From NCBI GenBank assembly GCA_028691315.1, contig JAQUZN010000003.1, forward strand, positions 1 through 64,000: a stretch of DNA of 64,000 nt, read 5' to 3'. Source of the stretch: Candidatus Izemoplasmatales bacterium (GTDB lineage: Bacteria > Bacillota_I > Bacilli_A > Izemoplasmatales > Hujiaoplasmataceae). The position numbers and the translations under genes were made by a program. A model generated the notes under the pieces. That model worked only from the letters and a program-made list of their open reading frames with translations. It made no database searches and was not told the origin of the DNA. Position 1 is the stretch's first letter. Every line of letters starts with the position of its first letter. Shown piece by piece: positions 1 through 64,000 of this stretch.

Positions 1-298
1 TATTTAATAAAAAACCATGAATATTTCCTAAAACAATCGAACAGAATAAAAATATCAAAACTAAAATCTCTATATAATTTGGAATATCAATTTTGAATCT
101 TGATTCAATTATCCAAGGAATTGAAAACAATACAATTGCTAACATTGATAGAAAAATATTGGAAATACTGGCATCTCTCATTCCTGAATCAGTCGCAAGG
201 ATTGCACTAATAACCGATCCAATTAACTCAAGAATAACGATTCCTACTAATATTACATATACAGTTTGATAACTATCAAGTATTCTTTTTCTTTTCAT
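1..298 (-). CDS. Partial integral membrane protein (N-terminal 99 residues)
   Basis: An open frame begins with ATG at 298 on the minus strand and runs off the left edge without a stop. The visible part starts MKRKRILDSY and has three hydrophobic stretches (about residues 12-37, 46-64 and 76-95), so it is an integral membrane protein. The last segment, with an IPNYIEILVLIF-like run followed by LGNIHGF, resembles the start of the DUF2238/YjdF-like membrane family, where a similar LGExHxFY stretch occurs; this is only from memory of the family. Upstream is a TAGGAAG ribosome site. It lies downstream of the polymerase/YolD pair on the same strand, about 100 bases away. Confidence 0.6.
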   Translation of the reverse strand, partial: MKRKRILDSYQTVYVILVGIVILELIGSVISAILATDSGMRDASISNIFLSMLAIVLFSIPWIIESRFKIDIPNYIEILVLIFLFCSIVLGNIHGFLLN

Positions 299-354
299 AA
301 ATACACTTCCTACTAATTTATTCTAGCACAAAACAGGCTTATTTGATATATGGT

Positions 355-387
355 TCCATTATACATAACTAAAAATCGAAACACAAA
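355..387 (-). promoter_or_regulatory. Possible promoter for the left-edge membrane gene
   Basis: On the minus strand a TATAAT -10 element (plus-strand ATTATA near 358-363) is preceded at 17 bp by TTGTGT, a weak -35. It sits between the yolD stop side and the membrane-protein start at 298. Only the -10 is convincing. Confidence 0.35.
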
Positions 388-397
388 TTGTTCCGAT

Positions 398-727
398 TTA
401 AGGTAATATAATTTCTAATATATCTTCTGCTTTGATTTTTTCCATTGTCGATAAGATAATTAAACGGTTATTAAAATCGACTTTTTTGATGTTTCCAAAA
501 GTAAAACGAATATATCCATCATGATAATATCGACATTCAATTTCCACGTCTAGCGTCAACGCTTCTTGTAATTTACGATTTAATTCATCAAATTCATCGT
601 CGTTTAATTGTGGCTTTTCTTTTTTCCCAAGCCGGTACTTCATATCTTCAAGCATGCTATGATACCCAACTAGGGCATCAAATGGACTCCATTTGATAAT
701 TCCTCTATCAACATAATGATTAAGCAT
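398..727 (-). CDS. YolD-like protein
   Basis: A 109-residue protein with the YolD-like signature: DRGIIKW-PF near the N-terminus, a central QLNDDEFDELNRKL segment, and a C-terminal beta-rich part containing YYHDGYIRFTFG. YolD proteins are encoded next to UvrX/UmuC-type Y-family polymerases in Firmicutes and plasmids and are thought to act with them in translesion repair; the exact role is unsettled. The ATG at 727 is preferred over a GTG at 736 because AGGTGG lies at the right distance before it. The start overlaps the end of the polymerase gene by 8 bases, so the two are translationally coupled. Confidence 0.85.
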   Translation of the reverse strand: MLNHYVDRGIIKWSPFDALVGYHSMLEDMKYRLGKKEKPQLNDDEFDELNRKLQEALTLDVEIECRYYHDGYIRFTFGNIKKVDFNNRLIILSTMEKIKAEDILEIILP

Positions 728-1985
728 GATGTCCACCTATCATTTCATTTCTAGCTTTCGCTGTAGAAGATTTTAATTCAGTGGATGCTCGGTTCACGCT
801 ATTTTTTCCGAATTTATATTTGATTTCATCAATAGCTGAAAAAACTTGATGCTCTTTAATGATTTGTTCAGCATCTTCAAACAGACTAAATTGATAGGAA
901 TTGTTATCTAATAATCCTGTGGCACTAACATGAACTCTACGGATGGGATCCCCTTCGTAAAACATATCAAATAAATCCAAACAAGCTTTGAAAATAACTG
1001 TTTCATTGGCAGATGGTTTCGATAATGATAACTGTCTAGCGAAACCTCCGCCCATTTCTTTACTATAAGCAATTCCAAAATGAATTGTTTTAGCAACCTT
1101 CTTATTCATCCGCAATCTTCTAGAAATATCGTCTACCATTTCTCTAACAACTTGAAAGATTTCGGGTTTATAGTAATCTTTAAATAAGGTTTGCCCAATA
1201 CCATAGCTTTTACTGATAGGACGGATATTGAGTTTGTCTTGAATCAAACTTTTATCAATACCATGTGTATGATAATAAAGTTCTTCTCCAATAACACCAA
1301 ATTTCTTTTTTAACTTTACAACATCGTATTTAGCAATATCACCAATTTTATAACATCCGAGTTCATTTAAATGGGCTTCCATGTTACGTCCAATTCCCCA
1401 CATTTCACTTAACGGGGTTACTGGCCATAACTTTTTATCTAAGTCTTCATATTCCCATTTGGCAATAAAATCAGGTGCTTTTTTAGATTCAATATCGAGT
1501 GCTAGTTTCGCCATTAACATATTGGGACCAATTCCACAAGTAGCATAGATTTTTGTTTCCTCGAGAATTGTCGATAAAATCATTTGTGCAATTTCACGAT
1601 CGGTTTTTTGATAATATTTTGTGTATTCCGTAAAATCTAAGAATACCTCATCTACCGAATAAACATACAAATCATCTTCAGAAACATATCGAAGATAGAT
1701 TTCAATAATTTTAGCAGAATATTCTAAGTATTTTTCCATTCTTGGTTTTTGAAAAATAATCTTAATATTGGTTGGCAGTTCATGAATTCGACATCTTCCA
1801 GGAACGCCAAATTTTTTCAAATATGGCGAAACGGCGAGCACAATTGATCCTCCGCCTCTAGATTTGTCGGCAACAACCAGTGGTGTTTTAAAAGGATCTA
1901 GTCCTAATAATGCACATTCAACAGAAGCATAAAAACTTTTTAAGTCGATACAAAGAATTGTTCTATGAGTTTGATATTCTTCCAT
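720..1985 (-). CDS. Y-family translesion DNA polymerase (UvrX/DinB-like)
   Basis: 421 residues. It opens with LCIDLKSFYASVEC, the first metal-binding motif of Y-family polymerases, and has YSVDEVFLDFT near residues 108-118, the second catalytic acidic motif. TCGIGPNMLMAKLA and the MWGIGRNMEAHL helix-hairpin-helix follow, then a little-finger domain. It copies damaged template DNA and is expected to be error-prone. The length and the YolD partner point to the UvrX/UV-damage-repair branch rather than housekeeping DinB. The start has a GGAGGGA ribosome site. I saw no clear LexA/DinR box upstream, although a TATAAT-like -10 lies at 2011-2016 on the minus strand. Confidence 0.88.
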   Translation of the reverse strand: MEEYQTHRTILCIDLKSFYASVECALLGLDPFKTPLVVADKSRGGGSIVLAVSPYLKKFGVPGRCRIHELPTNIKIIFQKPRMEKYLEYSAKIIEIYLRYVSEDDLYVYSVDEVFLDFTEYTKYYQKTDREIAQMILSTILEETKIYATCGIGPNMLMAKLALDIESKKAPDFIAKWEYEDLDKKLWPVTPLSEMWGIGRNMEAHLNELGCYKIGDIAKYDVVKLKKKFGVIGEELYYHTHGIDKSLIQDKLNIRPISKSYGIGQTLFKDYYKPEIFQVVREMVDDISRRLRMNKKVAKTIHFGIAYSKEMGGGFARQLSLSKPSANETVIFKACLDLFDMFYEGDPIRRVHVSATGLLDNNSYQFSLFEDAEQIIKEHQVFSAIDEIKYKFGKNSVNRASTELKSSTAKARNEMIGGHHA

Positions 1986-2151
1986 GGTCGTCCCTCCAAT
2001 CTATACTCTTATTATACCGATTAATTCAAGAAAGAAAAGGGTAAAAATTATCTTTTTTTATGAAAATGTTCACAAAAAAATATTTCATCTATAATGATTG
2101 AAAAGTTTCTTTAATACCAAAAATCATTTATAAAAATTTTTTATTTTCATG

Positions 2152-2194
2152 AAAAAAGCTAAGATTCATAATCAAATGAACTTAGCTTTTTTTT
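2152..2194. terminator. Bidirectional rho-independent terminator
   Basis: An inverted repeat AAAAAAGCTAAG (2152-2163) pairs with CTTAGCTTTTTT (2181-2192), with a 17-base loop and T-runs on both strands. It lies immediately past the phoR stop codon and ends the pst-pho transcript. Confidence 0.85.
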
Positions 2195-3890
2195 AATATT
2201 CTAATGGAAATGTAATCGTGATTTTTGTGCCCTTACCCTCTGTGCTATCAAGTTCAATTTGACCTTGATAAATCATCACTATGTGTTTAACAATGGATAA
2301 CCCAAGACCAGTTCCACCCGTTTTTTTGCTTCTTGCTTTATCAACACGATAAAATCGTTCAAAAACACGTGTTTGATCTGACTTAGGAATACCAATTCCA
2401 TTATCTTCTACAGAGAAAATAATTTTATGTTCTGTTTGTTGAAGAGAAACCTTTAAGTTCCCTCCATCGTTTCCATACTGAATACTGTTTTCAAAAAGAT
2501 TTCGGATTAGCTGAACCATATGCTCATGACTTGCGTACATTGTCACCTTTTGAATAGACTCAATCCAAGTAATGTGCTTTTGTGTCATTGCAGGCAAAAT
2601 CATATTTTTAACTTCACTAATGACTTCTTGAAGCAATACTTTTTCTTCCGTCCTAGATATTACTTGATTTTCATACTTAGAAAGATTTAACATATCCATA
2701 ACTAAATGATTCATTCTTGTGGATTCTTCAAGGATTCTATTCGCTAAATCCTTAATTGTGGCAGTATCTTGAACTATCCCCGAGGAAATAAGTTCTGATG
2801 AACCCATAATCGAAGTAAGCGGAGACTTCAACTCATGCGAGGCATTCACAAAAAAGTCTCGTTTTAAAGTCTCAATGTTTTTAACCATTGTCACATCGGT
2901 AAAAATCAAAACAACGCTTGGCAATTGGTTCCAATTTTTTTCAAGAAATGAAATCATAACCGAGAAAAAGTCGTTATTTATTTCTAGTAAGGTTGAAGTA
3001 TTTACATTCGATTGATAGGCGTTTTGAATGGCCTCTTGAATGGATTTATCTCTAAATAAGTAATGATAGTCTTTATGTAAATTCGCATCTTCATTGAAAT
3101 GAAAGAGTTGTCTTAAAAAATGGTTAACAAGAACAATTTTGCCTTCTTGGTCTAAAACACAAATACCTTGATTCATATGGTTTAACAAAAAACCTGATTT
3201 TTGTTTTTCTTCATTCAAAGAAACAATGTTATAGGATATCAATTTTGAAATATCATTGATTTCATTAATGATACCATTGATTTCTTCGAATTTATCGAGC
3301 GGCATAATTTCTTTATATTCCCCATTGGCAACATCATTTAGTGTAACTTTTAAATCCTTTAATGGTTTTAAAGTATTCTTTGTTAATTGCATTATAAGCA
3401 ATATAGAAAGAAAAGAAATAAATGCCCCAACGGCAATCGATAACCCAATAAAGTCGTTTAAGAAAGGTAAAATACTGTTTAAGGGTATCGCAACGCGCAA
3501 ATATAAATCATCATTTAACTCTGTCGCTAAATACATCATTTTCCGGTTTAAAGAATCTGATACCCTAATATAAGCCGTCCCGAGATTTTGAAACTCAGGT
3601 CTTAAAAGATGATTTCCCAGTTCTGTTGCTAAAGAATCCGCTAACACAACGCCAGATGAATCCATAAAAGTAATTCTTAAGAAATCACTTGAATCTTGAT
3701 ATTTAACTACAATCTCAGTAGGTGATAATCCTTCATCAATATCTGTTGAAACCATTGATAAATACTGATTAAGATTCAATTCTGTTACTTTATTAAAATT
3801 ATTTTGTACAATCAAAGAAGACCCAATGATAAAGGTAAGAATTGCCAAGGCAATGACAAGAGCAAACTGATATGATATACGACGTTTCAT
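2193..3890 (-). CDS. phoR: Phosphate-sensing histidine kinase PhoR
   Basis: 565 residues: TM1 (about 8-30), an extracytoplasmic sensor of about 110 residues, TM2 (about 145-168), a HAMP linker, a PAS domain (about 230-330), then HisKA with FVNASHELKSPLTS (phospho-accepting His) and HATPase_c with N-box NLFENSIQYG, DNGIGIP and GTGLGLSIV. This is the classical PhoR layout of Gram-positive bacteria. It should phosphorylate the response regulator encoded just upstream, whose stop overlaps this ATG by 4 bases. As the last gene of the pst-pho operon it is followed by a strong terminator. The assignment to phosphate sensing rests mainly on the operon context. Confidence 0.92.
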   Translation of the reverse strand: MKRRISYQFALVIALAILTFIIGSSLIVQNNFNKVTELNLNQYLSMVSTDIDEGLSPTEIVVKYQDSSDFLRITFMDSSGVVLADSLATELGNHLLRPEFQNLGTAYIRVSDSLNRKMMYLATELNDDLYLRVAIPLNSILPFLNDFIGLSIAVGAFISFLSILLIMQLTKNTLKPLKDLKVTLNDVANGEYKEIMPLDKFEEINGIINEINDISKLISYNIVSLNEEKQKSGFLLNHMNQGICVLDQEGKIVLVNHFLRQLFHFNEDANLHKDYHYLFRDKSIQEAIQNAYQSNVNTSTLLEINNDFFSVMISFLEKNWNQLPSVVLIFTDVTMVKNIETLKRDFFVNASHELKSPLTSIMGSSELISSGIVQDTATIKDLANRILEESTRMNHLVMDMLNLSKYENQVISRTEEKVLLQEVISEVKNMILPAMTQKHITWIESIQKVTMYASHEHMVQLIRNLFENSIQYGNDGGNLKVSLQQTEHKIIFSVEDNGIGIPKSDQTRVFERFYRVDKARSKKTGGTGLGLSIVKHIVMIYQGQIELDSTEGKGTKITITFPLEY

Positions 3891-4570
3891 AAGACAAACT
3901 TGTAACCCACACCTCTTACGGTCTGGATTGCTTCAATATCAATTCCGGCTTGTACTAGTTTCATTCTCACTTCTTTTATATGAACATCTAAAGTCCTTGT
4001 TTCCCCAAAGAAATCATAACCCCATACAATATTAAGAATCTCATCTCTAGTCACAATTTTATGATGATTTTGCATCAATAATTTTAATAACTGAAATTCT
4101 TTGGATGTGAACGTGACTTTTTGATCAAGATATGTACAAACATATTCTTTAGGATCCAGTTTTAATCCTTTTATCTCTAAGATTTCACTAGAATCACTAT
4201 CCTTAGTTCTTCTTAGTAGCGCTTTAACCCTACTAACAAGTTCTAATACCCCAAATGGTTTACCAAGATAATCATCTGCTCCTAAATCAAGTCCAATAAC
4301 TTTATCAATTTCTGTTCCTTTTGCGCTAATAAACATTGTTGGTATTTGCGACCATTTTGGAGTGGCCTTTATCCTTTTGATAATCGACAACCCATCCATA
4401 TCCGGTAACATGATGTCAAGTAAAATTAAACTTGGAACCTTTTCTTCTAAAGCAGAAAAAAACGATTTCGCTTCGCTAAAGATAAAAACTTCATATCCAG
4501 AATTTTTTAACGCGATTTGAATAACATTTTGAATATTCAAATCATCTTCTACTGAATAAATAAGGGGCAT
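3887..4570 (-). CDS. phoB: Phosphate-regulon response regulator PhoB/PhoP
   Basis: 227 residues. The N-terminal receiver domain has the acidic pocket E8-D9-D10, the phospho-acceptor D52 in LILLDIMLPDMDG and the conserved Lys in GKPFG. A C-terminal OmpR/PhoB winged-helix domain carries FTSKEFQLLKLL and RTLDVHIKEVRMKL, ending in TVRGVGYKF. It sits between phoU and phoR in the pst-pho operon and has a strong AAGGAGG ribosome site. Its likely targets are the TTTAC(A/G) direct repeats at 9323-9350 upstream of pstS, which would make the operon autoregulated. Confidence 0.93.
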   Translation of the reverse strand: MPLIYSVEDDLNIQNVIQIALKNSGYEVFIFSEAKSFFSALEEKVPSLILLDIMLPDMDGLSIIKRIKATPKWSQIPTMFISAKGTEIDKVIGLDLGADDYLGKPFGVLELVSRVKALLRRTKDSDSSEILEIKGLKLDPKEYVCTYLDQKVTFTSKEFQLLKLLMQNHHKIVTRDEILNIVWGYDFFGETRTLDVHIKEVRMKLVQAGIDIEAIQTVRGVGYKFVL

Positions 4571-4582
4571 TATTTGTCCTCC

Positions 4583-5245
4583 TTAGAACGTTAAGTTTTT
4601 CTTGTGTTCGCCTGTAATTGAAAAAATAACCCATTCACCAATATTAACAGCGTGATCGCCGATTCTTTCTAAATACTTTGCCACCATCATTAAGTATAAT
4701 GCATAATCTGCATCAATTGATGAAGAACGAATTGCTTTTGCGACAATTTGTTTAACTTCATCAAAATACATATCAACTTCATCATCGTCTTTGATAACTT
4801 CGTATGCAAGAGAAATATCATTCCCAACAAAAGAATCAAGTGATTTCTTAATCATTTTTTGACAAGCTTTTGTCATCAAATTCATTTGTGGTAAAGGAAA
4901 TACATTATGCGTTTTTTCCATAAAAATCGTCATTTTAGAAATATCTGCCGCATGATCTCCGATTCTTTCTAAATCTGTAATCATTTTTAAAACTGCAGTA
5001 ATTAGGCGTAGGTCTTTTGCGACAGGTTGTTCTCTTAGTATAATTCTCATACATTCTTTTTCAATAGCGTATTCTTGATCATTGACTAGTTTATCATTTT
5101 TTATAATTTCTTCTGCTAAAACAATATCTAAATTCAAAAACGAGCGAAATCCTTCATTGATGTTATCAATGACCATATCACCCATTTGGATTAAACTTAA
5201 TTTTAATGATTCTAATTCTTTATCAAATTGATTCCGGTATGTCAT
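4583..5245 (-). CDS. phoU: Phosphate transport regulator PhoU
   Basis: 220 residues, the normal length for PhoU. It is all-helical with two homologous halves, each carrying the metal-binding type signature: LRLITAVLKMITDLERIGDHAADI in the first (shown only in part by ITDLERIGDHA) and VAKYLERIGDHAVNI in the second. PhoU is a cytoplasmic modulator that links the Pst transporter to PhoR and restrains phosphate uptake and Pho signalling. It lies between pstB and phoB. The 51-base gap from pstB holds a possible internal promoter. Confidence 0.95.
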   Translation of the reverse strand: MTYRNQFDKELESLKLSLIQMGDMVIDNINEGFRSFLNLDIVLAEEIIKNDKLVNDQEYAIEKECMRIILREQPVAKDLRLITAVLKMITDLERIGDHAADISKMTIFMEKTHNVFPLPQMNLMTKACQKMIKKSLDSFVGNDISLAYEVIKDDDEVDMYFDEVKQIVAKAIRSSSIDADYALYLMMVAKYLERIGDHAVNIGEWVIFSITGEHKKNLTF

Positions 5246-5263
5246 CAGTTTGCCTCCTTAATC

Positions 5264-5292
5264 ATTATAATATGAAATCTATGTAAATACAA
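5264..5292 (-). promoter_or_regulatory. Possible internal promoter for phoU-phoB-phoR
   Basis: In the pstB-phoU gap the minus strand reads TTGTAT, 17 bp, TATAAT (-10 at 5264-5269). A single TTTACA (plus-strand TGTAAA at 5282-5287), like the Pho-box unit upstream of pstS, lies inside. It could give basal expression of the regulators independently of the pst promoter. Confidence 0.4.
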
Positions 5293-5296
5293 ACAA

Positions 5297-6061
5297 TTAC
5301 CCAAATCTCCCGGTAATATAATCTTCGGTCTTCTTTTCCTTGGGATCGCCAAAAATAACATCGGTCTTATCAAATTCTACTAAATATCCCATTAGAAAGA
5401 ATGCGGTATTGTCAGATATACGAGCTGCTTGTTGCATATTATGAGTAACAATAATAATCGTATACTCTTTTTTTAAATCTTGAATTAATTCTTCGATTTT
5501 AGCGGTTGCAATGGGATCTAATGCCGAAGTTGGTTCATCCATTAAAATCACATCTGGAGACATCGCAATCGTTCTAGCGATACAAAGGCGTTGTTGCTGA
5601 CCGCCAGAAAGTCCATAAGCACTTTCTTTTAGTCTGTCTTTGACTTCATCATATAAAGCAGAATTAATAAGCGCTCTTTTGACAATTTCTTGAAGTTGTT
5701 TTTTGTCTTTAACACCCTGGCATCTTGGTCCGTAAGCAACATTATCAAAAATACTCATTGGAAATGGATTGGGTTTTTGAAAAACCATCCCTACTTTAGT
5801 TCGTAAATTAATCGCATCATAGACTTTATTATAGATGTCTTGATCTTCGTATTTAACAAGACCATCCATTTTACAGTTATCAATCAAATCGTTCATCCGG
5901 TTTAAGCTTCGAAGAAGTGTTGATTTTCCACATCCAGATGGACCTATTAAAGCTGTTACTTGATTTTTTGGCACTTGCATATCAATATCAAAAAGCGCTT
6001 GTTTGTTGCCATAAAATAGATTTAATTTTTCGATTTCAAACACATTATTAGCTTGTTCCAT
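5297..6061 (-). CDS. pstB: Phosphate ABC transporter ATPase PstB
   Basis: 254 residues, typical for PstB. Walker [11 protein letters not shown]-loop [14 protein letters not shown] (the PstB-specific KPNPFPMSI run), signature [16 protein letters not shown], Walker [14 protein letters not shown] and switch His in [10 protein letters not shown]. It hydrolyses ATP on the cytoplasmic face to drive phosphate import through PstC/PstA. The start has GGAGGT located inside the end of pstA, and the intergenic gap is 2 bases, so it is tightly coupled. Confidence 0.97.
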
Positions 6062-6063
6062 TA

Positions 6064-7272
6064 TTAGTTACCTCCACTAAAAGAAAGTTTCTTCGCTATA
6101 AATTTAACAATAAAATTTAAGATAAATACAACCGCCAAAATGATGATTGAAATCGAACTTGCGAGTTCAAAGTTTGGAGTTTCACCTGCCATGATACTCC
6201 ATATATGAACCGCAAGTGACGTCGAACGCTCAGTTAAGATAATTTTATCTTTTATTGCGGTTCCTACCGCATATATTAACGCTGCCGACTCCCCAATAAT
6301 CCGGCCAATACTTAACAATACTGAAGATAAAATTCCTGGTATCGCAAATTTCAAAACAACTTTGAATGTTGTTTGTGTTTTTGTGGCACCAAGGGCAAGT
6401 GAAGCTTGTCTAAAATCGTCTGGAATCACTTTTAATGCTTCTTCTGTTGAGGTGATAATTACTGGTAGCACAATAACCGCAAGTGTCAGGGCTCCAGAAA
6501 ATAAGTTTCCACCATCTGCAGATGTTATTGTTGATGTAAATGGGATAAAAACAGCGGCTCCTAACAACCCAAAAATAATTGAAGGAACACCTGTTAGCAT
6601 TTCGATTAACCGTCTTAGTGCTTCAGCTAACTTAGATTTTTTAGGTGCATATTCATGTAAGTAAATTGCCGTAAATACACCAATTGGTAATGCTATAACT
6701 AAAGTCATTACAATCAAGTATAGCGTTGTAATCACCGAACCGCGAATCCCTTTTCCTGAAGTTGATGTAAGAAGATCAATAATACCATCTGCCTTGTCAA
6801 ACATGAGTGCGGCATTTTCAGCACCTTCAGAACTATATAAAATCGTTCTATTAGAAAAGATTACTTTGACTAGAGTTTGATCTTCAGATATATTTTGAAA
6901 CACGCCTTCAACATTTTTATCTGGAAGATTCTTAAATGGTGAATCTGAATCAACATAATTAATTAAGATATATACTTTTCCTTCATTATCAAAAGCATCC
7001 GTTAATCCAATTCCCCAGTTGCTAGAAAAATAGGTATTTTCATCAAGCGATTCAGGCCTTTCAAATGATGCATTAGATAACGTGCCATCATAATATGTAT
7101 TATAAGTGGTTGAATAGTAATCGCTAGTTAGTAAGTCCCAAGACAATAGTCCTGACCCTTTTTGAAATACATATCCAAAAATAGCAATTAAGATAAACAG
7201 CCCGAATAGTGAAACAAAGGATATAAGAGATTGAATAACAATATCTTTTCTCTTTCTTTTGCTTGTTTTCAT
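6064..7272 (-). CDS. pstA: Phosphate ABC transporter permease PstA with an extracytoplasmic insertion
   Basis: 402 residues, about 100 longer than typical PstA. TM1 (about 15-37) is followed by an extra soluble segment of roughly residues 42-165, rich in Tyr, Ser and Asn, predicted to lie outside the membrane. The regular permease core follows: five further TMs and the EAA loop with [25 protein letters not shown]. It forms the phosphate channel with PstC. Its stop overlaps nothing, but its start overlaps the end of pstC by 4 bases. The insertion could contact the unusual PstS encoded in the same operon; that is inference. Confidence 0.93.
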
Positions 7273-8210
7273 GAGAATCTACCTACTTTCTTTTTTAAAT
7301 AATTCAAAAATAGGTTTGTCACAATAATTAATATAATCAAAATCATTCCTACAGAAAAACGAATATCATAATCCAGTCCAACTGTCTCTTTTAACCCTAG
7401 CAACATAGTAGAAGTTAACGTTCTCGTTGTTGAAAATAAATCAAATGATAATCCAGATCCTGAGTTGCCCGCTACCATACTTACTGCAGTTGCTTCACCT
7501 AAAGCGCGACCAATACCTAAAATAATTCCTGCAAATATTCCTGATTTAGCTGAAACTAAAGTAATCTTAAAAAAAGTTTGAACCTTGCTTGCACCTAAAG
7601 CTAATGAGTTTTTCTCTAAATCTGGATTTACGGACTTAATAGCAGTAATCGATAATAAGGTGATTGTCGGTAAAATCATCATCGCTAAAACAAAGACAGT
7701 CGACAATGTTGAAATTCCCCCCGCTGTTTGTTTCCCAAATATACTAGATATCCATATGACAATCTTTGTAACTACACCAAGTCCAAATACACCAAATACA
7801 ATCGAAGGAACACTCGCTAATAACTCAATGACGGTTTGAAAAAACTTGGAAACTGGTTTTGGTGTCATTTTCGCAATAAAAAGAGCTGTAAACACAGAAA
7901 TAGGAATTGCAATAAGTCCAGCTAATATTACAACATATAGAGTATTTACAACCACAAAGAAAATACCATATAAATTAGGTGGTTGAAACCAAGTCATACC
8001 TGTCATGAATCTTAAAAAATTGACATGAAGATCGCCGTATATAGACGCAAGAAAAGGGGAAACTCCCCTTTTCGAGATAAATATTATAATTAAAAAAACA
8101 AATGAAGCGCTTAGGAAAGTGGGAATAAGGAGGAGAACATATGTTAATTTATCAACATTGTTATTGTGCTTATTTGTTTTTTGTTTTACTTCATTTAATC
8201 GATTAGTCAT
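7269..8210 (-). CDS. pstC: Phosphate ABC transporter permease PstC
   Basis: 313 residues with six TMs and the cytoplasmic EAA loop NSLALGASKVQTFFKITLVSAKSGI. Periplasm-type features of PstC follow TM1, including the short GVSPFLASIYGD segment. The ATG at 8210 is chosen over the upstream TTG at 8216 because AAGGAG stands 8 bases before it. Together with PstA it forms the transmembrane path for phosphate. A stable hairpin separates it from pstS upstream. Confidence 0.95.
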   Translation of the reverse strand: MTNRLNEVKQKTNKHNNNVDKLTYVLLLIPTFLSASFVFLIIIFISKRGVSPFLASIYGDLHVNFLRFMTGMTWFQPPNLYGIFFVVVNTLYVVILAGLIAIPISVFTALFIAKMTPKPVSKFFQTVIELLASVPSIVFGVFGLGVVTKIVIWISSIFGKQTAGGISTLSTVFVLAMMILPTITLLSITAIKSVNPDLEKNSLALGASKVQTFFKITLVSAKSGIFAGIILGIGRALGEATAVSMVAGNSGSGLSFDLFSTTRTLTSTMLLGLKETVGLDYDIRFSVGMILIILIIVTNLFLNYLKKKVGRFS

Positions 8211-8237
8211 TCGCAAAACTCCTTAGGGAAGTAAGCT

Positions 8238-8261
8238 GGTAGCCAAACGTTTTTGGCTACC
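8238..8261 (-). other. Stable intercistronic hairpin between pstS and pstC
   Basis: GGTAGCCAAA (8238-8247) and TTTGGCTACC (8252-8261) form a 10-bp perfect stem with a 4-base loop. No U-run follows on the transcript; the pstC ribosome site comes next. Such elements commonly protect the 3' end of the binding-protein message or partly attenuate read-through, giving more PstS than permease. Confidence 0.7.
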
Positions 8262-8278
8262 AAGCAAGAAGCTATAAA

Positions 8279-9253
8279 TTATCCTAACTGGCTCCAAATT
8301 GTGGTTTCTCCACCAAAGATTTTCTTTAAATCTGAAGCTGTTAAATTTGATAATAATGGGTTATTTGCGTTAACCACTACTACAACTGCATCTAAACAAA
8401 TTCTACCTGTAGTGCCTTCAGCAGCAGCTTCAGATGATTTAAAATCACGTGATGCAAATCCAATATGAAGTTTATTTGCGCCCATTGATTCTGTACCTTG
8501 AACTCGAAGGTATGCATCACCAGATCCTGTATGATTATGTTCTGCAATGAAGTTTCCACATTTTGTGCTAAATTCTGCCGATAACGCTTTAGCAATTGAC
8601 TCAACTGAAGTCGAACCACCAAAGTTAATCGTTACTGCTGAATTATCTAATGAGCATACTTCATAATTTGATTTTATTTCATCCCATAATTTATCAGTAG
8701 TACTTGTTTCTAAAATACCGTGCTTATTACTGATTGTGGCTTTTCCATCAACTGTAGACATATATGCTACAAATGCGTTAACAATTTGATGTTCAGTTTC
8801 CATTCCGGTCCAGTCTAAGCGAACCATATAGTTGAATGGACGTTGCAATCCGTATGTTCCATTTAAAACATTTGCTTTTGATGCAACAACACCCTCAAAG
8901 TTTAGTCCGATAAGTGTTGTGTCAGATAGTGATGCTAGTGAAATATATCCAATTCCAAATACATCGTTCGTTACACTTGTAATCATTGAACCATTTCCAT
9001 CGACTTCTACGTAAGAAGATACTAATACTGTATTATCTCCTGTAGCTTCGTCAAAACCGATTCCTTTAAAAAACGCTTCTCTTGTTCCTGATGTTGTGTC
9101 TCTAGTATAAACTGTAATATTTTTTGTTTGGTCAAAAGATGCTGCTGTTGAAGTGGTAGTTGTAGTTGCCGTGGTAGTCGTAGTGTCATTCGAACAAGCA
9201 ACAACACCAAGCATTACAAAAATTAAACTAAATGTTACTAATATTTTTTTCAT
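8279..9253 (-). CDS. pstS: Phosphate-binding lipoprotein PstS, apparently circularly permuted
   Basis: 324 residues. Signal peptide with lipobox LGVVAC (Cys20), then a Thr-rich linker (about 24-37). The mature part starts with NITVYTRDTTSGTREAFF (TSGTRE at 54-59), the phosphate-binding motif that normally lies in the second half of PstS, and runs through YGLQRPFN (134-141) and NKHGIL, which normally ends the protein. Only then comes VTINFGGSTSVESIAKALS (GGSTS 212-216), TGSGDA (242-247) and IGFASRDFK, the usual N-terminal half. The chain ends at KIFGGETTIWSQLG, the usual mid-protein junction. Both halves are complete, so this looks like a circular permutation. ATG at 9253 has AAAGGAG; an upstream start at 9280 is less likely. 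Confidence 0.9.
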   Translation of the reverse strand: MKKILVTFSLIFVMLGVVACSNDTTTTTATTTTTSTAASFDQTKNITVYTRDTTSGTREAFFKGIGFDEATGDNTVLVSSYVEVDGNGSMITSVTNDVFGIGYISLASLSDTTLIGLNFEGVVASKANVLNGTYGLQRPFNYMVRLDWTGMETEHQIVNAFVAYMSTVDGKATISNKHGILETSTTDKLWDEIKSNYEVCSLDNSAVTINFGGSTSVESIAKALSAEFSTKCGNFIAEHNHTGSGDAYLRVQGTESMGANKLHIGFASRDFKSSEAAAEGTTGRICLDAVVVVVNANNPLLSNLTASDLKKIFGGETTIWSQLG

Positions 9254-9300
9254 GAATTTCTCCTTTTCGATTGATTTCAACCATATTCTAATGTAAAAGA

Positions 9301-9350
9301 AGAATATCGAAAACCATAAAGGCGTAAAGGTTATGTAAATTCAATGTAAA
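9301..9350 (-). promoter_or_regulatory. Pho box and promoter of the pst-pho operon
   Basis: On the minus strand three direct repeats TTTACA (9350-9345), TTTACA (9339-9334) and TTTACG (9328-9323) recur every 11 bp with 5-base spacers, the arrangement recognised by PhoP/PhoB dimers. About 16 bp further downstream is TATTCT (plus-strand AGAATA, 9301-9306), a likely -10. The repeats take the place of a normal -35, as expected for an activator-dependent Pho promoter. Confidence 0.75.
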
Positions 9351-9352
9351 AG

Positions 9353-9381
9353 ATGACATTGTCAAATTATAATAGTATAAT
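9353..9381 (+). promoter_or_regulatory. Promoter of the diguanylate cyclase gene
   Basis: ATGACA (9353-9358), a 17-bp spacer, then TATAAT (9376-9381). The -35 begins 2 bases after the last Pho-box unit, so a regulator bound at 9323-9350 would sit directly against this promoter. Confidence 0.65.
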
Positions 9382-9400
9382 ATGAGCAGGGGTTGATACA

Positions 9401-10273
9401 ATGTCTTCAATATATGATAATTTAATCGAAGAATTAACAAAATATGACAAACTCTACGAAAATGTCAGAATCGTAAATCCAAAAACAAAAAAGGTCCTCT
9501 TTTATAAAGAAGACACTTGGGTTAATGAACCTCTGCCTTGTCATGCGATTTGGGATGTTAAAACGCCTTGCAAAAATTGTACTTCAATTCGGGCGATTCA
9601 AAGTAATGAAACTGTCGTTAAAATCCAATACACAAATAACAAGGTTTATATGGTTACTTCCATTCCAAGCAAGATTAAAGGCGTTGAAGTTGTTATCGAA
9701 TTGTTAAAAGATGCTACAAATAGCATGGACATAATCGATGATAGAATCAATGAACTTAGAAAAATTATCGATAAAACAAATGAGATGACAATAACAGATA
9801 GTTTAACAAATATCTTCAACAGAAAATACATCAATGAACGCATGCCTTTTGAAATCAACCAACTATCCACTCAAAAAGATTCTACTTTTTTAGTAATGGG
9901 TGATATCGATGACTTTAAAATTGTTAATGATACCTTTGGCCACGTCGCTGGAGATGAAGTTTTAAAAAAAATAGCTAAAATATTGTCTAAAAACATTCGT
10001 TCTAATGACTGGGTAGCTAGGTATGGTGGAGAAGAATTTTTGATGTGCTTAACAGAAATCACTTTAAAAGAAGCCACAAAAATTACTGAAAATATCCGAC
10101 AAATAATTGAAAATCATAATTTTACTCTAAACAAAAAAATAGTTCATGTAACTTGTAGTTTTGGCTTGTCTGAGATTGCTTCTAAAGATACTACTGAATC
10201 AATAATAAAAAGAGCGGATCTTAACTTATATAAAGCAAAAGATGCTGGTAAAAATAAGGTAGTTTACTCGTAA
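9401..10273 (+). CDS. Diguanylate cyclase with an N-terminal Cys-containing sensor domain
   Basis: 290 residues. The N-terminal part (about 1-105) looks like a PAS-type fold and has C47, C57 and C60 in a PCHAIW...PCKNC pattern that could bind a metal or respond to redox. A short coiled coil (about 108-130) leads to a GGDEF domain (131-290) with the intact active site GGEEF (209-213) and an RxxD inhibitory site (RSND 200-203) five residues before it. It should make cyclic di-GMP with product feedback. It has no membrane segment. It is divergent from pstS with Pho boxes between, and is one of few left-arm genes facing the replication fork. Confidence 0.9.
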   Translation: MSSIYDNLIEELTKYDKLYENVRIVNPKTKKVLFYKEDTWVNEPLPCHAIWDVKTPCKNCTSIRAIQSNETVVKIQYTNNKVYMVTSIPSKIKGVEVVIELLKDATNSMDIIDDRINELRKIIDKTNEMTITDSLTNIFNRKYINERMPFEINQLSTQKDSTFLVMGDIDDFKIVNDTFGHVAGDEVLKKIAKILSKNIRSNDWVARYGGEEFLMCLTEITLKEATKITENIRQIIENHNFTLNKKIVHVTCSFGLSEIASKDTTESIIKRADLNLYKAKDAGKNKVVYS

Positions 10274-10303
10274 AAAAAACACTTCAAATTTGAAGTGTTT
10301 TTT
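10274..10303. terminator. Bidirectional terminator, perfect palindrome
   Basis: AAAAAACACTTCAAA is followed directly by its reverse complement, giving A- and T-runs on both strands. It serves the diguanylate cyclase gene on the plus strand and pspC on the minus strand. Confidence 0.9.
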
Positions 10304-10571
10304 ATTTGTCATATTTTGAAAATGGATCCCCAGACTCTTCAGCAGCTTGTTGTTTTTCTTTCTGAACTCTTGCCATAACAACATTTTTTGGTTCAACAAC
10401 AATAGCCATAATCAAATAAGCCAAAAGGCCTGTACCTACACAAAGTAATAATACTAACCAAATTACCCTTACTAGAGTAACATCTAAATCAAAATAATCA
10501 GCTAATCCTTTAGCAACACCAAAAATCTTTTGATTTTCTGTATCACGATATAAATATTTTTTCTCCGACAT
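10302..10571 (-). CDS. pspC: PspC-domain small membrane protein
   Basis: 89 residues. It opens with KYLYRDTENQKIFGVAKGLADYFDLD, a PspC domain (about 4-62), and has one long hydrophobic segment (about 37-60, VRVIWLVLLLCVGTGLLAYLIMAIVV) followed by a charged C-terminal tail. PspC proteins are involved in envelope-stress responses; no other psp gene is nearby. ATG at 10571 is preferred to GTG at 10580 because of AGGTG at 7 bases. It follows punA on the same strand with a 63-base gap and may be co-transcribed or independent. Confidence 0.88.
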   Translation of the reverse strand: MSEKKYLYRDTENQKIFGVAKGLADYFDLDVTLVRVIWLVLLLCVGTGLLAYLIMAIVVEPKNVVMARVQKEKQQAAEESGDPFSKYDK

Positions 10572-10634
10572 AATCAACACCTCACTTCTTTCATTATAAA
10601 TAAATTGAATAAAAATATCAAGAAAATATTAAAT

Positions 10635-11456
10635 TCATTCTAAAAAAGCGATAAATTTAAGAATAAGTAATGATACTTTATCCATCGCTTCTAGAGATGT
10701 TTTTAGTACTTCATCATGAGATAATTTATTCATTGAAATTCCTGTAGCCATATTCGTAATGACTGACAACCCCAATACTTGCATTCCCGCATGGCTTGCG
10801 ACAATAACTTCAGGTACCGTAGACATTCCTACAACATCTCCTCCTAATTGTCTATAAGCTAAAATTTCACTTCTCGTTTCATAACTTGGTCCAAAATAAC
10901 CAACATAAACACCTTTTTTTAGATGAATTTCATAACTCTTGGCGATTTCTTCTATTTTCTCAATCCATAGAAGCGAATAAGGTTCTGACATATCTGAAAA
11001 CCTTGGTCCAATAATATCCACATTGTCTCCAATTAAAGGATTTCTACCCATCATATTGATATGATCTTCAATAATCATGATATCGCCAGGTTTAAATGAT
11101 GGGTTCATTCCACCACATGCGTTTGTAATGATTAAGTTATTTACACCCAAATACTTAAACATTTGTATTGGATAACGCATTTCTTCATCGGTTAACCCTT
11201 GATAATAATGATTTCTTCCTTTCATTATGTATACAGGATGTTGGCCAATCAAGCCAATTACCAATTCGCCAGATTGACCTTCAATTGATTTTTGGACAAA
11301 AAAAGGAATATCTGAGTAGGATACAATAACCGGATTTTTTACAAACTTGGCAAAATCTCCAAGACCAGAGCCTAAAATAATCAAGGTCTTTGGACGAAGT
11401 ATAGACAGACCTTCAATGAATATTTTTGACTGACAAAATTCATCAATAATGCTCAT
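10635..11456 (-). CDS. punA: Purine-nucleoside phosphorylase
   Basis: 273 residues of the trimeric PNP (NP-II) family. Visible motifs: LIILGSGLGDFA (phosphate-binding loop), MKGRNHYYQG, ITNACGGMNP, GPSYETRSEI and the purine-binding VGMSTVPEVI followed by TNMATG. It cleaves purine nucleosides such as guanosine and inosine to base and ribose-1-phosphate in salvage. The ATG overlaps the stop of the surface-protein gene by one base, and purB and folD lie upstream in the same direction, forming a purine/one-carbon cluster. Confidence 0.95.
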   Translation of the reverse strand: MSIIDEFCQSKIFIEGLSILRPKTLIILGSGLGDFAKFVKNPVIVSYSDIPFFVQKSIEGQSGELVIGLIGQHPVYIMKGRNHYYQGLTDEEMRYPIQMFKYLGVNNLIITNACGGMNPSFKPGDIMIIEDHINMMGRNPLIGDNVDIIGPRFSDMSEPYSLLWIEKIEEIAKSYEIHLKKGVYVGYFGPSYETRSEILAYRQLGGDVVGMSTVPEVIVASHAGMQVLGLSVITNMATGISMNKLSHDEVLKTSLEAMDKVSLLILKFIAFLE

Positions 11457-13609
11457 TATTTCACCTTTTTTCTAGAATGAAAACTCTTTTTAACAAAAGC
11501 AAGACTATTCGGCTTAAAATACATTAACATGACAGCCAATCCAACGCTAACAACTGGAAGTAAGATAGTTAACACAAGCGTTAATGTTGAAACTTTAGCT
11601 TTTACTAAAAATTGAATGGTTTCAATCGTTCCATCAGTCAAAGTAACGTTAACTGAAGCTTCTCCATAAGCCAACCCTATTACATTCCCAAATTCATCCA
11701 CTACTAAAATATCTGAATCAGAAGAATGATAACTATAGATAGTCGTTTTTCCGAGCGTAATATACTGATCTACATTCAAAGAGTCTACTTGCGCTTTAAT
11801 AACAACGACAGATAGTTTTGCATGTAATAAATCATATGCTAAGTTTAAATTAGCAATCGTTTCACTAACCTTTTCTTGTGAAGCATTAGCATCATTTATG
11901 ATAACAAGAGCATCATGCAAATTAACTTCTAAATTCCTGTAACTTGTTGCGGTGTAATTAATCGGATTTAAAAGAAGAAGGGTATCGCGCTTCGCGATAA
12001 GCAATGATTTATCCGCTTCATATACAAGTAAGTCTGTAGCCGAAGCTAAATCAATAACTACTTGATCATAAACTAATTGCGAAAGTTCCTTCCCGTTAAT
12101 AATGTCATCTAATCTCTTCATTTCTGCATTAAAAAGAATGACTGAGTTTGGAGTATATAACTCGTATTGAATATTCGAATTATAAAGAAAAATGTTTTTT
12201 AAGTCACTATTATCTACTATTTCAACTAAGAGCGACAAAGCATGATTAACTTTATCTGTTAAGATATCTACATCTGATTGTAAAGCATTATCATTATTCA
12301 AAATGTTATTCACATATAAATATGTACCATAATCCAAAGTCTCAGTCTTAAATGCTTGGTATGAAGAAGCCGTATAGTTTCCCTTTTCTTCATAATATGC
12401 AACGATTGATTTGTTGTTTGCTATTTCTAAGTTTGACTTATCTGCCTTTAAAACAAGAAGATCAAACGCCGATAAATAGTCATCTTCTAATTGATTAATA
12501 ATTATCTCCGTTGCGTTTTCACTAACCATTAATAAATAAATTCTAGAAATTTCATTGTTAAATATTGCAACAGAAGATGGTGTGTATAGCTCATAATTAA
12601 AACTTGATAATTCATCAATTTGTATTTGAAGATTGGTATGATCCCCCTTTAAAACAAGCGAGCCATATAATCCGTCAATCCTTACAATCGCATCATCGAC
12701 ATCTTGTTGAAGAGTTTCGTCATCATTAATAATATTTAAAATAGAACTTAGTTCTACGTTAAAAAAAGTTTTAGAATCAAGCGTGTATAAAGATAAATCA
12801 TACTTAACTGCATCGTTATATTTGCTTGATAAAACTGATTTATCTGGCATTAAAATTAAAAGTCCTAAAGCTTGACTAATTTTAGTATATGTTTTTTCAA
12901 CTTCAATAACAGATGCATCATCATAAAGTAGAATATCTTCTAATGTAAAACCAATATCCGGTAATAACGACTGATTAATTGTTTGATAAGCATTTATAAA
13001 AAGAAGGTAAGTTGAAGGTACATATAATAAGTGATTAGCAATAACTGCTTGGGCAAAATCATAATTGCTTTGTAACTCGGTTTTATCGCCTAAAAAAACG
13101 AGCACATTACTTGAATCGGTAATGTCTACACTTAGATTAGAAATAATTATTTCGCCGCTTGTTGGTTCGTCTATTACTTCTTTAATTCTGTCTAACTCTT
13201 CATTAAATGCAACAATGGACCGTTGTGTATATTCTCCTAATAACTTGGTTTTTTGTGAAAGATATTGTAGAAGAATTTCATTGTAAGTCGAATCTGTGAC
13301 TAAACCGCTTAACATTGAAATACACACAGCTGTCATTTGATCTACATCTGATTGCAAAACTGACGTATTTGCAATCATTTGATCAATGGCATCTAAACCA
13401 CCAATATTTGATAGTGAAACTAAAAACGCATTATAAGAATTTTCTTCATATTTGTTTTTTAGTTGATCAGAGATTGCTTGATTAATATTATTTCTTTCTA
13501 CAATCAGTGCGGTTTTATTTGATTCAGCATGAACTTGAACAGAAACAAAAAAGAGGCTAAATAGTACTAGCGCTACAAATTGTATGCAAATTTTTCCTAA
13601 TCTGCTCAT
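11456..13609 (-). CDS. FIVAR-repeat surface protein with Big_2 domain and C-terminal membrane anchor
   Basis: 717 residues. Signal peptide 1-28 ending VHAES. Residues about 30-600 hold at least six repeats of about 95 residues recognisable by Y-T-x-x-S-x-x-x-F-N-x-E (for example YTPSSVAIFNNEI and YTPNSVILFNAEM), matching FIVAR-type repeats of cell-surface proteins. Residues about 605-672 look like a bacterial Ig-like (Big_2) domain with ITLGKTTIYSYHSSDSDI. One TM (about 675-697) and a basic tail anchor it. It is probably a cell-surface stalk or adhesin. It lies, oddly, between purB and punA with gaps of 15 and -1 bases. Function of the ectodomain is unknown. Confidence 0.82.
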   Translation of the reverse strand: MSRLGKICIQFVALVLFSLFFVSVQVHAESNKTALIVERNNINQAISDQLKNKYEENSYNAFLVSLSNIGGLDAIDQMIANTSVLQSDVDQMTAVCISMLSGLVTDSTYNEILLQYLSQKTKLLGEYTQRSIVAFNEELDRIKEVIDEPTSGEIIISNLSVDITDSSNVLVFLGDKTELQSNYDFAQAVIANHLLYVPSTYLLFINAYQTINQSLLPDIGFTLEDILLYDDASVIEVEKTYTKISQALGLLILMPDKSVLSSKYNDAVKYDLSLYTLDSKTFFNVELSSILNIINDDETLQQDVDDAIVRIDGLYGSLVLKGDHTNLQIQIDELSSFNYELYTPSSVAIFNNEISRIYLLMVSENATEIIINQLEDDYLSAFDLLVLKADKSNLEIANNKSIVAYYEEKGNYTASSYQAFKTETLDYGTYLYVNNILNNDNALQSDVDILTDKVNHALSLLVEIVDNSDLKNIFLYNSNIQYELYTPNSVILFNAEMKRLDDIINGKELSQLVYDQVVIDLASATDLLVYEADKSLLIAKRDTLLLLNPINYTATSYRNLEVNLHDALVIINDANASQEKVSETIANLNLAYDLLHAKLSVVVIKAQVDSLNVDQYITLGKTTIYSYHSSDSDILVVDEFGNVIGLAYGEASVNVTLTDGTIETIQFLVKAKVSTLTLVLTILLPVVSVGLAVMLMYFKPNSLAFVKKSFHSRKKVK

Positions 13610-13624
13610 TTGTTTCTTCCTCCG

Positions 13625-14920
13625 TTATTTAGTAAATACTTGTGCGTAAATATATTTTCTTTTTTCTTTATAAAATTCAAGCGTAAAACAATTTTCTATG
13701 GTACTTAAATCTAAGAATTGTTTTACTTGTTTATCTTGTTTCAATACATCGATAAAATTAAGGTTATGGTCATAGGTATAAGTGGTTAGTTGTTGTGTTA
13801 AATCATATGCGTCTTCTCTTGATAAACCCTTGTCTATAAGCGCAGTGAGAACTCTTTGAGAAAAAATAATGCCTTTTGTTATGTAGATATTTTCAAGCAT
13901 TTTCGTTTCATCTACAATTAAATTTTCTAAAACATATGCATATCTATTTAACATATAATCGATTAAACAAGTGGCATCAGGTAAAACAATCCGTTCAACG
14001 CTAGAATGTGAAATATCACGTTCATGCCATAATGAAACGTCTTCAAACATTGGAATAATATATCCTCTAAGTACTCTTGAAAGACCAGTAATATTTTCGC
14101 TTGAAATTGGATTTTTTTTATGTGGCATCGCTGATGAACCTTTTTGATTTTGTGAAAAAGGTTCTTTGACTTCTGATACTTCAGTCCGTTGTAAGTGCCG
14201 AATTTCAGTTGCAATTTTTTCTAATGAAGCACCAATTAAGGCTATAACACTAATATAATGTGCATATCGGTCTCGTTGTAATGTTTGCGTTGATATTTTT
14301 GCTTTATCAATTCCAAGATTTCGACAAATATATTCTTCCACACTTGGGTCAATAAATGCATAATTCCCAACCGCACCACTGATTTTACCAATCTCAACTT
14401 CTTTTCTTACTTCTAAAAACCGGTGTAAATTACGATTCATTTCATCATACCATAATGCCCATTTTAGTCCAAAAATAGTAATATCCGCATGAATTCCATG
14501 TGTTCGACCGATGCAATAAGTATCTTTGTATTTTTCTGCTTGTTTTTTTAACACCGCCATAAAAGCAATGATATCTTGATAGATGATCTCATTTACTTTT
14601 TGTAGTCTGACACCATTTGCAGTATCAACGATATCGGTGGAGGTTAATCCATAATGAATCCATCTTTTTTCGGCACCTAAAGAGTTTGATACAGATCTAG
14701 TAAAGGCAATTACATCATGTTTTAACTCGTTTTCTAGTTCAATAATATCGTCCATAGAAAAAGATGCATTTTTATGAATTAACTCTAATTCGGATGGCAA
14801 AACAAGACCTTTTTGAAACAAGGCTTCTACATTTAAAATTTCAATTTGAAGATAAGTTTCAAATTTAGTACGATCAGACCATATGGTTGTTAATGGTTTT
14901 CTTGCATAACGATCAATCAT
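13625..14920 (-). CDS. purB: Adenylosuccinate lyase
   Basis: 431 residues, the standard length. It starts MIDRYARKPLTTIWSD and carries the fumarase/ASL superfamily signature GSSAMPHKKNPI, with GRTHGIHADI holding a catalytic His and RDISHSSVERI near the C-terminal third. It catalyses two steps of purine synthesis: SAICAR to AICAR, and adenylosuccinate to AMP, the latter completing the PurA reaction encoded at 26.2 kb. Its ATG overlaps the folD TGA by 4 bases. Confidence 0.96.
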   Translation of the reverse strand: MIDRYARKPLTTIWSDRTKFETYLQIEILNVEALFQKGLVLPSELELIHKNASFSMDDIIELENELKHDVIAFTRSVSNSLGAEKRWIHYGLTSTDIVDTANGVRLQKVNEIIYQDIIAFMAVLKKQAEKYKDTYCIGRTHGIHADITIFGLKWALWYDEMNRNLHRFLEVRKEVEIGKISGAVGNYAFIDPSVEEYICRNLGIDKAKISTQTLQRDRYAHYISVIALIGASLEKIATEIRHLQRTEVSEVKEPFSQNQKGSSAMPHKKNPISSENITGLSRVLRGYIIPMFEDVSLWHERDISHSSVERIVLPDATCLIDYMLNRYAYVLENLIVDETKMLENIYITKGIIFSQRVLTALIDKGLSREDAYDLTQQLTTYTYDHNLNFIDVLKQDKQVKQFLDLSTIENCFTLEFYKEKRKYIYAQVFTK

Positions 14921-15774
14921 TTGGACACTCCTTCAAGATATTTATAACAAGCTAATGTATTTTCTAACAAACATGCAATTGTCATTGGCCCAACGCCGCC
15001 TGGTACAGGCGTTATAAACCCTGCAATCTGGCGCGCTTTTTCATAATTAACATCGCCTACAATTACATCATCAACTCTAGAAATACCGACATCGATGACT
15101 GTTGCTCCATCTTTGATAAAAGTATCGTCTACCCATTTTGGTTTTCCAATTGCAACAACTAATATGTCTGCTTGTTTTGTTATCTGTTTGATGTTTTCTG
15201 TTTTTGAATGACAGATAGTCACCGTTCCATTTGCTAATAATAATAGACTGGCAATCGGTTTTCCAACAATCTGGCTTCTACCAAGAACCACACAATGTTT
15301 CCCTTGAATTTTGATTTGATAATGCTCTAATAATCTCATAATTCCAAGTGGTGTACAAGGAACAAGCTTTGGATTTCCATTCGCAAGCAAAGCTACATTA
15401 CTCGGTGTAAATCCATCCACGTCTTTAAGTGGTGAAATCATTGAAATAACCTTCTCTGAATCTAAATGTTTTGGAATCGGGAGTTGAAGTAAAATTCCGT
15501 GTACTGATTTGTCCTCATTTAACTCTTTTATAATCAATTCTAACTCTTCTTGAAGAATTGATTCATCTTTACGTATGACAGTGCTTTTAATCCCTGCATT
15601 TATACACGATTTTTCTTTTCCTCTAACATAAGATGCACTAGCAGGATTTTCACCAATTAACACTACAACCAAATGCGGTTGGATTTTAGTGTTTTCAGTT
15701 AAGATTTTCGTGTCATTTTTAACTTGTTCTTTGATTTTAATAGATAAACTTTTTCCATCGAGAATAGTAGCCAA
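14917..15774 (-). CDS. folD: Bifunctional methylenetetrahydrofolate dehydrogenase/cyclohydrolase FolD
   Basis: About 285 residues from a TTG start at 15774, giving the family-typical N-terminus MATILDGKS. AAAGGAG lies 8 bases before that TTG, whereas a GTG at 15783 would overlap the ribosome site. Motifs: SYVRGKEKSC (catalytic Lys), GILLQLPIPKHL, GRSQIVGKPIASLL (cofactor loop) and PVPGGVGPMT. It makes 10-formyl-THF, needed for purine synthesis and initiator Met formylation, which fits its coupling to purB. Confidence 0.95.
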   Translation of the reverse strand: MATILDGKSLSIKIKEQVKNDTKILTENTKIQPHLVVVLIGENPASASYVRGKEKSCINAGIKSTVIRKDESILQEELELIIKELNEDKSVHGILLQLPIPKHLDSEKVISMISPLKDVDGFTPSNVALLANGNPKLVPCTPLGIMRLLEHYQIKIQGKHCVVLGRSQIVGKPIASLLLLANGTVTICHSKTENIKQITKQADILVVAIGKPKWVDDTFIKDGATVIDVGISRVDDVIVGDVNYEKARQIAGFITPVPGGVGPMTIACLLENTLACYKYLEGVSK

Positions 15775-15779
15775 GTAAA

Positions 15780-16292
15780 TCACTCCTTTGTGTATAAATA
15801 CTGATCAACAATTTCGCCATAATAAACAGTATGGTTTGCGGTTTTATCATAATAATGTTTTTTAATCTGTTCAGGAATCATCGCTTGATTAAGCGGCTGT
15901 TTATAAATGACTTTGCATTCATAATGTAAAGTACACTCACCAATAATTGGTGTATCTATTTTTCTGCCTTTAACTTTTGTGAATTTGCATGTTTCAAACT
16001 TATCAAGTTCTCTCATTGATTTTGTCCCACATATCCGTATTTCATCTAACAATGCCGATTTTAATGGAACGCTAACGGTAAATTCATGACTCTTTTCAAT
16101 TAAATTGTAAGTTGCTCTTGAATCACGAACAAGTACAATAAATATCGGTTTTCCCCACTGTACAATAATCCCGCCCCAGCCTATAATCATGGTATTTGTA
16201 TTTTTTTCAAAAGAGGTAGTTAAAAATATTCCGGGATTTAACTTTTCTAAAACTTTCCCAGCATACTCAAAACAAGTAATTTCTTGAATCAT
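15780..16292 (-). CDS. Flavin reductase-like FMN-binding protein
   Basis: 170 residues of the flavin-reductase-like (DIM6/NTAB) fold. Visible features: NTMIIGWGGIIVQWGKPIFIVLVR near 30-55 (given here as the NTMIIGWG start), RDSRATYNLIEKS, and EFTVSVPL, typical of the FMN-binding split barrel. It probably binds FMN and reduces flavin or another small substrate with NAD(P)H. It is first in the folD-purB cluster; no functional link to purine synthesis is evident. Ribosome site AAGGTG. Confidence 0.85.
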   Translation of the reverse strand: MIQEITCFEYAGKVLEKLNPGIFLTTSFEKNTNTMIIGWGGIIVQWGKPIFIVLVRDSRATYNLIEKSHEFTVSVPLKSALLDEIRICGTKSMRELDKFETCKFTKVKGRKIDTPIIGECTLHYECKVIYKQPLNQAMIPEQIKKHYYDKTANHTVYYGEIVDQYLYTKE

Positions 16293-16468
16293 ATTTACAC
16301 CTTCTTTAGAGGTAATTATAACATATTTTGTTTTTCTTTAGAATGAAAATCCAAAAACAAAATGAAATGAGAAAAATTCAAGAAGATATCGAATAATATT
16401 ATCACTATTTTCGTATGAAACACATCATTTTATGATAAAATATACTAAAATAATAAAGAGGTGAGTGA

Positions 16469-17314
16469 ATGAAAATAGGTATTGTTGGTTTAGGATTAAT
16501 GGGGGGTTCTATTGCAAAAGCATTAAACCACAAACATGAAATCATCGCATATGATATCTCAAATGAGGCATTAACATATGCTTTAAATCACCAAATCATT
16601 CAAGAAGGTTATACAAATCTTGAAACTTTTTTTCATGAAACGAACATTATATACTTATGCTTATATCCTCAAATCATTGCGTCTTTTATAAAAGAAAATC
16701 AAAGATATATGCAAAAAGGAACCGTTATAATTGAAATATCAGGAATAAAAACTAGTATTATTGATGATACAATCCCTTTTATAAACAAAGATATTGATGT
16801 AGTCTTTACGCATCCTATTGCTGGAAGAGAAAAAAAGGGGGTTAGTTTTTCTAAAGAAACAATTTTTCATAACGCAAATTATGTGATTGTACCAACAAAA
16901 AACAATAAGGAGTCCTCCATAGAACAAACTAAAGAATTAGCTCACGAAATGAAATTTAAAAACATATCAATTATTTCTAAAGAAGAACACGACGATATTA
17001 TTGCATATACATCGCAGCTAACCCACATTTTATCGCTTGCACTAGTGAACTCAGACCCTAAAACTTACGATACATTCCGTTTTATTGGCGATTCATATCG
17101 TGATTTAACAAGGATTGCCATGATTAATGAAGATTTATGGAGCGAATTATTTTTAGAAAACAAAAATTACTTACTTCCCAAGATTGATTCTTTTATCGAA
17201 AATCTAACAAATTACCGAAAGCTAATTGTCGAAAATGATATCGAACAATTAAAGGAAATGATGAAGGAAGCGAAAAACAGAAGACTTAAAATCGAAAGTG
17301 GTGGAAAAGAATGA
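16469..17314 (+). CDS. tyrA: Prephenate dehydrogenase
   Basis: 281 residues. N-terminal NAD-binding motif GIVGLGLMGGSIA (4-16), then SGIKTSI and the substrate-binding FTHPIAGREKKGV run typical of TyrA, followed by an all-helical C-terminal domain. No ACT or chorismate mutase domain is attached. It oxidatively decarboxylates prephenate to 4-hydroxyphenylpyruvate for tyrosine. First gene of the aromatic operon, with AGAGGTGAG ribosome site; its TGA overlaps the aroA ATG by 4 bases. Confidence 0.94.
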   Translation: MKIGIVGLGLMGGSIAKALNHKHEIIAYDISNEALTYALNHQIIQEGYTNLETFFHETNIIYLCLYPQIIASFIKENQRYMQKGTVIIEISGIKTSIIDDTIPFINKDIDVVFTHPIAGREKKGVSFSKETIFHNANYVIVPTKNNKESSIEQTKELAHEMKFKNISIISKEEHDDIIAYTSQLTHILSLALVNSDPKTYDTFRFIGDSYRDLTRIAMINEDLWSELFLENKNYLLPKIDSFIENLTNYRKLIVENDIEQLKEMMKEAKNRRLKIESGGKE

Positions 17315-18576
17315 ATGTTTTAATCCAACCGAAGCAACTTACTGGGACGGTCGTTGTTCCACCATCCAAGAGCCAATCGCATCGAGCTATAATCGCTGCA
17401 TCTTTATCCAAGGGTAAAAGTGTGATTTCAAATATCACATATAGCGAAGACATCGTAGCTACAATTGGTGCAATGGAAAAATTAGGCGTTAAATTTATTA
17501 AAAATACTCATCAATTGATTGTTAGTGGGGTTGGAAGAGTTTCTATAAGCGATGATAATTTTGTCGATTGCAATGAATCTGGATCTACACTCCGTTTTGT
17601 AATTCCAATTTTCTCCATTAGCAAAGAAAAGATTGTTTTTACTGGTAAAAGAAGTTTATTTAAACGTCCAATGAGTGTCTATGAAGACTTATTTAAAAAT
17701 CTAGGATTAGGATTCCAACAAAACGAAGATTCGATTATTATCTCTGGGTCATTAACTGCTGGTTTATATGAAATTCCTGGAAATATTAGTAGTCAGTTTA
17801 TCTCGGGATTAATGTTTGCTTTACCACTTGTTAAAGGTGATTCTAAAATTAAAATCATCGGTACTTTAGAATCAAAACAATACATTGATATGACCATCGA
17901 TACTTTACATCAATTTCAAATTCAAGTCATTGAAAAAGATAATGAATATATTATTAAGGGTTCCCAAACATATCATCCAAGTAATGTTACAATTGAAGGA
18001 GATTACTCACAGTTAGCATTCTTTGGTGTTTTAGGAACAATCAGTGGTGAAGTATCTTGTAAAAATATTCCGTTCAATTCCAAACAACCTGACAGGAAAA
18101 TTATCGATTACATTTTAACTATGGGTGGAAACATCTCCCAAAATGATAATATCCTTATTTTTAAGCAATCGAATACCAAAGGAACTATTATCGATGTAAG
18201 CCAATCGCCTGATATTGCACCTATTCTCGCTATTTTAGCCGGATTAAGCGAAGGTCAAACGAGTATTATAAATGCTGGAAGGCTTAAAATGAAAGAATCA
18301 AATAGACTTGTTTCTACCTATGAAACATTAATACAATTAGGTGTGCCTGTCGAAATGGGAGACGACTACTTAATTATTCAAGGTGTAAAAGAATTTAGTG
18401 GCGGAACGTTTGATTCTTATAACGATCACCGAATTGTGATGTCTGTCGCTATTGCATCAAGTCGTGCAACCCATCCTATCATAATTAAAAATGCGGAAGC
18501 AATTAATAAATCATACCCTAATTTCTTTGAGGATTTAGAAAAACTTACCGCAATCATCACCTATATTGAGGAGTGA
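17311..18576 (+). CDS. aroA: 3-phosphoshikimate 1-carboxyvinyltransferase (EPSP synthase)
   Basis: 421 residues. VPPSKSQSHRAIIAASL near the N-terminus binds substrate (Lys and Arg), DCNESGSTLRFVIPI is the second conserved motif, SSQFISGLMFALP the third, and RLKMKESNRL with YNDHRIVMS completes the active site. It joins PEP to shikimate-3-phosphate in the sixth step to chorismate. The motif here is ESGSTLRF rather than the more common NAGTxxR, a difference known to separate EPSP synthase classes; I infer a Gram-positive-like class II enzyme but cannot verify it. Confidence 0.95.
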   Translation: MNVLIQPKQLTGTVVVPPSKSQSHRAIIAASLSKGKSVISNITYSEDIVATIGAMEKLGVKFIKNTHQLIVSGVGRVSISDDNFVDCNESGSTLRFVIPIFSISKEKIVFTGKRSLFKRPMSVYEDLFKNLGLGFQQNEDSIIISGSLTAGLYEIPGNISSQFISGLMFALPLVKGDSKIKIIGTLESKQYIDMTIDTLHQFQIQVIEKDNEYIIKGSQTYHPSNVTIEGDYSQLAFFGVLGTISGEVSCKNIPFNSKQPDRKIIDYILTMGGNISQNDNILIFKQSNTKGTIIDVSQSPDIAPILAILAGLSEGQTSIINAGRLKMKESNRLVSTYETLIQLGVPVEMGDDYLIIQGVKEFSGGTFDSYNDHRIVMSVAIASSRATHPIIIKNAEAINKSYPNFFEDLEKLTAIITYIEE

Positions 18577-18581
18577 ATCAT

Positions 18582-19568
18582 TTGAAATCATTAGATATAA
18601 AATCATCAATTCATAGCTATTCTGTTTACATTGAAAATCATTTGCTTGATCATCTAAAAGAACATTTAGACCAAAATCTTTTTTATGTAATCATTTCTGA
18701 CGATAATATTCCTTTCGTGTATATTGATAAGGTCAAAAAAGCTTGCGAAAATCATCTTTTAATTTTATTTCCAGAGGGTGAAAAAAGCAAGTCAATTGAA
18801 GAGTTTTCTAGGATTGTAAACTTATTGTTAGAAAAAAGCATACGAAAAGATGCTTGTTTAATTGCGCTTGGGGGTGGAGTTACTGGAGACTTGGTTGGAT
18901 TTATAGCTTCTGTCTACCTAAGAGGTGTTCCTTATATTCAAATTCCTACTACACTATTATCTCAAATCGATTCCAGTGTTGGCGGAAAAGTCGCAATAAA
19001 TACCGAAAAAGGCAAAAATGTGATTGGAAGTATTTATCCTCCTCAAAAAGTATTAATTGATCCTTCGACTTTAGAAACCTTGTCCGAAAGACAATTTTCA
19101 AATGGTATGGGTGAAATGATTAAATACGGAATGATCGCGGATAAAAATTTCTTTGAGCGAATTAAAAGTGAAGATGTTCATAAAAATATTGAATACTTTG
19201 TTTTTCATTCACTAGAAATTAAAAAACAATTCATTGAACAAGATGAATTTGATAACGGTTTACGCCAGTCTCTAAATTTTGGGCATACTTTTGGGCATGC
19301 AATTGAATCCTATTATAAATATAATAAATATTTACACGGAGAAGCTGTCGCGATTGGTATGGTCATGGTATTATCTAAGGCTGAAGTTAGAAAGCAATTA
19401 ATTGAAGTCTTAAAAAAATACAATTTACCAACAGATGACAATGTTCATCTAGGCGAATTAAAAGACTATATTAATCGTGATAAGAAAAACCGAAATCAAT
19501 TATTAAAAATTGTTGATGTTTTAGAAATTGGATCTTGTGTCATCACAAAATCACAATTTCAATTGTAA
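18582..19568 (+). CDS. aroB: 3-dehydroquinate synthase
   Basis: About 328 residues. FPEGEKSKSIEEF and LGGGVTGDLVGFIASVYLRG bind NAD; QIPTTLLSQIDSSVGGKVAIN and NFGHTFGHAIES supply metal and substrate ligands. It cyclises DAHP to 3-dehydroquinate. A TTG start at 18582 is chosen because GAGGAG (18568-18573) lies 8 bases before it; a GTG at 18573 would fall within that site. The gene follows the aroA stop by 5 bases and precedes aroC by 11. Confidence 0.95.
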   Translation: MKSLDIKSSIHSYSVYIENHLLDHLKEHLDQNLFYVIISDDNIPFVYIDKVKKACENHLLILFPEGEKSKSIEEFSRIVNLLLEKSIRKDACLIALGGGVTGDLVGFIASVYLRGVPYIQIPTTLLSQIDSSVGGKVAINTEKGKNVIGSIYPPQKVLIDPSTLETLSERQFSNGMGEMIKYGMIADKNFFERIKSEDVHKNIEYFVFHSLEIKKQFIEQDEFDNGLRQSLNFGHTFGHAIESYYKYNKYLHGEAVAIGMVMVLSKAEVRKQLIEVLKKYNLPTDDNVHLGELKDYINRDKKNRNQLLKIVDVLEIGSCVITKSQFQL

Positions 19569-19579
19569 GGAGGTGTGAT

Positions 19580-20674
19580 ATGAATACATTTGGCCAGACA
19601 TTAAAAATGACATTATTTGGGGAATCTCATGGAGAGGCCTTAGGAATTGTTATTGATGGAATTAAACCTGGATTAGTTATTGATTATGCTAATCTTAACG
19701 CCCTGTTAACAAAAAGAAGACCAAAAACCATTTATTCCACTTCTAGAAGCGAGCCTGATGATTACGAAATTATCTCAGGCGTTTTTGAAGGAAAAACAAC
19801 AGGCGCTCCAATTACTTTTTTAATTCGTAATCAAAATACGATTTCAAAAGATTATGACAGCCTTCGGTACACACCAAGACCTTCCCACGCTGATTATCCT
19901 GCATATGTGAAATATCAAGGTTTTAATGATCCAAGAGGTGGAGGTATCTTCTCTGGTAGATTAACTTCCTTAATGATGATTGCTGGTGCTTTATCAAAAC
20001 AAATACTAAACGAAAAAAATATTTTCATTGGATCGCATATTTTAAGCATCCAAAATACAATAGATGATTCTTTTAATCTAACTGCTGTTTCCAAAGAAAC
20101 AATTCAAAAACTAGAATCACTTGATTTTCCTGTTTTAAATAATGCAATTGAAGAATCCATGAAAAAAGTCATAATATCTGCTAAAGAAGATGAAAATTCT
20201 GTCGGTGGAATTATCGAGTCCGCAATTATCAATCTTCCATGCGGATTAGGGGAACCCTTGGCTTTATCTCTAGAGAGCCATCTTTCGTCCTTGTTGTTTA
20301 GTGTTCCTTCAATTAAAGGCGTAGAATTTGGACTCGGTTTTGACATTACTCGTAAAACCGGAAAAGAAGCAAACGATGAATACACCATCGAAAATGGTAA
20401 AATTAGAACTTTAACAAACAATAACGGTGGAATTTTAGGCGGAATAACAACGGGGATGCCTGTAATTTTACGTGTAGCTGTAAAGCCAACACCATCAATT
20501 GGAAAAGCACAATCAAGTGTTAACTTACTAAAAAATGAAGCTCAAACACTAGAAATTAAAGGCAGACATGATCCGGCAATTGTAAATAGAGTCGTTCATG
20601 TCATAAATGCAATTCTTTATTTTGGTATTTTAGATTATATTCTTACTTCTACTAACAAAGATTGGATGAAATAA
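19580..20674 (+). CDS. aroC: Chorismate synthase
   Basis: 364 residues from ATG at 19580, which has AAGGAGGTG right before it (an ORF extending to 19535 lacks this). The N-terminus MTLFGESHGEALG, the central RPSHADYPAYVKYQ-type run, DPRGGGIFSGR and the C-terminal GRHDPAIVNR are chorismate synthase signatures for FMN and EPSP binding. It produces chorismate from EPSP and needs reduced FMN. Coupled upstream to aroB and downstream to the aroE-aroK fusion. Confidence 0.96.
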   Translation: MNTFGQTLKMTLFGESHGEALGIVIDGIKPGLVIDYANLNALLTKRRPKTIYSTSRSEPDDYEIISGVFEGKTTGAPITFLIRNQNTISKDYDSLRYTPRPSHADYPAYVKYQGFNDPRGGGIFSGRLTSLMMIAGALSKQILNEKNIFIGSHILSIQNTIDDSFNLTAVSKETIQKLESLDFPVLNNAIEESMKKVIISAKEDENSVGGIIESAIINLPCGLGEPLALSLESHLSSLLFSVPSIKGVEFGLGFDITRKTGKEANDEYTIENGKIRTLTNNNGGILGGITTGMPVILRVAVKPTPSIGKAQSSVNLLKNEAQTLEIKGRHDPAIVNRVVHVINAILYFGILDYILTSTNKDWMK

Positions 20675-20676
20675 TA

Positions 20677-21927
20677 ATGTATGGATTACTAGGAGCTTCG
20701 TTAAAGCACAGCTTTTCCAAAGAAATTCATCAAAACTTTGGAATCCAAAATTACTCATTATTTGAAACAGACAACTTAAAGGATTTTTTTAAAAATATCC
20801 CGTTTTTAGGTGTGAATGTAACAATTCCTTATAAAGAATCCGTCATTCCATTTTTAGATATTCTAGATGATTCAGCAAAAAGAATTGGCTGTGTCAACAC
20901 AATCGTTCGTCGTAACAAACAATTGATTGGGTACAACACAGATTACTATGGACTTAAAAGTTTGCTAATTTTTCATCATATATCAATTGAAAACAAAAAA
21001 GTGTTAATCATTGGTAACGGTGGGGCCGCAAAAACATGTAATGTCCTGTTTCACGACTTAGACGCAAGGATTGTAACTAAAATCTGCCGCAATCCCAAAG
21101 AAGATTTCGAGATTCCTTTCAAATTAATTGACACAGTTGTTGATTATGATATAATCGTAAATACTACACCAATTGGTATGTACCCCAATAATGATGATAA
21201 TATGTTGTTTGATTTAGGTTTATTTTCAAACTGCAAAACAGTAATTGACTTGATATATAATCCTATTCAAACAAAATTGCTCCTTGAAGCAAAATCAAGA
21301 AATATTCAAGCAGTAAATGGTTTATACATGCTTGTCATGCAAGCAAAAAAAAGTGATGAACTATTTCTGCTTAAAGAAATTTCTATTCCTTTTGCGAACA
21401 AGGTATATGAATCAATAAAATTACAAATGATAAATATTGTTTTTATCGGATTACCACTAAGTGGAAAATCAAAATATGCAAGATTAATTGCTCAAAAATA
21501 TGAAAAAGATTTAATAGATACAGATGAATCAATTGAAACATTAACCAATAAAAAAATTTCTGAAATTTTTGAAGGTGAAGGCGAAAAAGCATTTCGAATT
21601 CACGAAAATGATTATGTTGATGCTATCTATAAATCTCATGGAGTGGTCATATCTACCGGTGGTGGAATGGTTTTAAATCATGAACTAATGATGAAATTAA
21701 AGCAAAACGGTTATTTCATTTATTTAGATAAAGATCCAATAAAAATTGCAGAACTTTCAATTCATAATCGCCCACTTATTAAACAATCAAAGGATATTAT
21801 CCAGTTGGATTTAGTGAGACGCCCGCTATATAAAAAATATCAAGACACAATCATTGAAATATCAAAAGATACAGATTTTCATATTCGAGAAATAGAGGCC
21901 AAATTGAATGAATATATTAGTCATTAA
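20677..21927 (+). CDS. aroE/aroK: Fused shikimate dehydrogenase - shikimate kinase (AroE-AroK)
   Basis: 416 residues covering two successive steps. Residues 1-250 are AroE: GASLKHSFSKEIH, VTIPYKE (K53), GCVNT (N74), GYNTD (D89) and the NADP loop GNGGAAKT. Residues 252-416 are AroK: Walker A GLPLSGKS (258-265), DTD (281-283), GEKAFR (R307), STGGGMVL and NRPLI (R365). The frame is continuous, with no stop, ribosome site or spacer at the junction, so it is a true fusion. It would convert 3-dehydroshikimate to shikimate and then shikimate-3-phosphate. ATG at 20677 fits the AroE N-terminus; a TTG at 20662 would add five residues. Confidence 0.94.
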   Translation: MYGLLGASLKHSFSKEIHQNFGIQNYSLFETDNLKDFFKNIPFLGVNVTIPYKESVIPFLDILDDSAKRIGCVNTIVRRNKQLIGYNTDYYGLKSLLIFHHISIENKKVLIIGNGGAAKTCNVLFHDLDARIVTKICRNPKEDFEIPFKLIDTVVDYDIIVNTTPIGMYPNNDDNMLFDLGLFSNCKTVIDLIYNPIQTKLLLEAKSRNIQAVNGLYMLVMQAKKSDELFLLKEISIPFANKVYESIKLQMINIVFIGLPLSGKSKYARLIAQKYEKDLIDTDESIETLTNKKISEIFEGEGEKAFRIHENDYVDAIYKSHGVVISTGGGMVLNHELMMKLKQNGYFIYLDKDPIKIAELSIHNRPLIKQSKDIIQLDLVRRPLYKKYQDTIIEISKDTDFHIREIEAKLNEYISH

Positions 21928-22336
21928 TGGACCAAATTTAAATGTTTTAGGGGTCAGAGAACCTGAAATATATGGAAAAGAGTCTTACTCTGATCTTGTT
22001 AATTTCATTCTAGACTATGGCGCTAGCAATCATCTTTACATCGAAGTCTATCAAACAAATCACGAAGGTGAAATCATAGATATCCTTCAAGAGAAAATGG
22101 ATGCTTTTCATAGACTAGTAATAAATCCAGGCGCTTTTACCCATTATTCATATGCAATATATGATGCAATAAAGGGATGTAGTTACGATGCTGTTGAAGT
22201 TCACATCTCAGACATTAACAAAAGAGAACCATTTAGACAAATCTCCGTGATTAAAGATGCTTGCATTGCTCAAATTTCCGGAAAAGGGTTTAACGGGTAT
22301 ATAGAAGCTATCGATATTTTACGGAAGGGAAAATAG
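21908..22336 (+). CDS. aroQ: Type II 3-dehydroquinate dehydratase
   Basis: 142 residues, the usual type II length. INGPNLNVLGVREPEIYG carries the active Arg and Tyr, QTNHEGEIID and NPGAFTHYSYAI the substrate loop and base, and VEVHISDINKREPFR the catalytic His region. It dehydrates 3-dehydroquinate to 3-dehydroshikimate. Its ATG lies 20 bases inside the end of the aroE-aroK fusion, showing tight translational coupling. Confidence 0.96.
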   Translation: MNILVINGPNLNVLGVREPEIYGKESYSDLVNFILDYGASNHLYIEVYQTNHEGEIIDILQEKMDAFHRLVINPGAFTHYSYAIYDAIKGCSYDAVEVHISDINKREPFRQISVIKDACIAQISGKGFNGYIEAIDILRKGK

Positions 22337-22342
22337 AATATT

Positions 22343-23359
22343 ATGATTATTAAATTCAAAGAGGGTACAAAAATAGTTCAAATTGATGAGCTAAGAAATT
22401 TTTTAAAAGGTCAAGGATTTGACATCCATGAAAGTATTGGTAGCACAATCACTATATTTGGTGTTGTGGGAGATACTACAAAACTAGATCCACAAAGTTT
22501 TTATGCTTTTGACTTTGTTGATAGCGTATTAAGAGTTCAAGAACCATTTAAGAAAGTAAATAGAAAATTTCAACCAATTGACACTGTAGTTGATGTTGGA
22601 GGAGTTCTGATTGGCGGAAAAAATATCGTCATTATGGGTGGACCCTGTGCTGTAGAAAGCGAAGAACAAATGGATATTATCACTCCACTTGTAAAAGCTG
22701 CTGGAGCGTCCATTCTAAGAGCTGGAGCTTATAAACCAAGAACAAGCCCATATTCATTCCAAGGATTAGGAATTCCCGGATTAGACATTTTGCGAAGAAT
22801 GAAAGAAAAATACAATATTCCTATCGTAAGCGAAGTAATGAGTATCGAAGATGTCCCATTATTTGTTGAAAACGTCGATTTAATTCAGGTCGGTGCAAGA
22901 AATATGCAAAACTTCTCATTATTAAAAGAATTAGGAAAAACAACCAAGCCAATTTTATTAAAAAGAGGTTTAGCGAATACAATTGAAGAATGGTTAATGT
23001 CAGCTGAATATATTATGGCTGGTGGAAATCCAAATGTAATTTTGTGTGAAAGAGGAATTAGAACTTATGAAACTGCAACAAGAAATACACTAGATATCAG
23101 TGCAGTTGCCGTTGTAAAAAAACTAACTCATTTACCTATAATCATTGATCCTTCTCACGCTGCAGGTAGATGGGAATATATTGAATCCTTATCAAAAGCA
23201 GCTGTTGCTGCTGGTGCAGATGGATTGATTATTGAAGTACATCATGAACCAGAAAAGGCATTAAGTGATGGCCAACAATCATTAAAACCTGAACGTTTTG
23301 CAGAATTAGTCCAAAAATGCCAAAAAATTGCCGTTGCAGTTGATAGAACTTTAGAATAA
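22343..23359 (+). CDS. aroF: 3-deoxy-7-phosphoheptulonate (DAHP) synthase, AroG/AroH-like with N-terminal ACT-like domain
   Basis: 338 residues. Residues 1-70 form a ferredoxin-like regulatory domain as in Thermotoga-type (class I beta) enzymes, where Tyr or Phe inhibits. The barrel has IMGGPCAVES, RAGAYKPRTSPYSFQG, QVGARNMQNF, LLKRG and DPSHAAG, the PEP and metal sites. It commits PEP and erythrose-4-phosphate to the shikimate pathway. Last gene of the operon; a terminator follows. Feedback by aromatic amino acids is inferred from the N-terminal domain only. Confidence 0.95.
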   Translation: MIIKFKEGTKIVQIDELRNFLKGQGFDIHESIGSTITIFGVVGDTTKLDPQSFYAFDFVDSVLRVQEPFKKVNRKFQPIDTVVDVGGVLIGGKNIVIMGGPCAVESEEQMDIITPLVKAAGASILRAGAYKPRTSPYSFQGLGIPGLDILRRMKEKYNIPIVSEVMSIEDVPLFVENVDLIQVGARNMQNFSLLKELGKTTKPILLKRGLANTIEEWLMSAEYIMAGGNPNVILCERGIRTYETATRNTLDISAVAVVKKLTHLPIIIDPSHAAGRWEYIESLSKAAVAAGADGLIIEVHHEPEKALSDGQQSLKPERFAELVQKCQKIAVAVDRTLE

Positions 23360-23366
23360 CAAAATT

Positions 23367-23397
23367 AAAAACAGTGTATTTTTCACTGTTTTTTTTA
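23367..23397 (+). terminator. Terminator of the aromatic operon
   Basis: ACAGTG (23371-23376) pairs with CACTGT (23384-23389) around a 7-base loop, preceded by an A-run and followed by eight Ts. It closes the tyrA-aroF transcript. Confidence 0.8.
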
Positions 23398-23423
23398 TTT
23401 TTAATTTTTTTTTAAAAATACTA

Positions 23424-23432
23424 TGATATAAT
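23424..23432 (+). promoter_or_regulatory. Extended -10 promoter of the aminopeptidase gene
   Basis: TGA-TATAAT is an extended -10 element 32 bases before the ATG. No good -35 is present, consistent with extended -10 use. Confidence 0.55.
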
Positions 23433-23464
23433 AAATATATTAATTTTCACTCATAGGAGGCAAT

Positions 23465-24865
23465 ATGGTAGATATAATAGAACAAAAAAGCTTTGATTTA
23501 ATGACTGAAGAAAAAGTACTCGTCTTGACTAATAATTTAAACAATTCCATCGTTAATAACATCAATCAGTTATTAAATGGTGTTATTAAAGCCAATCAGT
23601 TAGAAGAAATTGTTACGATTTATACTTTAGGAAAATTACCAGCAGACAAAATCGTTGTTATTAATCATAAAACGTTATTATCTCGCGACAAATGTAAAGA
23701 TTTATTCAAAAAAATAGCCGAAATAAAATCTGATTCATGTGTTTTGCTCGATACTTTTGAATCTGAAAATCAAGATCAATTGTATTACGATTTAACTGAA
23801 ACAATTCTTTCTAAAAATTATACTTTCCAACTATTTAAATCAAAAAAAGACCATAAAGATCGAAATTTCTTTTTTTATGGTACTTCTGACAGTTATTCAG
23901 TAATAAAAAAAGCTTATATTTGCGCTAAAGCACAAAATATAGCAAAAGACTTAACAAACACACCTTATAATTACTTAAATGCAGAAAAGCTAGCTAATGA
24001 GGTACTTAAATTAAAGCAATATCCTCAAATTAAAGTTCAATTATTCGGAAAATCAGAAATTGAAGAAATGAACATGGGACTTTTCTTAGGTGTAAACAAA
24101 GGCAGCTTAGATGAACCAAAATTAATATATATAACCTATCAAGGAAAAGATAATTTTGATAATCCTACTGCTTTAATTGGTAAAGGTGTTATGTATGACA
24201 CCGGAGGTTATTCATTAAAAACACCTGTATCAATGCCAGGAATGAAAGTGGATATGGCTGGTGCAGCATCCGTAATTGCAGCTATTGAAGCAATCGCTCA
24301 ACTAGAACTCAAAGTGAACGTTATGGGTATTGTAGCTGCGACTGATAATCGTATTGGTCAACATGCAATTGTCCCTGATGACATCTTAACTAGCGCAAAA
24401 GGATTAACTGTTGAAATCATCTCAACAGATGCCGAAGGAAGACTGACGTTAGCAGATGCAATTTGGTTTGCTCAACAAAAAAACGCAAAAGAAATTATTG
24501 ATATTGCCACACTAACTGGAGCGATTGTCTCTGCACTAGGTGATGAATTCACAGGTGCTTTTACAAACTCAAAACCTTTCTTAAAAGAGTTTATGGATGC
24601 TAGTGTTATTGCAGATGAATGTATTTGGGAAATGCCTATTTCTAGTGGTTATCATAAAGAATTGAAGAGCGATTTTGCTGATTTAAAGAACAAAGGTGGA
24701 AAGAATGCTGGCGCTAGTATTGCTGCAGCGTTTCTTGAAGAATTTGTTGAAAAAGATACTTCATGGATTCATCTTGATATTGCTGCCACATCTGTTTCAA
24801 ATAATAACGCTTCAGGTGTTATGGTAAAATCATTTGTAGAATTTTTCTATCAAAGAAGCAAATAA
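23465..24865 (+). CDS. pepA: M17 leucyl aminopeptidase
   Basis: 466 residues. The C-terminal catalytic domain has GKGVMYDTGGYSLK (metal and catalytic Lys), KVDMAGAASV and STDAEGRLTLADA, the M17 signature. The N-terminal 150 residues form the poorly conserved macrodomain-like part. It is a cytosolic, hexameric, metal-dependent enzyme that removes N-terminal residues from peptides. It has its own promoter, AGGAGG ribosome site and terminator, so it is monocistronic, and like the aro operon it is transcribed toward the origin. Confidence 0.95.
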   Translation: MVDIIEQKSFDLMTEEKVLVLTNNLNNSIVNNINQLLNGVIKANQLEEIVTIYTLGKLPADKIVVINHKTLLSRDKCKDLFKKIAEIKSDSCVLLDTFESENQDQLYYDLTETILSKNYTFQLFKSKKDHKDRNFFFYGTSDSYSVIKKAYICAKAQNIAKDLTNTPYNYLNAEKLANEVLKLKQYPQIKVQLFGKSEIEEMNMGLFLGVNKGSLDEPKLIYITYQGKDNFDNPTALIGKGVMYDTGGYSLKTPVSMPGMKVDMAGAASVIAAIEAIAQLELKVNVMGIVAATDNRIGQHAIVPDDILTSAKGLTVEIISTDAEGRLTLADAIWFAQQKNAKEIIDIATLTGAIVSALGDEFTGAFTNSKPFLKEFMDASVIADECIWEMPISSGYHKELKSDFADLKNKGGKNAGASIAAAFLEEFVEKDTSWIHLDIAATSVSNNNASGVMVKSFVEFFYQRSK

Positions 24866-24882
24866 ACATCTTATATAACATT

Positions 24883-24913
24883 AAAAAAGTACTCTTTCAA
24901 AGAGTACTTTTTT
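24883..24913. terminator. Bidirectional terminator
   Basis: AAAAAAGTACTCTT (24883-24896) pairs with AAGAGTACTTTTTT (24900-24913) around a 3-base loop. It separates convergent pepA and the aminotransferase gene and has T-runs in both directions. Confidence 0.9.
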
Positions 24914-24918
24914 TGTAT

Positions 24919-26154
24919 CTAAATATATTTTTTTAAGATTTTCACTAGTCTTGGAATCTCAGATAATTTTAATGAACTGATTGCAATCCGGATTAAATTT
25001 CCCATCGGAATGACAAATACATGTTCCTTCACTAAGTCTTTAAATATATTTTTATTATTAGTAATGATACTAATAAAGAATCCTCCACAATATGGTAAAA
25101 TTTCTAAATCATTTTTTTCTGACTCGTTCAAAAATAGTAAAGCACGATCTTTTAAAAGTTTTCTTGCGACATTTATTTCGTCTACAAATTGTTGCCTATA
25201 AATTGGCTCAGAGAAGATTTTTCCTATAACACTCATTGCGGGTTCACTTACACTAGAAAACCTTGCTCGTACAGAATAATCACCGACACGGATGAAATGA
25301 TTGAGGATATCTTGGTTTTTAGATAATCCGATTTGTGCTCCAATTCTAAATCCATACATTGAGAATGTTTTTGACCCAGAAAAAACAACAACTGCCAAAA
25401 TGTTTTCATGAAGGTCTGTATATGTAATAAAATTATCTCTTGAAAACTCTGTCGATTTCATTTGATAATCAATATATGCTATATCTTGAATAAGAATAAC
25501 AGGAATATTTCTGCTTGCAACATCATTTAAAACAGAAATTACTAGCTGCCAATCCTCTTTTGTCATACATAGACCAGTAGGATTATTACATGGGTCATTT
25601 AAAAGTACACAAAGCCTGTTTTGTTTCTTTGCAAGTTCAAAAGCTTGTTCTTTAAAATCAATCTGGTTGAAGCGATTCATATCATCGTACATTAAAAATG
25701 TTTTTAATTCGATATTAGCTTCATATGCAAAATTTTCATAAGGCGTCCAATAATGATTTGGAATTAATACTTTTTGCCCAAAATCATTGAAGTTAAAGAA
25801 TGTATTACTAATTGCTCCGCTTCCTCCAGTAGTTGGAATGACACAATATTTAAATTGTTCTCTCATTTTTTTAGCGAGAGGTCCAAAAACCCAATCAAAT
25901 ACCCCTTCTGTAAAAGCCTTTGTTCCACGAACAGGAGCATATTGATACATCTCAGGATCACTTAAATGATGAAGCAAATCATCCACAACACTAAATTTAA
26001 AAATATTTCCTTCTTCATGATGCAACATTCCAACGGTTCCATCGATAACGTCTGTATATTGCTTTTTTAATGCCTTTGCATCTTGTGAAATTTGTAGAAT
26101 ATTCGATTCTAATTGTTTGTCTCTTGCATGCTTACCTACGATATGATCTAACAT
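24919..26154 (-). CDS. PLP-dependent class I/II aminotransferase (possibly aromatic or aspartate type)
   Basis: 411 residues, fold type I. Motifs: NDPCNNPTG (190-194 NNPTG), QDIAYIDY (D224, Y227), SGSKTFSMYGFRIG with the PLP Lys at K262, and a final Arg in LIRIAISS. The sequence layout (long N-terminal arm, NHYWTPYEN, and an SGSKTFSMYG Lys loop) resembles the aspartate/aromatic aminotransferase branch. The nearby complete aromatic pathway lacks an aminotransferase, so a role in Tyr/Phe formation is attractive but unproven. It converges on pepA and precedes purA on the same strand by 30 bases. Confidence 0.82.
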   Translation of the reverse strand: MLDHIVGKHARDKQLESNILQISQDAKALKKQYTDVIDGTVGMLHHEEGNIFKFSVVDDLLHHLSDPEMYQYAPVRGTKAFTEGVFDWVFGPLAKKMREQFKYCVIPTTGGSGAISNTFFNFNDFGQKVLIPNHYWTPYENFAYEANIELKTFLMYDDMNRFNQIDFKEQAFELAKKQNRLCVLLNDPCNNPTGLCMTKEDWQLVISVLNDVASRNIPVILIQDIAYIDYQMKSTEFSRDNFITYTDLHENILAVVVFSGSKTFSMYGFRIGAQIGLSKNQDILNHFIRVGDYSVRARFSSVSEPAMSVIGKIFSEPIYRQQFVDEINVARKLLKDRALLFLNESEKNDLEILPYCGGFFISIITNNKNIFKDLVKEHVFVIPMGNLIRIAISSLKLSEIPRLVKILKKYI

Positions 26155-26184
26155 AATTCACACTCTTTTCTAAAAATTTATTTT

Positions 26185-27486
<1,302 letters not shown>

Positions 27487-27499
27487 TCAAAACATATTA

Positions 27500-27528
27500 A
27501 TTATATCATAGGTGACTCTTATTGAAAA
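27500..27528 (-). promoter_or_regulatory. Promoter of purA
   Basis: On the minus strand TTTTCA, 17 bp, TATAAT, with TGA before the -10 (extended). It lies 29 bases before the start codon. Confidence 0.65.
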
Positions 27529-27547
27529 GACACGAAGTGATGAAAGC

Positions 27548-27577
27548 AAAAAAGACCTTTTTTCATCAGTCTTTTTT
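27548..27577 (-). terminator. Terminator of the FAD-dehydrogenase gene
   Basis: AAAAAAGAC (27548-27556) pairs with GTCTTTTTT (27569-27577) around a 12-base loop, between the dehydrogenase stop and the purA promoter. Confidence 0.75.
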
Positions 27578-27604
27578 GTTGTTTTTATAAAAAATATTTC
27601 AATT

Positions 27605-29020
27605 TTATTTCTTTGATATGATATCTCGAGCAATCCAAACACCGTTTGCGCCAGCTTGTGCTAATCCTCGTGTAATTCCTGCACCATCTCCACCAAAATA
27701 TAACCCTTGAACTTTTGATTCAAATTGATCATTAACTTCAGGGCGAGATGAATAGAATTTTGCTTCAACGCCATAAAGAAGTGTATGTTCAGAAGCAACA
27801 CCTGGACTTACATGGTCTAAGGCTTCTATCATTTCCATTAAAGATTTCATTGTCTTATATGGTAAAACTAATCCTAAATCACCTGGAACAGCTTCTTTTA
27901 ATGTAGGTGAAACAAAACCTTCTTTAATTCGTTTTTCCGTTGAACGTCTTCCTTTTTTTAAATCTCCATATCTTTGGACAATAACAGCTCCATTACTAAG
28001 CATATTTGCTAGTTTAGAAACAGAATGAGCAAATTCATTCGGTTGGTTAAATGGTTCCGTAAAGTTGTGACTGACGAGAAGTGCAAAATTAGTGTTTTTA
28101 GATCCAAGTTTGGAATCTGCATAAGCATGTCCGTTTGCTAGAACTGTTCCACTATGATTTTCAATAACGACATGTCCAGAAGGGTTAGAACAGAACGTTC
28201 TTACTTGAGAACCACTACTTGTACGGAAAATAAATTTACCTTCATACAAATTAGTATTTATTTCTTCCATAATTTCGTTGTTTGTTTCAACTCTAACGCC
28301 AATATCAACATGATTTGCTGTAAGTGGAATTTTGTGAGTTGCGCAGATATTTGCTAACCATGTAGAACCATCTCTACCTGGAGTAACTACAACATATTTA
28401 CTGCCAATCTCATCCCCATTTTCTAGTAAAACTCCTTTTACAATTCCTTCTTCTACAAAAATATCGTTCACTTCAGTTTTATAAATCATATCGATTCTTG
28501 AATTTAAGTGTTCAAATATATTTTTTAAAATTTGCAAGTTAATTTCTGTTCCTAAATGACGAACTTGGCCTCTTAATAGTTTTAAACCAACAGCCAAGCC
28601 TCTTCGCTCTATATCTTTCACTTTTTCAGTTGTAGGATCAGTTATTTCTAAAGGAGCACCAAATTCAAGGTTAATACTATCGACATAATGAATCAATTCT
28701 TCTAAAGTATCAGAATCAAGATATTCATCCATCCATCCGCCATATTCGCTTGTAATATTAAATTTGCCATCAGAATAAGCACCAGCCCCTCCAAATCCAT
28801 TCGTAATAGAACATTGTGGGAGACAACCAATAAAACCGTTTTTTTGAACGGGACATTTAATTATTTTTTTTTCAAGGATAGGACAACGACGATGATAAAT
28901 ATCATTTCCTTTATCCACTAATAATACTTTCATTTCAGGATTTTTTTTAGATAATTCAAAAGCGCACATTGTTCCTGCAGGTCCAGCACCAACAATGACA
29001 ACATCATAATACTTTTTCAT
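27605..29020 (-). CDS. FAD-dependent dehydrogenase (COG2509-like NAD(FAD)-utilising protein)
   Basis: 471 residues. N-terminal Rossmann motif VIVGAGPAGTMCAFEL binds FAD, followed by Cys-containing HRRCPILEKKIIKCPVQ and GFGGAGAYSDGKFN, characteristic of this family. VTPGRDGSTW and the C-terminal GLYFGGDGAGITRGLAQAGANG complete the FAD site. The substrate is unknown in the family. It has its own promoter and terminator and sits between purA and dnaN, where recF and gyrB would normally be. Confidence 0.88.
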   Translation of the reverse strand: MKKYYDVVIVGAGPAGTMCAFELSKKNPEMKVLLVDKGNDIYHRRCPILEKKIIKCPVQKNGFIGCLPQCSITNGFGGAGAYSDGKFNITSEYGGWMDEYLDSDTLEELIHYVDSINLEFGAPLEITDPTTEKVKDIERRGLAVGLKLLRGQVRHLGTEINLQILKNIFEHLNSRIDMIYKTEVNDIFVEEGIVKGVLLENGDEIGSKYVVVTPGRDGSTWLANICATHKIPLTANHVDIGVRVETNNEIMEEINTNLYEGKFIFRTSSGSQVRTFCSNPSGHVVIENHSGTVLANGHAYADSKLGSKNTNFALLVSHNFTEPFNQPNEFAHSVSKLANMLSNGAVIVQRYGDLKKGRRSTEKRIKEGFVSPTLKEAVPGDLGLVLPYKTMKSLMEMIEALDHVSPGVASEHTLLYGVEAKFYSSRPEVNDQFESKVQGLYFGGDGAGITRGLAQAGANGVWIARDIISKK

Positions 29021-29047
29021 AAGAAATCCCCCTTTGAAACCGATAAG

Positions 29048-29076
29048 ATAATATCACTAAATATTTAAAAATGCAA
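29048..29076 (-). promoter_or_regulatory. Promoter of the FAD-dehydrogenase gene
   Basis: On the minus strand TTGCAT, 17 bp, TATTAT with TGA just before the -10. Confidence 0.7.
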
Positions 29077-29091
29077 TAAACCATCAAATTA

Positions 29092-29118
29092 AAAATGGAG
29101 TTAAAAAAACTCCATTTT
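29092..29118 (-). terminator. Terminator of dnaA-dnaN
   Basis: AAAATGGAGT and ACTCCATTTT form a 10-bp stem around an A-rich loop, directly past the dnaN stop. Confidence 0.8.
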
Positions 29119-29134
29119 ATATTGATATACTAAT

Positions 29135-30259
29135 TTATTCGGTTCTAACAGGAAGTATTAATTGAATTAAACCTAAATCGTCATCACCCTCAATAACAAA
29201 TGGACGAATTTCACCGGTAAATTTGACATAAACTTCATCAGAATTGAAAGTTTTTAATGCATCCATGAAATATCTTGAACTAAAGGCAATTTTGATTGGA
29301 ATACCAATTGCTTTTTCAATTGGATAAACTTCTTCAGTAACTTTTCCTATTTCTGGAGAATTTGATGTTATTTCTACAAGATTATCATTTCTTAAATGCA
29401 ATTTAACAATACTTGTCGATCCATCTTTTTGAGATAATAAAGATGCTCTATCTATTGCCACAAATAAATCATCTTTCTTAAATTTAATAATAATTGGAAA
29501 TTCAACAGGAATTAATCTAGACGTTTCAGGAAAATTTCCATCTAAAAGACGAGATTGGAATAAAACATTACCATATTCAAATAAAATTGATTTATGATCT
29601 AGATGAACTAAAATTTCATCTAAATTTAATTCAAGAATTTTTGATAATTCATCTAAGCTTTTTCCTGGAATAACGACGTTCATATTTTCAAAATTCTTAG
29701 GAATATCAATCATTTTTTGACTTAATCTAAATGAGTCAGTCGCAATCGCAACTAATTTTTCACCTTCAACGCGAATATTCACACCAGTTAATATTGGGCG
29801 ATTTTCAATTGCAGAAGTTGCAAAAGTTGTTTGACGTATAATTGCTCTCATTACTTTTGAATCTAGCTTAATTGGAGTATCGTTCATCACGAAGTCTAAT
29901 TCAGGATAATCTTCTACATTAAGAAGATTTAGTGTAACATCACTATTTCCTGCTTCAATTCGAAGGATATTATTTTCAGAAGTAGTTAATTTAGTTTTTT
30001 CACCACTTAACTTACGAATAATATCTACAAAGAACTTACCAGGAATTAAAACTTCACCGGCTTCTAAGACTTCTAAACTTTCATCTTTAATCGATAACTT
30101 AATCGAGATATCTGAATTAGAAGTAACCATTATGATTTCTTTTGAATAAACTTCTAATTTTATACCTTGTAAATAAGGAGCAGGTGTTCTTGTGGATAAA
30201 GCTTTTTGTGCAATAAGCAAGTTATTGAGAAGCACTTCCGTTAAAATTGTAAAATTCAT
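29135..30259 (-). CDS. dnaN: DNA polymerase III beta subunit (sliding clamp)
   Basis: 374 residues, three clamp domains. Starts MNFTILTEVLLNNLLIAQKAL; TRTPAPYLQGIKLEV, AIATDSFRLSQK and DGNFPETSRLIP are clamp landmarks, and the chain ends LIQLILPVRT as in other clamps. It encircles DNA and tethers polymerase III. AGGAGGT precedes the ATG. It is second in the dnaA-dnaN operon; the usual next genes yaaA-recF-gyrB-gyrA are instead at 58.6-64 kb. Confidence 0.97.
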   Translation of the reverse strand: MNFTILTEVLLNNLLIAQKALSTRTPAPYLQGIKLEVYSKEIIMVTSNSDISIKLSIKDESLEVLEAGEVLIPGKFFVDIIRKLSGEKTKLTTSENNILRIEAGNSDVTLNLLNVEDYPELDFVMNDTPIKLDSKVMRAIIRQTTFATSAIENRPILTGVNIRVEGEKLVAIATDSFRLSQKMIDIPKNFENMNVVIPGKSLDELSKILELNLDEILVHLDHKSILFEYGNVLFQSRLLDGNFPETSRLIPVEFPIIIKFKKDDLFVAIDRASLLSQKDGSTSIVKLHLRNDNLVEITSNSPEIGKVTEEVYPIEKAIGIPIKIAFSSRYFMDALKTFNSDEVYVKFTGEIRPFVIEGDDDLGLIQLILPVRTE

Positions 30260-30414
30260 AAACGACCTCCTGTTTTATTGATTTAAATCTTTTAGTTTTT
30301 AATTATTATTGTTATTAGTGGTGTTGAAAAGTGGTAAAACTTTCCAATGAAACTAGTTATATTATACCACATTTCGCGCTAATAGTATACTTAATTTAGT
30401 GTTGATATGTTACT

Positions 30415-31794
30415 TTATGAGGCTTTTTTTCCACATTTAACTAACAATTTTTCAATATCATTTTTTTTCTCTTTATCGGTTTCTAAATCATTTGATATTT
30501 GTTCAATACTATATATAACAGTAGAGTGATCACGACCATTAAATATTTGTCCGATTTTTTTATAAGTAAGGTCATATAATTCCTTTAAAATGTACATAGC
30601 TACTTGTCTCGGAAATACATATTGTTTCTTTCTTTTACTAGACAACAAATCACTAGTTGTAATATTGTAGTATGAACTTACAATATCTAGAACATTATTG
30701 TAATTACTTTTTTCAATAGAATAATTAGAAATATTTTTGGAATTAACTAAAGTTTTTAGAGCATCCTCTGCATTCGCAATTGTAAACTTATAATCAAATG
30801 CAGTACAATAAAATAATACTCGTTTTAGTGCGCCTTCTAGTTCTCTAACGTTATTTTCAAATATGCTTGCTATGTACTCAAGAATTTCATTTGGAATCAA
30901 ATCAGGGTCTGCAGTTTCAGCATGTAACTTCTTTTTTAAAATAAGGATTCGGTGCTCTAAATTTGGACGATTAATGTCTACTGATAACCCCCATTCAAAA
31001 CGAGAAGTTAATCTAGACATAATATCATATAATTCAGAAGCAGGTCTATCAGATGTAATTACAATTTGTTTATTACTTTCTTTTAATTTTTCAAAAATTT
31101 TAAAAAATTCAAGTTGTGACTGAGTTTTTCCTGATAAAAATTGAATGTCATCGACTAATAAAATATCAACATTCTCATACTTTTTTGAGAACTCATCGAA
31201 GGTTTTTCTTTGAGCAGCTTTGGCATAATCCTCAATAAATTGATCGGTTTTTGCGTATAAAACCTTTTTATTTATATCGTTTTCTAAAATATAATTACCA
31301 ACGCATTGCATTAGATGAGTTTTTCCTAAACCAACATCTCCAAATATATATAGAGGGTTCGCAAATACTCCAGGTTGATCTGCAACTTTCATCGCACTGG
31401 TATAGGCTAATCGGTTACTGAGACCAACAACAAAATTTTCAAAAGTATAGATATTATTAAGCCCAGTTTTATATTTGTTTCCCAAATCTTTTTCGGGTGT
31501 GTTTATTTCATATGAAGCAGCTTTTGCGAGTTCTTCAGCAGCTTGTTCTTTGGTTATAATTTTAAACATGTATTTATCGGTTGTATATTCATTAAGCATT
31601 CCATTTAATCTATTTAAATAGAATGATTCGATTTTGCTTTTAATAAAAGAATTGGGCGCAATCAAATAAACTGAATTATTTACAACCTTAAAAATGTTGC
31701 TAATATTCGCAAAATGTTCGTTATATACATCCTCTTCGAGGTTAATTTGTAACTGGTTTTTAATTTTGTTCCAAATGTTTTCAAATTGATCCAT
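30415..31794 (-). CDS. dnaA: Chromosomal replication initiator DnaA
   Basis: 459 residues from ATG at 31794; an extension to a GTG at 31830 is unlikely since the family begins near MDQFENIWNKIK. Domain I is N-terminal, followed by a short linker; domain III has Walker A FGDVGLGKTHL, Walker B DILLVDDIQFL and sensor TSDRPA; domain IV has the DNA-binding signature GRDHSTVIYS. It binds DnaA boxes and melts the origin. The upstream region 31795-32157 has several DnaA-box-like nonamers, marking oriC and allowing autoregulation. Confidence 0.97.
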   Translation of the reverse strand: MDQFENIWNKIKNQLQINLEEDVYNEHFANISNIFKVVNNSVYLIAPNSFIKSKIESFYLNRLNGMLNEYTTDKYMFKIITKEQAAEELAKAASYEINTPEKDLGNKYKTGLNNIYTFENFVVGLSNRLAYTSAMKVADQPGVFANPLYIFGDVGLGKTHLMQCVGNYILENDINKKVLYAKTDQFIEDYAKAAQRKTFDEFSKKYENVDILLVDDIQFLSGKTQSQLEFFKIFEKLKESNKQIVITSDRPASELYDIMSRLTSRFEWGLSVDINRPNLEHRILILKKKLHAETADPDLIPNEILEYIASIFENNVRELEGALKRVLFYCTAFDYKFTIANAEDALKTLVNSKNISNYSIEKSNYNNVLDIVSSYYNITTSDLLSSKRKKQYVFPRQVAMYILKELYDLTYKKIGQIFNGRDHSTVIYSIEQISNDLETDKEKKNDIEKLLVKCGKKAS

Positions 31795-32157
31795 ATGAGT
31801 ACCCCGATATCTTATTACTAAATATATCACATATCACAAAAAAAACATCAATCATTTCTCCACAAAAAATGTGGAAAACTTTTATTTTTATTTTCTATAT
31901 AAACACAGCAATGTGGAAAACAAACGACTAAACAGCGCGATTAAATATAGTTTTCCACATTATGTGAAAATAGGCTTTTCAACACATTTGTGGAGGAGTA
32001 ATAAATCGCTTTTTGTTCCCAAAACTTAGCCGTTTTGAATTGTGGAAAAAATTACAAAAAAATCCCCTTTTCAAACAAAAAATGTTGACATAATATTTAA
32101 AATCACTTATAATGATGTAGCATGGTTTTTGGATAATATTGTTAGGAGGTGTTGAGG
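31795..32157. other. Probable chromosome replication origin (oriC)
   Basis: This 363-base gap between divergent dnaA and rpmH is AT-rich and has clustered DnaA-box-like nonamers, each one mismatch from TTATCCACA: TTCTCCACA (31856-31864), TGTGGAAAA (31870-31878, 31912-31920 and 32041-32049) and TTTTCCACA (31951-31959). More degenerate copies occur at 31963-31970 and 31989-31997. A-tracts and TA-rich stretches could serve as the unwinding element. Genes on both sides point mostly away from it, as expected at an origin. Confidence 0.85.
32085..32113 (+). promoter_or_regulatory. Consensus sigma-A promoter of rpmH-rnpA
   Basis: TTGACA (32085-32090), a 17-bp spacer and TATAAT (32108-32113): both hexamers are perfect. 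It lies inside the origin region, reading away from dnaA. Confidence 0.92.
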
Positions 32158-32301
32158 ATGTCTAGAACATATCAACCAAGTAAAATCAAAAGAGCACGTA
32201 CGCATGGATTCAGAGCAAGAATGGAAACAGCGAACGGACGTAAAGTATTAGCAAGAAGAAGAGCAAGAGGACGCAAGTCATTAACTGTATCCGACCGTTA
32301 A
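32158..32301 (+). CDS. rpmH: Ribosomal protein L34
   Basis: 47 residues beginning [18 protein letters not shown] and ending RKSLTVSDR. The Arg/Lys-rich THGFRARM and [13 protein letters not shown] segments are the L34 signature. It is part of the large ribosomal subunit. AGGAGGT lies before the ATG, and a perfect promoter is upstream. rpmH next to rnpA, yidC and jag beside dnaA is the classical bacterial origin arrangement. The N-terminal residues SRTYQPSK replace the more usual KRTFQPSN. Confidence 0.97.
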
Positions 32302-32342
32302 AAACAAAATAAAATCACACCTATATATATATTCGTACTTGT

Positions 32343-32383
32343 AATCACCGGAGTAATATATCTTTGGTGGTTTTTTGTTTTTT
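32343..32383 (+). terminator. Possible attenuator between rpmH and rnpA
   Basis: A stem of about 10 bp with some G-T pairs (32343-32352 with 32363-32372, loop 32353-32362) precedes a run of Ts. Placed in the rpmH-rnpA gap, it could cut read-through so that more L34 than RnpA is made. Confidence 0.5.
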
Positions 32384-32398
32384 TAAGGAGGAAAATTC

Positions 32399-32734
32399 TT
32401 GAAAAAAGCTTATCATGTAAAAAAAAGCGCTGAAATTGAAGCTATAATGAAAAATAAGTCCAGCTTCAGCGATGGTTATTTTGTTTTATACAAAATGGAC
32501 CATTTAGGGTTGGATCATTTTCGTTATGCTATTAGTGTTCCAAAAAAGTATGGAACTGCAGTAAAAAGGAACCTAATGAAAAGAAGGATTCGCGAAATTA
32601 TTAAAGTAAATGCCTTTAATGATAATATTGATTTTTTTATTATAACTAAAGTAAAAACGAAGGATTTTTCTTTCGAAGAGATTAAAATTGCATTAGAAAA
32701 ATTATTCGCTCGCGCGAAAATATTAAAAGGGTAG
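32399..32734 (+). CDS. rnpA: Ribonuclease P protein component
   Basis: 111 residues from TTG at 32399 with AAGGAGG 8 bases before. RYAISVPKKYGTAVKRNLMKRRIREI carries the RNA-binding basic helix that is the RnpA signature (central part AVKRNLMKRRIRE). It binds the RNase P RNA and helps mature tRNA 5' ends. It follows rpmH and precedes yidC by 6 bases. Confidence 0.94.
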   Translation: MKKAYHVKKSAEIEAIMKNKSSFSDGYFVLYKMDHLGLDHFRYAISVPKKYGTAVKRNLMKRRIREIIKVNAFNDNIDFFIITKVKTKDFSFEEIKIALEKLFARAKILKG

Positions 32735-32740
32735 GGAAAA

Positions 32741-33874
32741 ATGAAAAAAAATAAAATTGTATCACTCTTTTTAATGTTATTACTTGTATTCACATTATCA
32801 TCTTGTGGTACAAAAACCGGTGTAGTAAGTTACAGTAACTATACAGCAATTGTTGTTGAAGCTGAAGGTGTTGATCAAGCTACTGTAACAGGCTATTTTG
32901 CTGTTTTAACTTCTTTAGGTACCCCAGATGACTTATCTACATATGATACTACTTCTGGTGATGGATACCTAGACTGGACGTCTGAAGATTATAGTGTCCA
33001 TATTACATTCGTTGCAACTTATGCAACAGAAAAAACACAAACTGGGTTATATGCATCAGTATATCAATCACCTATTGGTGTTAAAACAGGCGTATGGGAA
33101 TGGATTATTGTTCAAATTGGTACGTTCACATTCCACGCTAGTAACTTATTTGGATTACTTGGAGATACATACTACTATTGGATTGGATTGTTATTAATGA
33201 CATTAGTCATTAGAACAATTGCTTGGCCAGTTTATGCGAAAAGCAACGATTTAACAATAAAGATGCAAATGGCACAACCTGAACTTGATAAATTAAAAGA
33301 AAAATATGCTGGGAAAAACGATCAAGCTTCTCAACAAAGAATGCAAATGGAAACAATGGATGTTTATAAACGATATAAGATCAACTTCTTAGGTTGTTTG
33401 ATGCCAGTATTACAAATGCCGATTTTTATTGCGATGTATCAAGTTGTTCAACGTTTTCCTTTAACCGATACTGCAGTTTTTGGAAACGGTGCTGTTGTAC
33501 TTAATACAAATTTCTTATGGACAACACTTGGAAATACATTTTCATTCTCTAGTTTTGATATGACAGCCTTTCTTTCGAACCTTCCACTTGCAATTATCGT
33601 AGGTGTTACGATGTTCTTAAGCCAATGGTTGCTACAAAAAAGACAAAAGAAAAATCAAAAACGTGTTCGTTATCAAGATCCAAAAGCGCAACAAAGTCAA
33701 AAAACAATGCAATACTTTATGTATTTTATGGTATTGATGATGGCTTATATCGCACTTGGTAATGCAGGTATCGCTTTCTACTGGATTATTGGTAACTCTT
33801 ATCAATTATTACAAAGTTACATTTCACATCGTCAATCTGGACAACGTGAAGAACAGCTTCGCAAGCAATTTTAG
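32741..33874 (+). CDS. yidC: Membrane protein insertase YidC (Oxa1/SpoIIIJ type)
   Basis: 377 residues with a lipoprotein signal (TLSSC, Cys22) as in Gram-positive YidC. An extracytoplasmic part of about 100 residues (23-125) is longer than in most Gram-positive homologues. The core has five TMs, RTIAWPVYAKSN with the conserved Arg in the groove, QMPIFIAMYQVVQRF and IGNSYQLLQSY, and a basic C-terminal tail. It inserts proteins into the membrane together with or without Sec. Confidence 0.93.
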   Translation: MKKNKIVSLFLMLLLVFTLSSCGTKTGVVSYSNYTAIVVEAEGVDQATVTGYFAVLTSLGTPDDLSTYDTTSGDGYLDWTSEDYSVHITFVATYATEKTQTGLYASVYQSPIGVKTGVWEWIIVQIGTFTFHASNLFGLLGDTYYYWIGLLLMTLVIRTIAWPVYAKSNDLTIKMQMAQPELDKLKEKYAGKNDQASQQRMQMETMDVYKRYKINFLGCLMPVLQMPIFIAMYQVVQRFPLTDTAVFGNGAVVLNTNFLWTTLGNTFSFSSFDMTAFLSNLPLAIIVGVTMFLSQWLLQKRQKKNQKRVRYQDPKAQQSQKTMQYFMYFMVLMMAYIALGNAGIAFYWIIGNSYQLLQSYISHRQSGQREEQLRKQF

Positions 33875-33888
33875 TAGGGGGAAACAAG

Positions 33889-34509
33889 ATGAAATCAATT
33901 CGATTTGAAGCAAAAGCAATGAATGATGCAACATTAAAATATGCTGCGAATGAATTACGCGTGAATAAAGATTTTATTGATTTGACAGTTGTTGAAGAAA
34001 AGAAAAGCATTTTAGGGTTAAATAAAACATATATCGTTGAAGCAGTAGTTAATTTTGATGTGATTAAGGATTCAATAGCTTACTTACAAACGATCCTTGT
34101 AGATATGGAAATTGAGGCAATTGTTGAGGCAAAACCGGGTGAAGAAAAACAAATCACGTTCCTCATTGACGCCAATGAAAATCCAATCTTAATTGGAAAA
34201 AATGGAAAAACTTTGGATGCTGTTCAAGTCCTTATTAAGAATTATATTAATTTATTTACTGACGAGTACTATATGGTACTAGTTGATGTTGGCGGATATA
34301 AAGCTCAAAGAAAAAAACAGCTTGAAATATTAGCCACAAAAACAGCGAAAGATGTCGCTAGAACAAGAATTTCTGTTAGACTTGGCAAAATGAACGCTTA
34401 TGAAAGAAGAGTCATTCATACAAAACTTGCTGATTGGCGAGATGTTCAAACAGAATCAGAAGGCGAAGAGCCTAATCGGTTTGTTGTGATAAAACCAACA
34501 CACAAATAA
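33889..34509 (+). CDS. jag: RNA-binding protein Jag/KhpB
   Basis: 206 residues: Jag-N domain (1-50, with EKKSILGL), a KH domain with LIGKNGKTLDA (about 100-130), and a C-terminal R3H domain with NAYERRVIHTKL and a final PNRFVVIKP. KhpB pairs with KhpA to bind RNA and affects cell division and envelope synthesis. It is located after yidC, as in most Firmicutes. Confidence 0.94.
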   Translation: MKSIRFEAKAMNDATLKYAANELRVNKDFIDLTVVEEKKSILGLNKTYIVEAVVNFDVIKDSIAYLQTILVDMEIEAIVEAKPGEEKQITFLIDANENPILIGKNGKTLDAVQVLIKNYINLFTDEYYMVLVDVGGYKAQRKKQLEILATKTAKDVARTRISVRLGKMNAYERRVIHTKLADWRDVQTESEGEEPNRFVVIKPTHK

Positions 34510-34510
34510 T

Positions 34511-35068
34511 ATGGCGCGCTTAGTAGTTGGACTCGGTAATCCGGGGAAGGCATACGAGAAGTCTAAACACAATATTGGCTTTATCTGTCTCGATCAATAT
34601 GCCAAGCATAAAAAATTGAAATTCAAAAAAGAACCTAAGTTTCAAGCAGAGGTTTTGATTAATGAACATGATTTATTAATTAAACCGAAAACATATATGA
34701 ATCTTTCGGGAAGTGCAGTAAAAGCAATTGTGGATTATTATAAAATTTCGATTGATGAAATTTTAGTAATTTCTGACGATATGGATCTTCCTTTCGCAAA
34801 AGTTAGATTAAGAGAACAAGGTAGTGCTGGCGGACATAATGGATTAAAATCTATTATCTCATCACTTGGAACGAGTGAATTTAAAAGATGTAGAATTGGG
34901 ATAGATCGCAATGAAGCAATTGATCCCAAAGAACATGTTTTAAGTGATTTCTCAAAAGTGGAAATGAAAAAATTAACGGATCTCACAATTTCAATTTCTT
35001 CACTAATTGATGATTTCTTAACTAATGTGCCTTTTCCAGTAATTATGAATAAATATAATATTCTATAA
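34511..35068 (+). CDS. pth: Peptidyl-tRNA hydrolase
   Basis: 185 residues. VGLGNPGKAYEKSKHNIGF includes the conserved Asn and catalytic His, KPKTYMNLSGSAV and SDDMDLPFAKVRLR-GSAGGHNGLKS (given as GSAGGHNGLKS) complete the active site. It releases tRNA from stalled peptidyl-tRNA. It starts 1 base after jag, so it belongs to the rpmH operon; in many Firmicutes it instead precedes mfd, which here is at 54.9 kb. Confidence 0.96.
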   Translation: MARLVVGLGNPGKAYEKSKHNIGFICLDQYAKHKKLKFKKEPKFQAEVLINEHDLLIKPKTYMNLSGSAVKAIVDYYKISIDEILVISDDMDLPFAKVRLREQGSAGGHNGLKSIISSLGTSEFKRCRIGIDRNEAIDPKEHVLSDFSKVEMKKLTDLTISISSLIDDFLTNVPFPVIMNKYNIL

Positions 35069-35098
35069 ATAAAACCGCTAAAATTAGCGGTTTTATTT
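35067..35098. terminator. Bidirectional terminator between pth and the GH13 gene
   Basis: AAATAAAACCGCTA (35067-35080) pairs with TAGCGGTTTTATTT (35085-35098) around a 4-base loop; it serves both converging genes. Confidence 0.9.
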
Positions 35099-36913
35099 AT
35101 TATATAGAATTTTAAATGAATACGGAATCAGTGTAACTTCTTTTCCTAATAATTGTTTTTTGTTTTCAAATAAGTCCAATACATTTTTTTTTCGAATAAC
35201 TGCAGGAACCTTTTCATCAACTGTATAATTATTATTATTTATAAAAACAGTCATATGGTCTTTTTGATATATTAAGACATTATTATCGGCTTTATGCCAA
35301 AATAATTCAACACTTGAAAAGTCAGGATATTCTTTTCTTAATTCAATCATTTTTTTAAAGAATGAATATAACGCTTTATCTTGTAGGGTGTCATTCCATA
35401 TCATACATCTTCTAGAGTCGGGGTCTTCTTTTCCTTCTAGACCAATTTCATCACCATAATAAATTGCCGGTGCACCAGGAAATGTAAAAATAAACAAGTA
35501 ACACAATTTAACAATTTCAGTGTTATTTTCAACTCTTGTTTTGATTCTCATTGTGTCGTGAGAATCAACTAGGTTAAACATATTTATCGATACCGTTTTT
35601 GGATATTGTAGTAATAGTTTATTAATTTTATACATGAAACTTGGTGCAGATAATTTTTGTGAAATCTTCTTAATTCCAAAAAATTGCCAAATTGGATATG
35701 CAATCTCATAATTCATTACAGCATCAAACTGATCTCCTCTTAACCATGGAGTTGAGTCATCCCAATTTTCACCTAAAATATAAACATCTTCTTTGATGCT
35801 TCTTACTCGTTCTTTAAACTTTCGCCAAAACGCATGACTTACTTCATTAGATACATCAAGTCTCCATCCATCGATGTCATATTTTTCTACCCAGTAAGCA
35901 GCTACATTTAGTAAATACTCTTCCATGATAGGGGCACTTGTGTTTAATTTTGGCATATGTGGAGTAAAACCAAAAGCACGATATTTTGGCTTCAAATTAT
36001 GATGTTTAGGCCTTCCATTTTCATCTAACTCAAAGTCAATAAAATCTTCATCTTCGATAAAAAAGCAATTCCAATATTTAGAGTTTTTCTTGTTTTTGAT
36101 TACATCTTGGAAGAATGGATGCTTAAAGCCACAATGGTTGAATACGGCATCGAGCATTACTTTAATCCCAGACGCATGACACGAATCTACTAGCAGTTTA
36201 AAATCATCATTTGTCCCAAAGGTTGGGTCTATTTGAAAATAGTCTTCCGTATCGTATTTATGTGCAGAATATGCCTTAAAGATTGGGGTAAAATAGATTC
36301 CTGTAATTCCTAATTCTTTTAGATAAGGAATTTTTTCTTTTACACCCAGTAAATCTCCACCAAAGAACATATGGTTTGATATGCCTTCTGTTACAGATCC
36401 AAAAGGAAGGAAGTTTCCTTGTCTGTTTTCACTTTTATTGAATCTCTCTGGAAAAATTTGGTACCAAATCATATTTTTAGACCATTTAGGTGAATCTATT
36501 AAATCTTCTTTATTTATGTATGGAAAGTTAAAATATCCAAATAAATCAAATAATATCGTTTCATCCTTAACCAAATCTATTTCCACTAAATTTCTGCACC
36601 CATAAAAATAGACATTAAGTTTGTCATAGATTAAAAATGCATATTTTGATCTTTTACTAGGAATGGTTACGTCAATTGTATAATAATCAAATAATTCTGT
36701 ATAATATGTTTTTCTCATCTCTTTATGAGGAAAAAGTTTTCCGCCCCAATGATAAACATTGTTTTCCATATACCATTCAAATGGATCTCCGATAATTAGT
36801 TTTACCATAGAAACATCATTTTTAGCTGTTTGTAATGTAATGGATAATGTATTTTCATCTAAAGCATATGCCATTTGGCTTTTTGGTAAGTGATTTATAG
36901 CTTCTAAAATCAT
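35093..36913 (-). CDS. Cytosolic neopullulanase/cyclomaltodextrinase-type alpha-glycosidase (GH13_20-like), copy 1
   Basis: 606 residues with no signal peptide. An N-terminal CBM34-like domain (about 1-125) leads to the GH13 barrel: MIWYQIFPERFN, GIYFTPIF, DAVFNHCG, GWRLDVSNEV (nucleophile Asp), YILGENWD (acid/base Glu) and LVDSHDT (third catalytic Asp). The MPKLN motif is the region V of the neopullulanase/cyclomaltodextrinase/maltogenic amylase subfamily. It should degrade imported maltodextrins or cyclodextrins in the cytosol. It lies on the minus strand, facing the replication fork, with its own promoter. Confidence 0.93.
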   Translation of the reverse strand: MILEAINHLPKSQMAYALDENTLSITLQTAKNDVSMVKLIIGDPFEWYMENNVYHWGGKLFPHKEMRKTYYTELFDYYTIDVTIPSKRSKYAFLIYDKLNVYFYGCRNLVEIDLVKDETILFDLFGYFNFPYINKEDLIDSPKWSKNMIWYQIFPERFNKSENRQGNFLPFGSVTEGISNHMFFGGDLLGVKEKIPYLKELGITGIYFTPIFKAYSAHKYDTEDYFQIDPTFGTNDDFKLLVDSCHASGIKVMLDAVFNHCGFKHPFFQDVIKNKKNSKYWNCFFIEDEDFIDFELDENGRPKHHNLKPKYRAFGFTPHMPKLNTSAPIMEEYLLNVAAYWVEKYDIDGWRLDVSNEVSHAFWRKFKERVRSIKEDVYILGENWDDSTPWLRGDQFDAVMNYEIAYPIWQFFGIKKISQKLSAPSFMYKINKLLLQYPKTVSINMFNLVDSHDTMRIKTRVENNTEIVKLCYLFIFTFPGAPAIYYGDEIGLEGKEDPDSRRCMIWNDTLQDKALYSFFKKMIELRKEYPDFSSVELFWHKADNNVLIYQKDHMTVFINNNNYTVDEKVPAVIRKKNVLDLFENKKQLLGKEVTLIPYSFKILYNK

Positions 36914-36944
36914 TCTTTTACTCCTTTAATATTCCGTTGTATAT

Positions 36945-36973
36945 ATTGTACTACGTTTTATTTCAATTATCAA
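36945..36973 (-). promoter_or_regulatory. Promoter of the copy 1 neopullulanase
   Basis: On the minus strand TTGATA (36973-36968), 17 bp, TACAAT (36950-36945), followed by AAGGAG before the ATG at 36913. Confidence 0.75.
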
Positions 36974-37031
36974 TCATTTAAATAAAAGAATGATACTGGA
37001 ATAGCTTACATCTTGTAATTCGTATATTTAT

Positions 37032-37061
37032 TTGGAGATAATGAAATATTTATTGTATAAT
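37032..37061 (+). promoter_or_regulatory. Promoter of the RDD-amylase-DUF1189 operon
   Basis: TTGGAG (37032-37037), 18 bp, TATAAT (37056-37061), about 50 bases before the TTG start of the RDD gene. Confidence 0.6.
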
Positions 37062-37111
37062 AGGGCAGTAACTGAAATTTCTATTATTTCATTAATCGAG
37101 GTGATCTACAT

Positions 37112-37606
37112 TTGAACAATTTTGAAAGAAGAATTCGCTCTTTTTCAATAGATATGTCATTTGCGACTATTTTATTTATATTGCTTGCGGTTTCATTTAA
37201 TACAATGGGAATTCAAGATAACCAATTAAAATTATTTTTATCCGCGACAATTGCATATTTTGGCGTACTCATTGTCCCTAATTTTTTTTCTAGAGGACAA
37301 TCATTTGGAAAAAGAACTCAAAAAATGAAAGTTGTATATAATGATTCTGAGAAGGTACCTTCCCTAATTATGTTAATTTTACGCGAAATTGTGAAAGGAC
37401 TTTTGTTGCTATCAACATTTGGATTCTACCTTGTCGTATGTGGAATTATGGTTAATTCTAGAAAAGATGGCAGAGGAATTCACGATTTAATATTTAAAAC
37501 AAAAGTCATTTGTATTACCAAATATGTTTCAGACAAAGAAGAAGGATATGTTTTAGGACAAGGCGAGTCAGTTAAAAAACATTTAGAGGGATCCTCTTAT
37601 GACTAA
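37112..37606 (+). CDS. RDD-family membrane protein
   Basis: 164 residues starting with TTG at 37112 (CGAGGTGAT site upstream). The N-terminal ERRIRSFSIDMSFATILF replaces the Arg-Asp-Asp signature of RDD proteins with R-S-I-D-M, a tolerated variant; FFSRGQSFGKRTQKMKVV and the C-terminal GRGIHDLIFKTKV are typical RDD features. Three to four TMs. Function is unknown in most species; some RDD proteins act in ion homeostasis. Its end overlaps the amylase gene by 8 bases. Confidence 0.85.
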   Translation: MNNFERRIRSFSIDMSFATILFILLAVSFNTMGIQDNQLKLFLSATIAYFGVLIVPNFFSRGQSFGKRTQKMKVVYNDSEKVPSLIMLILREIVKGLLLLSTFGFYLVVCGIMVNSRKDGRGIHDLIFKTKVICITKYVSDKEEGYVLGQGESVKKHLEGSSYD

Positions 37607-39200
37607 AAAACTCAGTTTTATTTTTCTGTTTGTTTTACTTGGATTTTTATTTGTTGCTTGTACACCGAAAACAGTGGATTTAAGTATAGCAAATCCAAAA
37701 AGCGATGTATATTATGAACTATTTGTTCGTAGTTTTGCAGATAGTGATGGCAATGGAATTGGTGATTTTAATGGGATTACTGAAAAACTATCATATTTTC
37801 AAGAAATAGGTGTTACTGGTTTGTGGTTAATGCCAATACAACCTGCCGGAAGTTATCATGGCTATGATGTAATGGATTATTATGATGTTAATGCTGATTA
37901 TGGGACAATGGCTGATTTTGAAAACCTAGTAAGTACTGCAGATTCCATGGGAATCAGAATCATGCTTGATATGGTATTTAATCATACATCTAATCAACAT
38001 CCTTGGTTTATAGCCGCTTTAAATGGCGACGAAAAATACCAAGACTATTATGATTTTATTAATTTTACGACGAATACATCTAAATTATTAGGCAGTTGGG
38101 GACAAACAATTTGGCACACTTCCAATAATCTTAAATATTGCGGATATTTTTCTTATACAATGCCAGATTTAAATTTCTATAGTGAAGCCGTTAAAGCAGA
38201 AATATTAAATATCACTAAATTTTGGATTGATAAAGGTGTTGGTGGGTTTAGACTAGATGCCGTGCATCATTATTTTGGAGAAAATGAATACATTAATGTT
38301 CAAACATCATATTTTGATAATATTGCATATTTAACCAATTACCAAAAAGCGGTTGAAGAGTATTCTCCTGATTTTTACATTACAGGAGAAGTTTATATTG
38401 AAGATTTATATCAAGTAGTTGGAAATTATTTTTCCAGTGTTGATTCTCCTATTGATTTTCCGGTAGCGACGAAAATCAGAACCGCAGTCGACAGTACATC
38501 TAATAGGACATATGTTTCTTCACTTGAAACAATTTATGATTATTATCGCCGCGTTAATTCTGATTTTATTAGTGCTCCCTTTATTGTTAACCACGATATG
38601 GATCGTTTAGCGTCTAATGTTTCTGGAAATATCGCTACTTTAAAATTATCATCGGAGATGCTTTTGACATTACCTGGTAACCCTATTATTTACTATGGAG
38701 AAGAGATAGGAATGTTTGGATATAAAGCTTCAGGTCCTGATATTTGGGACGAAACAAGAAGACTTCCTTTACTTTGGGGAGATGAATATACTACAGATTG
38801 GCTTGTTAGTTCGAACTTAGCTCTATCTAATTTGAATCTACAAAATGAAGCGGTTGTAAATGTAAACAATCAGCTTTTAGATAGCGATTCGCTGTTATCA
38901 ACCTATTCGGCAATGATTCATTTGCGCGAAAACAATATTGCCTTAATGTATGGGAATTCATTTACTGCTTATGAAGAGAATACATCCGCTTTACAAGGTT
39001 TTTATCGTGAATATCAATATGATAATGAACATCAAAAGATATTGGTTTTACATAACTTTTCAGATGTGGAAATTGATATGATTACGTATAATGGAAATAT
39101 TATCTATGCTAGTTCAGCAACTGATTTGTCCACTGTAACAAGTATTCCTGCAAGAGGAACAGTTGTGATTGATATCACTATAGGTGATAAAGATGCTTAA
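37599..39200 (+). CDS. Surface lipoprotein alpha-amylase-family enzyme (GH13)
   Basis: 533 residues. Lipobox LFVAC (Cys21) anchors it outside the membrane. The GH13 barrel has YYELFVRSFADSDGNGIGDF near the start, LMDM-type DMVFNHTS, GVGGFRLDAVHHYF (nucleophile Asp), ITGEVYIED (acid/base Glu) and VNHDMDR (third Asp). The C-terminus is a beta-sandwich (about 440-533). The start resembles oligo-1,6-glucosidase, trehalose synthase and amylase subfamilies, so the exact bond specificity is uncertain. Likely it degrades maltodextrins outside the cell. It is coupled to RDD upstream and DUF1189 downstream. Confidence 0.9.
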   Translation: MTKKLSFIFLFVLLGFLFVACTPKTVDLSIANPKSDVYYELFVRSFADSDGNGIGDFNGITEKLSYFQEIGVTGLWLMPIQPAGSYHGYDVMDYYDVNADYGTMADFENLVSTADSMGIRIMLDMVFNHTSNQHPWFIAALNGDEKYQDYYDFINFTTNTSKLLGSWGQTIWHTSNNLKYCGYFSYTMPDLNFYSEAVKAEILNITKFWIDKGVGGFRLDAVHHYFGENEYINVQTSYFDNIAYLTNYQKAVEEYSPDFYITGEVYIEDLYQVVGNYFSSVDSPIDFPVATKIRTAVDSTSNRTYVSSLETIYDYYRRVNSDFISAPFIVNHDMDRLASNVSGNIATLKLSSEMLLTLPGNPIIYYGEEIGMFGYKASGPDIWDETRRLPLLWGDEYTTDWLVSSNLALSNLNLQNEAVVNVNNQLLDSDSLLSTYSAMIHLRENNIALMYGNSFTAYEENTSALQGFYREYQYDNEHQKILVLHNFSDVEIDMITYNGNIIYASSATDLSTVTSIPARGTVVIDITIGDKDA

Positions 39201-40032
39201 ACTATTTGTTGGTGGATTTACACCTAGAGGTATATTTTCACAAAGGGATGTCTCTTTAAAAAAAGTTATTTTATATTTTATTTTTCTTGTTTTTGTTATT
39301 TCTTTTCCGTTAAACCTTCAAATTACACAATCTGGAGGCTGGGATTTATATAATTTTACAGCGGGAATTCAATCAAATAATCCGAGCTGGTTGCCATCAC
39401 AATTGCCAGATGATATTGAGATTAGTAGCGCTGGAATGACATTCACAAGCATCGAAGTCTCCACTTTTCAAACAACGAATGTAAATGATGAGATTTTGTA
39501 CATTGTATTTGCGCCTAGTACGTATTATGTTTATACTACATCTTTGGTATTTGAAGAACATTCGATTGTTTATTACAACGAGTTAGGGAATAAAGTGTTT
39601 AGTGTTGGATATAACAATATCAAAACACCAGTATATTTCAGCAATTTGAAATTAATGACAGATTCTGAAGCAATCGATTCATTTACAAGAATGATTAATG
39701 AGGCATTTAGTCCATATGCAGTATTTAAATCGATTTTTTTATATACCATAATCACATTCATGATGAACATTGTATTAGTCGTTGTTCTTAGTGCTATTTT
39801 TATCTTTATCAGAGTGAGATATCAAAAAGTAACAACTTTCTCGCAAAACATTAGAATTATTATTGCTTCAATGACGATTCCAAGTATGGTTGGATTTGTA
39901 GTTGGAATTATAGGTCTTGTGGAATTTAACGCTTTTTCAGTTGTTATCTTTCAGTTTATGACGCCTTTAATTGCATTATTTTCTATTTTTAAAGGAGCAG
40001 GCATTAAGGAAATTAGTAATAAATATTCATAA
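39193..40032 (+). CDS. DUF1189-like membrane protein
   Basis: About 279 residues from ATG at 39193, which has AGGTGAT before it (a GTG at 39184 is possible). TM1 near residues 25-45 follows a short cytoplasmic start, then an extracytoplasmic part of about 130 residues, then three or four TMs (about 175-275). The pattern of one N-terminal TM, an outside domain, and a C-terminal TM bundle is that of DUF1189 proteins of Firmicutes. Function unknown. It is last in the RDD-amylase operon; a terminator follows. Confidence 0.72.
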   Translation: MLKLFVGGFTPRGIFSQRDVSLKKVILYFIFLVFVISFPLNLQITQSGGWDLYNFTAGIQSNNPSWLPSQLPDDIEISSAGMTFTSIEVSTFQTTNVNDEILYIVFAPSTYYVYTTSLVFEEHSIVYYNELGNKVFSVGYNNIKTPVYFSNLKLMTDSEAIDSFTRMINEAFSPYAVFKSIFLYTIITFMMNIVLVVVLSAIFIFIRVRYQKVTTFSQNIRIIIASMTIPSMVGFVVGIIGLVEFNAFSVVIFQFMTPLIALFSIFKGAGIKEISNKYS

Positions 40033-40048
40033 ATATAATGAAATTTAT

Positions 40049-40086
40049 AAAAAAAAGAGGAATATTTCAATTTTCTCTTTTTTTTA
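40049..40086 (+). terminator. Terminator after the DUF1189 gene
   Basis: AAAAAAAAGAG (40049-40059) pairs with CTCTTTTTTTT (40075 onward), with a T-run on the plus strand, about 16 bases after the stop. Confidence 0.75.
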
Positions 40087-40156
40087 ATGCCAATTTCTTA
40101 TTTTTATTCACTCGTGAGCATAATTAAGCATCATATTCTCCTCATTAAAAAGATAA

Positions 40157-40165
40157 TGGTATAAT
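40157..40165 (+). promoter_or_regulatory. Extended -10 promoter of the heliorhodopsin gene
   Basis: TGG-TATAAT, an extended -10 element 33 bases before the ATG. No good -35. AGGGGGA is the ribosome site. Together with terminators on both sides it makes the gene a single-gene transcription unit. Confidence 0.6.
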
Positions 40166-40198
40166 AAAAGTAGATTTAATATATTTAGGGGGATAAAC

Positions 40199-40990
40199 AT
40201 GGATACAAAACTTATAAAATTACGCCGATTCAATATGATTATGGGCGGATTACACCTTTTACAAGGAATATTAATGCTATTTTTAGCTTCAACCGTGATT
40301 CAAAAACTTGGTGAATTTCAACCAATGATTACTCAAAACTTCTTGCAATATAATATGACTACACAATCTTTAGAGCTAGCAAGCAAAGAGTTGTTTCAAT
40401 TGCCGTTTGGCGTATTTGTCTCAATCTTTTTATTGCTTAGTGCAGGAGCTCATGCCCTAATCTCGATTCCAAACAAGTTAAACCAAATATACAATAGTGA
40501 CTTGCAAAAGGGTATTAACAAGTTTAGATGGTTTGAATATGCACTTAGTTCATCAGTAATGATTGTTTTAATTGCGACACTATTTGGAATTTATGATATC
40601 GCTTCTTTGGTTTTAATCTTCGTAGTGAACGCAAGTATGAATTTATTCGGACTTGTGATGGAACAACTAAACGCTAAAAGAGCAAAAAGCGAAAAAATTA
40701 ACTGGGGACCATTTATTTGGGGAGCCTTTGCTGGAATCGCTCCTTGGGTTGCTATCTTGCTTTATATGTTTGGAAATGCTAATTTTGATCAAGTACCTTG
40801 GTTCGTTTGGGCTATTGTGGGTACTTACTTTGTCGCATTTAATACATTCCCAGTCAATATGATTCTTCAATATAAAAAAGTTAGAAAATGGAAAGACTAT
40901 TTATACGGAGAAAGAACTTACATTGTATTAAGTTTAGTGGCTAAATCAATTTTGGCATGGTTAGTTCTATTTGGAGCTATGCAACCATAA
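40199..40990 (+). CDS. Heliorhodopsin
   Basis: 263 residues, seven TMs (about 12-33, 68-90, 108-127, 133-155, 170-192, 197-222, 238-260). The sequence carries the heliorhodopsin hallmarks: FRWFEYALSSS in TM3 with the Schiff-base counterion E113, H19 and H85 in the first helices, NASMNLFG, WGPFIWGAFAGIAPW in TM5, FNTFPVNMILQYK and in TM7 SLVAKSILAW with retinal-binding K249 and S245 four residues before it. Heliorhodopsins bind retinal, have inverted topology and a slow photocycle; their role is unresolved. No retinal-synthesis gene is in the window. Confidence 0.95.
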   Translation: MDTKLIKLRRFNMIMGGLHLLQGILMLFLASTVIQKLGEFQPMITQNFLQYNMTTQSLELASKELFQLPFGVFVSIFLLLSAGAHALISIPNKLNQIYNSDLQKGINKFRWFEYALSSSVMIVLIATLFGIYDIASLVLIFVVNASMNLFGLVMEQLNAKRAKSEKINWGPFIWGAFAGIAPWVAILLYMFGNANFDQVPWFVWAIVGTYFVAFNTFPVNMILQYKKVRKWKDYLYGERTYIVLSLVAKSILAWLVLFGAMQP

Positions 40991-41011
40991 AACGTAAATT
41001 TTAAACATATT

Positions 41012-41042
41012 AAAAGAGGAATTTTTTGAATTCCTCTTTTTT
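41012..41042. terminator. Bidirectional terminator between heliorhodopsin and pullulanase genes
   Basis: AAAAGAGGAATT (41012-41023) pairs with AATTCCTCTTTT (41029-41040) around TTTTG; both genes converge here. Confidence 0.9.
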
Positions 41043-41060
41043 AAATATAAATATTTAACT

Positions 41061-43895
41061 TTAGAATCTCTTTCTAACAATGAAGAACCCCAAAATTGAA
41101 ATCATTCCAAATATCACGATGGAATAAGACAAAGAATTACATGCTCCAGATGAACAACCTGTGTCTGGAACAACAGGATCTGGCACAATAACATCTCCTT
41201 GGTAAAATACCAATGTTTCATTGCTCATTACGCCTGTTGCTTTTCCGTCATCTAATGTTTTGATAACAGTACCTTTTGTATATCCGCTTGCATCAGCAAT
41301 TAAATTCCATCCGCCAGCAGGCAAATTAACAATCGCAAAGTCGCCAGTATTATGAATCACAAGAATTTTATCAAATGAATCTCCGTTTGCATAACTAGAA
41401 ATTGTATATGCAATAACGGTTGAATCGTCGGTTTCTAAAAATTCAATAGAATCTAATACTTCCTCGGCGGTTGAAAGCCTAAAAGCAGGATGATCTAAAC
41501 GGAGTTGGATAATATCTTTATAATATTCAAAGACTTCCATATTTTTGTCTTGTGCTTTTAAATCCCATCTTAATTGATTTGTTGAGTCCGGAGAAGCATA
41601 TGAGTTTGAATCATACCCTGTTCCAACGGCAACTGGTTTTGAACGCATAAACTCAGCGCCAGCATGAATGAATGGGATTCCTTCCGCAAGTAAAATAATC
41701 GCGTTTGCTTGTTTTTGCATTTCAGGAATTAATGATCTTTGCGTAAATGAAGTAGAAAGCATGAGTTTATCGTATAAAGTATTATTATCATGAGCACTTA
41801 CATAGTTAATTACTTGACTAGGAGAAGTACCCCAAGACGTTTCATAAGATAAGAAACTAGAGTCAACTCCCGGAAATTCTACGCCACCAACGATTCCACT
41901 TTTAACTTGATTGATAATTCCTTCGGTTAATTTGTTTTGAACGAAACCACCTTGTAAAGCGTTGAAAACAGAACCTTTAACGCCATTTCTTATTTCATCA
42001 TTAAATGCCGCAATACCTGGCATATCGGATAAATTTACTTTATCTGCAGAAATAGTTGAATCAATTGTAGAACCCCCACCTGTCCAAGGTTCACCATAAA
42101 TGATAATTGTAGGATCAATTTCATGCAATATATCGGCAATCAAATTCATTGTTTCTGTATCATGCAAAGCCATTAAATCGAATCTAAAACCAGAAATATT
42201 ATATTCAGTTGCCCAGAATGAAACCGATTCAACCATAAATTTTTGCATCATATATCGTTCGGATGCTGTTTCGTTTCCCGTTCCAGAGCCATTGCTGAAA
42301 GAACCATCATCATTCATTCGGTAGTAATATCCAGGAAGAATTAGATTGAAGTTTGAATCGCCACTTTGACCAGTATGATTATATACAACATCCATGACAA
42401 TTCGCAAGTCATTATCGGTTAAAGTTTGAACTAATTGTTTGAATTCATTAATTCTAACAGAACCATCATAAGGATTCGTGGAGTAATAACCTTCAAGTGT
42501 ATTGTAATTTAAAGGCATATATCCCCAGTTAAACTGTGTATCTGAACCAGATTCATCTACAGCATTTCCGTAATCGAAGAATGGCAGAATTTGTACGTGG
42601 GTAACGCCAAGTTCGATAATGTGATCAATACCAGTTGTAACACCATCATAAGTTGTCCCTTGGACTGTAAATCCTAAGAATTTTCCACGATATGATTCAT
42701 ATTGACTGTCAACAACCCAACTTGAATGGCTTGTTAAGTCACGAACGTGTACTTCATAAATAACTGCATCTGTATAATTTAAGATTGTATCTGGGCGGTT
42801 GTTGTAAGTATAGCCTTCGGGATTCGTTTGTGAAAAGTCCACAACCATTCCTCTTACACCATTCACGCCAGTACTTTTTGCGTATGGATCAACAACTTCA
42901 TTTGTGTATATTCCGTTTGTAACACTATAGGTATAGTATTTACCATGCAAATTTGAATTAAAAGAAGCGACCCAGGTACCTTTTACATCTTTTGTCATTA
43001 CGACAGTCTCGGATGGAGTGTCGGTCGCGGTATCATCTTTGCTAATAAGAGAAGCGGGGGTTCCTGAATCATAAATATTTAAAGTTACATTTGATGAAAT
43101 CGGGGCCCATACTTTGAAAAGCGTGGTATTATCAATAATATTAGCTCCCAAATCATTTCCTGAATAGGCATAAGCAGCTTCAAACTCAGGTGTATCATAG
43201 ATGCCATCGAAAGTAACATTATAACTTTTCTCTTCTCCATTAAAAGTAACATATAAAGTATAGGTTTTACCTAAATCAACGCCACTTGTAGTCCTAATAA
43301 AACCAACTGCACCATTAATAGAAACTTCTGCATTAGTTAAAATATTGTTAATCTTTAATGAAATATTATCAATTGCGACAGCAGATGTTAAGGTAAAATT
43401 AATTTGAGAAGTGCTTGTGAAATAAGCGCTTTTTATTTTATCGGTATGATCGGGACCGTCAGGGTCATCAATCGAATACCCAATACGCTCATCACCTTCA
43501 ACAAAGTAGGCATTGACTATCCCATTTTCAGCAGATTCAGGTATCAAAATAAACCGATCTTTATCGACGTCTTTCTTCACCCAAGCCCCTTGTCTGAAAA
43601 TGACACCGACTTGCGTTACATCTGTAAAATATGAAGAATTTAGGTCAATTGTAATTGTGGCTCCATTTGCGTCGATAATCACTCCGGATTCGTCCGAATC
43701 AAAGTATAGAGCCTGTCCATCTTGTGTGCCGGCCCAAATCCAAAGATTCCACCCATCGCTGTAGTCGGCAGCATACCTGTAGTAGTGAACAATCAAGGTA
43801 TTTGGCGCTTCAACGGCTGCGTAAGTTTTTGGAACTGTAAGAATAAACATTGAAGATACTAGCAAAATAAAAATAATAAATATCTTTTTTAACAT
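41061..43895 (-). CDS. pulA: Secreted type I pullulanase with C-terminal wall/membrane anchor
   Basis: 944 residues from ATG at 43895, which has GGAGGGA before it and starts a clean signal peptide MLKKIFIIFILLVSS; an upstream ATG at 43931 is less likely. Domains: CBM41/PUD (about 27-145, NTLIVHYYRY), a second beta domain, CBM48 (about 235-330, TTLFKVWAPISSNV), then GH13_14 barrel with NWGYMP (pullulanase motif YNWGYxP), DVVYNHTG, GFRFDLMALHD (nucleophile Asp), YGEPW (acid/base Glu) and VSAHDNNTL. The C-terminus has VPDTGC, a TM and RKRF, a sorting-like tail. It debranches pullulan and starch outside the cell. Confidence 0.93.
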   Translation of the reverse strand: MLKKIFIIFILLVSSMFILTVPKTYAAVEAPNTLIVHYYRYAADYSDGWNLWIWAGTQDGQALYFDSDESGVIIDANGATITIDLNSSYFTDVTQVGVIFRQGAWVKKDVDKDRFILIPESAENGIVNAYFVEGDERIGYSIDDPDGPDHTDKIKSAYFTSTSQINFTLTSAVAIDNISLKINNILTNAEVSINGAVGFIRTTSGVDLGKTYTLYVTFNGEEKSYNVTFDGIYDTPEFEAAYAYSGNDLGANIIDNTTLFKVWAPISSNVTLNIYDSGTPASLISKDDTATDTPSETVVMTKDVKGTWVASFNSNLHGKYYTYSVTNGIYTNEVVDPYAKSTGVNGVRGMVVDFSQTNPEGYTYNNRPDTILNYTDAVIYEVHVRDLTSHSSWVVDSQYESYRGKFLGFTVQGTTYDGVTTGIDHIIELGVTHVQILPFFDYGNAVDESGSDTQFNWGYMPLNYNTLEGYYSTNPYDGSVRINEFKQLVQTLTDNDLRIVMDVVYNHTGQSGDSNFNLILPGYYYRMNDDGSFSNGSGTGNETASERYMMQKFMVESVSFWATEYNISGFRFDLMALHDTETMNLIADILHEIDPTIIIYGEPWTGGGSTIDSTISADKVNLSDMPGIAAFNDEIRNGVKGSVFNALQGGFVQNKLTEGIINQVKSGIVGGVEFPGVDSSFLSYETSWGTSPSQVINYVSAHDNNTLYDKLMLSTSFTQRSLIPEMQKQANAIILLAEGIPFIHAGAEFMRSKPVAVGTGYDSNSYASPDSTNQLRWDLKAQDKNMEVFEYYKDIIQLRLDHPAFRLSTAEEVLDSIEFLETDDSTVIAYTISSYANGDSFDKILVIHNTGDFAIVNLPAGGWNLIADASGYTKGTVIKTLDDGKATGVMSNETLVFYQGDVIVPDPVVPDTGCSSGACNSLSYSIVIFGMISILGFFIVRKRF

Positions 43896-43916
43896 ATTCT
43901 CCCTCCATTTGAAAGA

Positions 43917-43930
43917 ATTAAACGTTTTCA
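43917..43930 (-). promoter_or_regulatory. Candidate CcpA/LacI-type operator in the pullulanase leader
   Basis: Minus-strand TGAAAACGTTTAAT matches 12 of 14 positions of the cre consensus TGWAANCGNTNWCA. It lies 22 bases before the pulA start codon, where a repressor would block transcription. Confidence 0.45.
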
Positions 43931-43975
43931 TATATTATTTTAACACAAATTCATAGGTTTTCATATTCTTACGTA

Positions 43976-43989
43976 TGTAACCGATTACG
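43976..43989 (+). promoter_or_regulatory. Candidate cre/LacI-family operator between pulA and the CBM41 operon
   Basis: TGTAACCGATTACG matches 13 of 14 positions of the cre consensus and contains the near-palindrome GTAACCGATTAC with a central CG, the hallmark of LacI-family operators. Placed in the middle of the divergent region it could control both pulA and the maltodextrin operon. Confidence 0.6.
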
Positions 43990-44004
43990 TTTTAATGAAA
44001 AACT

Positions 44005-44040
44005 AAAACGCTTGCATTGTTTTTTGTACAGTAGTAAAAT
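44005..44040 (+). promoter_or_regulatory. Promoter of the CBM41-malEFG operon with overlapping operator half
   Basis: TTGCAT (44012-44017), 17 bp, TAAAAT (44035-44040). Overlapping the -35 is TAAAACGCTTGC (44005-44016), which fits 10 of 12 positions of a MalR-like GCAANCGNTTGC site. A bound repressor would occlude the polymerase. Confidence 0.7.
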
Positions 44041-44102
44041 AGATGTGAAATACTGCCCAAAGGTTCATATTTAGGGTAGAAATCAAATAATAGGAGGAAA
44101 AA

Positions 44103-46601
44103 ATGAAAAAAAGTTTATTGTTACTATTTTTCACAATAATTACTTTATTCGGATTCGTTGCTCCAGCAGTTTCAAATCAAACTGTTAATGCAGACGCATC
44201 TGGAAAAATCGTGTTCCATTATGAAAGATGGGATAGTAATTATGATAATGCCGGCCTTTGGGTCTGGGGAACAGGAACAGGTGGAACAGCTGATGGAGTT
44301 GTACCTACTGGAACTGATGCTTTTGGTGCTTATTTTGACTTATTAGTAGGAACTGATGCTGCAAACATTGGTGTCATTCCTTATTCTACTTCGGGAGCCG
44401 AAGGTGATGTTTGGTATAATTTCAAAGACACACTACCAAATGAAGCTGGAGATGACAGAGTTAACTTAGCAATCAGCGATGCTGTAACAACAGCTGCTGC
44501 AGGCGGAGCAACAGTTCATGTTTATTTCTTTAGTGGTTCTGACAGTGTGTTTGCTGCTAGCGCTGACTATGCAAATGTTTTTGTGGTATACTTCACCACT
44601 TCAGAAGTATATGAAGAAAACCTTGGATTACATGCATGGGGCGGATGGTACGCTGATCCTGCTTTAGGATCATTCGGATCATGGGGAACTCCAACACAAA
44701 TTTTTTCAGGAAACTTTGTTACTCCTGAAGGAAAACTTGGAAAAGTTGGTATGGTTCAAGCTTTAGTTGGTACTGAAGCAGCTGACGCAAACTTTATTGT
44801 TTATGCTGGAAACGATGCTACTAAGAAAACCGGAGATGTTACAAATGCAGCCGACGGTCTTGAAGGCGGAGATGTAACTGCAATTTATGTTGCAGGCGAC
44901 ACTTTCGTTGGATTAGACAAAGTCACTTTATATGCTGATTCATCTTTCGCTTTTAAATTTATTCCTTTTTCAAATTCAGATCATGTATTATCTGGAACAT
45001 ACGCTTCAAAACCAGATTCAATATTAGTTAAATTTTCAGCGGAAGTAATCACTGCTTTCAATGATGAAACTCAAGAGCCAACTTATATTGAAACTCAACA
45101 ATATGAAATTACTGGATACAATTATGTATTAAAAGATAATCCAATTACAATTGATGATACTGTTTATGCGGCTTATACACCAACTGATATTCCTGCAAAC
45201 GTAGCAGGACGTGTGGTATTCCATTATCAAAAGTGGGATTCAGACTATAGTTCAGTCGGTTTATGGACTTGGGGAACAGGAACTGATGGTACACAAGCTC
45301 CAGTTGAAAAATCTGGTGTAGATGCATTTGGTGCTGTTATGGTTATCAATGTTGACACTGATGCTGATGCTACAATCGGTATTATTCCTCTTGCAGCAAA
45401 CATCACTCTTGATTCTCGTTGGGATTCTAGAGAAACTCCAGATGGACAACAAATCACATTTGATGTTACACCAATTACAAGTGGAACTACTGATCAAATC
45501 GATGTTTATTATTTCCAAGGTGGATTCCAAACTTATTTTGTAGCCGATCCTACAAAAGCTAACGTTATCGTTCTTTATATGAACAACAATGGTGTTTACA
45601 CAGAAACAACTGGTATTCACAACTGGGCATGGGACGAAAACGCAGTTGGTTGGGGCGAACCTCTTCCAATGATTAATGCTTTTAAATCTCCTGACGGATT
45701 ACAAGGTATTGCTCAATTACTAACAGTTGATCCTGCTAGTATTGCTGATAACCCTGGAATTATCGTTCATGATGGCGATGCTAAATATTCAGGTAATGAT
45801 AACATTCAATTCCAAACAGACGGAACAACATCATATTTTGATGGGATGGCTGCTGGTGATGTAATGGTTATTTATACCGGTGTTTCTGGCGCAGCTGCTG
45901 ATTCTTATTCTTATACTCAAGATCACGATACATTCGTGAATGAATTAATGAATTATGAAAAAGGCGATGCAATTTGGGGTTATGTAACTTATCAAACTCC
46001 AGAATATCCAAGAGTAGCTATTAATATTGATGGATTCTTCCAATTATATAAAGATGGCGTTCTTATTGTAAATGCAATTAAATCTGTTGACTATAATACT
46101 ACTGTTGATTCTATTAATGAATTAGTTCTAGTATTAAATGCGGACTTAGTAAATACTTCAACCTATGAACTACGTTATAATAATGGTGCTGAAGGCCTTG
46201 ATTTGAAAGCTGCTTCTATCGAAGTTAATGTTGATACAACAGCTCCTGTAATTCGTTTTATTTCTGACGTTACCGCTACATCTTATGAAGTTTCAATCGT
46301 TGCTGGCGAAGGCTGGGATACAGCATTATGGCCAGATATGATTGCTACAGATGACAGAGATGGCACAGTTACTGACCGTATTTATGTTAAATCTGGCGAA
46401 GGCACAGTAGACATGAATGAAGTTGGAGCTCATACAGTTGTCTTAACTGTATTTGATGCTTGGGGTAATGAAAGTTCAGTTAATTTAATTATCAACGTTA
46501 CTGCTCCTGCTACAGGCTGCGGAGCAAAAAATGCTTCTATCATTGGAATAGGTTCTTTAGGAATCGTATTATTCTTTGTGACTAGAAAAAAATGGCTATA
46601 G
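44103..46601 (+). CDS. Cell-surface starch-binding protein with duplicated CBM41-type modules
   Basis: 832 residues, no catalytic domain. Signal peptide about 1-30. Two homologous modules, each starting with a PUD/CBM41-like motif: IVFHYERWDSNYDNAGLWVWGTGT (about 35) and VVFHYQKWDSDYSSVGLWTWGTGT (about 365), shown here by VFHYERWDS and VFHYQKWDS. Each is followed by a second beta-domain (VVYFTTSEVY, IVLYMNNNGVY). After about residue 690 comes a DUF5011/Ig-like domain (TTAPVIRF, DRDGTVTDRI) and the APATGC-TM-RKKWL tail. It probably binds alpha-glucan at the surface for the malEFG transporter encoded 21 bases downstream. Confidence 0.85.
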   Translation: MKKSLLLLFFTIITLFGFVAPAVSNQTVNADASGKIVFHYERWDSNYDNAGLWVWGTGTGGTADGVVPTGTDAFGAYFDLLVGTDAANIGVIPYSTSGAEGDVWYNFKDTLPNEAGDDRVNLAISDAVTTAAAGGATVHVYFFSGSDSVFAASADYANVFVVYFTTSEVYEENLGLHAWGGWYADPALGSFGSWGTPTQIFSGNFVTPEGKLGKVGMVQALVGTEAADANFIVYAGNDATKKTGDVTNAADGLEGGDVTAIYVAGDTFVGLDKVTLYADSSFAFKFIPFSNSDHVLSGTYASKPDSILVKFSAEVITAFNDETQEPTYIETQQYEITGYNYVLKDNPITIDDTVYAAYTPTDIPANVAGRVVFHYQKWDSDYSSVGLWTWGTGTDGTQAPVEKSGVDAFGAVMVINVDTDADATIGIIPLAANITLDSRWDSRETPDGQQITFDVTPITSGTTDQIDVYYFQGGFQTYFVADPTKANVIVLYMNNNGVYTETTGIHNWAWDENAVGWGEPLPMINAFKSPDGLQGIAQLLTVDPASIADNPGIIVHDGDAKYSGNDNIQFQTDGTTSYFDGMAAGDVMVIYTGVSGAAADSYSYTQDHDTFVNELMNYEKGDAIWGYVTYQTPEYPRVAINIDGFFQLYKDGVLIVNAIKSVDYNTTVDSINELVLVLNADLVNTSTYELRYNNGAEGLDLKAASIEVNVDTTAPVIRFISDVTATSYEVSIVAGEGWDTALWPDMIATDDRDGTVTDRIYVKSGEGTVDMNEVGAHTVVLTVFDAWGNESSVNLIINVTAPATGCGAKNASIIGIGSLGIVLFFVTRKKWL

Positions 46602-46622
46602 GGATTGAGAGGAGAAAATAAG

Positions 46623-47939
46623 ATGAAAAAATTATTAAGCATATTTGTATCACTTATTGTACTTTTGACTTTAGTAGCTTGTACAACTACTCTTGCAGCA
46701 GATGTAGTTGACTTTAGTTTAAGCCAAGAAAAAGTGACTACAATCACAGTTTGGTTGGATGACTCTGAAGGATTATTTATGGCAGATTTAATTCCTGCTT
46801 TCAATGCTGTTTATCCTAATATTGAAGTTCAATTCCAACACATGGGAGCACTTGACTCTCGTGACAGATTAAAAACTTACGGTGTATCTGGTAATGGTGC
46901 GGATGTATTCATGTTCCCTCATGACCACTTATCACTTGCTATTCTTGAAGATTTGGTTTATCCGCTTCCAAATGAGTTATTCCAATCTTTAAACACAAAA
47001 ATTCTTGATGTTGCAATGGATATTGCTACAGCAGGAACAAGAAATACAACAAATCCAGTATTATATGCAGTACCAATTTCAATTGAATCAATTTTCATTA
47101 TGTATAACAAGACATTAATTAGCGAAGAAGAAGTTGCTAATTTAACTTCTTGGAATGACATTATTGATTATTCAGCTACATTTGCAGCTGCAAATCCTGG
47201 AAAACAATTATTAACTACCAATTCTCATTGGGCTGACAACTATTACATCCAAACAATTTACTCTGCATTTGGTTGGAGACCTCATGGAATCGATGGTATT
47301 GATGCATCTGCAGTTGGATTTGAATCTCAAGCGTTAACAAGTGCATTAACTTGGTTAACTACAGAGTTAAAACCAGTTGTAACAGGAAATAATTCATATA
47401 ACTCTGTAGCTACTTCTTATTTTGAACAAGGTAGCGCAGCAATGATTATTATTGGACCTTGGGCAATTAAGAGCTTTGAAGAAAGACTTGGTGCTGATAA
47501 TTTAGGTGCGATGGCTATGCCTACATTTGACGGTGTTGAAGGTGCTACATATACACCATCTACATTTGCTGGATCACAAATGGTTGCTGTTTACAAATAT
47601 TCACAAAATAAAGAAGCAGCTATTGCCTTTGTACAATTCTTAGCTACTGAAGAAGCTCAACAAATTCTTTATAGAACTTCGAATGACTGTCCAGCTTTAT
47701 TAGACTTATCAGGAATTACAAGTACTTCTGGTACTAATATTACTGATGACAAATATATGAAAGTCATGATTGCTCAACTTCAAACATCTATTCCAATGCC
47801 AACAATTTCTGCTGTTACTTATTATTGGGCTGCAGCTGAAACAATGGTAAAGAATATTTGGGATCAAAACGCAGATATTCAAACAGAACAAAAGAAAGCA
47901 GAAGCTTCTTACTTAGCTTCAAAAGCATTAGGTTCTTAG
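46623..47939 (+). CDS. malE: Maltodextrin-binding lipoprotein of an ABC transporter
   Basis: 438 residues. Start ATG 46623 has GAGAGGAG eight bases before; a TTG at 46605 is in frame but unlikely. Lipobox TLVAC (Cys20). Family 1 extracellular binding protein: TVWLDDSEG, FMFPHDHLS, VPISIESIFIMYNK, MIIIGPWAIKSF, AGSQMVAV and a C-terminal helical region. It should capture maltodextrins for MalF/MalG. The neighbours (CBM41 protein, pullulanase, GH13) support this specificity. The 83-base gap to malF holds a stable hairpin. Confidence 0.92.
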   Translation: MKKLLSIFVSLIVLLTLVACTTTLAADVVDFSLSQEKVTTITVWLDDSEGLFMADLIPAFNAVYPNIEVQFQHMGALDSRDRLKTYGVSGNGADVFMFPHDHLSLAILEDLVYPLPNELFQSLNTKILDVAMDIATAGTRNTTNPVLYAVPISIESIFIMYNKTLISEEEVANLTSWNDIIDYSATFAAANPGKQLLTTNSHWADNYYIQTIYSAFGWRPHGIDGIDASAVGFESQALTSALTWLTTELKPVVTGNNSYNSVATSYFEQGSAAMIIIGPWAIKSFEERLGADNLGAMAMPTFDGVEGATYTPSTFAGSQMVAVYKYSQNKEAAIAFVQFLATEEAQQILYRTSNDCPALLDLSGITSTSGTNITDDKYMKVMIAQLQTSIPMPTISAVTYYWAAAETMVKNIWDQNADIQTEQKKAEASYLASKALGS

Positions 47940-47962
47940 TAGCCGTTTAAATTAGGTTAGTT

Positions 47963-47989
47963 GGCCTTCGCAAGGAGGCCTTCTTTCTT
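47963..47989 (+). other. Hairpin with GCAA tetraloop between malE and malF
   Basis: GGCCTTC (47963-47969), GCAA loop, GGAGGCC (47974-47980): a 7-bp stem with one G-T pair capped by a GNRA loop, then TTCTTTCTT. It could be a partial terminator or 3'-end protector giving more MalE than MalF/MalG. Confidence 0.7.
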
Positions 47990-48022
47990 AATATTTAAAG
48001 CGCATTTTTTAAGGAGAAGACT

Positions 48023-50476
48023 ATGAGAAACAAAGCAAAACATGTTTTTAAGGGAGTTGCTTCCGGAATAATTCCTGGCCTAGGTCAGGTTTTTAACAAA
48101 CAATTTCTAAAAGGTATTTTTTTCTTTTTCTTCTTTGCCTTGTTTGTATTCGTTGAACTTGGAACTAGCCATTATTTCACTACTGTAAATCCTTATGATA
48201 AGTTATCAAAAGAAACTGGAGAATTATTTTCAGATAACTTCTCAAAAAGTTTTTATGATCGATATATGTATGATAAAAGTGAAGGATTAGTTAATTTTCC
48301 TGATTTTGAAGCATATTATGCCACAGTTTCAGAAGACGGATTTTCTATGCAAGAGTTAATTGATTACACGGCACAAGAAATTGTAAGTGCTTCAACTTCT
48401 AAGTATTTTTTGTTGATTCCAGATATCGTTTCTACTGGAACAAATGCCTTAAAAACATCTGATAGCGGCATTTCGAGACCCACAGACTTACTAATTGGGA
48501 CAGACGATTCGACGATTGAGTCAATGAATTTTAGGACAATTATTCAAGGTGTTACTATTTATAGTGATGCAAACAATGTTGAATATTATAAAGTGATCAC
48601 AGGTGAAGGTGATACAAGAGTTGAGACTTTTGTAAATGTTAATAACCCTAATGATACGCTTTCTAATGCCGATGGATTTGTGGTTTCCGCGAGAACATCA
48701 GCTTTATTTTATAATCCAGCAACGAAAACTGTATACATTCGTTCTACGACAAGTAGTAGTGTTTTAGGAACCGCGACTTATCATTATACAAATATCATTG
48801 ATAGTTCAGATTTTATCGACGCGACTGATTCTAACACCGGTGCTGAAATTGCAGCGCTTAAGTCGTTGACTGTAAAAGGAGAAATCGTTTACGATGAATC
48901 CAATACAATCTATGTAAGATATGTTCCAGAACTCAATTATCAAATGGTTCATGGTTATAACGGGACCGCATTTACTTATTATTTAAGAGATTTTATCACA
49001 TCAAGATATAGTGCGAACACAAGTTATGATTCAGGAAATTTTAATCGTTTCTTATTGGAAGTGTATTTTTCGGTAAATCCGGAATTAAGAACTCAGTTCG
49101 AAAACTCGTATTACAATTTCTTTTATGATAAAGCAGGATTTTTCGTAAAAGGAATTTGGTCGATTATCACCTTAGGAACGACTGAAAAAGTAACTTATGA
49201 ATACAAAGCTTTACATGATCCACTAAAATCAGTTTCATTTACTCAAGATGGTATTACTTATGCACCTGTACAGGGCATCTTAGATGAAACACCACTGCTT
49301 GGGCATGTTTCTGGTTATTTATTAATTCAAGGTTTAATTTCAACCTTGTTATTGGCTTATTATTTCTTAATTTGGTATATGTCCATTCGAGATGCATATA
49401 AAACAAGTTTAAAATATGAAGAAACTGGTGAATTTGTCAAAGATACCCAGTGGTTTAAAGATGCATATGCACATGGCTTTGAATATATCATGATCTTCCC
49501 AGCGCTCTTTGTCATTACCTTTATTTCGGTGATGCCTATTCTCTTTGGATTCTTAGTTGCGTTTACTAGTTACAGTGGATTTGACTCGGATTCAGGATTA
49601 TTTAGTTGGGTAGGTTTTTATAATTTTTCAAGAATCTTTACTTTCGGCGCAGGTATTCCGTTTGGAGAAACCTTCTGGAAAGTCTTTATTTGGACGGTTA
49701 TCTGGGCTGTTTTTTCAACCGCTACTGTATTCTTTGGCGGTATGTTCCAAGCGCTCATTATCAGTTCAGAAAGAGTACCTTTCAAGAAGTTCTGGCGGAC
49801 AATATTAATTCTTCCTTGGGCCGTTCCGGCGTTAATATCACAAATGGCATTTTCAATTATCTTTAGTGATAACGGGGTTATGAATTCCATCTTGCATAAT
49901 GTAGGATTGATTGATAAGTTTAAAGAATGGGGAATCATTGCCGTTAACTATGACGGATTAAGTGCTTTACAGAAAATCTTCTACTTAGGTCAGGACACTG
50001 TCCAGTGGTTTGATAATGCCTATAATATTTGGTTTGTTCGTATTGCATTAATTATTATTAATATGTGGCTTGGTGTTCCTTACTTTATGGCATTAATGAC
50101 GAGTATTATGACTTCTATTGATAAGACGCTGTATGAGGCCGCAGATATTGATGGAGCATCTAAAAATCAAAAATTTAAATTTATTACTTTCCCACTTATT
50201 ATGTATTCTACCGCGCCAATCTTAGTCATGTCCTTTTCGGGGAACTTTAACAACTTTGGGGTCATCTACTTTATCACCCAAGGTGGTACTGGGGCCGGTG
50301 ACATTGATACCGCGTTTGCGGGAAGCACGGATATTTTAATTACTTGGATGTATACATTAACGGTTAGTAAGAAAGTATACAACATGGCTTCGGTATTTTC
50401 TATTTTAATCTTCATCATTGTTGGCTCTGTAGCAGCGTGGAATTTTTCACAAACTCGAGCTTTTAAGGAGGATTAA
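48023..50476 (+). CDS. malF: Maltodextrin ABC permease MalF with a very large extracytoplasmic domain
   Basis: 817 residues, against about 430-515 for most MalF proteins. The N-terminal GIIPGLGQVFNKQF and TM1 (about 32-52) precede a predicted outside domain of about residues 53-428, then TM2 (about 430-455) and the conserved permease core with the EAA loop EAADIDGASKNQKFKFITFPL. Like the E. coli MalF P2 loop, an outside domain between early TMs could bind MalE, but this one is about twice as large and I recognise no domain in it. Codon use looks like its neighbours. Confidence 0.9.
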   Translation: MRNKAKHVFKGVASGIIPGLGQVFNKQFLKGIFFFFFFALFVFVELGTSHYFTTVNPYDKLSKETGELFSDNFSKSFYDRYMYDKSEGLVNFPDFEAYYATVSEDGFSMQELIDYTAQEIVSASTSKYFLLIPDIVSTGTNALKTSDSGISRPTDLLIGTDDSTIESMNFRTIIQGVTIYSDANNVEYYKVITGEGDTRVETFVNVNNPNDTLSNADGFVVSARTSALFYNPATKTVYIRSTTSSSVLGTATYHYTNIIDSSDFIDATDSNTGAEIAALKSLTVKGEIVYDESNTIYVRYVPELNYQMVHGYNGTAFTYYLRDFITSRYSANTSYDSGNFNRFLLEVYFSVNPELRTQFENSYYNFFYDKAGFFVKGIWSIITLGTTEKVTYEYKALHDPLKSVSFTQDGITYAPVQGILDETPLLGHVSGYLLIQGLISTLLLAYYFLIWYMSIRDAYKTSLKYEETGEFVKDTQWFKDAYAHGFEYIMIFPALFVITFISVMPILFGFLVAFTSYSGFDSDSGLFSWVGFYNFSRIFTFGAGIPFGETFWKVFIWTVIWAVFSTATVFFGGMFQALIISSERVPFKKFWRTILILPWAVPALISQMAFSIIFSDNGVMNSILHNVGLIDKFKEWGIIAVNYDGLSALQKIFYLGQDTVQWFDNAYNIWFVRIALIIINMWLGVPYFMALMTSIMTSIDKTLYEAADIDGASKNQKFKFITFPLIMYSTAPILVMSFSGNFNNFGVIYFITQGGTGAGDIDTAFAGSTDILITWMYTLTVSKKVYNMASVFSILIFIIVGSVAAWNFSQTRAFKED

Positions 50477-50478
50477 TC

Positions 50479-51540
50479 ATGACAATTTTCTTTATTGGAT
50501 TCTTTGCATTCCTTTTCATTTTTACCCAAAGTTCAGTTTGTGCTGGTATTTATGATAAAAAAGGTTATATTAAGACAAAGGGAGCATTTATTGGATTAAT
50601 TCCTGTGTTTGGCGTATTTTATGCCCTACATTTACCAAGCAAAAAACAAATATTTAAAGGCACTTTAAAGAGTGTTATAGGTTTCAAAGAAATATTGATG
50701 AAACTATTAACATTTTTTGAACTTTCAGTAGCACTTGTTGCAGTACTGTTTCCAATTATCTATCTAATTGGATCTTCGTTTACGAACATTGATTCTTTCT
50801 CGACATTATTATGGCCAAGTAAAGAATTGTTTACTCTAACGAATTACCAAAAATTATTTTCAGACACAAACTTTCCAATTTGGTATAAAAATACCCTTAT
50901 AATCGCAGTTTTAAATACGATTTTAGGCGTTATTTTCATTACTGGCGCAGGTTATGTATTTGCAAGGTTCAAATTTAAAGGTAAAAAAGCCGGTTTAATG
51001 ACTATTCTTGTATTACAAGTATTCCCTTCATTTATGGGATTAATTGCAATGTTTACATTATTCCAAGTATTCGGTTTATTAGGAAAACCAACATGGTTGA
51101 CGATTTTATATGTAGGTGGATCCATTCCTGGTAACATTTGGTTAATCAAAGGATATTTATCGCAAATACCTAAGGACCTTGATGAATCTGCTATGTTAGA
51201 TGGTGCTAGCAAAGCACAGATTTTCTTTAAAATAATATTACCACTATCTGTACCGATTTTATCATTCGTGGCTGTAGGTCAATTTATGGCTCCATGGATG
51301 GATTACATGTTACCAAAATATTTACTAGACGTACAACTTGCCGGACAAACCGGTACCGATCTTGTTTCAAAACAATGGACTTTGGCAGTAGGATTATTCT
51401 CTTTAATTTCTGATAATACGCCTGAGTTTACCAAGTTTGCGGCAGGAGCTTTAATTGTTGCGGTTCCAATTACCATTCTCTATATGGTGTTCCAACGTTA
51501 CTTAATCGAAGGAATTATGGCTGGAGCAACAAAAGGTTAA
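50479..51540 (+). CDS. malG: Maltodextrin ABC permease MalG
   Basis: 353 residues, longer than the usual 280 because of an N-terminal extension of about 70 residues with one or two extra TMs. The core has IGSSFTNIDSF, the YQKLFSDTN segment and the EAA loop DESAMLDGASKAQIFFKIILPLSVP. It pairs with MalF to form the import channel. It starts 2 bases after malF and is followed by a terminator. No MalK/MsmX ATPase gene is in the window, so the ATPase must be encoded elsewhere, possibly shared. Confidence 0.93.
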   Translation: MTIFFIGFFAFLFIFTQSSVCAGIYDKKGYIKTKGAFIGLIPVFGVFYALHLPSKKQIFKGTLKSVIGFKEILMKLLTFFELSVALVAVLFPIIYLIGSSFTNIDSFSTLLWPSKELFTLTNYQKLFSDTNFPIWYKNTLIIAVLNTILGVIFITGAGYVFARFKFKGKKAGLMTILVLQVFPSFMGLIAMFTLFQVFGLLGKPTWLTILYVGGSIPGNIWLIKGYLSQIPKDLDESAMLDGASKAQIFFKIILPLSVPILSFVAVGQFMAPWMDYMLPKYLLDVQLAGQTGTDLVSKQWTLAVGLFSLISDNTPEFTKFAAGALIVAVPITILYMVFQRYLIEGIMAGATKG

Positions 51541-51550
51541 TATTAAAGGT

Positions 51551-51584
51551 TTAAGGAATGATAATTCATTCCTTTTTCTTTTTT
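51551..51584 (+). terminator. Terminator of the CBM41-malEFG operon
   Basis: AAGGAATG (51553-51560) pairs with CATTCCTT (51567-51574) around a 6-base loop, followed by a T-rich run. Confidence 0.85.
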
Positions 51585-51590
51585 ACTTTG

Positions 51591-51599
51591 TGATATAAT
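51591..51599 (+). promoter_or_regulatory. Extended -10 promoter upstream of lgt
   Basis: TGA-TATAAT, 22 bases before the ATG at 51621; AAGGAG is the ribosome site. The -35 is weak. Confidence 0.55.
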
Positions 51600-51620
51600 A
51601 TTCAATAAGGAGTTGATGAA

Positions 51621-52403
51621 ATGTATCCTTATTTATGGAAAGAAGTGCTTGGTTATACAATTCCCATGTACAACTTAATGATTGCAATCGGTATCTTTTT
51701 TATGCTTGTTTATGTCGCAAGAAGATTTGAAAAAACAGATGGTTTTTCTAGACGAGAAGCGAATAAACTACTCATATTTATTGCAATTAGTTTAGGCGCC
51801 GCTTTATTCATATCGTATCTATCTGATGGCATCTTTCATTCGATTGAAGAAGGTGAGAGTGCATTTGGGTCGATTACTTTTCTTGGCGGATTGATTGGCG
51901 GACTAGTATGTTTTATATTACTAGTGAAACTTGGTGACAAAGAACAAAAAAATCAATTACCTAAAATCTTAAACACAATCATTACTGGTGTGGTTTTAGC
52001 ACATGCCTTTGGTCGTATTGGATGTACGTTTGCTGGGTGCTGCTACGGCATTCCTACAGATTCTTTTTTAGGAGTATCATTTCCAAGTGGCGCATCCAAC
52101 GGTGTAGTAGTTTATCCAACACAGTTATTTGAAGCGATTTTCTTATTCGGATTATTTTTTGCACTAAATAAAGTAAAATCCTTTAAAAATATCGAATTTC
52201 AAGTATACCTTATTGGATATGGTACTTGGCGTTTCTTAATTGAATTTATTAGAGGCGATGACCGTGGAGAATTCTTAAGTTTCATCAAAGGAACTTACTC
52301 TAATTATCCAACCCCTTCGCAATACTTTAGTATCATATTAGTTGCGATAGGAATTTATCTATTAATTAAAAACAAAAAAAGAAAGCTGATTGGTTATGAA
52401 TAA
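51621..52403 (+). CDS. lgt: Prolipoprotein diacylglyceryl transferase family protein (Lgt, Cys-rich variant)
   Basis: 260 residues with about seven TMs. The Lgt signature region reads HAFGRIGCTFAGCCYG instead of the common GRxGNFxNxExxG: the invariant Arg remains but the Asn and Glu positions differ and three Cys appear. YPTQLFEA and RFLIEFIRGDDRG match the C-terminal Lgt motifs. Several lipoproteins in the window need an Lgt, and this may be it, but the altered motif also fits an Lgt paralogue of unknown substrate. The next gene starts inside its last codons. Confidence 0.8.
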   Translation: MYPYLWKEVLGYTIPMYNLMIAIGIFFMLVYVARRFEKTDGFSRREANKLLIFIAISLGAALFISYLSDGIFHSIEEGESAFGSITFLGGLIGGLVCFILLVKLGDKEQKNQLPKILNTIITGVVLAHAFGRIGCTFAGCCYGIPTDSFLGVSFPSGASNGVVVYPTQLFEAIFLFGLFFALNKVKSFKNIEFQVYLIGYGTWRFLIEFIRGDDRGEFLSFIKGTYSNYPTPSQYFSIILVAIGIYLLIKNKKRKLIGYE

Positions 52404-54090
52404 ACAAGCTTTGTTTCATCAAGCAAATTCTGTTTGGTCTTATATCGAAAATAAAAGCGTTGTAACGCTTCTTTTCAGAACATCAGTAAAAGATAAGCTC
52501 CAGATTGAAACGGTTGAATATAACCGTTTTTATGACTATAATAATCGGGTTTATCACCTGATGAGACTATATCTTCAGGATGAATTATTTAATTACTATA
52601 TTACGAGTTTTATTCCTAATCATTACGGATGTGTTTATTATTTTAAAATCTCCGAAAATGAAGAATATTATTTCTATAACGAATATGGTTTAACAAAAGA
52701 AGAACCTGTTCGTTTGGGAAATTACGAAATTCCAAGAATTCAAGAAACGGATGTCTTTTGCGCACCGGATTTTGTGGATAGTGCGATATTCTATCAAATT
52801 TTTCCTGACCGGTTTAACCGAGTAGGACCTGATGATTCTCATTTTGAAAAATGGGGAAGCAAGCCAACATTTTATAATAAATTTGGTGGGAATTTTAAGG
52901 GTGTTACAGAAAAACTGGATTACTTAAAAACCCTAGGGGTAAATGCAATCTACTTTACTCCAATCACATTAAGCCATTCTTCACACCGATATGATACAAT
53001 TGACTATATGAAAATCGATCCAATTTTAGGAAAATCGGAAGATTTTTTTGAATTAGTTCAAAAATGTCACGAACACGGGATTAAAGTGATTGTTGATGCA
53101 GTTTTTAACCATTCAAGCAATGAATTTTTTGCTTTTCAAGATGTTCTTGCATATCAAAAACGAAGTAAATATAAAAACTGGTTTTTAATTGATCAGTTTC
53201 CTGTAGTGGTTAGACCAGATAAAACTTATCAAACTTTTGGGCACGAACCACATATGCCGAAGTTAAACTCACAAAACAAAGAAGTTAGAGAGTACTTTTT
53301 AAAAGTTGTTAGATACTATATGTTACAATTTAAAGTAGATGGATTTAGATTAGATGTTGCAGACGAAGTTGATAGTGATTTTTGGCGGATGTTTAGAAAA
53401 GAAGTAAAATCACTAAATAAAGAGGCACTTATTATTGGTGAAGTCTGGCATAATGCGGACTATTATTTAAGAGGCGATCAATTTGATTCTGTTCAAAATT
53501 ATCAATTTTATGAAGTTGTTAATCGTTTCTTCGTCTATCAAAAATCAAACCTTAACACCTTTAAAAATGAGATTACACACTTATTGATGATGTATCCAAG
53601 AAATGTTCAAAGAGCACTCTTAAATCAAGTTGATTCACACGATACACCCAGAATATTAACATTATTAGATGGAGACATTAAACGTCTTAGATGTGCTGTA
53701 TTATTTCAATTTACTTATGTTGGAATGCCATGTATCTATTATGGAGATGAGGTTGGATTATTTGGCGACAAAGATCCTGATAACAGACGTTGTTATGTAT
53801 GGAACGATGATACAAATAAAAAAGAAGTCTTTGAGTTTTATCAAGTGATTACTAAATTAAGAAATAGCGAGTCACTCCTTCAAAAAGGAGATTTCAGGTT
53901 TGTTCACATTCATGAAGATATGTTATCGTATGAAAGATATATAAATGAAAACTTCATTCAAATTCAAATGAATTTATCTGATATAGAAATAGTAATGAGT
54001 GAAACACAAGAAGTTATTTTACTACCACATGAAATTAAAGTAATAAAAGTTGAGGGCGGCATTCAATCGACCCTTTTAGAATGGAGATAA
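52396..54090 (+). CDS. Cytosolic neopullulanase/cyclomaltodextrinase-type alpha-glycosidase, copy 2
   Basis: 564 residues, no signal peptide. Same plan as the gene at 35.1 kb: N-terminal CBM34-like domain, then FYQIFPDRFN, AIYFTPIT, DAVFNHSS, MPKLN, GFRLDVADEV (nucleophile Asp), IIGEVWHN (acid/base Glu) and VDSHDTPR. It may split cyclodextrins, pullulan or maltodextrins. The two copies are clearly related but diverged, and may differ in substrate. ATG at 52396 overlaps the lgt stop by 8 bases, so it is translationally coupled to lgt. Confidence 0.93.
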   Translation: MNKQALFHQANSVWSYIENKSVVTLLFRTSVKDKLQIETVEYNRFYDYNNRVYHLMRLYLQDELFNYYITSFIPNHYGCVYYFKISENEEYYFYNEYGLTKEEPVRLGNYEIPRIQETDVFCAPDFVDSAIFYQIFPDRFNRVGPDDSHFEKWGSKPTFYNKFGGNFKGVTEKLDYLKTLGVNAIYFTPITLSHSSHRYDTIDYMKIDPILGKSEDFFELVQKCHEHGIKVIVDAVFNHSSNEFFAFQDVLAYQKRSKYKNWFLIDQFPVVVRPDKTYQTFGHEPHMPKLNSQNKEVREYFLKVVRYYMLQFKVDGFRLDVADEVDSDFWRMFRKEVKSLNKEALIIGEVWHNADYYLRGDQFDSVQNYQFYEVVNRFFVYQKSNLNTFKNEITHLLMMYPRNVQRALLNQVDSHDTPRILTLLDGDIKRLRCAVLFQFTYVGMPCIYYGDEVGLFGDKDPDNRRCYVWNDDTNKKEVFEFYQVITKLRNSESLLQKGDFRFVHIHEDMLSYERYINENFIQIQMNLSDIEIVMSETQEVILLPHEIKVIKVEGGIQSTLLEWR

Positions 54091-54094
54091 GAAA

Positions 54095-54850
54095 ATGTAC
54101 GCACTAATTACTGGCGCATCAAGTGGCATTGGCAAAGAAATTGCTTTCGGGCTCGCTGAAAAAAAGATGAATTTAATTTTAGTCGCAAGACGGATTGATA
54201 GGCTAAACGTCCTCAAACAAGAGTTGACTTCGAAATATGGAATTGAAGTCGTTGTGAAGGGGCTTGATTTAAGCAAACAAGAAAATTGCCATTTATTACA
54301 TCAAGAAACATTAGATCTAAAACCAGAAATTGTAATCAATAATGCTGGATTTGGTAAAGTTGGATTCTTTGATCAAATTCCGCTAAAGACAGAATTAAGC
54401 ATGCTTGAGTTAAACATCATGTCACTACATATATTAACAAAATTATTTGTGTCCACAATGGAAAAAGGGGTTATATTAAATGTTGGTAGTATGGCAGCTT
54501 TTTTACCTACACCGCTGCTTGCGACTTACGCAGCAAGCAAAGCATATGTTGTTAGTTTTAGTCAAGCTGTCAATTATGAACTCAAAAAACAAAACCGAAA
54601 TTTATCAGTATTAACATTATGCCCGGGACCAGTAGCAACCGAGTTTGGCCAAGTAGCAGAAGCGCAAGATATGGGGCTTCCTGGTATCTCAGCAAAAGTT
54701 TGTGCAAACGTTGCAATCAAAGGTGTTTTAAAGAAAAAACCAAAAATAATCCCAAGTTTTCAAATGAAATTTTTACATTTTATTATCCGTTTTTTTCCAA
54801 CGCAGTTTATATTAAAAATGTCCTACAAATTACAAAATAAGAAACGATAA
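54095..54850 (+). CDS. Short-chain dehydrogenase/reductase
   Basis: 251 residues of the classical SDR family. TGASSGIGKEIA (cofactor loop, 5-16), NNAGFG, and the catalytic Ser-Tyr-Lys with YAASKAYV; PGPVATEF follows. NADP preference is suggested by the basic ARRIDR after beta2. It resembles the DltE/YqjQ-type SDRs of Firmicutes; the substrate is unknown. It starts 4 bases after the GH13 gene, so it is in the lgt operon. Confidence 0.9.
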   Translation: MYALITGASSGIGKEIAFGLAEKKMNLILVARRIDRLNVLKQELTSKYGIEVVVKGLDLSKQENCHLLHQETLDLKPEIVINNAGFGKVGFFDQIPLKTELSMLELNIMSLHILTKLFVSTMEKGVILNVGSMAAFLPTPLLATYAASKAYVVSFSQAVNYELKKQNRNLSVLTLCPGPVATEFGQVAEAQDMGLPGISAKVCANVAIKGVLKKKPKIIPSFQMKFLHFIIRFFPTQFILKMSYKLQNKKR

Positions 54851-54875
54851 CTACCCTATTTAATTTATGATACCC

Positions 54876-54898
54876 TAGCGAGTTCGATGAACTCGCTA
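54876..54898 (+). other. Stem-loop before mfd
   Basis: TAGCGAGTT (54876-54884) and AACTCGCTA (54890-54898) form a 9-bp stem with a 5-base loop. No T-run follows, so it may be a weak terminator for the upstream operon or a leader element of mfd. Confidence 0.45.
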
Positions 54899-54921
54899 AA
54901 ACGACGTGTGGAGGTAATGCC

Positions 54922-57900
54922 ATGTATAGATTATTTGATTTTGTGAGGCAGACCCCCTTATTTAAACAATACAGTAATGCGTTAAATAAGGATGAAACTA
55001 AAATTCATATCGAAAATACGACAGAAGAAAACGCCCTTCTGCTTTTTGCAATGTCGTTTGAGACGAGCAATAAATCATCAGTACTTGTTTGTCCTAACTT
55101 ATACACAGCTCAAATGATGTATGATAAGTTATCGCAAATCTTTGAAGAAGATCAAGTTTCATTTTTCCCTCAAGACGAGTTTATAACGAGCGAACTTCTC
55201 GTTTCGTCAATGGAATTTAAAATGGAAAGAATGAATACAATCAGAAAAATCTTGGCAGGGAAAAAACAAATAATTATTACACATCCAGCTGGTTTATTAA
55301 AGCCAGAACTGCCAAGATTCGCTTGGGAAAATGCGATTTTTTCTTTATATGAAGGGACAGAGATCAAACCGCATAGGTTATCAGAGATTTTAGTTGAATA
55401 TGGCTATACGAGAGAATATACTGTTGAGAAGCAAGGCGACTTCTCTGTGCGCGGTGGAATTGTCGACATCTATTTACTTGGAGAAAAATCTCCGATTAGA
55501 CTTGATTTTTTTGGCGATGAAATTGAAACAATCAAAACCTTCGATGTTGATACACAACGTTCAATTGAAAAGCGAAGTAGCGTGTCCATTTCACCGATGG
55601 TGGAGTTTATTTACTCAGAGGAAGAACTAAATAGACTCGTTTTGCTGATAGATGAGAAGTTAGAAACAATTCCATTTTCTGAAGGATCTAAAACTAGGAT
55701 TCTTCAAGATAAAGAGTTGTTAATAAACCATCAAGAGTTAGATCGATTAACAAGATACATTCCCTTTCTTACAGAAAGGCATACGACTATTTTGGATTTT
55801 CTTGAACAACCACTTGTTTTCTTTTTAGACTATCATCGCATCTTAGAACAAGTAGAATTAATGACTAATGAGATCGCGGATTGGTATTTATCTACAGATG
55901 ACTATCCTAAAATGCAGTTTGATTTATTATATCCTCTATATGAACTTAAAATTCAAAAAGGTGTCTTCTGTGACTACTTCGAATTTAAATATAAAGAGAT
56001 TTTTAGCGAGTCAATTCACGTCTTTGGAAAAGATGTATTAGCATATAATGGCAACCTTGAATTGTTTATTCAAGACATCAAAAACGACGTTCCACGAAAT
56101 ACGCTAGTTCTGGCGGTTTCGAGCCAAAAGACAAGGATCGAAATGGCAGAATTACTTGAGTCAAATAACCTTAAATATCAACTGCTTTCACCTAAAGATA
56201 AAATCTTTAATAATGAGATTAATGTCGTTGTTAACGAATCATATTTTGATTTGGTAAGTGACTCGTTTGCATGTAAAGTTGTTACAGAAAATAGCATTAT
56301 TAAAACGAAAAACACTCGAAAAAAAGGTAGATATGTTTCAGTTTATGAAACCAGTAAAAGGTTAAGCTCAATCAACGAATTAAAACCCGGAGATTATGTC
56401 GTACACTATGATTATGGTATTGGTCAGTTCTTAGAAGTAAAGGCAATGCAAATGGGTCAGACTTTAAATGACTATATTCATATCGAATATTTTAACGGCG
56501 ATAAATTATATATCCCTCTTGAATCATTTCATCAAATTCAAAAATATTCTGGGTCTGAAGGCTTTCGACCAAGACTATCTAAACTGGGTGGTTCAGACTG
56601 GTCAAAAACCAAACAAAGAGTAAGGGCTAAAGCTAAAGAAATCGCTGATAAACTAATTGCGTTATATGCAGAAAGAGAAAACGCTCCTGGATTTGCTTTT
56701 TCTGAATTTAGTGAACTTGAAATGGATTTTGAAGTAGGTTTTCCGTTTGAAGAAACAAAAGACCAACAAAAAGCGATTCAAGAAGTTTTGTTTGACATGT
56801 CTTTACCAAGACCGATGGATAGACTTTTATGTGGCGATGTTGGTTTTGGGAAAACCGAAGTCGCACTACGAGCCGCATTTAGAGCCGTATTAAATGGAAA
56901 ACAAGTTGCTTATTTAGCACCAACGACTGTTTTGACAAAACAACATTACAATACATTTAAAGAACGAATGGATTCATTTGGAATACAAGTTGCTTTGCTA
57001 AACCGTTTTGTAAGCGTGAAAGAACAAAAAAGAATCCTAAAATCCATTTCTCAAGGTCATGTTGATGTCGTTATTGGAACCCACAGAATTTTAAGCAAAG
57101 ACATTATTTTTAAAGACTTAGGACTTCTAGTAATCGATGAAGAACAACGCTTTGGTGTTCTTCACAAAGAGCGAATCAAAGAAATGAAAGTGAATGTTGA
57201 TGTATTAAGTTTATCAGCTACTCCGATACCTCGAACTTTACAAATGGCAATCATGGGTGTCAAGAATATGTCGCTCTTAGAAACTGCTCCAGATAATAGA
57301 TATCCAATTCAAACGTATGTTTTGGAACGAAATGATACGTTAATCAAAGATGCGATTGAACGTGAACTTTTAAGGAAGGGTCAAGTCTTTTATTTATTCA
57401 ACCGAATTGAAGATATTGAAAACATTGCTTCTAAAGTGCAAAAATTGGTCCCTCAAGCAAGAATACAGGTTGCCCATGGACAAATGCATAAACACAACTT
57501 AGAACGCGTTATAGACGAATTTATCAATCAGGAAATCGATGTCTTGATTTCCACAACCATCATCGAAACCGGAATTGATATTCCAAATGCCAACACATTA
57601 ATTATTCACGACGCCGATAAACTTGGGTTATCACAACTCTATCAAATTCGAGGACGCGTCGGCAGAAGCAATCGCATTGCTTATGCATACTTAATGTATT
57701 ACAAAGAAAAAACATTAACCGAGGACGCAATGAAAAGGTTAAAAGTCATCAAAGAGTTTACTGAACTTGGTAGTGGATTTAAAATTGCAGTAAGAGATTT
57801 ATCAATCCGAGGTGCAGGAGACGTTTTAGGAAGTGAACAATCCGGATTTATTGATTCGGTTGGTATTGAACTATACATGCGAATTTTAGAAGAAGAAATA

Positions 57901-58392
57901 AAACATAGACAAGGTTTTATCAAAGAAAATAGTTCGGTTAAAGGTGTGAAGGCAAAAGTATCAAAATATATTGAAGAGAATTATATTGAAGATGATTTTG
58001 TTAAAATTGAAATGCATAAGAAAATCCAAAATATTCAAAAAATCCAGGATATTTATGATTTGTTAGATGAATTTAGCGATCGTTTTGGTAAAGTTAATCC
58101 TGAATTAGAAATTTATATGTATGAGAAATTGTTTGAAGTGAATACGGTATTATTAGAAGTTGAAAAAATTACTGAAACGAAAACTAATATTTCATTAACA
58201 ATTTCTGAAGAAGGTTCAAAAAAAATGGCTGGTGATGATTTATTTTCATCGGGAATGAAAGTTTCAGATTTTCTTAGGTTCACTTACAAGGACAACAAAA
58301 TCCATATTATTTTAGACACAGTTGGCCTGGAAAAACATTGGTTATTTACAATGGTTGAGTTTTTAGAATCCATCCTTTCAAAGAAAAAATAG
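54922..58392 (+). CDS. mfd: Transcription-repair coupling factor Mfd
   Basis: 1156 residues, full length. N-terminal UvrB-like domains (1 to about 340), RNA-polymerase-interacting CarD-like domain around LKPGDYVVHYDYGIGQF (about 490-560), then a RecG-like translocase with Walker A GDVGFGKTEVA (about 640), DEEQRFG, SATPIPRTL and QIRGRVGRS, and a C-terminal TRCF domain. It removes stalled RNA polymerase from DNA lesions and recruits UvrA. It has GTGGAGGT before the ATG and a strong terminator after. Confidence 0.97.
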   Translation: MYRLFDFVRQTPLFKQYSNALNKDETKIHIENTTEENALLLFAMSFETSNKSSVLVCPNLYTAQMMYDKLSQIFEEDQVSFFPQDEFITSELLVSSMEFKMERMNTIRKILAGKKQIIITHPAGLLKPELPRFAWENAIFSLYEGTEIKPHRLSEILVEYGYTREYTVEKQGDFSVRGGIVDIYLLGEKSPIRLDFFGDEIETIKTFDVDTQRSIEKRSSVSISPMVEFIYSEEELNRLVLLIDEKLETIPFSEGSKTRILQDKELLINHQELDRLTRYIPFLTERHTTILDFLEQPLVFFLDYHRILEQVELMTNEIADWYLSTDDYPKMQFDLLYPLYELKIQKGVFCDYFEFKYKEIFSESIHVFGKDVLAYNGNLELFIQDIKNDVPRNTLVLAVSSQKTRIEMAELLESNNLKYQLLSPKDKIFNNEINVVVNESYFDLVSDSFACKVVTENSIIKTKNTRKKGRYVSVYETSKRLSSINELKPGDYVVHYDYGIGQFLEVKAMQMGQTLNDYIHIEYFNGDKLYIPLESFHQIQKYSGSEGFRPRLSKLGGSDWSKTKQRVRAKAKEIADKLIALYAERENAPGFAFSEFSELEMDFEVGFPFEETKDQQKAIQEVLFDMSLPRPMDRLLCGDVGFGKTEVALRAAFRAVLNGKQVAYLAPTTVLTKQHYNTFKERMDSFGIQVALLNRFVSVKEQKRILKSISQGHVDVVIGTHRILSKDIIFKDLGLLVIDEEQRFGVLHKERIKEMKVNVDVLSLSATPIPRTLQMAIMGVKNMSLLETAPDNRYPIQTYVLERNDTLIKDAIERELLRKGQVFYLFNRIEDIENIASKVQKLVPQARIQVAHGQMHKHNLERVIDEFINQEIDVLISTTIIETGIDIPNANTLIIHDADKLGLSQLYQIRGRVGRSNRIAYAYLMYYKEKTLTEDAMKRLKVIKEFTELGSGFKIAVRDLSIRGAGDVLGSEQSGFIDSVGIELYMRILEEEIKHRQGFIKENSSVKGVKAKVSKYIEENYIEDDFVKIEMHKKIQNIQKIQDIYDLLDEFSDRFGKVNPELEIYMYEKLFEVNTVLLEVEKITETKTNISLTISEEGSKKMAGDDLFSSGMKVSDFLRFTYKDNKIHIILDTVGLEKHWLFTMVEFLESILSKKK

Positions 58393-58398
58393 AACTAT

Positions 58399-58428
58399 AA
58401 AAAAGCACATTTTCAGATGTGCTTTTTT
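58399..58428 (+). terminator. Terminator after mfd
   Basis: AAAAAAGCACAT (58399-58410) pairs with ATGTGCTTTTTT (58417-58428) around a 6-base loop. Confidence 0.9.
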
Positions 58429-58485
58429 ATTTAAAATTTATCGAATTTTCTCAAGAATACGCCAATGGTTTACTGAAAATAAACA

Positions 58486-58514
58486 TTGAAATTTATATAT
58501 ATATATTATATAAT
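58486..58514 (+). promoter_or_regulatory. Promoter of yaaA-recF-gyrB-gyrA
   Basis: TTGAAA (58486-58491), a 17-bp spacer made largely of alternating TA, then TATAAT (58509-58514). The AT-alternating tract is supercoiling-sensitive in character, which would suit a gyrase promoter, though that link is inference. Confidence 0.75.
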
Positions 58515-58567
58515 ATTATATATAAGAATGACCAATTATGAGGGCAAATTCACTTGAGGGGTAAATT

Positions 58568-58786
58568 ATGAATATAATCCAAATTACAACTCCATATATT
58601 ACATTAGGACAGCTCCTAAAATTTGCCAATATCATTTCTAGTGGTGGTGAAACCAAACCTTTTTTATTGGAAAATGTAATTGTTGTTAACGACGATTTTG
58701 ATAATCGAAGGGGAAGAAAATTATATCCTGGAGATACGATTAAGGTTAACGAAAAACTATTTTTCCAAATTGAGAAAAAAGTATGA
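58568..58786 (+). CDS. yaaA: S4-domain RNA-binding protein YaaA
   Basis: 72 residues. An S4 domain: ITLGQLLKFANIISSGGETKPFLLENVIVVN, with ITLGQLLK and SGGETK as the visible core, then RRGRKLYPGD. The gene is conserved directly upstream of recF in Firmicutes and probably binds RNA or ribosomal intermediates. Its TGA overlaps the recF ATG by 4 bases. Confidence 0.92.
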   Translation: MNIIQITTPYITLGQLLKFANIISSGGETKPFLLENVIVVNDDFDNRRGRKLYPGDTIKVNEKLFFQIEKKV

Positions 58787-59877
58787 TACTAAAAAAAATA
58801 ACCCTAACCAATTTTCGTAATTACAAGATGGAAACTTTAGAACTTGGTTCGGGTATTCATTTTATTATCGGCTCAAATGGGGAAGGCAAAACCAATTTCT
58901 TAGAGTCTATTTATGTCCTTGCACTAGCGAAATCTTATAAAACAAGTGATCAAGTATTAATCAAGCATCAAGCAGAATTCGCAAAAATTGAAGCGACAGT
59001 GTTTGAAAATAACCGGCTTTACGATTTATCGATGATTATCACCGAAGACGGTAAGAATGCGCTTGTGAATAAGGTCCAACAAAAACGGTTAAGTGATTAT
59101 ATTGGAAAACTTAAGATTGTATCATTTTTACCTGAAGATATGAATTTAATCAAAGGGTCTCCAAGAGATCGCAGGTATTTTTTTGATGTATATCTAGGAC
59201 AAATGAACAGAAACTATTTGAATGATTTATCGAAGTACAAATACGTTTTAAAACAACGCAATGAACTTTTAAAAAAGATGTCTAAGTCTGCCCATCCAGA
59301 TGAACTCTTACTGGACGTGATTACTTCGCAACTTGCAAATGCAGCACTTCCGATTATTGAAAGTAGAAAACAGTTTATCGAACAAGTAAATCATTTTTTA
59401 AAAAATAGATATTCTATGTTTTCAAGCAAGAACGAACCGTTTGAAATCAAATATCTTCCTAGCGTTGAAGAACCAGTTGAAACATTCTTTAAAAGCAAAT
59501 ACAAATCAGATATATTTTCAAACACAACTAATTATGGACCACACCGAGATGATTATGAATTTTTTTTAAACGATGTTTTAGCTAAAAATTATGCATCACA
59601 AGGTGAACAAAGAACAATGATTTTAACACTAGATATGGCGATGGCAGAAATGATGAAGCAAATGCATAATGAAAATCCAGTTATATTACTAGATGATGTT
59701 TTCTCAGAGCTTGATTATGATAAGCAAAATAAGTTGATTCAATATTTGCATACGATGCAAGCTCAAAGTATTATCACCACAACATCTATCCACGAAATAA
59801 GCAATAACGTTTTGAAAGAAGCTTTAGTATACCGAGTTACAAATGGGGCAATCAAGGAGGAAAAGCACAATGGTTGA
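58783..59877 (+). CDS. recF: DNA replication and repair protein RecF
   Basis: 364 residues. Starts [14 protein letters not shown]; Walker [11 protein letters not shown], signature YASQGEQRT and Walker [13 protein letters not shown] of the SMC-like ABC ATPases. It loads RecA at gaps with RecO and RecR. Its last 8 bases overlap gyrB. Confidence 0.96.
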
Positions 59878-61780
59878 TTTAAACGCAAAATATGATGCCA
59901 GTAACATTCAGATTCTCGAGGGGCTAGAAGCAGTTAAGAAAAGACCCGGAATGTATATTGGAACAACGGGTCCTAAAGGATTGCATCATTTAGTTTGGGA
60001 AATTGTCGATAATTCTGTGGATGAAGCGCTTGCTGGATTCGCAAATACAATCGATGTAGAAATTTTACCAGGAAATATCATTAGAGTAACTGACAATGGT
60101 CGAGGAATTCCCGTGGATATTCATCCAAAAACTCATCGTCCAACAGTAGAAACAGTCTATACAGTTTTACATGCTGGTGGAAAGTTTGACCACAAGTCTT
60201 ACAAAGTATCCGGTGGTCTCCACGGGGTTGGTGCATCGGTAGTTAATGCATTAAGCGAGTACATGAATCTTGAAATTCACAAAGATGGTAAAATTTATAC
60301 CATCGGATTTGATCATGGATTTGTAAAACATGAACTAGAATGTATTGGTGAAACAGAGTTAACTGGGACAATTGTTACGTTTTTACCAGATCCAGAAGTG
60401 TTTTCTGAATCTCAAGAATTTGAATTTGAAACATTAAGAAACAGGATTCAACAACTTGCATTCTTAAATAAAGGAATTCAATTTTCAATCGAAGACAGAA
60501 GAAATAGCGATGCAATTATCTCTAAAGAATACAAATACGAAGGCGGCGTAAAAGAATACGTAGAATTCCTTAATGTGGGAAAAGACAAAATTCATCCAAC
60601 TGTTGCTTATTTTGAAGGTGAACAAGAAGGAATCACTGTTGAAATTGCAATGCAATACAACGATGGTTATGCAGCGAACATCTATCCTTTCACAAATAAT
60701 ATCAATAACGCTGAAGGTGGAACACATGAGGAAGGATTCAAGATGACGTTAACAAGAATCTTGAATACCTATGGAAAGTCCAATAATATTTATAAAAAAG
60801 ATGAATCTCTATTAGGTGAAGACACTAGAGAAGGATTAGTTGCGATTGTTTCCGTTAAACATCCTGATCCACAGTTTGAAGGACAAACAAAATCAAAACT
60901 TGGATCCTCTGATGCACGTAGAGTCGTCTCTAATGTAATGAGTGAAGGGCTAGAACGCTTTTTACTTGAGAACCCTAGTTCAGCTAGAATCATCCTTGAA
61001 AAAGCGTTGATGGCTCAAAGAGCGCGAATAGCAGCAAAGAAGGCAAGAGAAGCCACAAGAAGAAAATCGCCTTTAGATACGCTTGGATTTGCCTCTAAAT
61101 TAGCAGATTGTAGAACCAAAGATACGACACGTTCAGAAATTTATATTGTCGAAGGGGATTCTGCCGGCGGTTCCGCAAAACAAGGCAGAGACTCAGAATA
61201 TCAAGCAATTTTACCGCTTCGTGGAAAAGTATTAAACGTTGAAAAAGCACGTTTAGATAAAGCTTTACAAAACAAAGAAATTTTATCAATGATTCAGGCA
61301 TTTGGTACAGGAATTGGTGAAGATTTCCAAATTGGATCCGCAAGATATCATAAAATTATTATTATGACCGATGCCGACGTTGATGGTGCACATATTCGAA
61401 CGCTTTTATTAACATTTTTCTTTAGATATATGCGTCAGTTGATTGAAACAGGGTATGTCTATATCGCGCAACCGCCTTTATTTAAAATTCAACTAGGAAA
61501 ATCAGTTCAGTATGCATATGAAGAAAAAGAATTAGATAGAATATTAACTGAACTTGGTGGAAAACCAACAATTCAGCGATATAAAGGTCTTGGTGAAATG
61601 AATCCTGAACAATTATGGGATACAACAATGGATCCAGAGACAAGAACTTTACTGCTTGTGACACTTGAAGACGCTATTGATGCGGATAGAATCTTCTCAA
61701 TGTTAATGGGAGACGATGTCTCTAGTCGAAGAGAATTTATTCAAGAGAACGCAGAATACGTTCGTAATTTGGATATTTAA
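59870..61780 (+). CDS. gyrB: DNA gyrase subunit B
   Basis: 636 residues from ATG at 59870 with AAGGAGG before it; an in-frame extension to 59843 is not used. GHKL ATPase: [34 protein letters not shown] and [33 protein letters not shown] and [10 protein letters not shown]. The C-terminus ends with the [15 protein letters not shown] stretch (visible as [13 protein letters not shown]). With GyrA it introduces negative supercoils. Confidence 0.97.
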
Positions 61781-61792
61781 GGAGAAATGAAA

Positions 61793-64000
61793 ATGGCTGA
61801 TAATAATCCAGTAGTCCCTTTGAATCAATCCAATAAAATAGTCGAAATTAATATTTCGACGGAAATTAAAAATTCATTTTTAAGTTATGCAATGAGTGTT
61901 ATCGTTGCTAGAGCCTTACCTGATGTTCGTGATGGGTTAAAACCAGTTCATCGCCGAATTTTATTTGGAATGGATGAACTTGGGGTTACACCAGATAAAC
62001 AATTTAAAAAATCAGCTCGTATCGTCGGTGACGTTATGGGTAAATATCATCCACATGGTGATAGTGCAATTTATGATTCAATGGTTCGTATGGCCCAAGA
62101 TTTTAGTTATCGTTATCCGCTTGTTAATGGACATGGTAACTTTGGCTCTGTCGATGGAGATGGTGCAGCCGCAATGCGTTATACCGAAGCTAAAATGCAA
62201 AAAATTACGGTAGAAATGCTTAAAGATTTAAAGAAAGATACCGTTGATTTTATTGATAACTATGATGGCACAGAAAGAGAGCCAAAAGTATTACCTTCGA
62301 AAATACCGAATCTATTAGTGAATGGATCAACTGGTATCGCTGTTGGTATGGCAACGAACATTCCACCTCATAATCTAAATGAAGTAATTGATGGATATAT
62401 CGCTTATATTCACAATCCAGAAATCACTACAGAAGAATTAATGGAATATATTAAAGGCCCTGATTTTCCTACAGGTGGTGTTATTCTTGGGCTTGCTGGG
62501 ATTCGTGAAGCATACGAAACTGGAAGAGGCATTATTCGTGTAAAGGCAAGAACAGAAGTTCACGAAACTTCTTCAGGTAAAAAACAAATCATTATTAAAG
62601 AAATTCCATATCAAGTAAATAAAACCACTTTAATTGAACGAATCGCTGAACTTGCCAAAGAAAAACGGATCGAAGGAATCACGGATTTAAGAGATGAATC
62701 TAACCGTAATGGTATGCGTGTTGTTATGGAATTAAGAAGAGACGTAAATGCGGATGTGCTTTTAAATAATCTTTTTAAGAACTCTCAATTACAAATATCT
62801 TTTGGAATCAATATGCTTGCACTTGTGAATGATAAGCCAGAAACATTGCCACTAAGAGATATGATTCGTCATTACTTCAATCATCAAGTGGAAGTGTTAG
62901 TTCGTAAAACACAGTTTGACTTAAATAAAGCCTTACAAAGAGAGCACTTGTTAAAAGGATTTATCATTGCTTTAGATAATATTGATGATGTAATTCATTT
63001 GATTCGTGATTCATATGATGACACAGAAACAAGATTAATCGAAACGTATTCTTTATCAGAAGTACAAGCAAAAGCAATTCTTGCGATGCAACTTAGAAGA
63101 TTATCAGGATTAGAACGCGAAAAGATTAACGCTGAATTAGATGAAATCGAGAAAGCAATCACTTATTATAACCATGTTCTTTCAAATCAAACTTTGCAAC
63201 ATCAAATTTTAATTGAAGAAGCTCTAGAAATCAAAGAAAAATATGGTGATGAAAGACGTACCGAAATTGATCCATTTGGTGACTATGATATCGAAGACGA
63301 AGACTTAATTCCTGTCGAAGAAGTTATTATCGCTGTTACTACCAATGGATATGTAAAACGAATGAATATTGATGTATATAAATCACAAAATCGTGGCGGA
63401 CGTGGTAAAACTGGAATGAAAATGAATGAGGATGATGTTATTGACTCCATTATTTCTACATCAACCCATGATTATTTACTATTCTTTACGTCACTTGGGC
63501 GAGTATACAAAATCAAAGGGTATAAAGTGCCTAATTATGGCAGAAATTCTAAGGGATTACCAATTGTTAACTTATTGAATTTAGATGAAAACGAATCCTT
63601 AGCCGCAATGATGAGTGTGAAGAATTTTGAAGAAGGATATTTATTCTTTACGACAGCCAAAGGTGTGGTAAAAAGAACAAAAGTTTCTGACTTCCAAAAT
63701 ATTCGTGTAAACGGAATTCGTGCAATCTCGTTAAGAGATGAGGATACTCTTCATACAGTAAAATTAACCGATGGAAAAAGAGATATTATCATTGGTGCCT
63801 CCAATGGTAAAGCGATTCGTTTTAACGAAGAAGACGTTCGCGATATGGGAAGAAACGCAGCTGGCGTTAGAGGTATATTCCTAGAAGGCAAAGAAGAAGT
63901 AATTGGTGTAACAACAGTTTCAGAAGATCGCAATGAGGTTTTAGCAATTACTGAATTTGGATATGGTAAACGAACAATCGTTGATGAATATCGTCTTCAA
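61793..64000 (+). CDS. gyrA: DNA gyrase subunit A (3' end cut by the window)
   Basis: 736 codons are visible and the frame is open at the right edge. [25 protein letters not shown] and the catalytic Tyr in [11 protein letters not shown] mark the breakage-reunion domain; the quinolone-resistance region has [10 protein letters not shown]. The C-terminal domain has the GyrA box QNRGGRGK, which marks gyrase rather than topoisomerase IV. Only about the last 80-100 residues are missing. It follows gyrB by 12 bases with AAGGAGAA. Confidence 0.96.

Follow-up and report, generated by a model that had tools for sequence, protein, structure and literature searches.

A circularly permuted PstS heads the pst operon of an Izemoplasmatales bacterium and has relatives in many Bacillota-type genomes

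The locus described here raises the question of whether a bacterial phosphate-binding protein, PstS, can carry its two halves in exchanged order, and if so, how this order arose and how far it has spread. The window, which is the whole stretch of DNA that was analysed, comprises 64,000 nucleotides of contig JAQUZN010000003.1 from Candidatus Izemoplasmatales bacterium (GenBank assembly GCA_028691315.1). In nature, it is uncommon for a whole binding protein to be circularly permuted. The first-pass annotation had proposed such a permutation for PstS from the order of its motifs, and the motif positions on which it relied are exact in the translation: TSGTRE (residues 54-59) and YGLQRPFN (134-141) precede GGSTS (212-216) and TGSGDA (242-247). 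Moreover, the chain does end with IWSQLG, and its folded part resumes with the second half, beginning with ITVYTRD at residue 46, past the lipobox Cys20 and the Thr-rich linker. The gene and its parts are as follows.

8279..9253, minus strand: pstS, circularly permuted phosphate-binding lipoprotein of 324 aa (translation, profiles, PDB matches, AlphaFold model)
9194..9253, minus strand: lipoprotein signal peptide, residues 1-20, lipobox GVVAC with Cys20 (sequence, Cys20 conservation, pLDDT < 50)
9125..9193, minus strand: Thr-rich tether, residues 21-43 (sequence; disordered in the model)
8711..9124, minus strand: original C-terminal half, residues 44-181 (ITVYTRDTTSGTRE ... YGLQRPFN ... DGKATISNKHGI; TIGR02136 positions 161-291)
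8639..8710, minus strand: new linker, residues 182-205, which connects the original C-terminus with the original N-terminus (absent from canonical PstS; length comparison between clades)
8282..8638, minus strand: original N-terminal half, residues 206-324 (FGGSTSVES ... TGSGDA ... FASRDF ... IWSQLG; TIGR02136 positions 35-157; PF12849)

The exchanged order was also found by profile and structure-database searches. The PstS profile TIGR02136 matched the protein far beyond chance (E 3e-31), but as two separate stretches whose order is exchanged: residues 43-179 correspond to profile positions 161-291 and the later residues to the first half of the profile. PF12849 scored 60.6 bits against a cut-off of 27, and according to both profiles the two halves are homologous to PstS. 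The canonical structures 4q8r, 4gd5 and 1twy aligned as two swapped pieces as well (E 1e-15 to 1e-19), whereas 4h1x aligned in a single collinear piece covering residues 44-323 (E 7e-17, PDB sequences). When a profile of permuted PstS proteins was compared with the PDB, 4h1x (profile E 2e-62) was again the only collinear PstS, the other best matches being split and swapped. As a control, the window PstS was rotated in silico at the proposed junction, with the second piece placed first, and searched again. The rotated protein gave single collinear matches with 4q8r, 4gd5 and 1twy at increased scores (for instance, from 73 to 88 bits for 4q8r), while the match with 4h1x broke into two. The score against TIGR02136 rose from 108.7 to 123.8 bits in one stretch (residues 6-259 to profile positions 40-291). 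Thus, the rotation test behaves as expected of a true circular permutation, and both halves are intact. Because the curated TIGR02136 cut-off of 206.6 bits is missed in either order, the sequence is, as judged from these scores, divergent besides being permuted; many PstS relatives in the Mycoplasmatota likewise score below this cut-off. Since only one half aligns at a time, permuted PstS proteins fall under family cut-offs, and annotation pipelines may miss or split them.

The structure prediction suggested in the first-pass annotation leads to the same result. An AlphaFold2 model built with 23 homologues has a mean pLDDT of 89.7 and exceeds 90 across most of the folded part, disorder being limited to the signal peptide (pLDDT < 50) and the Thr-rich tether. 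Using Foldseek, a structural search that respects chain order, the model was matched over its full length to 4h1x (E 1.8e-24, TM 0.82, 289 columns). Canonical 4q8r was matched only partly (TM 0.36, rmsd 10.7 A), and the match to canonical 4gd5 was limited to 91 columns at 2.4 A. No collinear full-length alignment to a canonical PstS emerged from the pairwise, profile-versus-PDB or Foldseek comparisons. Thus, by sequence and structure, the window PstS is a circular permutant of PstS of the 4h1x type, as had been proposed.

It could be argued that two pstS copies have been joined head to tail in the wrong order during assembly or binning, as the genome is a metagenome-type draft of 236 contigs. 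We regard the chance of such an artefact as negligible because no fewer than 46 further genomes of the phylum, some of them complete or from cultured strains, have the swapped order, as does the PDB entry 4h1x; in addition, the pst operon is intact. The search for homologues with the same order was productive across the phylum and beyond. Of 34 genomes belonging to the same family, 21 contain a full-length collinear homologue, and among the matches listed a single near-full-length collinear match occurs in 47 of 245 near-complete genomes of the phylum, the genome under study included. These homologues share 45-74% identity and come from many independent genomes; they include the single-contig chromosomes CP076020 and CP017948 as well as the cultured Acholeplasma granularum, A. 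oculi and Paracholeplasma vituli. The nearest named relatives belong to unclassified Bacilli and Candidatus Izemoplasmatales, and the named matches are biased to Mollicute-like Bacilli since the scan of genome contigs used a narrower alignment (A2). With TIGR02136 and half-specific profiles, distinct loci were sorted into 121 with a protein of the C-N order, 31 with a canonical N-C protein and six in which two or three C-N units are fused. The permuted order was also found in Monoglobus (Clostridia), in Treponema saccharophilum and on unassigned human-gut contigs. Permuted PstS is therefore widespread in Bacillota-type bacteria and not peculiar to the window gene. One genome (locus L083 of G084) has two separate adjacent pstS genes of family f14, both of which are permuted.

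Mobile elements were considered as a source of the permuted gene and dismissed. The plasmid matches are chromosome-like operons, and the five full-length matches in phage collections are unannotated, unverified gut contigs of 5-8 kb, so that no link to phages is claimed. A scan of IMG/VR with the permuted PstS gave one match, and a viral structure library contained nothing relevant to the PstS model.

The permuted gene heads a complete operon, pstS-pstC-pstA-pstB-phoU-phoB-phoR, all of which lies on the minus strand. The genes downstream of pstS and the divergent neighbour are listed below.

7269..8216, minus strand: pstC (TIGR02138, 203 bits, over cut-off)
6064..7272, minus strand: pstA, 402 aa (TIGR00974, 214 bits, over cut-off, residues 172-396 only)
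5297..6061, minus strand: pstB (TIGR00972, 424 bits, over cut-off)
4583..5245, minus strand: phoU (TIGR02135, 209 bits, over cut-off)
3887..4570, minus strand: PhoB-type response regulator (best model TIGR02154, 214 bits, under the cut-off of 296)
2193..3890, minus strand: PhoR/PnpS-type histidine kinase (best model NF046044 PnpS, 335 bits, under the cut-off of 400)
9401-10273, plus strand: diguanylate cyclase (GGDEF) with a Cys-rich N-terminal part (CHAIWDVKTPCKNC), divergent from the pst operon

Across an alignment of 23 diverse permuted PstS proteins, Cys20 is invariant, as are R51, S55, G56, R58, G213, S214, S216, S244 and S268, and the SGTR, GGSTS and SR motifs are conserved. From what is known of canonical PstS, we take the invariant residues from R51 to S268 to be ligand contacts. 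The permuted protein would adopt the usual two-lobed fold of type II binding proteins, close on phosphate via R51, S55-G56-T57, GGSTS 212-216, S244 and S268-R269 and pass it to PstCA. The Thr-rich tether is now attached to the lobe holding the original second half. The cut lies in the loop that separates the halves and the former ends are linked to each other, which is why the lipid anchor is expected on the lobe opposite to that used in canonical PstS. The role of the protein is probably ordinary, namely phosphate capture for PstCAB, given the operon, the invariant residues of the ligand-site type and the S. pneumoniae Pst2 system, which includes the 4h1x protein and whose phosphate uptake has been observed in vivo (PMC4913102). 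In S. pneumoniae, deletion of both pst1 and pst2 reduced 32Pi uptake by about half, and either system alone suffices at 1 mM phosphate (PMC4913102). It is very improbable that the window protein binds another ligand or has turned into a sensor without a role in transport. Such a change could be suspected from its divergence from the curated PstS model and from the adjoining diguanylate cyclase gene on the opposite strand, but a complete pstCAB-phoU-phoBR operon follows directly downstream, the SGTR, GGSTS and SR motifs have been retained and the closest permuted relative for which data exist is part of a phosphate transporter (PMC4913102). We are therefore highly confident that the gene encodes a working phosphate-binding lipoprotein of a Pst system with a circularly permuted chain, which would bind phosphate and deliver it to PstCA.

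The PstA protein of the operon contains an additional domain, which lies outside the coverage of the curated PstA models.

6745..7161, minus strand: residues 38-176 of PstA, an additional PDZ-like domain within its first extracytoplasmic loop (model, Foldseek, operon survey)

The insert, which comprises about 115-140 aa, has a confidently predicted fold (pLDDT 88.3), and nearly every one of its top Foldseek matches is a PDZ domain (E 0.04 upward, probability up to 1.00). Since Pfam gives one weak PDZ match among 40 members, PDZ-like is a statement at the level of the predicted fold. The insert was found in 91 of 91 window-type permuted operons and in neither the 11 canonical nor the eight Clostridia-type permuted operons, counting only PstA genes uncut by locus ends and including related genomes, which are not independent events. 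Thus, it tracks the operon lineage rather than the permutation as such. The idea that the PDZ-like domain binds the new C-terminus of PstS found no support, as most of these chains end in charged (E, K) instead of hydrophobic residues.

How might the permuted chain have arisen? In canonical PstS, the chain ends directly past a G-[YFL]-[IV] motif and the mature N-terminus often reads (L)SG-x-V-x-x-GSTS. In the permuted protein, a linker of about 24 residues connects the canonical C-terminus with the canonical mature N-terminus, and the new ends are located in the surface loop that separates the canonical halves, past W..LG and ahead of ITVYTRD. Linker length increases from the Clostridia/Streptococcus type, where it is short (...NAAYSGKKPSGKISVAGSSS), via family f14 to the Mycoplasmatota, which have the longest linkers (...DEIKSNYEVCSLDNSAVTINFGGSTS). 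The SG(K/N) residues of the linker appear to be left over from the mature N-terminus of canonical PstS. The likeliest route would be an in-frame tandem duplication of pstS, followed by loss of the outer halves and regain of a signal peptide. This route had been put forward in the first-pass annotation, and it is favoured in part by tandem-fused proteins that do exist: two-unit (C-N-C-N) chains of 593-664 aa and a three-unit (C-N-C-N-C-N) chain of 910 aa, in which the units are 80-97% identical. The fused proteins are single lipoproteins at the loci L048 (genome G164), L050, L051, L118 and L180, and a further C-N-C-N frame of 678 aa is indicated at G260:C5:39898-41772. The complete chromosome of Mycoplasmatota bacterium zrk7 (L182, about 5046-6900) has a two-unit fused gene with a frameshift in unit one, which makes the open frame start within this unit. 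Such sequences show that permuted pstS is commonly duplicated in tandem and in frame, and the fused forms illustrate the mechanism. However, they do not prove the origin because they duplicate an already permuted unit, and the survey with TIGR02136 and half-specific profiles uncovered no N-C-N-C intermediate. As the inner N-to-C junction of the fused proteins has the canonical order, fused chains could convert either way.

Whether all permuted PstS proteins, i.e. those of the Mycoplasmatota type, the Turicibacter-size family f14, Clostridia, Treponema and S. pneumoniae, descend from one event is a matter on which the evidence is divided, and a single origin appears to us somewhat short of an even bet. 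It would explain why the breakpoint is identical in all of them, and approximately unbiased (AU) tests do not reject a single permuted clade including 4h1x (p 0.198 for PstS, 0.139 for PstC and 0.23 for both). The linkers of two permuted clades also resemble each other overall (0/300 shuffles), but this similarity lies mostly in the SGK/SGN stretch, which is present in canonical N-termini too, and over the first 12 linker residues the similarity does not exceed that of column-permuted controls (128/500). A common linker was therefore discarded as proof of one origin. We give about the same weight to two or more origins at the same loop, one in the Clostridia/Streptococcus lineage and another in the lineage of the window with its PDZ-bearing PstA. 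All best trees of rotated PstS, of PstC and of both concatenated place the permuted proteins in two blocks with canonical proteins in between, and at most 1% of the bootstrap trees keep them together. Moreover, the two blocks carry different types of PstA, with the insert restricted to one of them, and their linkers differ in length and sequence. Against separate origins stand the non-significant AU tests and the sampling, with few Clostridia sequences and 4h1x as the only representative of the Lactobacillales. A more elaborate scenario, in which at least two permutations occurred at the same loop, the window lineage became locked to the Pst subtype with the PDZ-like PstA and later in-frame duplication gave rise to chains of two and three units, is rather unlikely as a whole. 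If it holds, permuted PstS and PDZ-like PstA would define a distinct Pst subtype with the tether on the other lobe.

Among characterised proteins, the closest counterpart is PstS2 of S. pneumoniae (SP_2084, PDB 4h1x, released in 2012), which has the same swapped order and, like the window protein, is the lipoprotein of a Pst operon. The two proteins share about 25% identity in the structural alignment, and the linker of PstS2 is shorter. S. pneumoniae also has a canonical PstS1 (4exl, which matches as two swapped pieces), whereas no second PstS was detected in the genome of the window, a draft with 90% completeness and 8% contamination. The canonical proteins of the TIGR02136 type (4q8r and 4gd5 of Clostridium perfringens) are homologous in both halves and alike in ligand-site motifs and operon role, but differ in the order of the halves, the termini and the position of the lipid anchor, and they lack the extra linker. 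Past 4h1x, the next Foldseek matches are to chains of Bacillus subtilis OpuAC (2b4l), which align without a change of order across about 300 columns. For OpuAC, a circular permutation relative to ProX-type binding proteins has been reported (PMC2395249). It binds glycine betaine, and the match (about 12% identity, TM 0.49, rmsd about 8) does not imply a shared family. TpMglB-2 of Treponema pallidum is likewise a natural circular permutation of a solute-binding lipoprotein; it keeps ligand binding, and its authors speculate that tethering is a possible cause (PMC4990184). However, TpMglB-2 has the type I (cluster B) sugar-binding fold and another breakpoint and stems from an unrelated event.

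In open-licence PMC full text, neither a description of a permuted PstS nor a statement that 4h1x or SP_2084 is permuted was found, and accounts may exist elsewhere. The permuted order has apparently remained undescribed although the structure has been in the PDB since 2012. New to us are the extent of the permutation, the tandem-fused forms and the PDZ-like insert in PstA. The permutation deserves attention because it is widespread in a textbook transporter.

Other genes of the window were seen in passing. A predicted surface protein of 717 aa (11456-13609, minus strand) has a signal peptide, a C-terminal membrane anchor and apparent repeated helical units, and it gave no Pfam match. Shikimate dehydrogenase (AroE) and shikimate kinase (AroK) appear to be fused in one gene at 20662-21927 (plus strand) within a shikimate-pathway cluster. 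Finally, judging by the translations of the open reading frames, a run of alpha-amylase/pullulanase-like genes extends from 35093 to 54090 together with a maltose-type ABC transporter, which suggests the use of starch.
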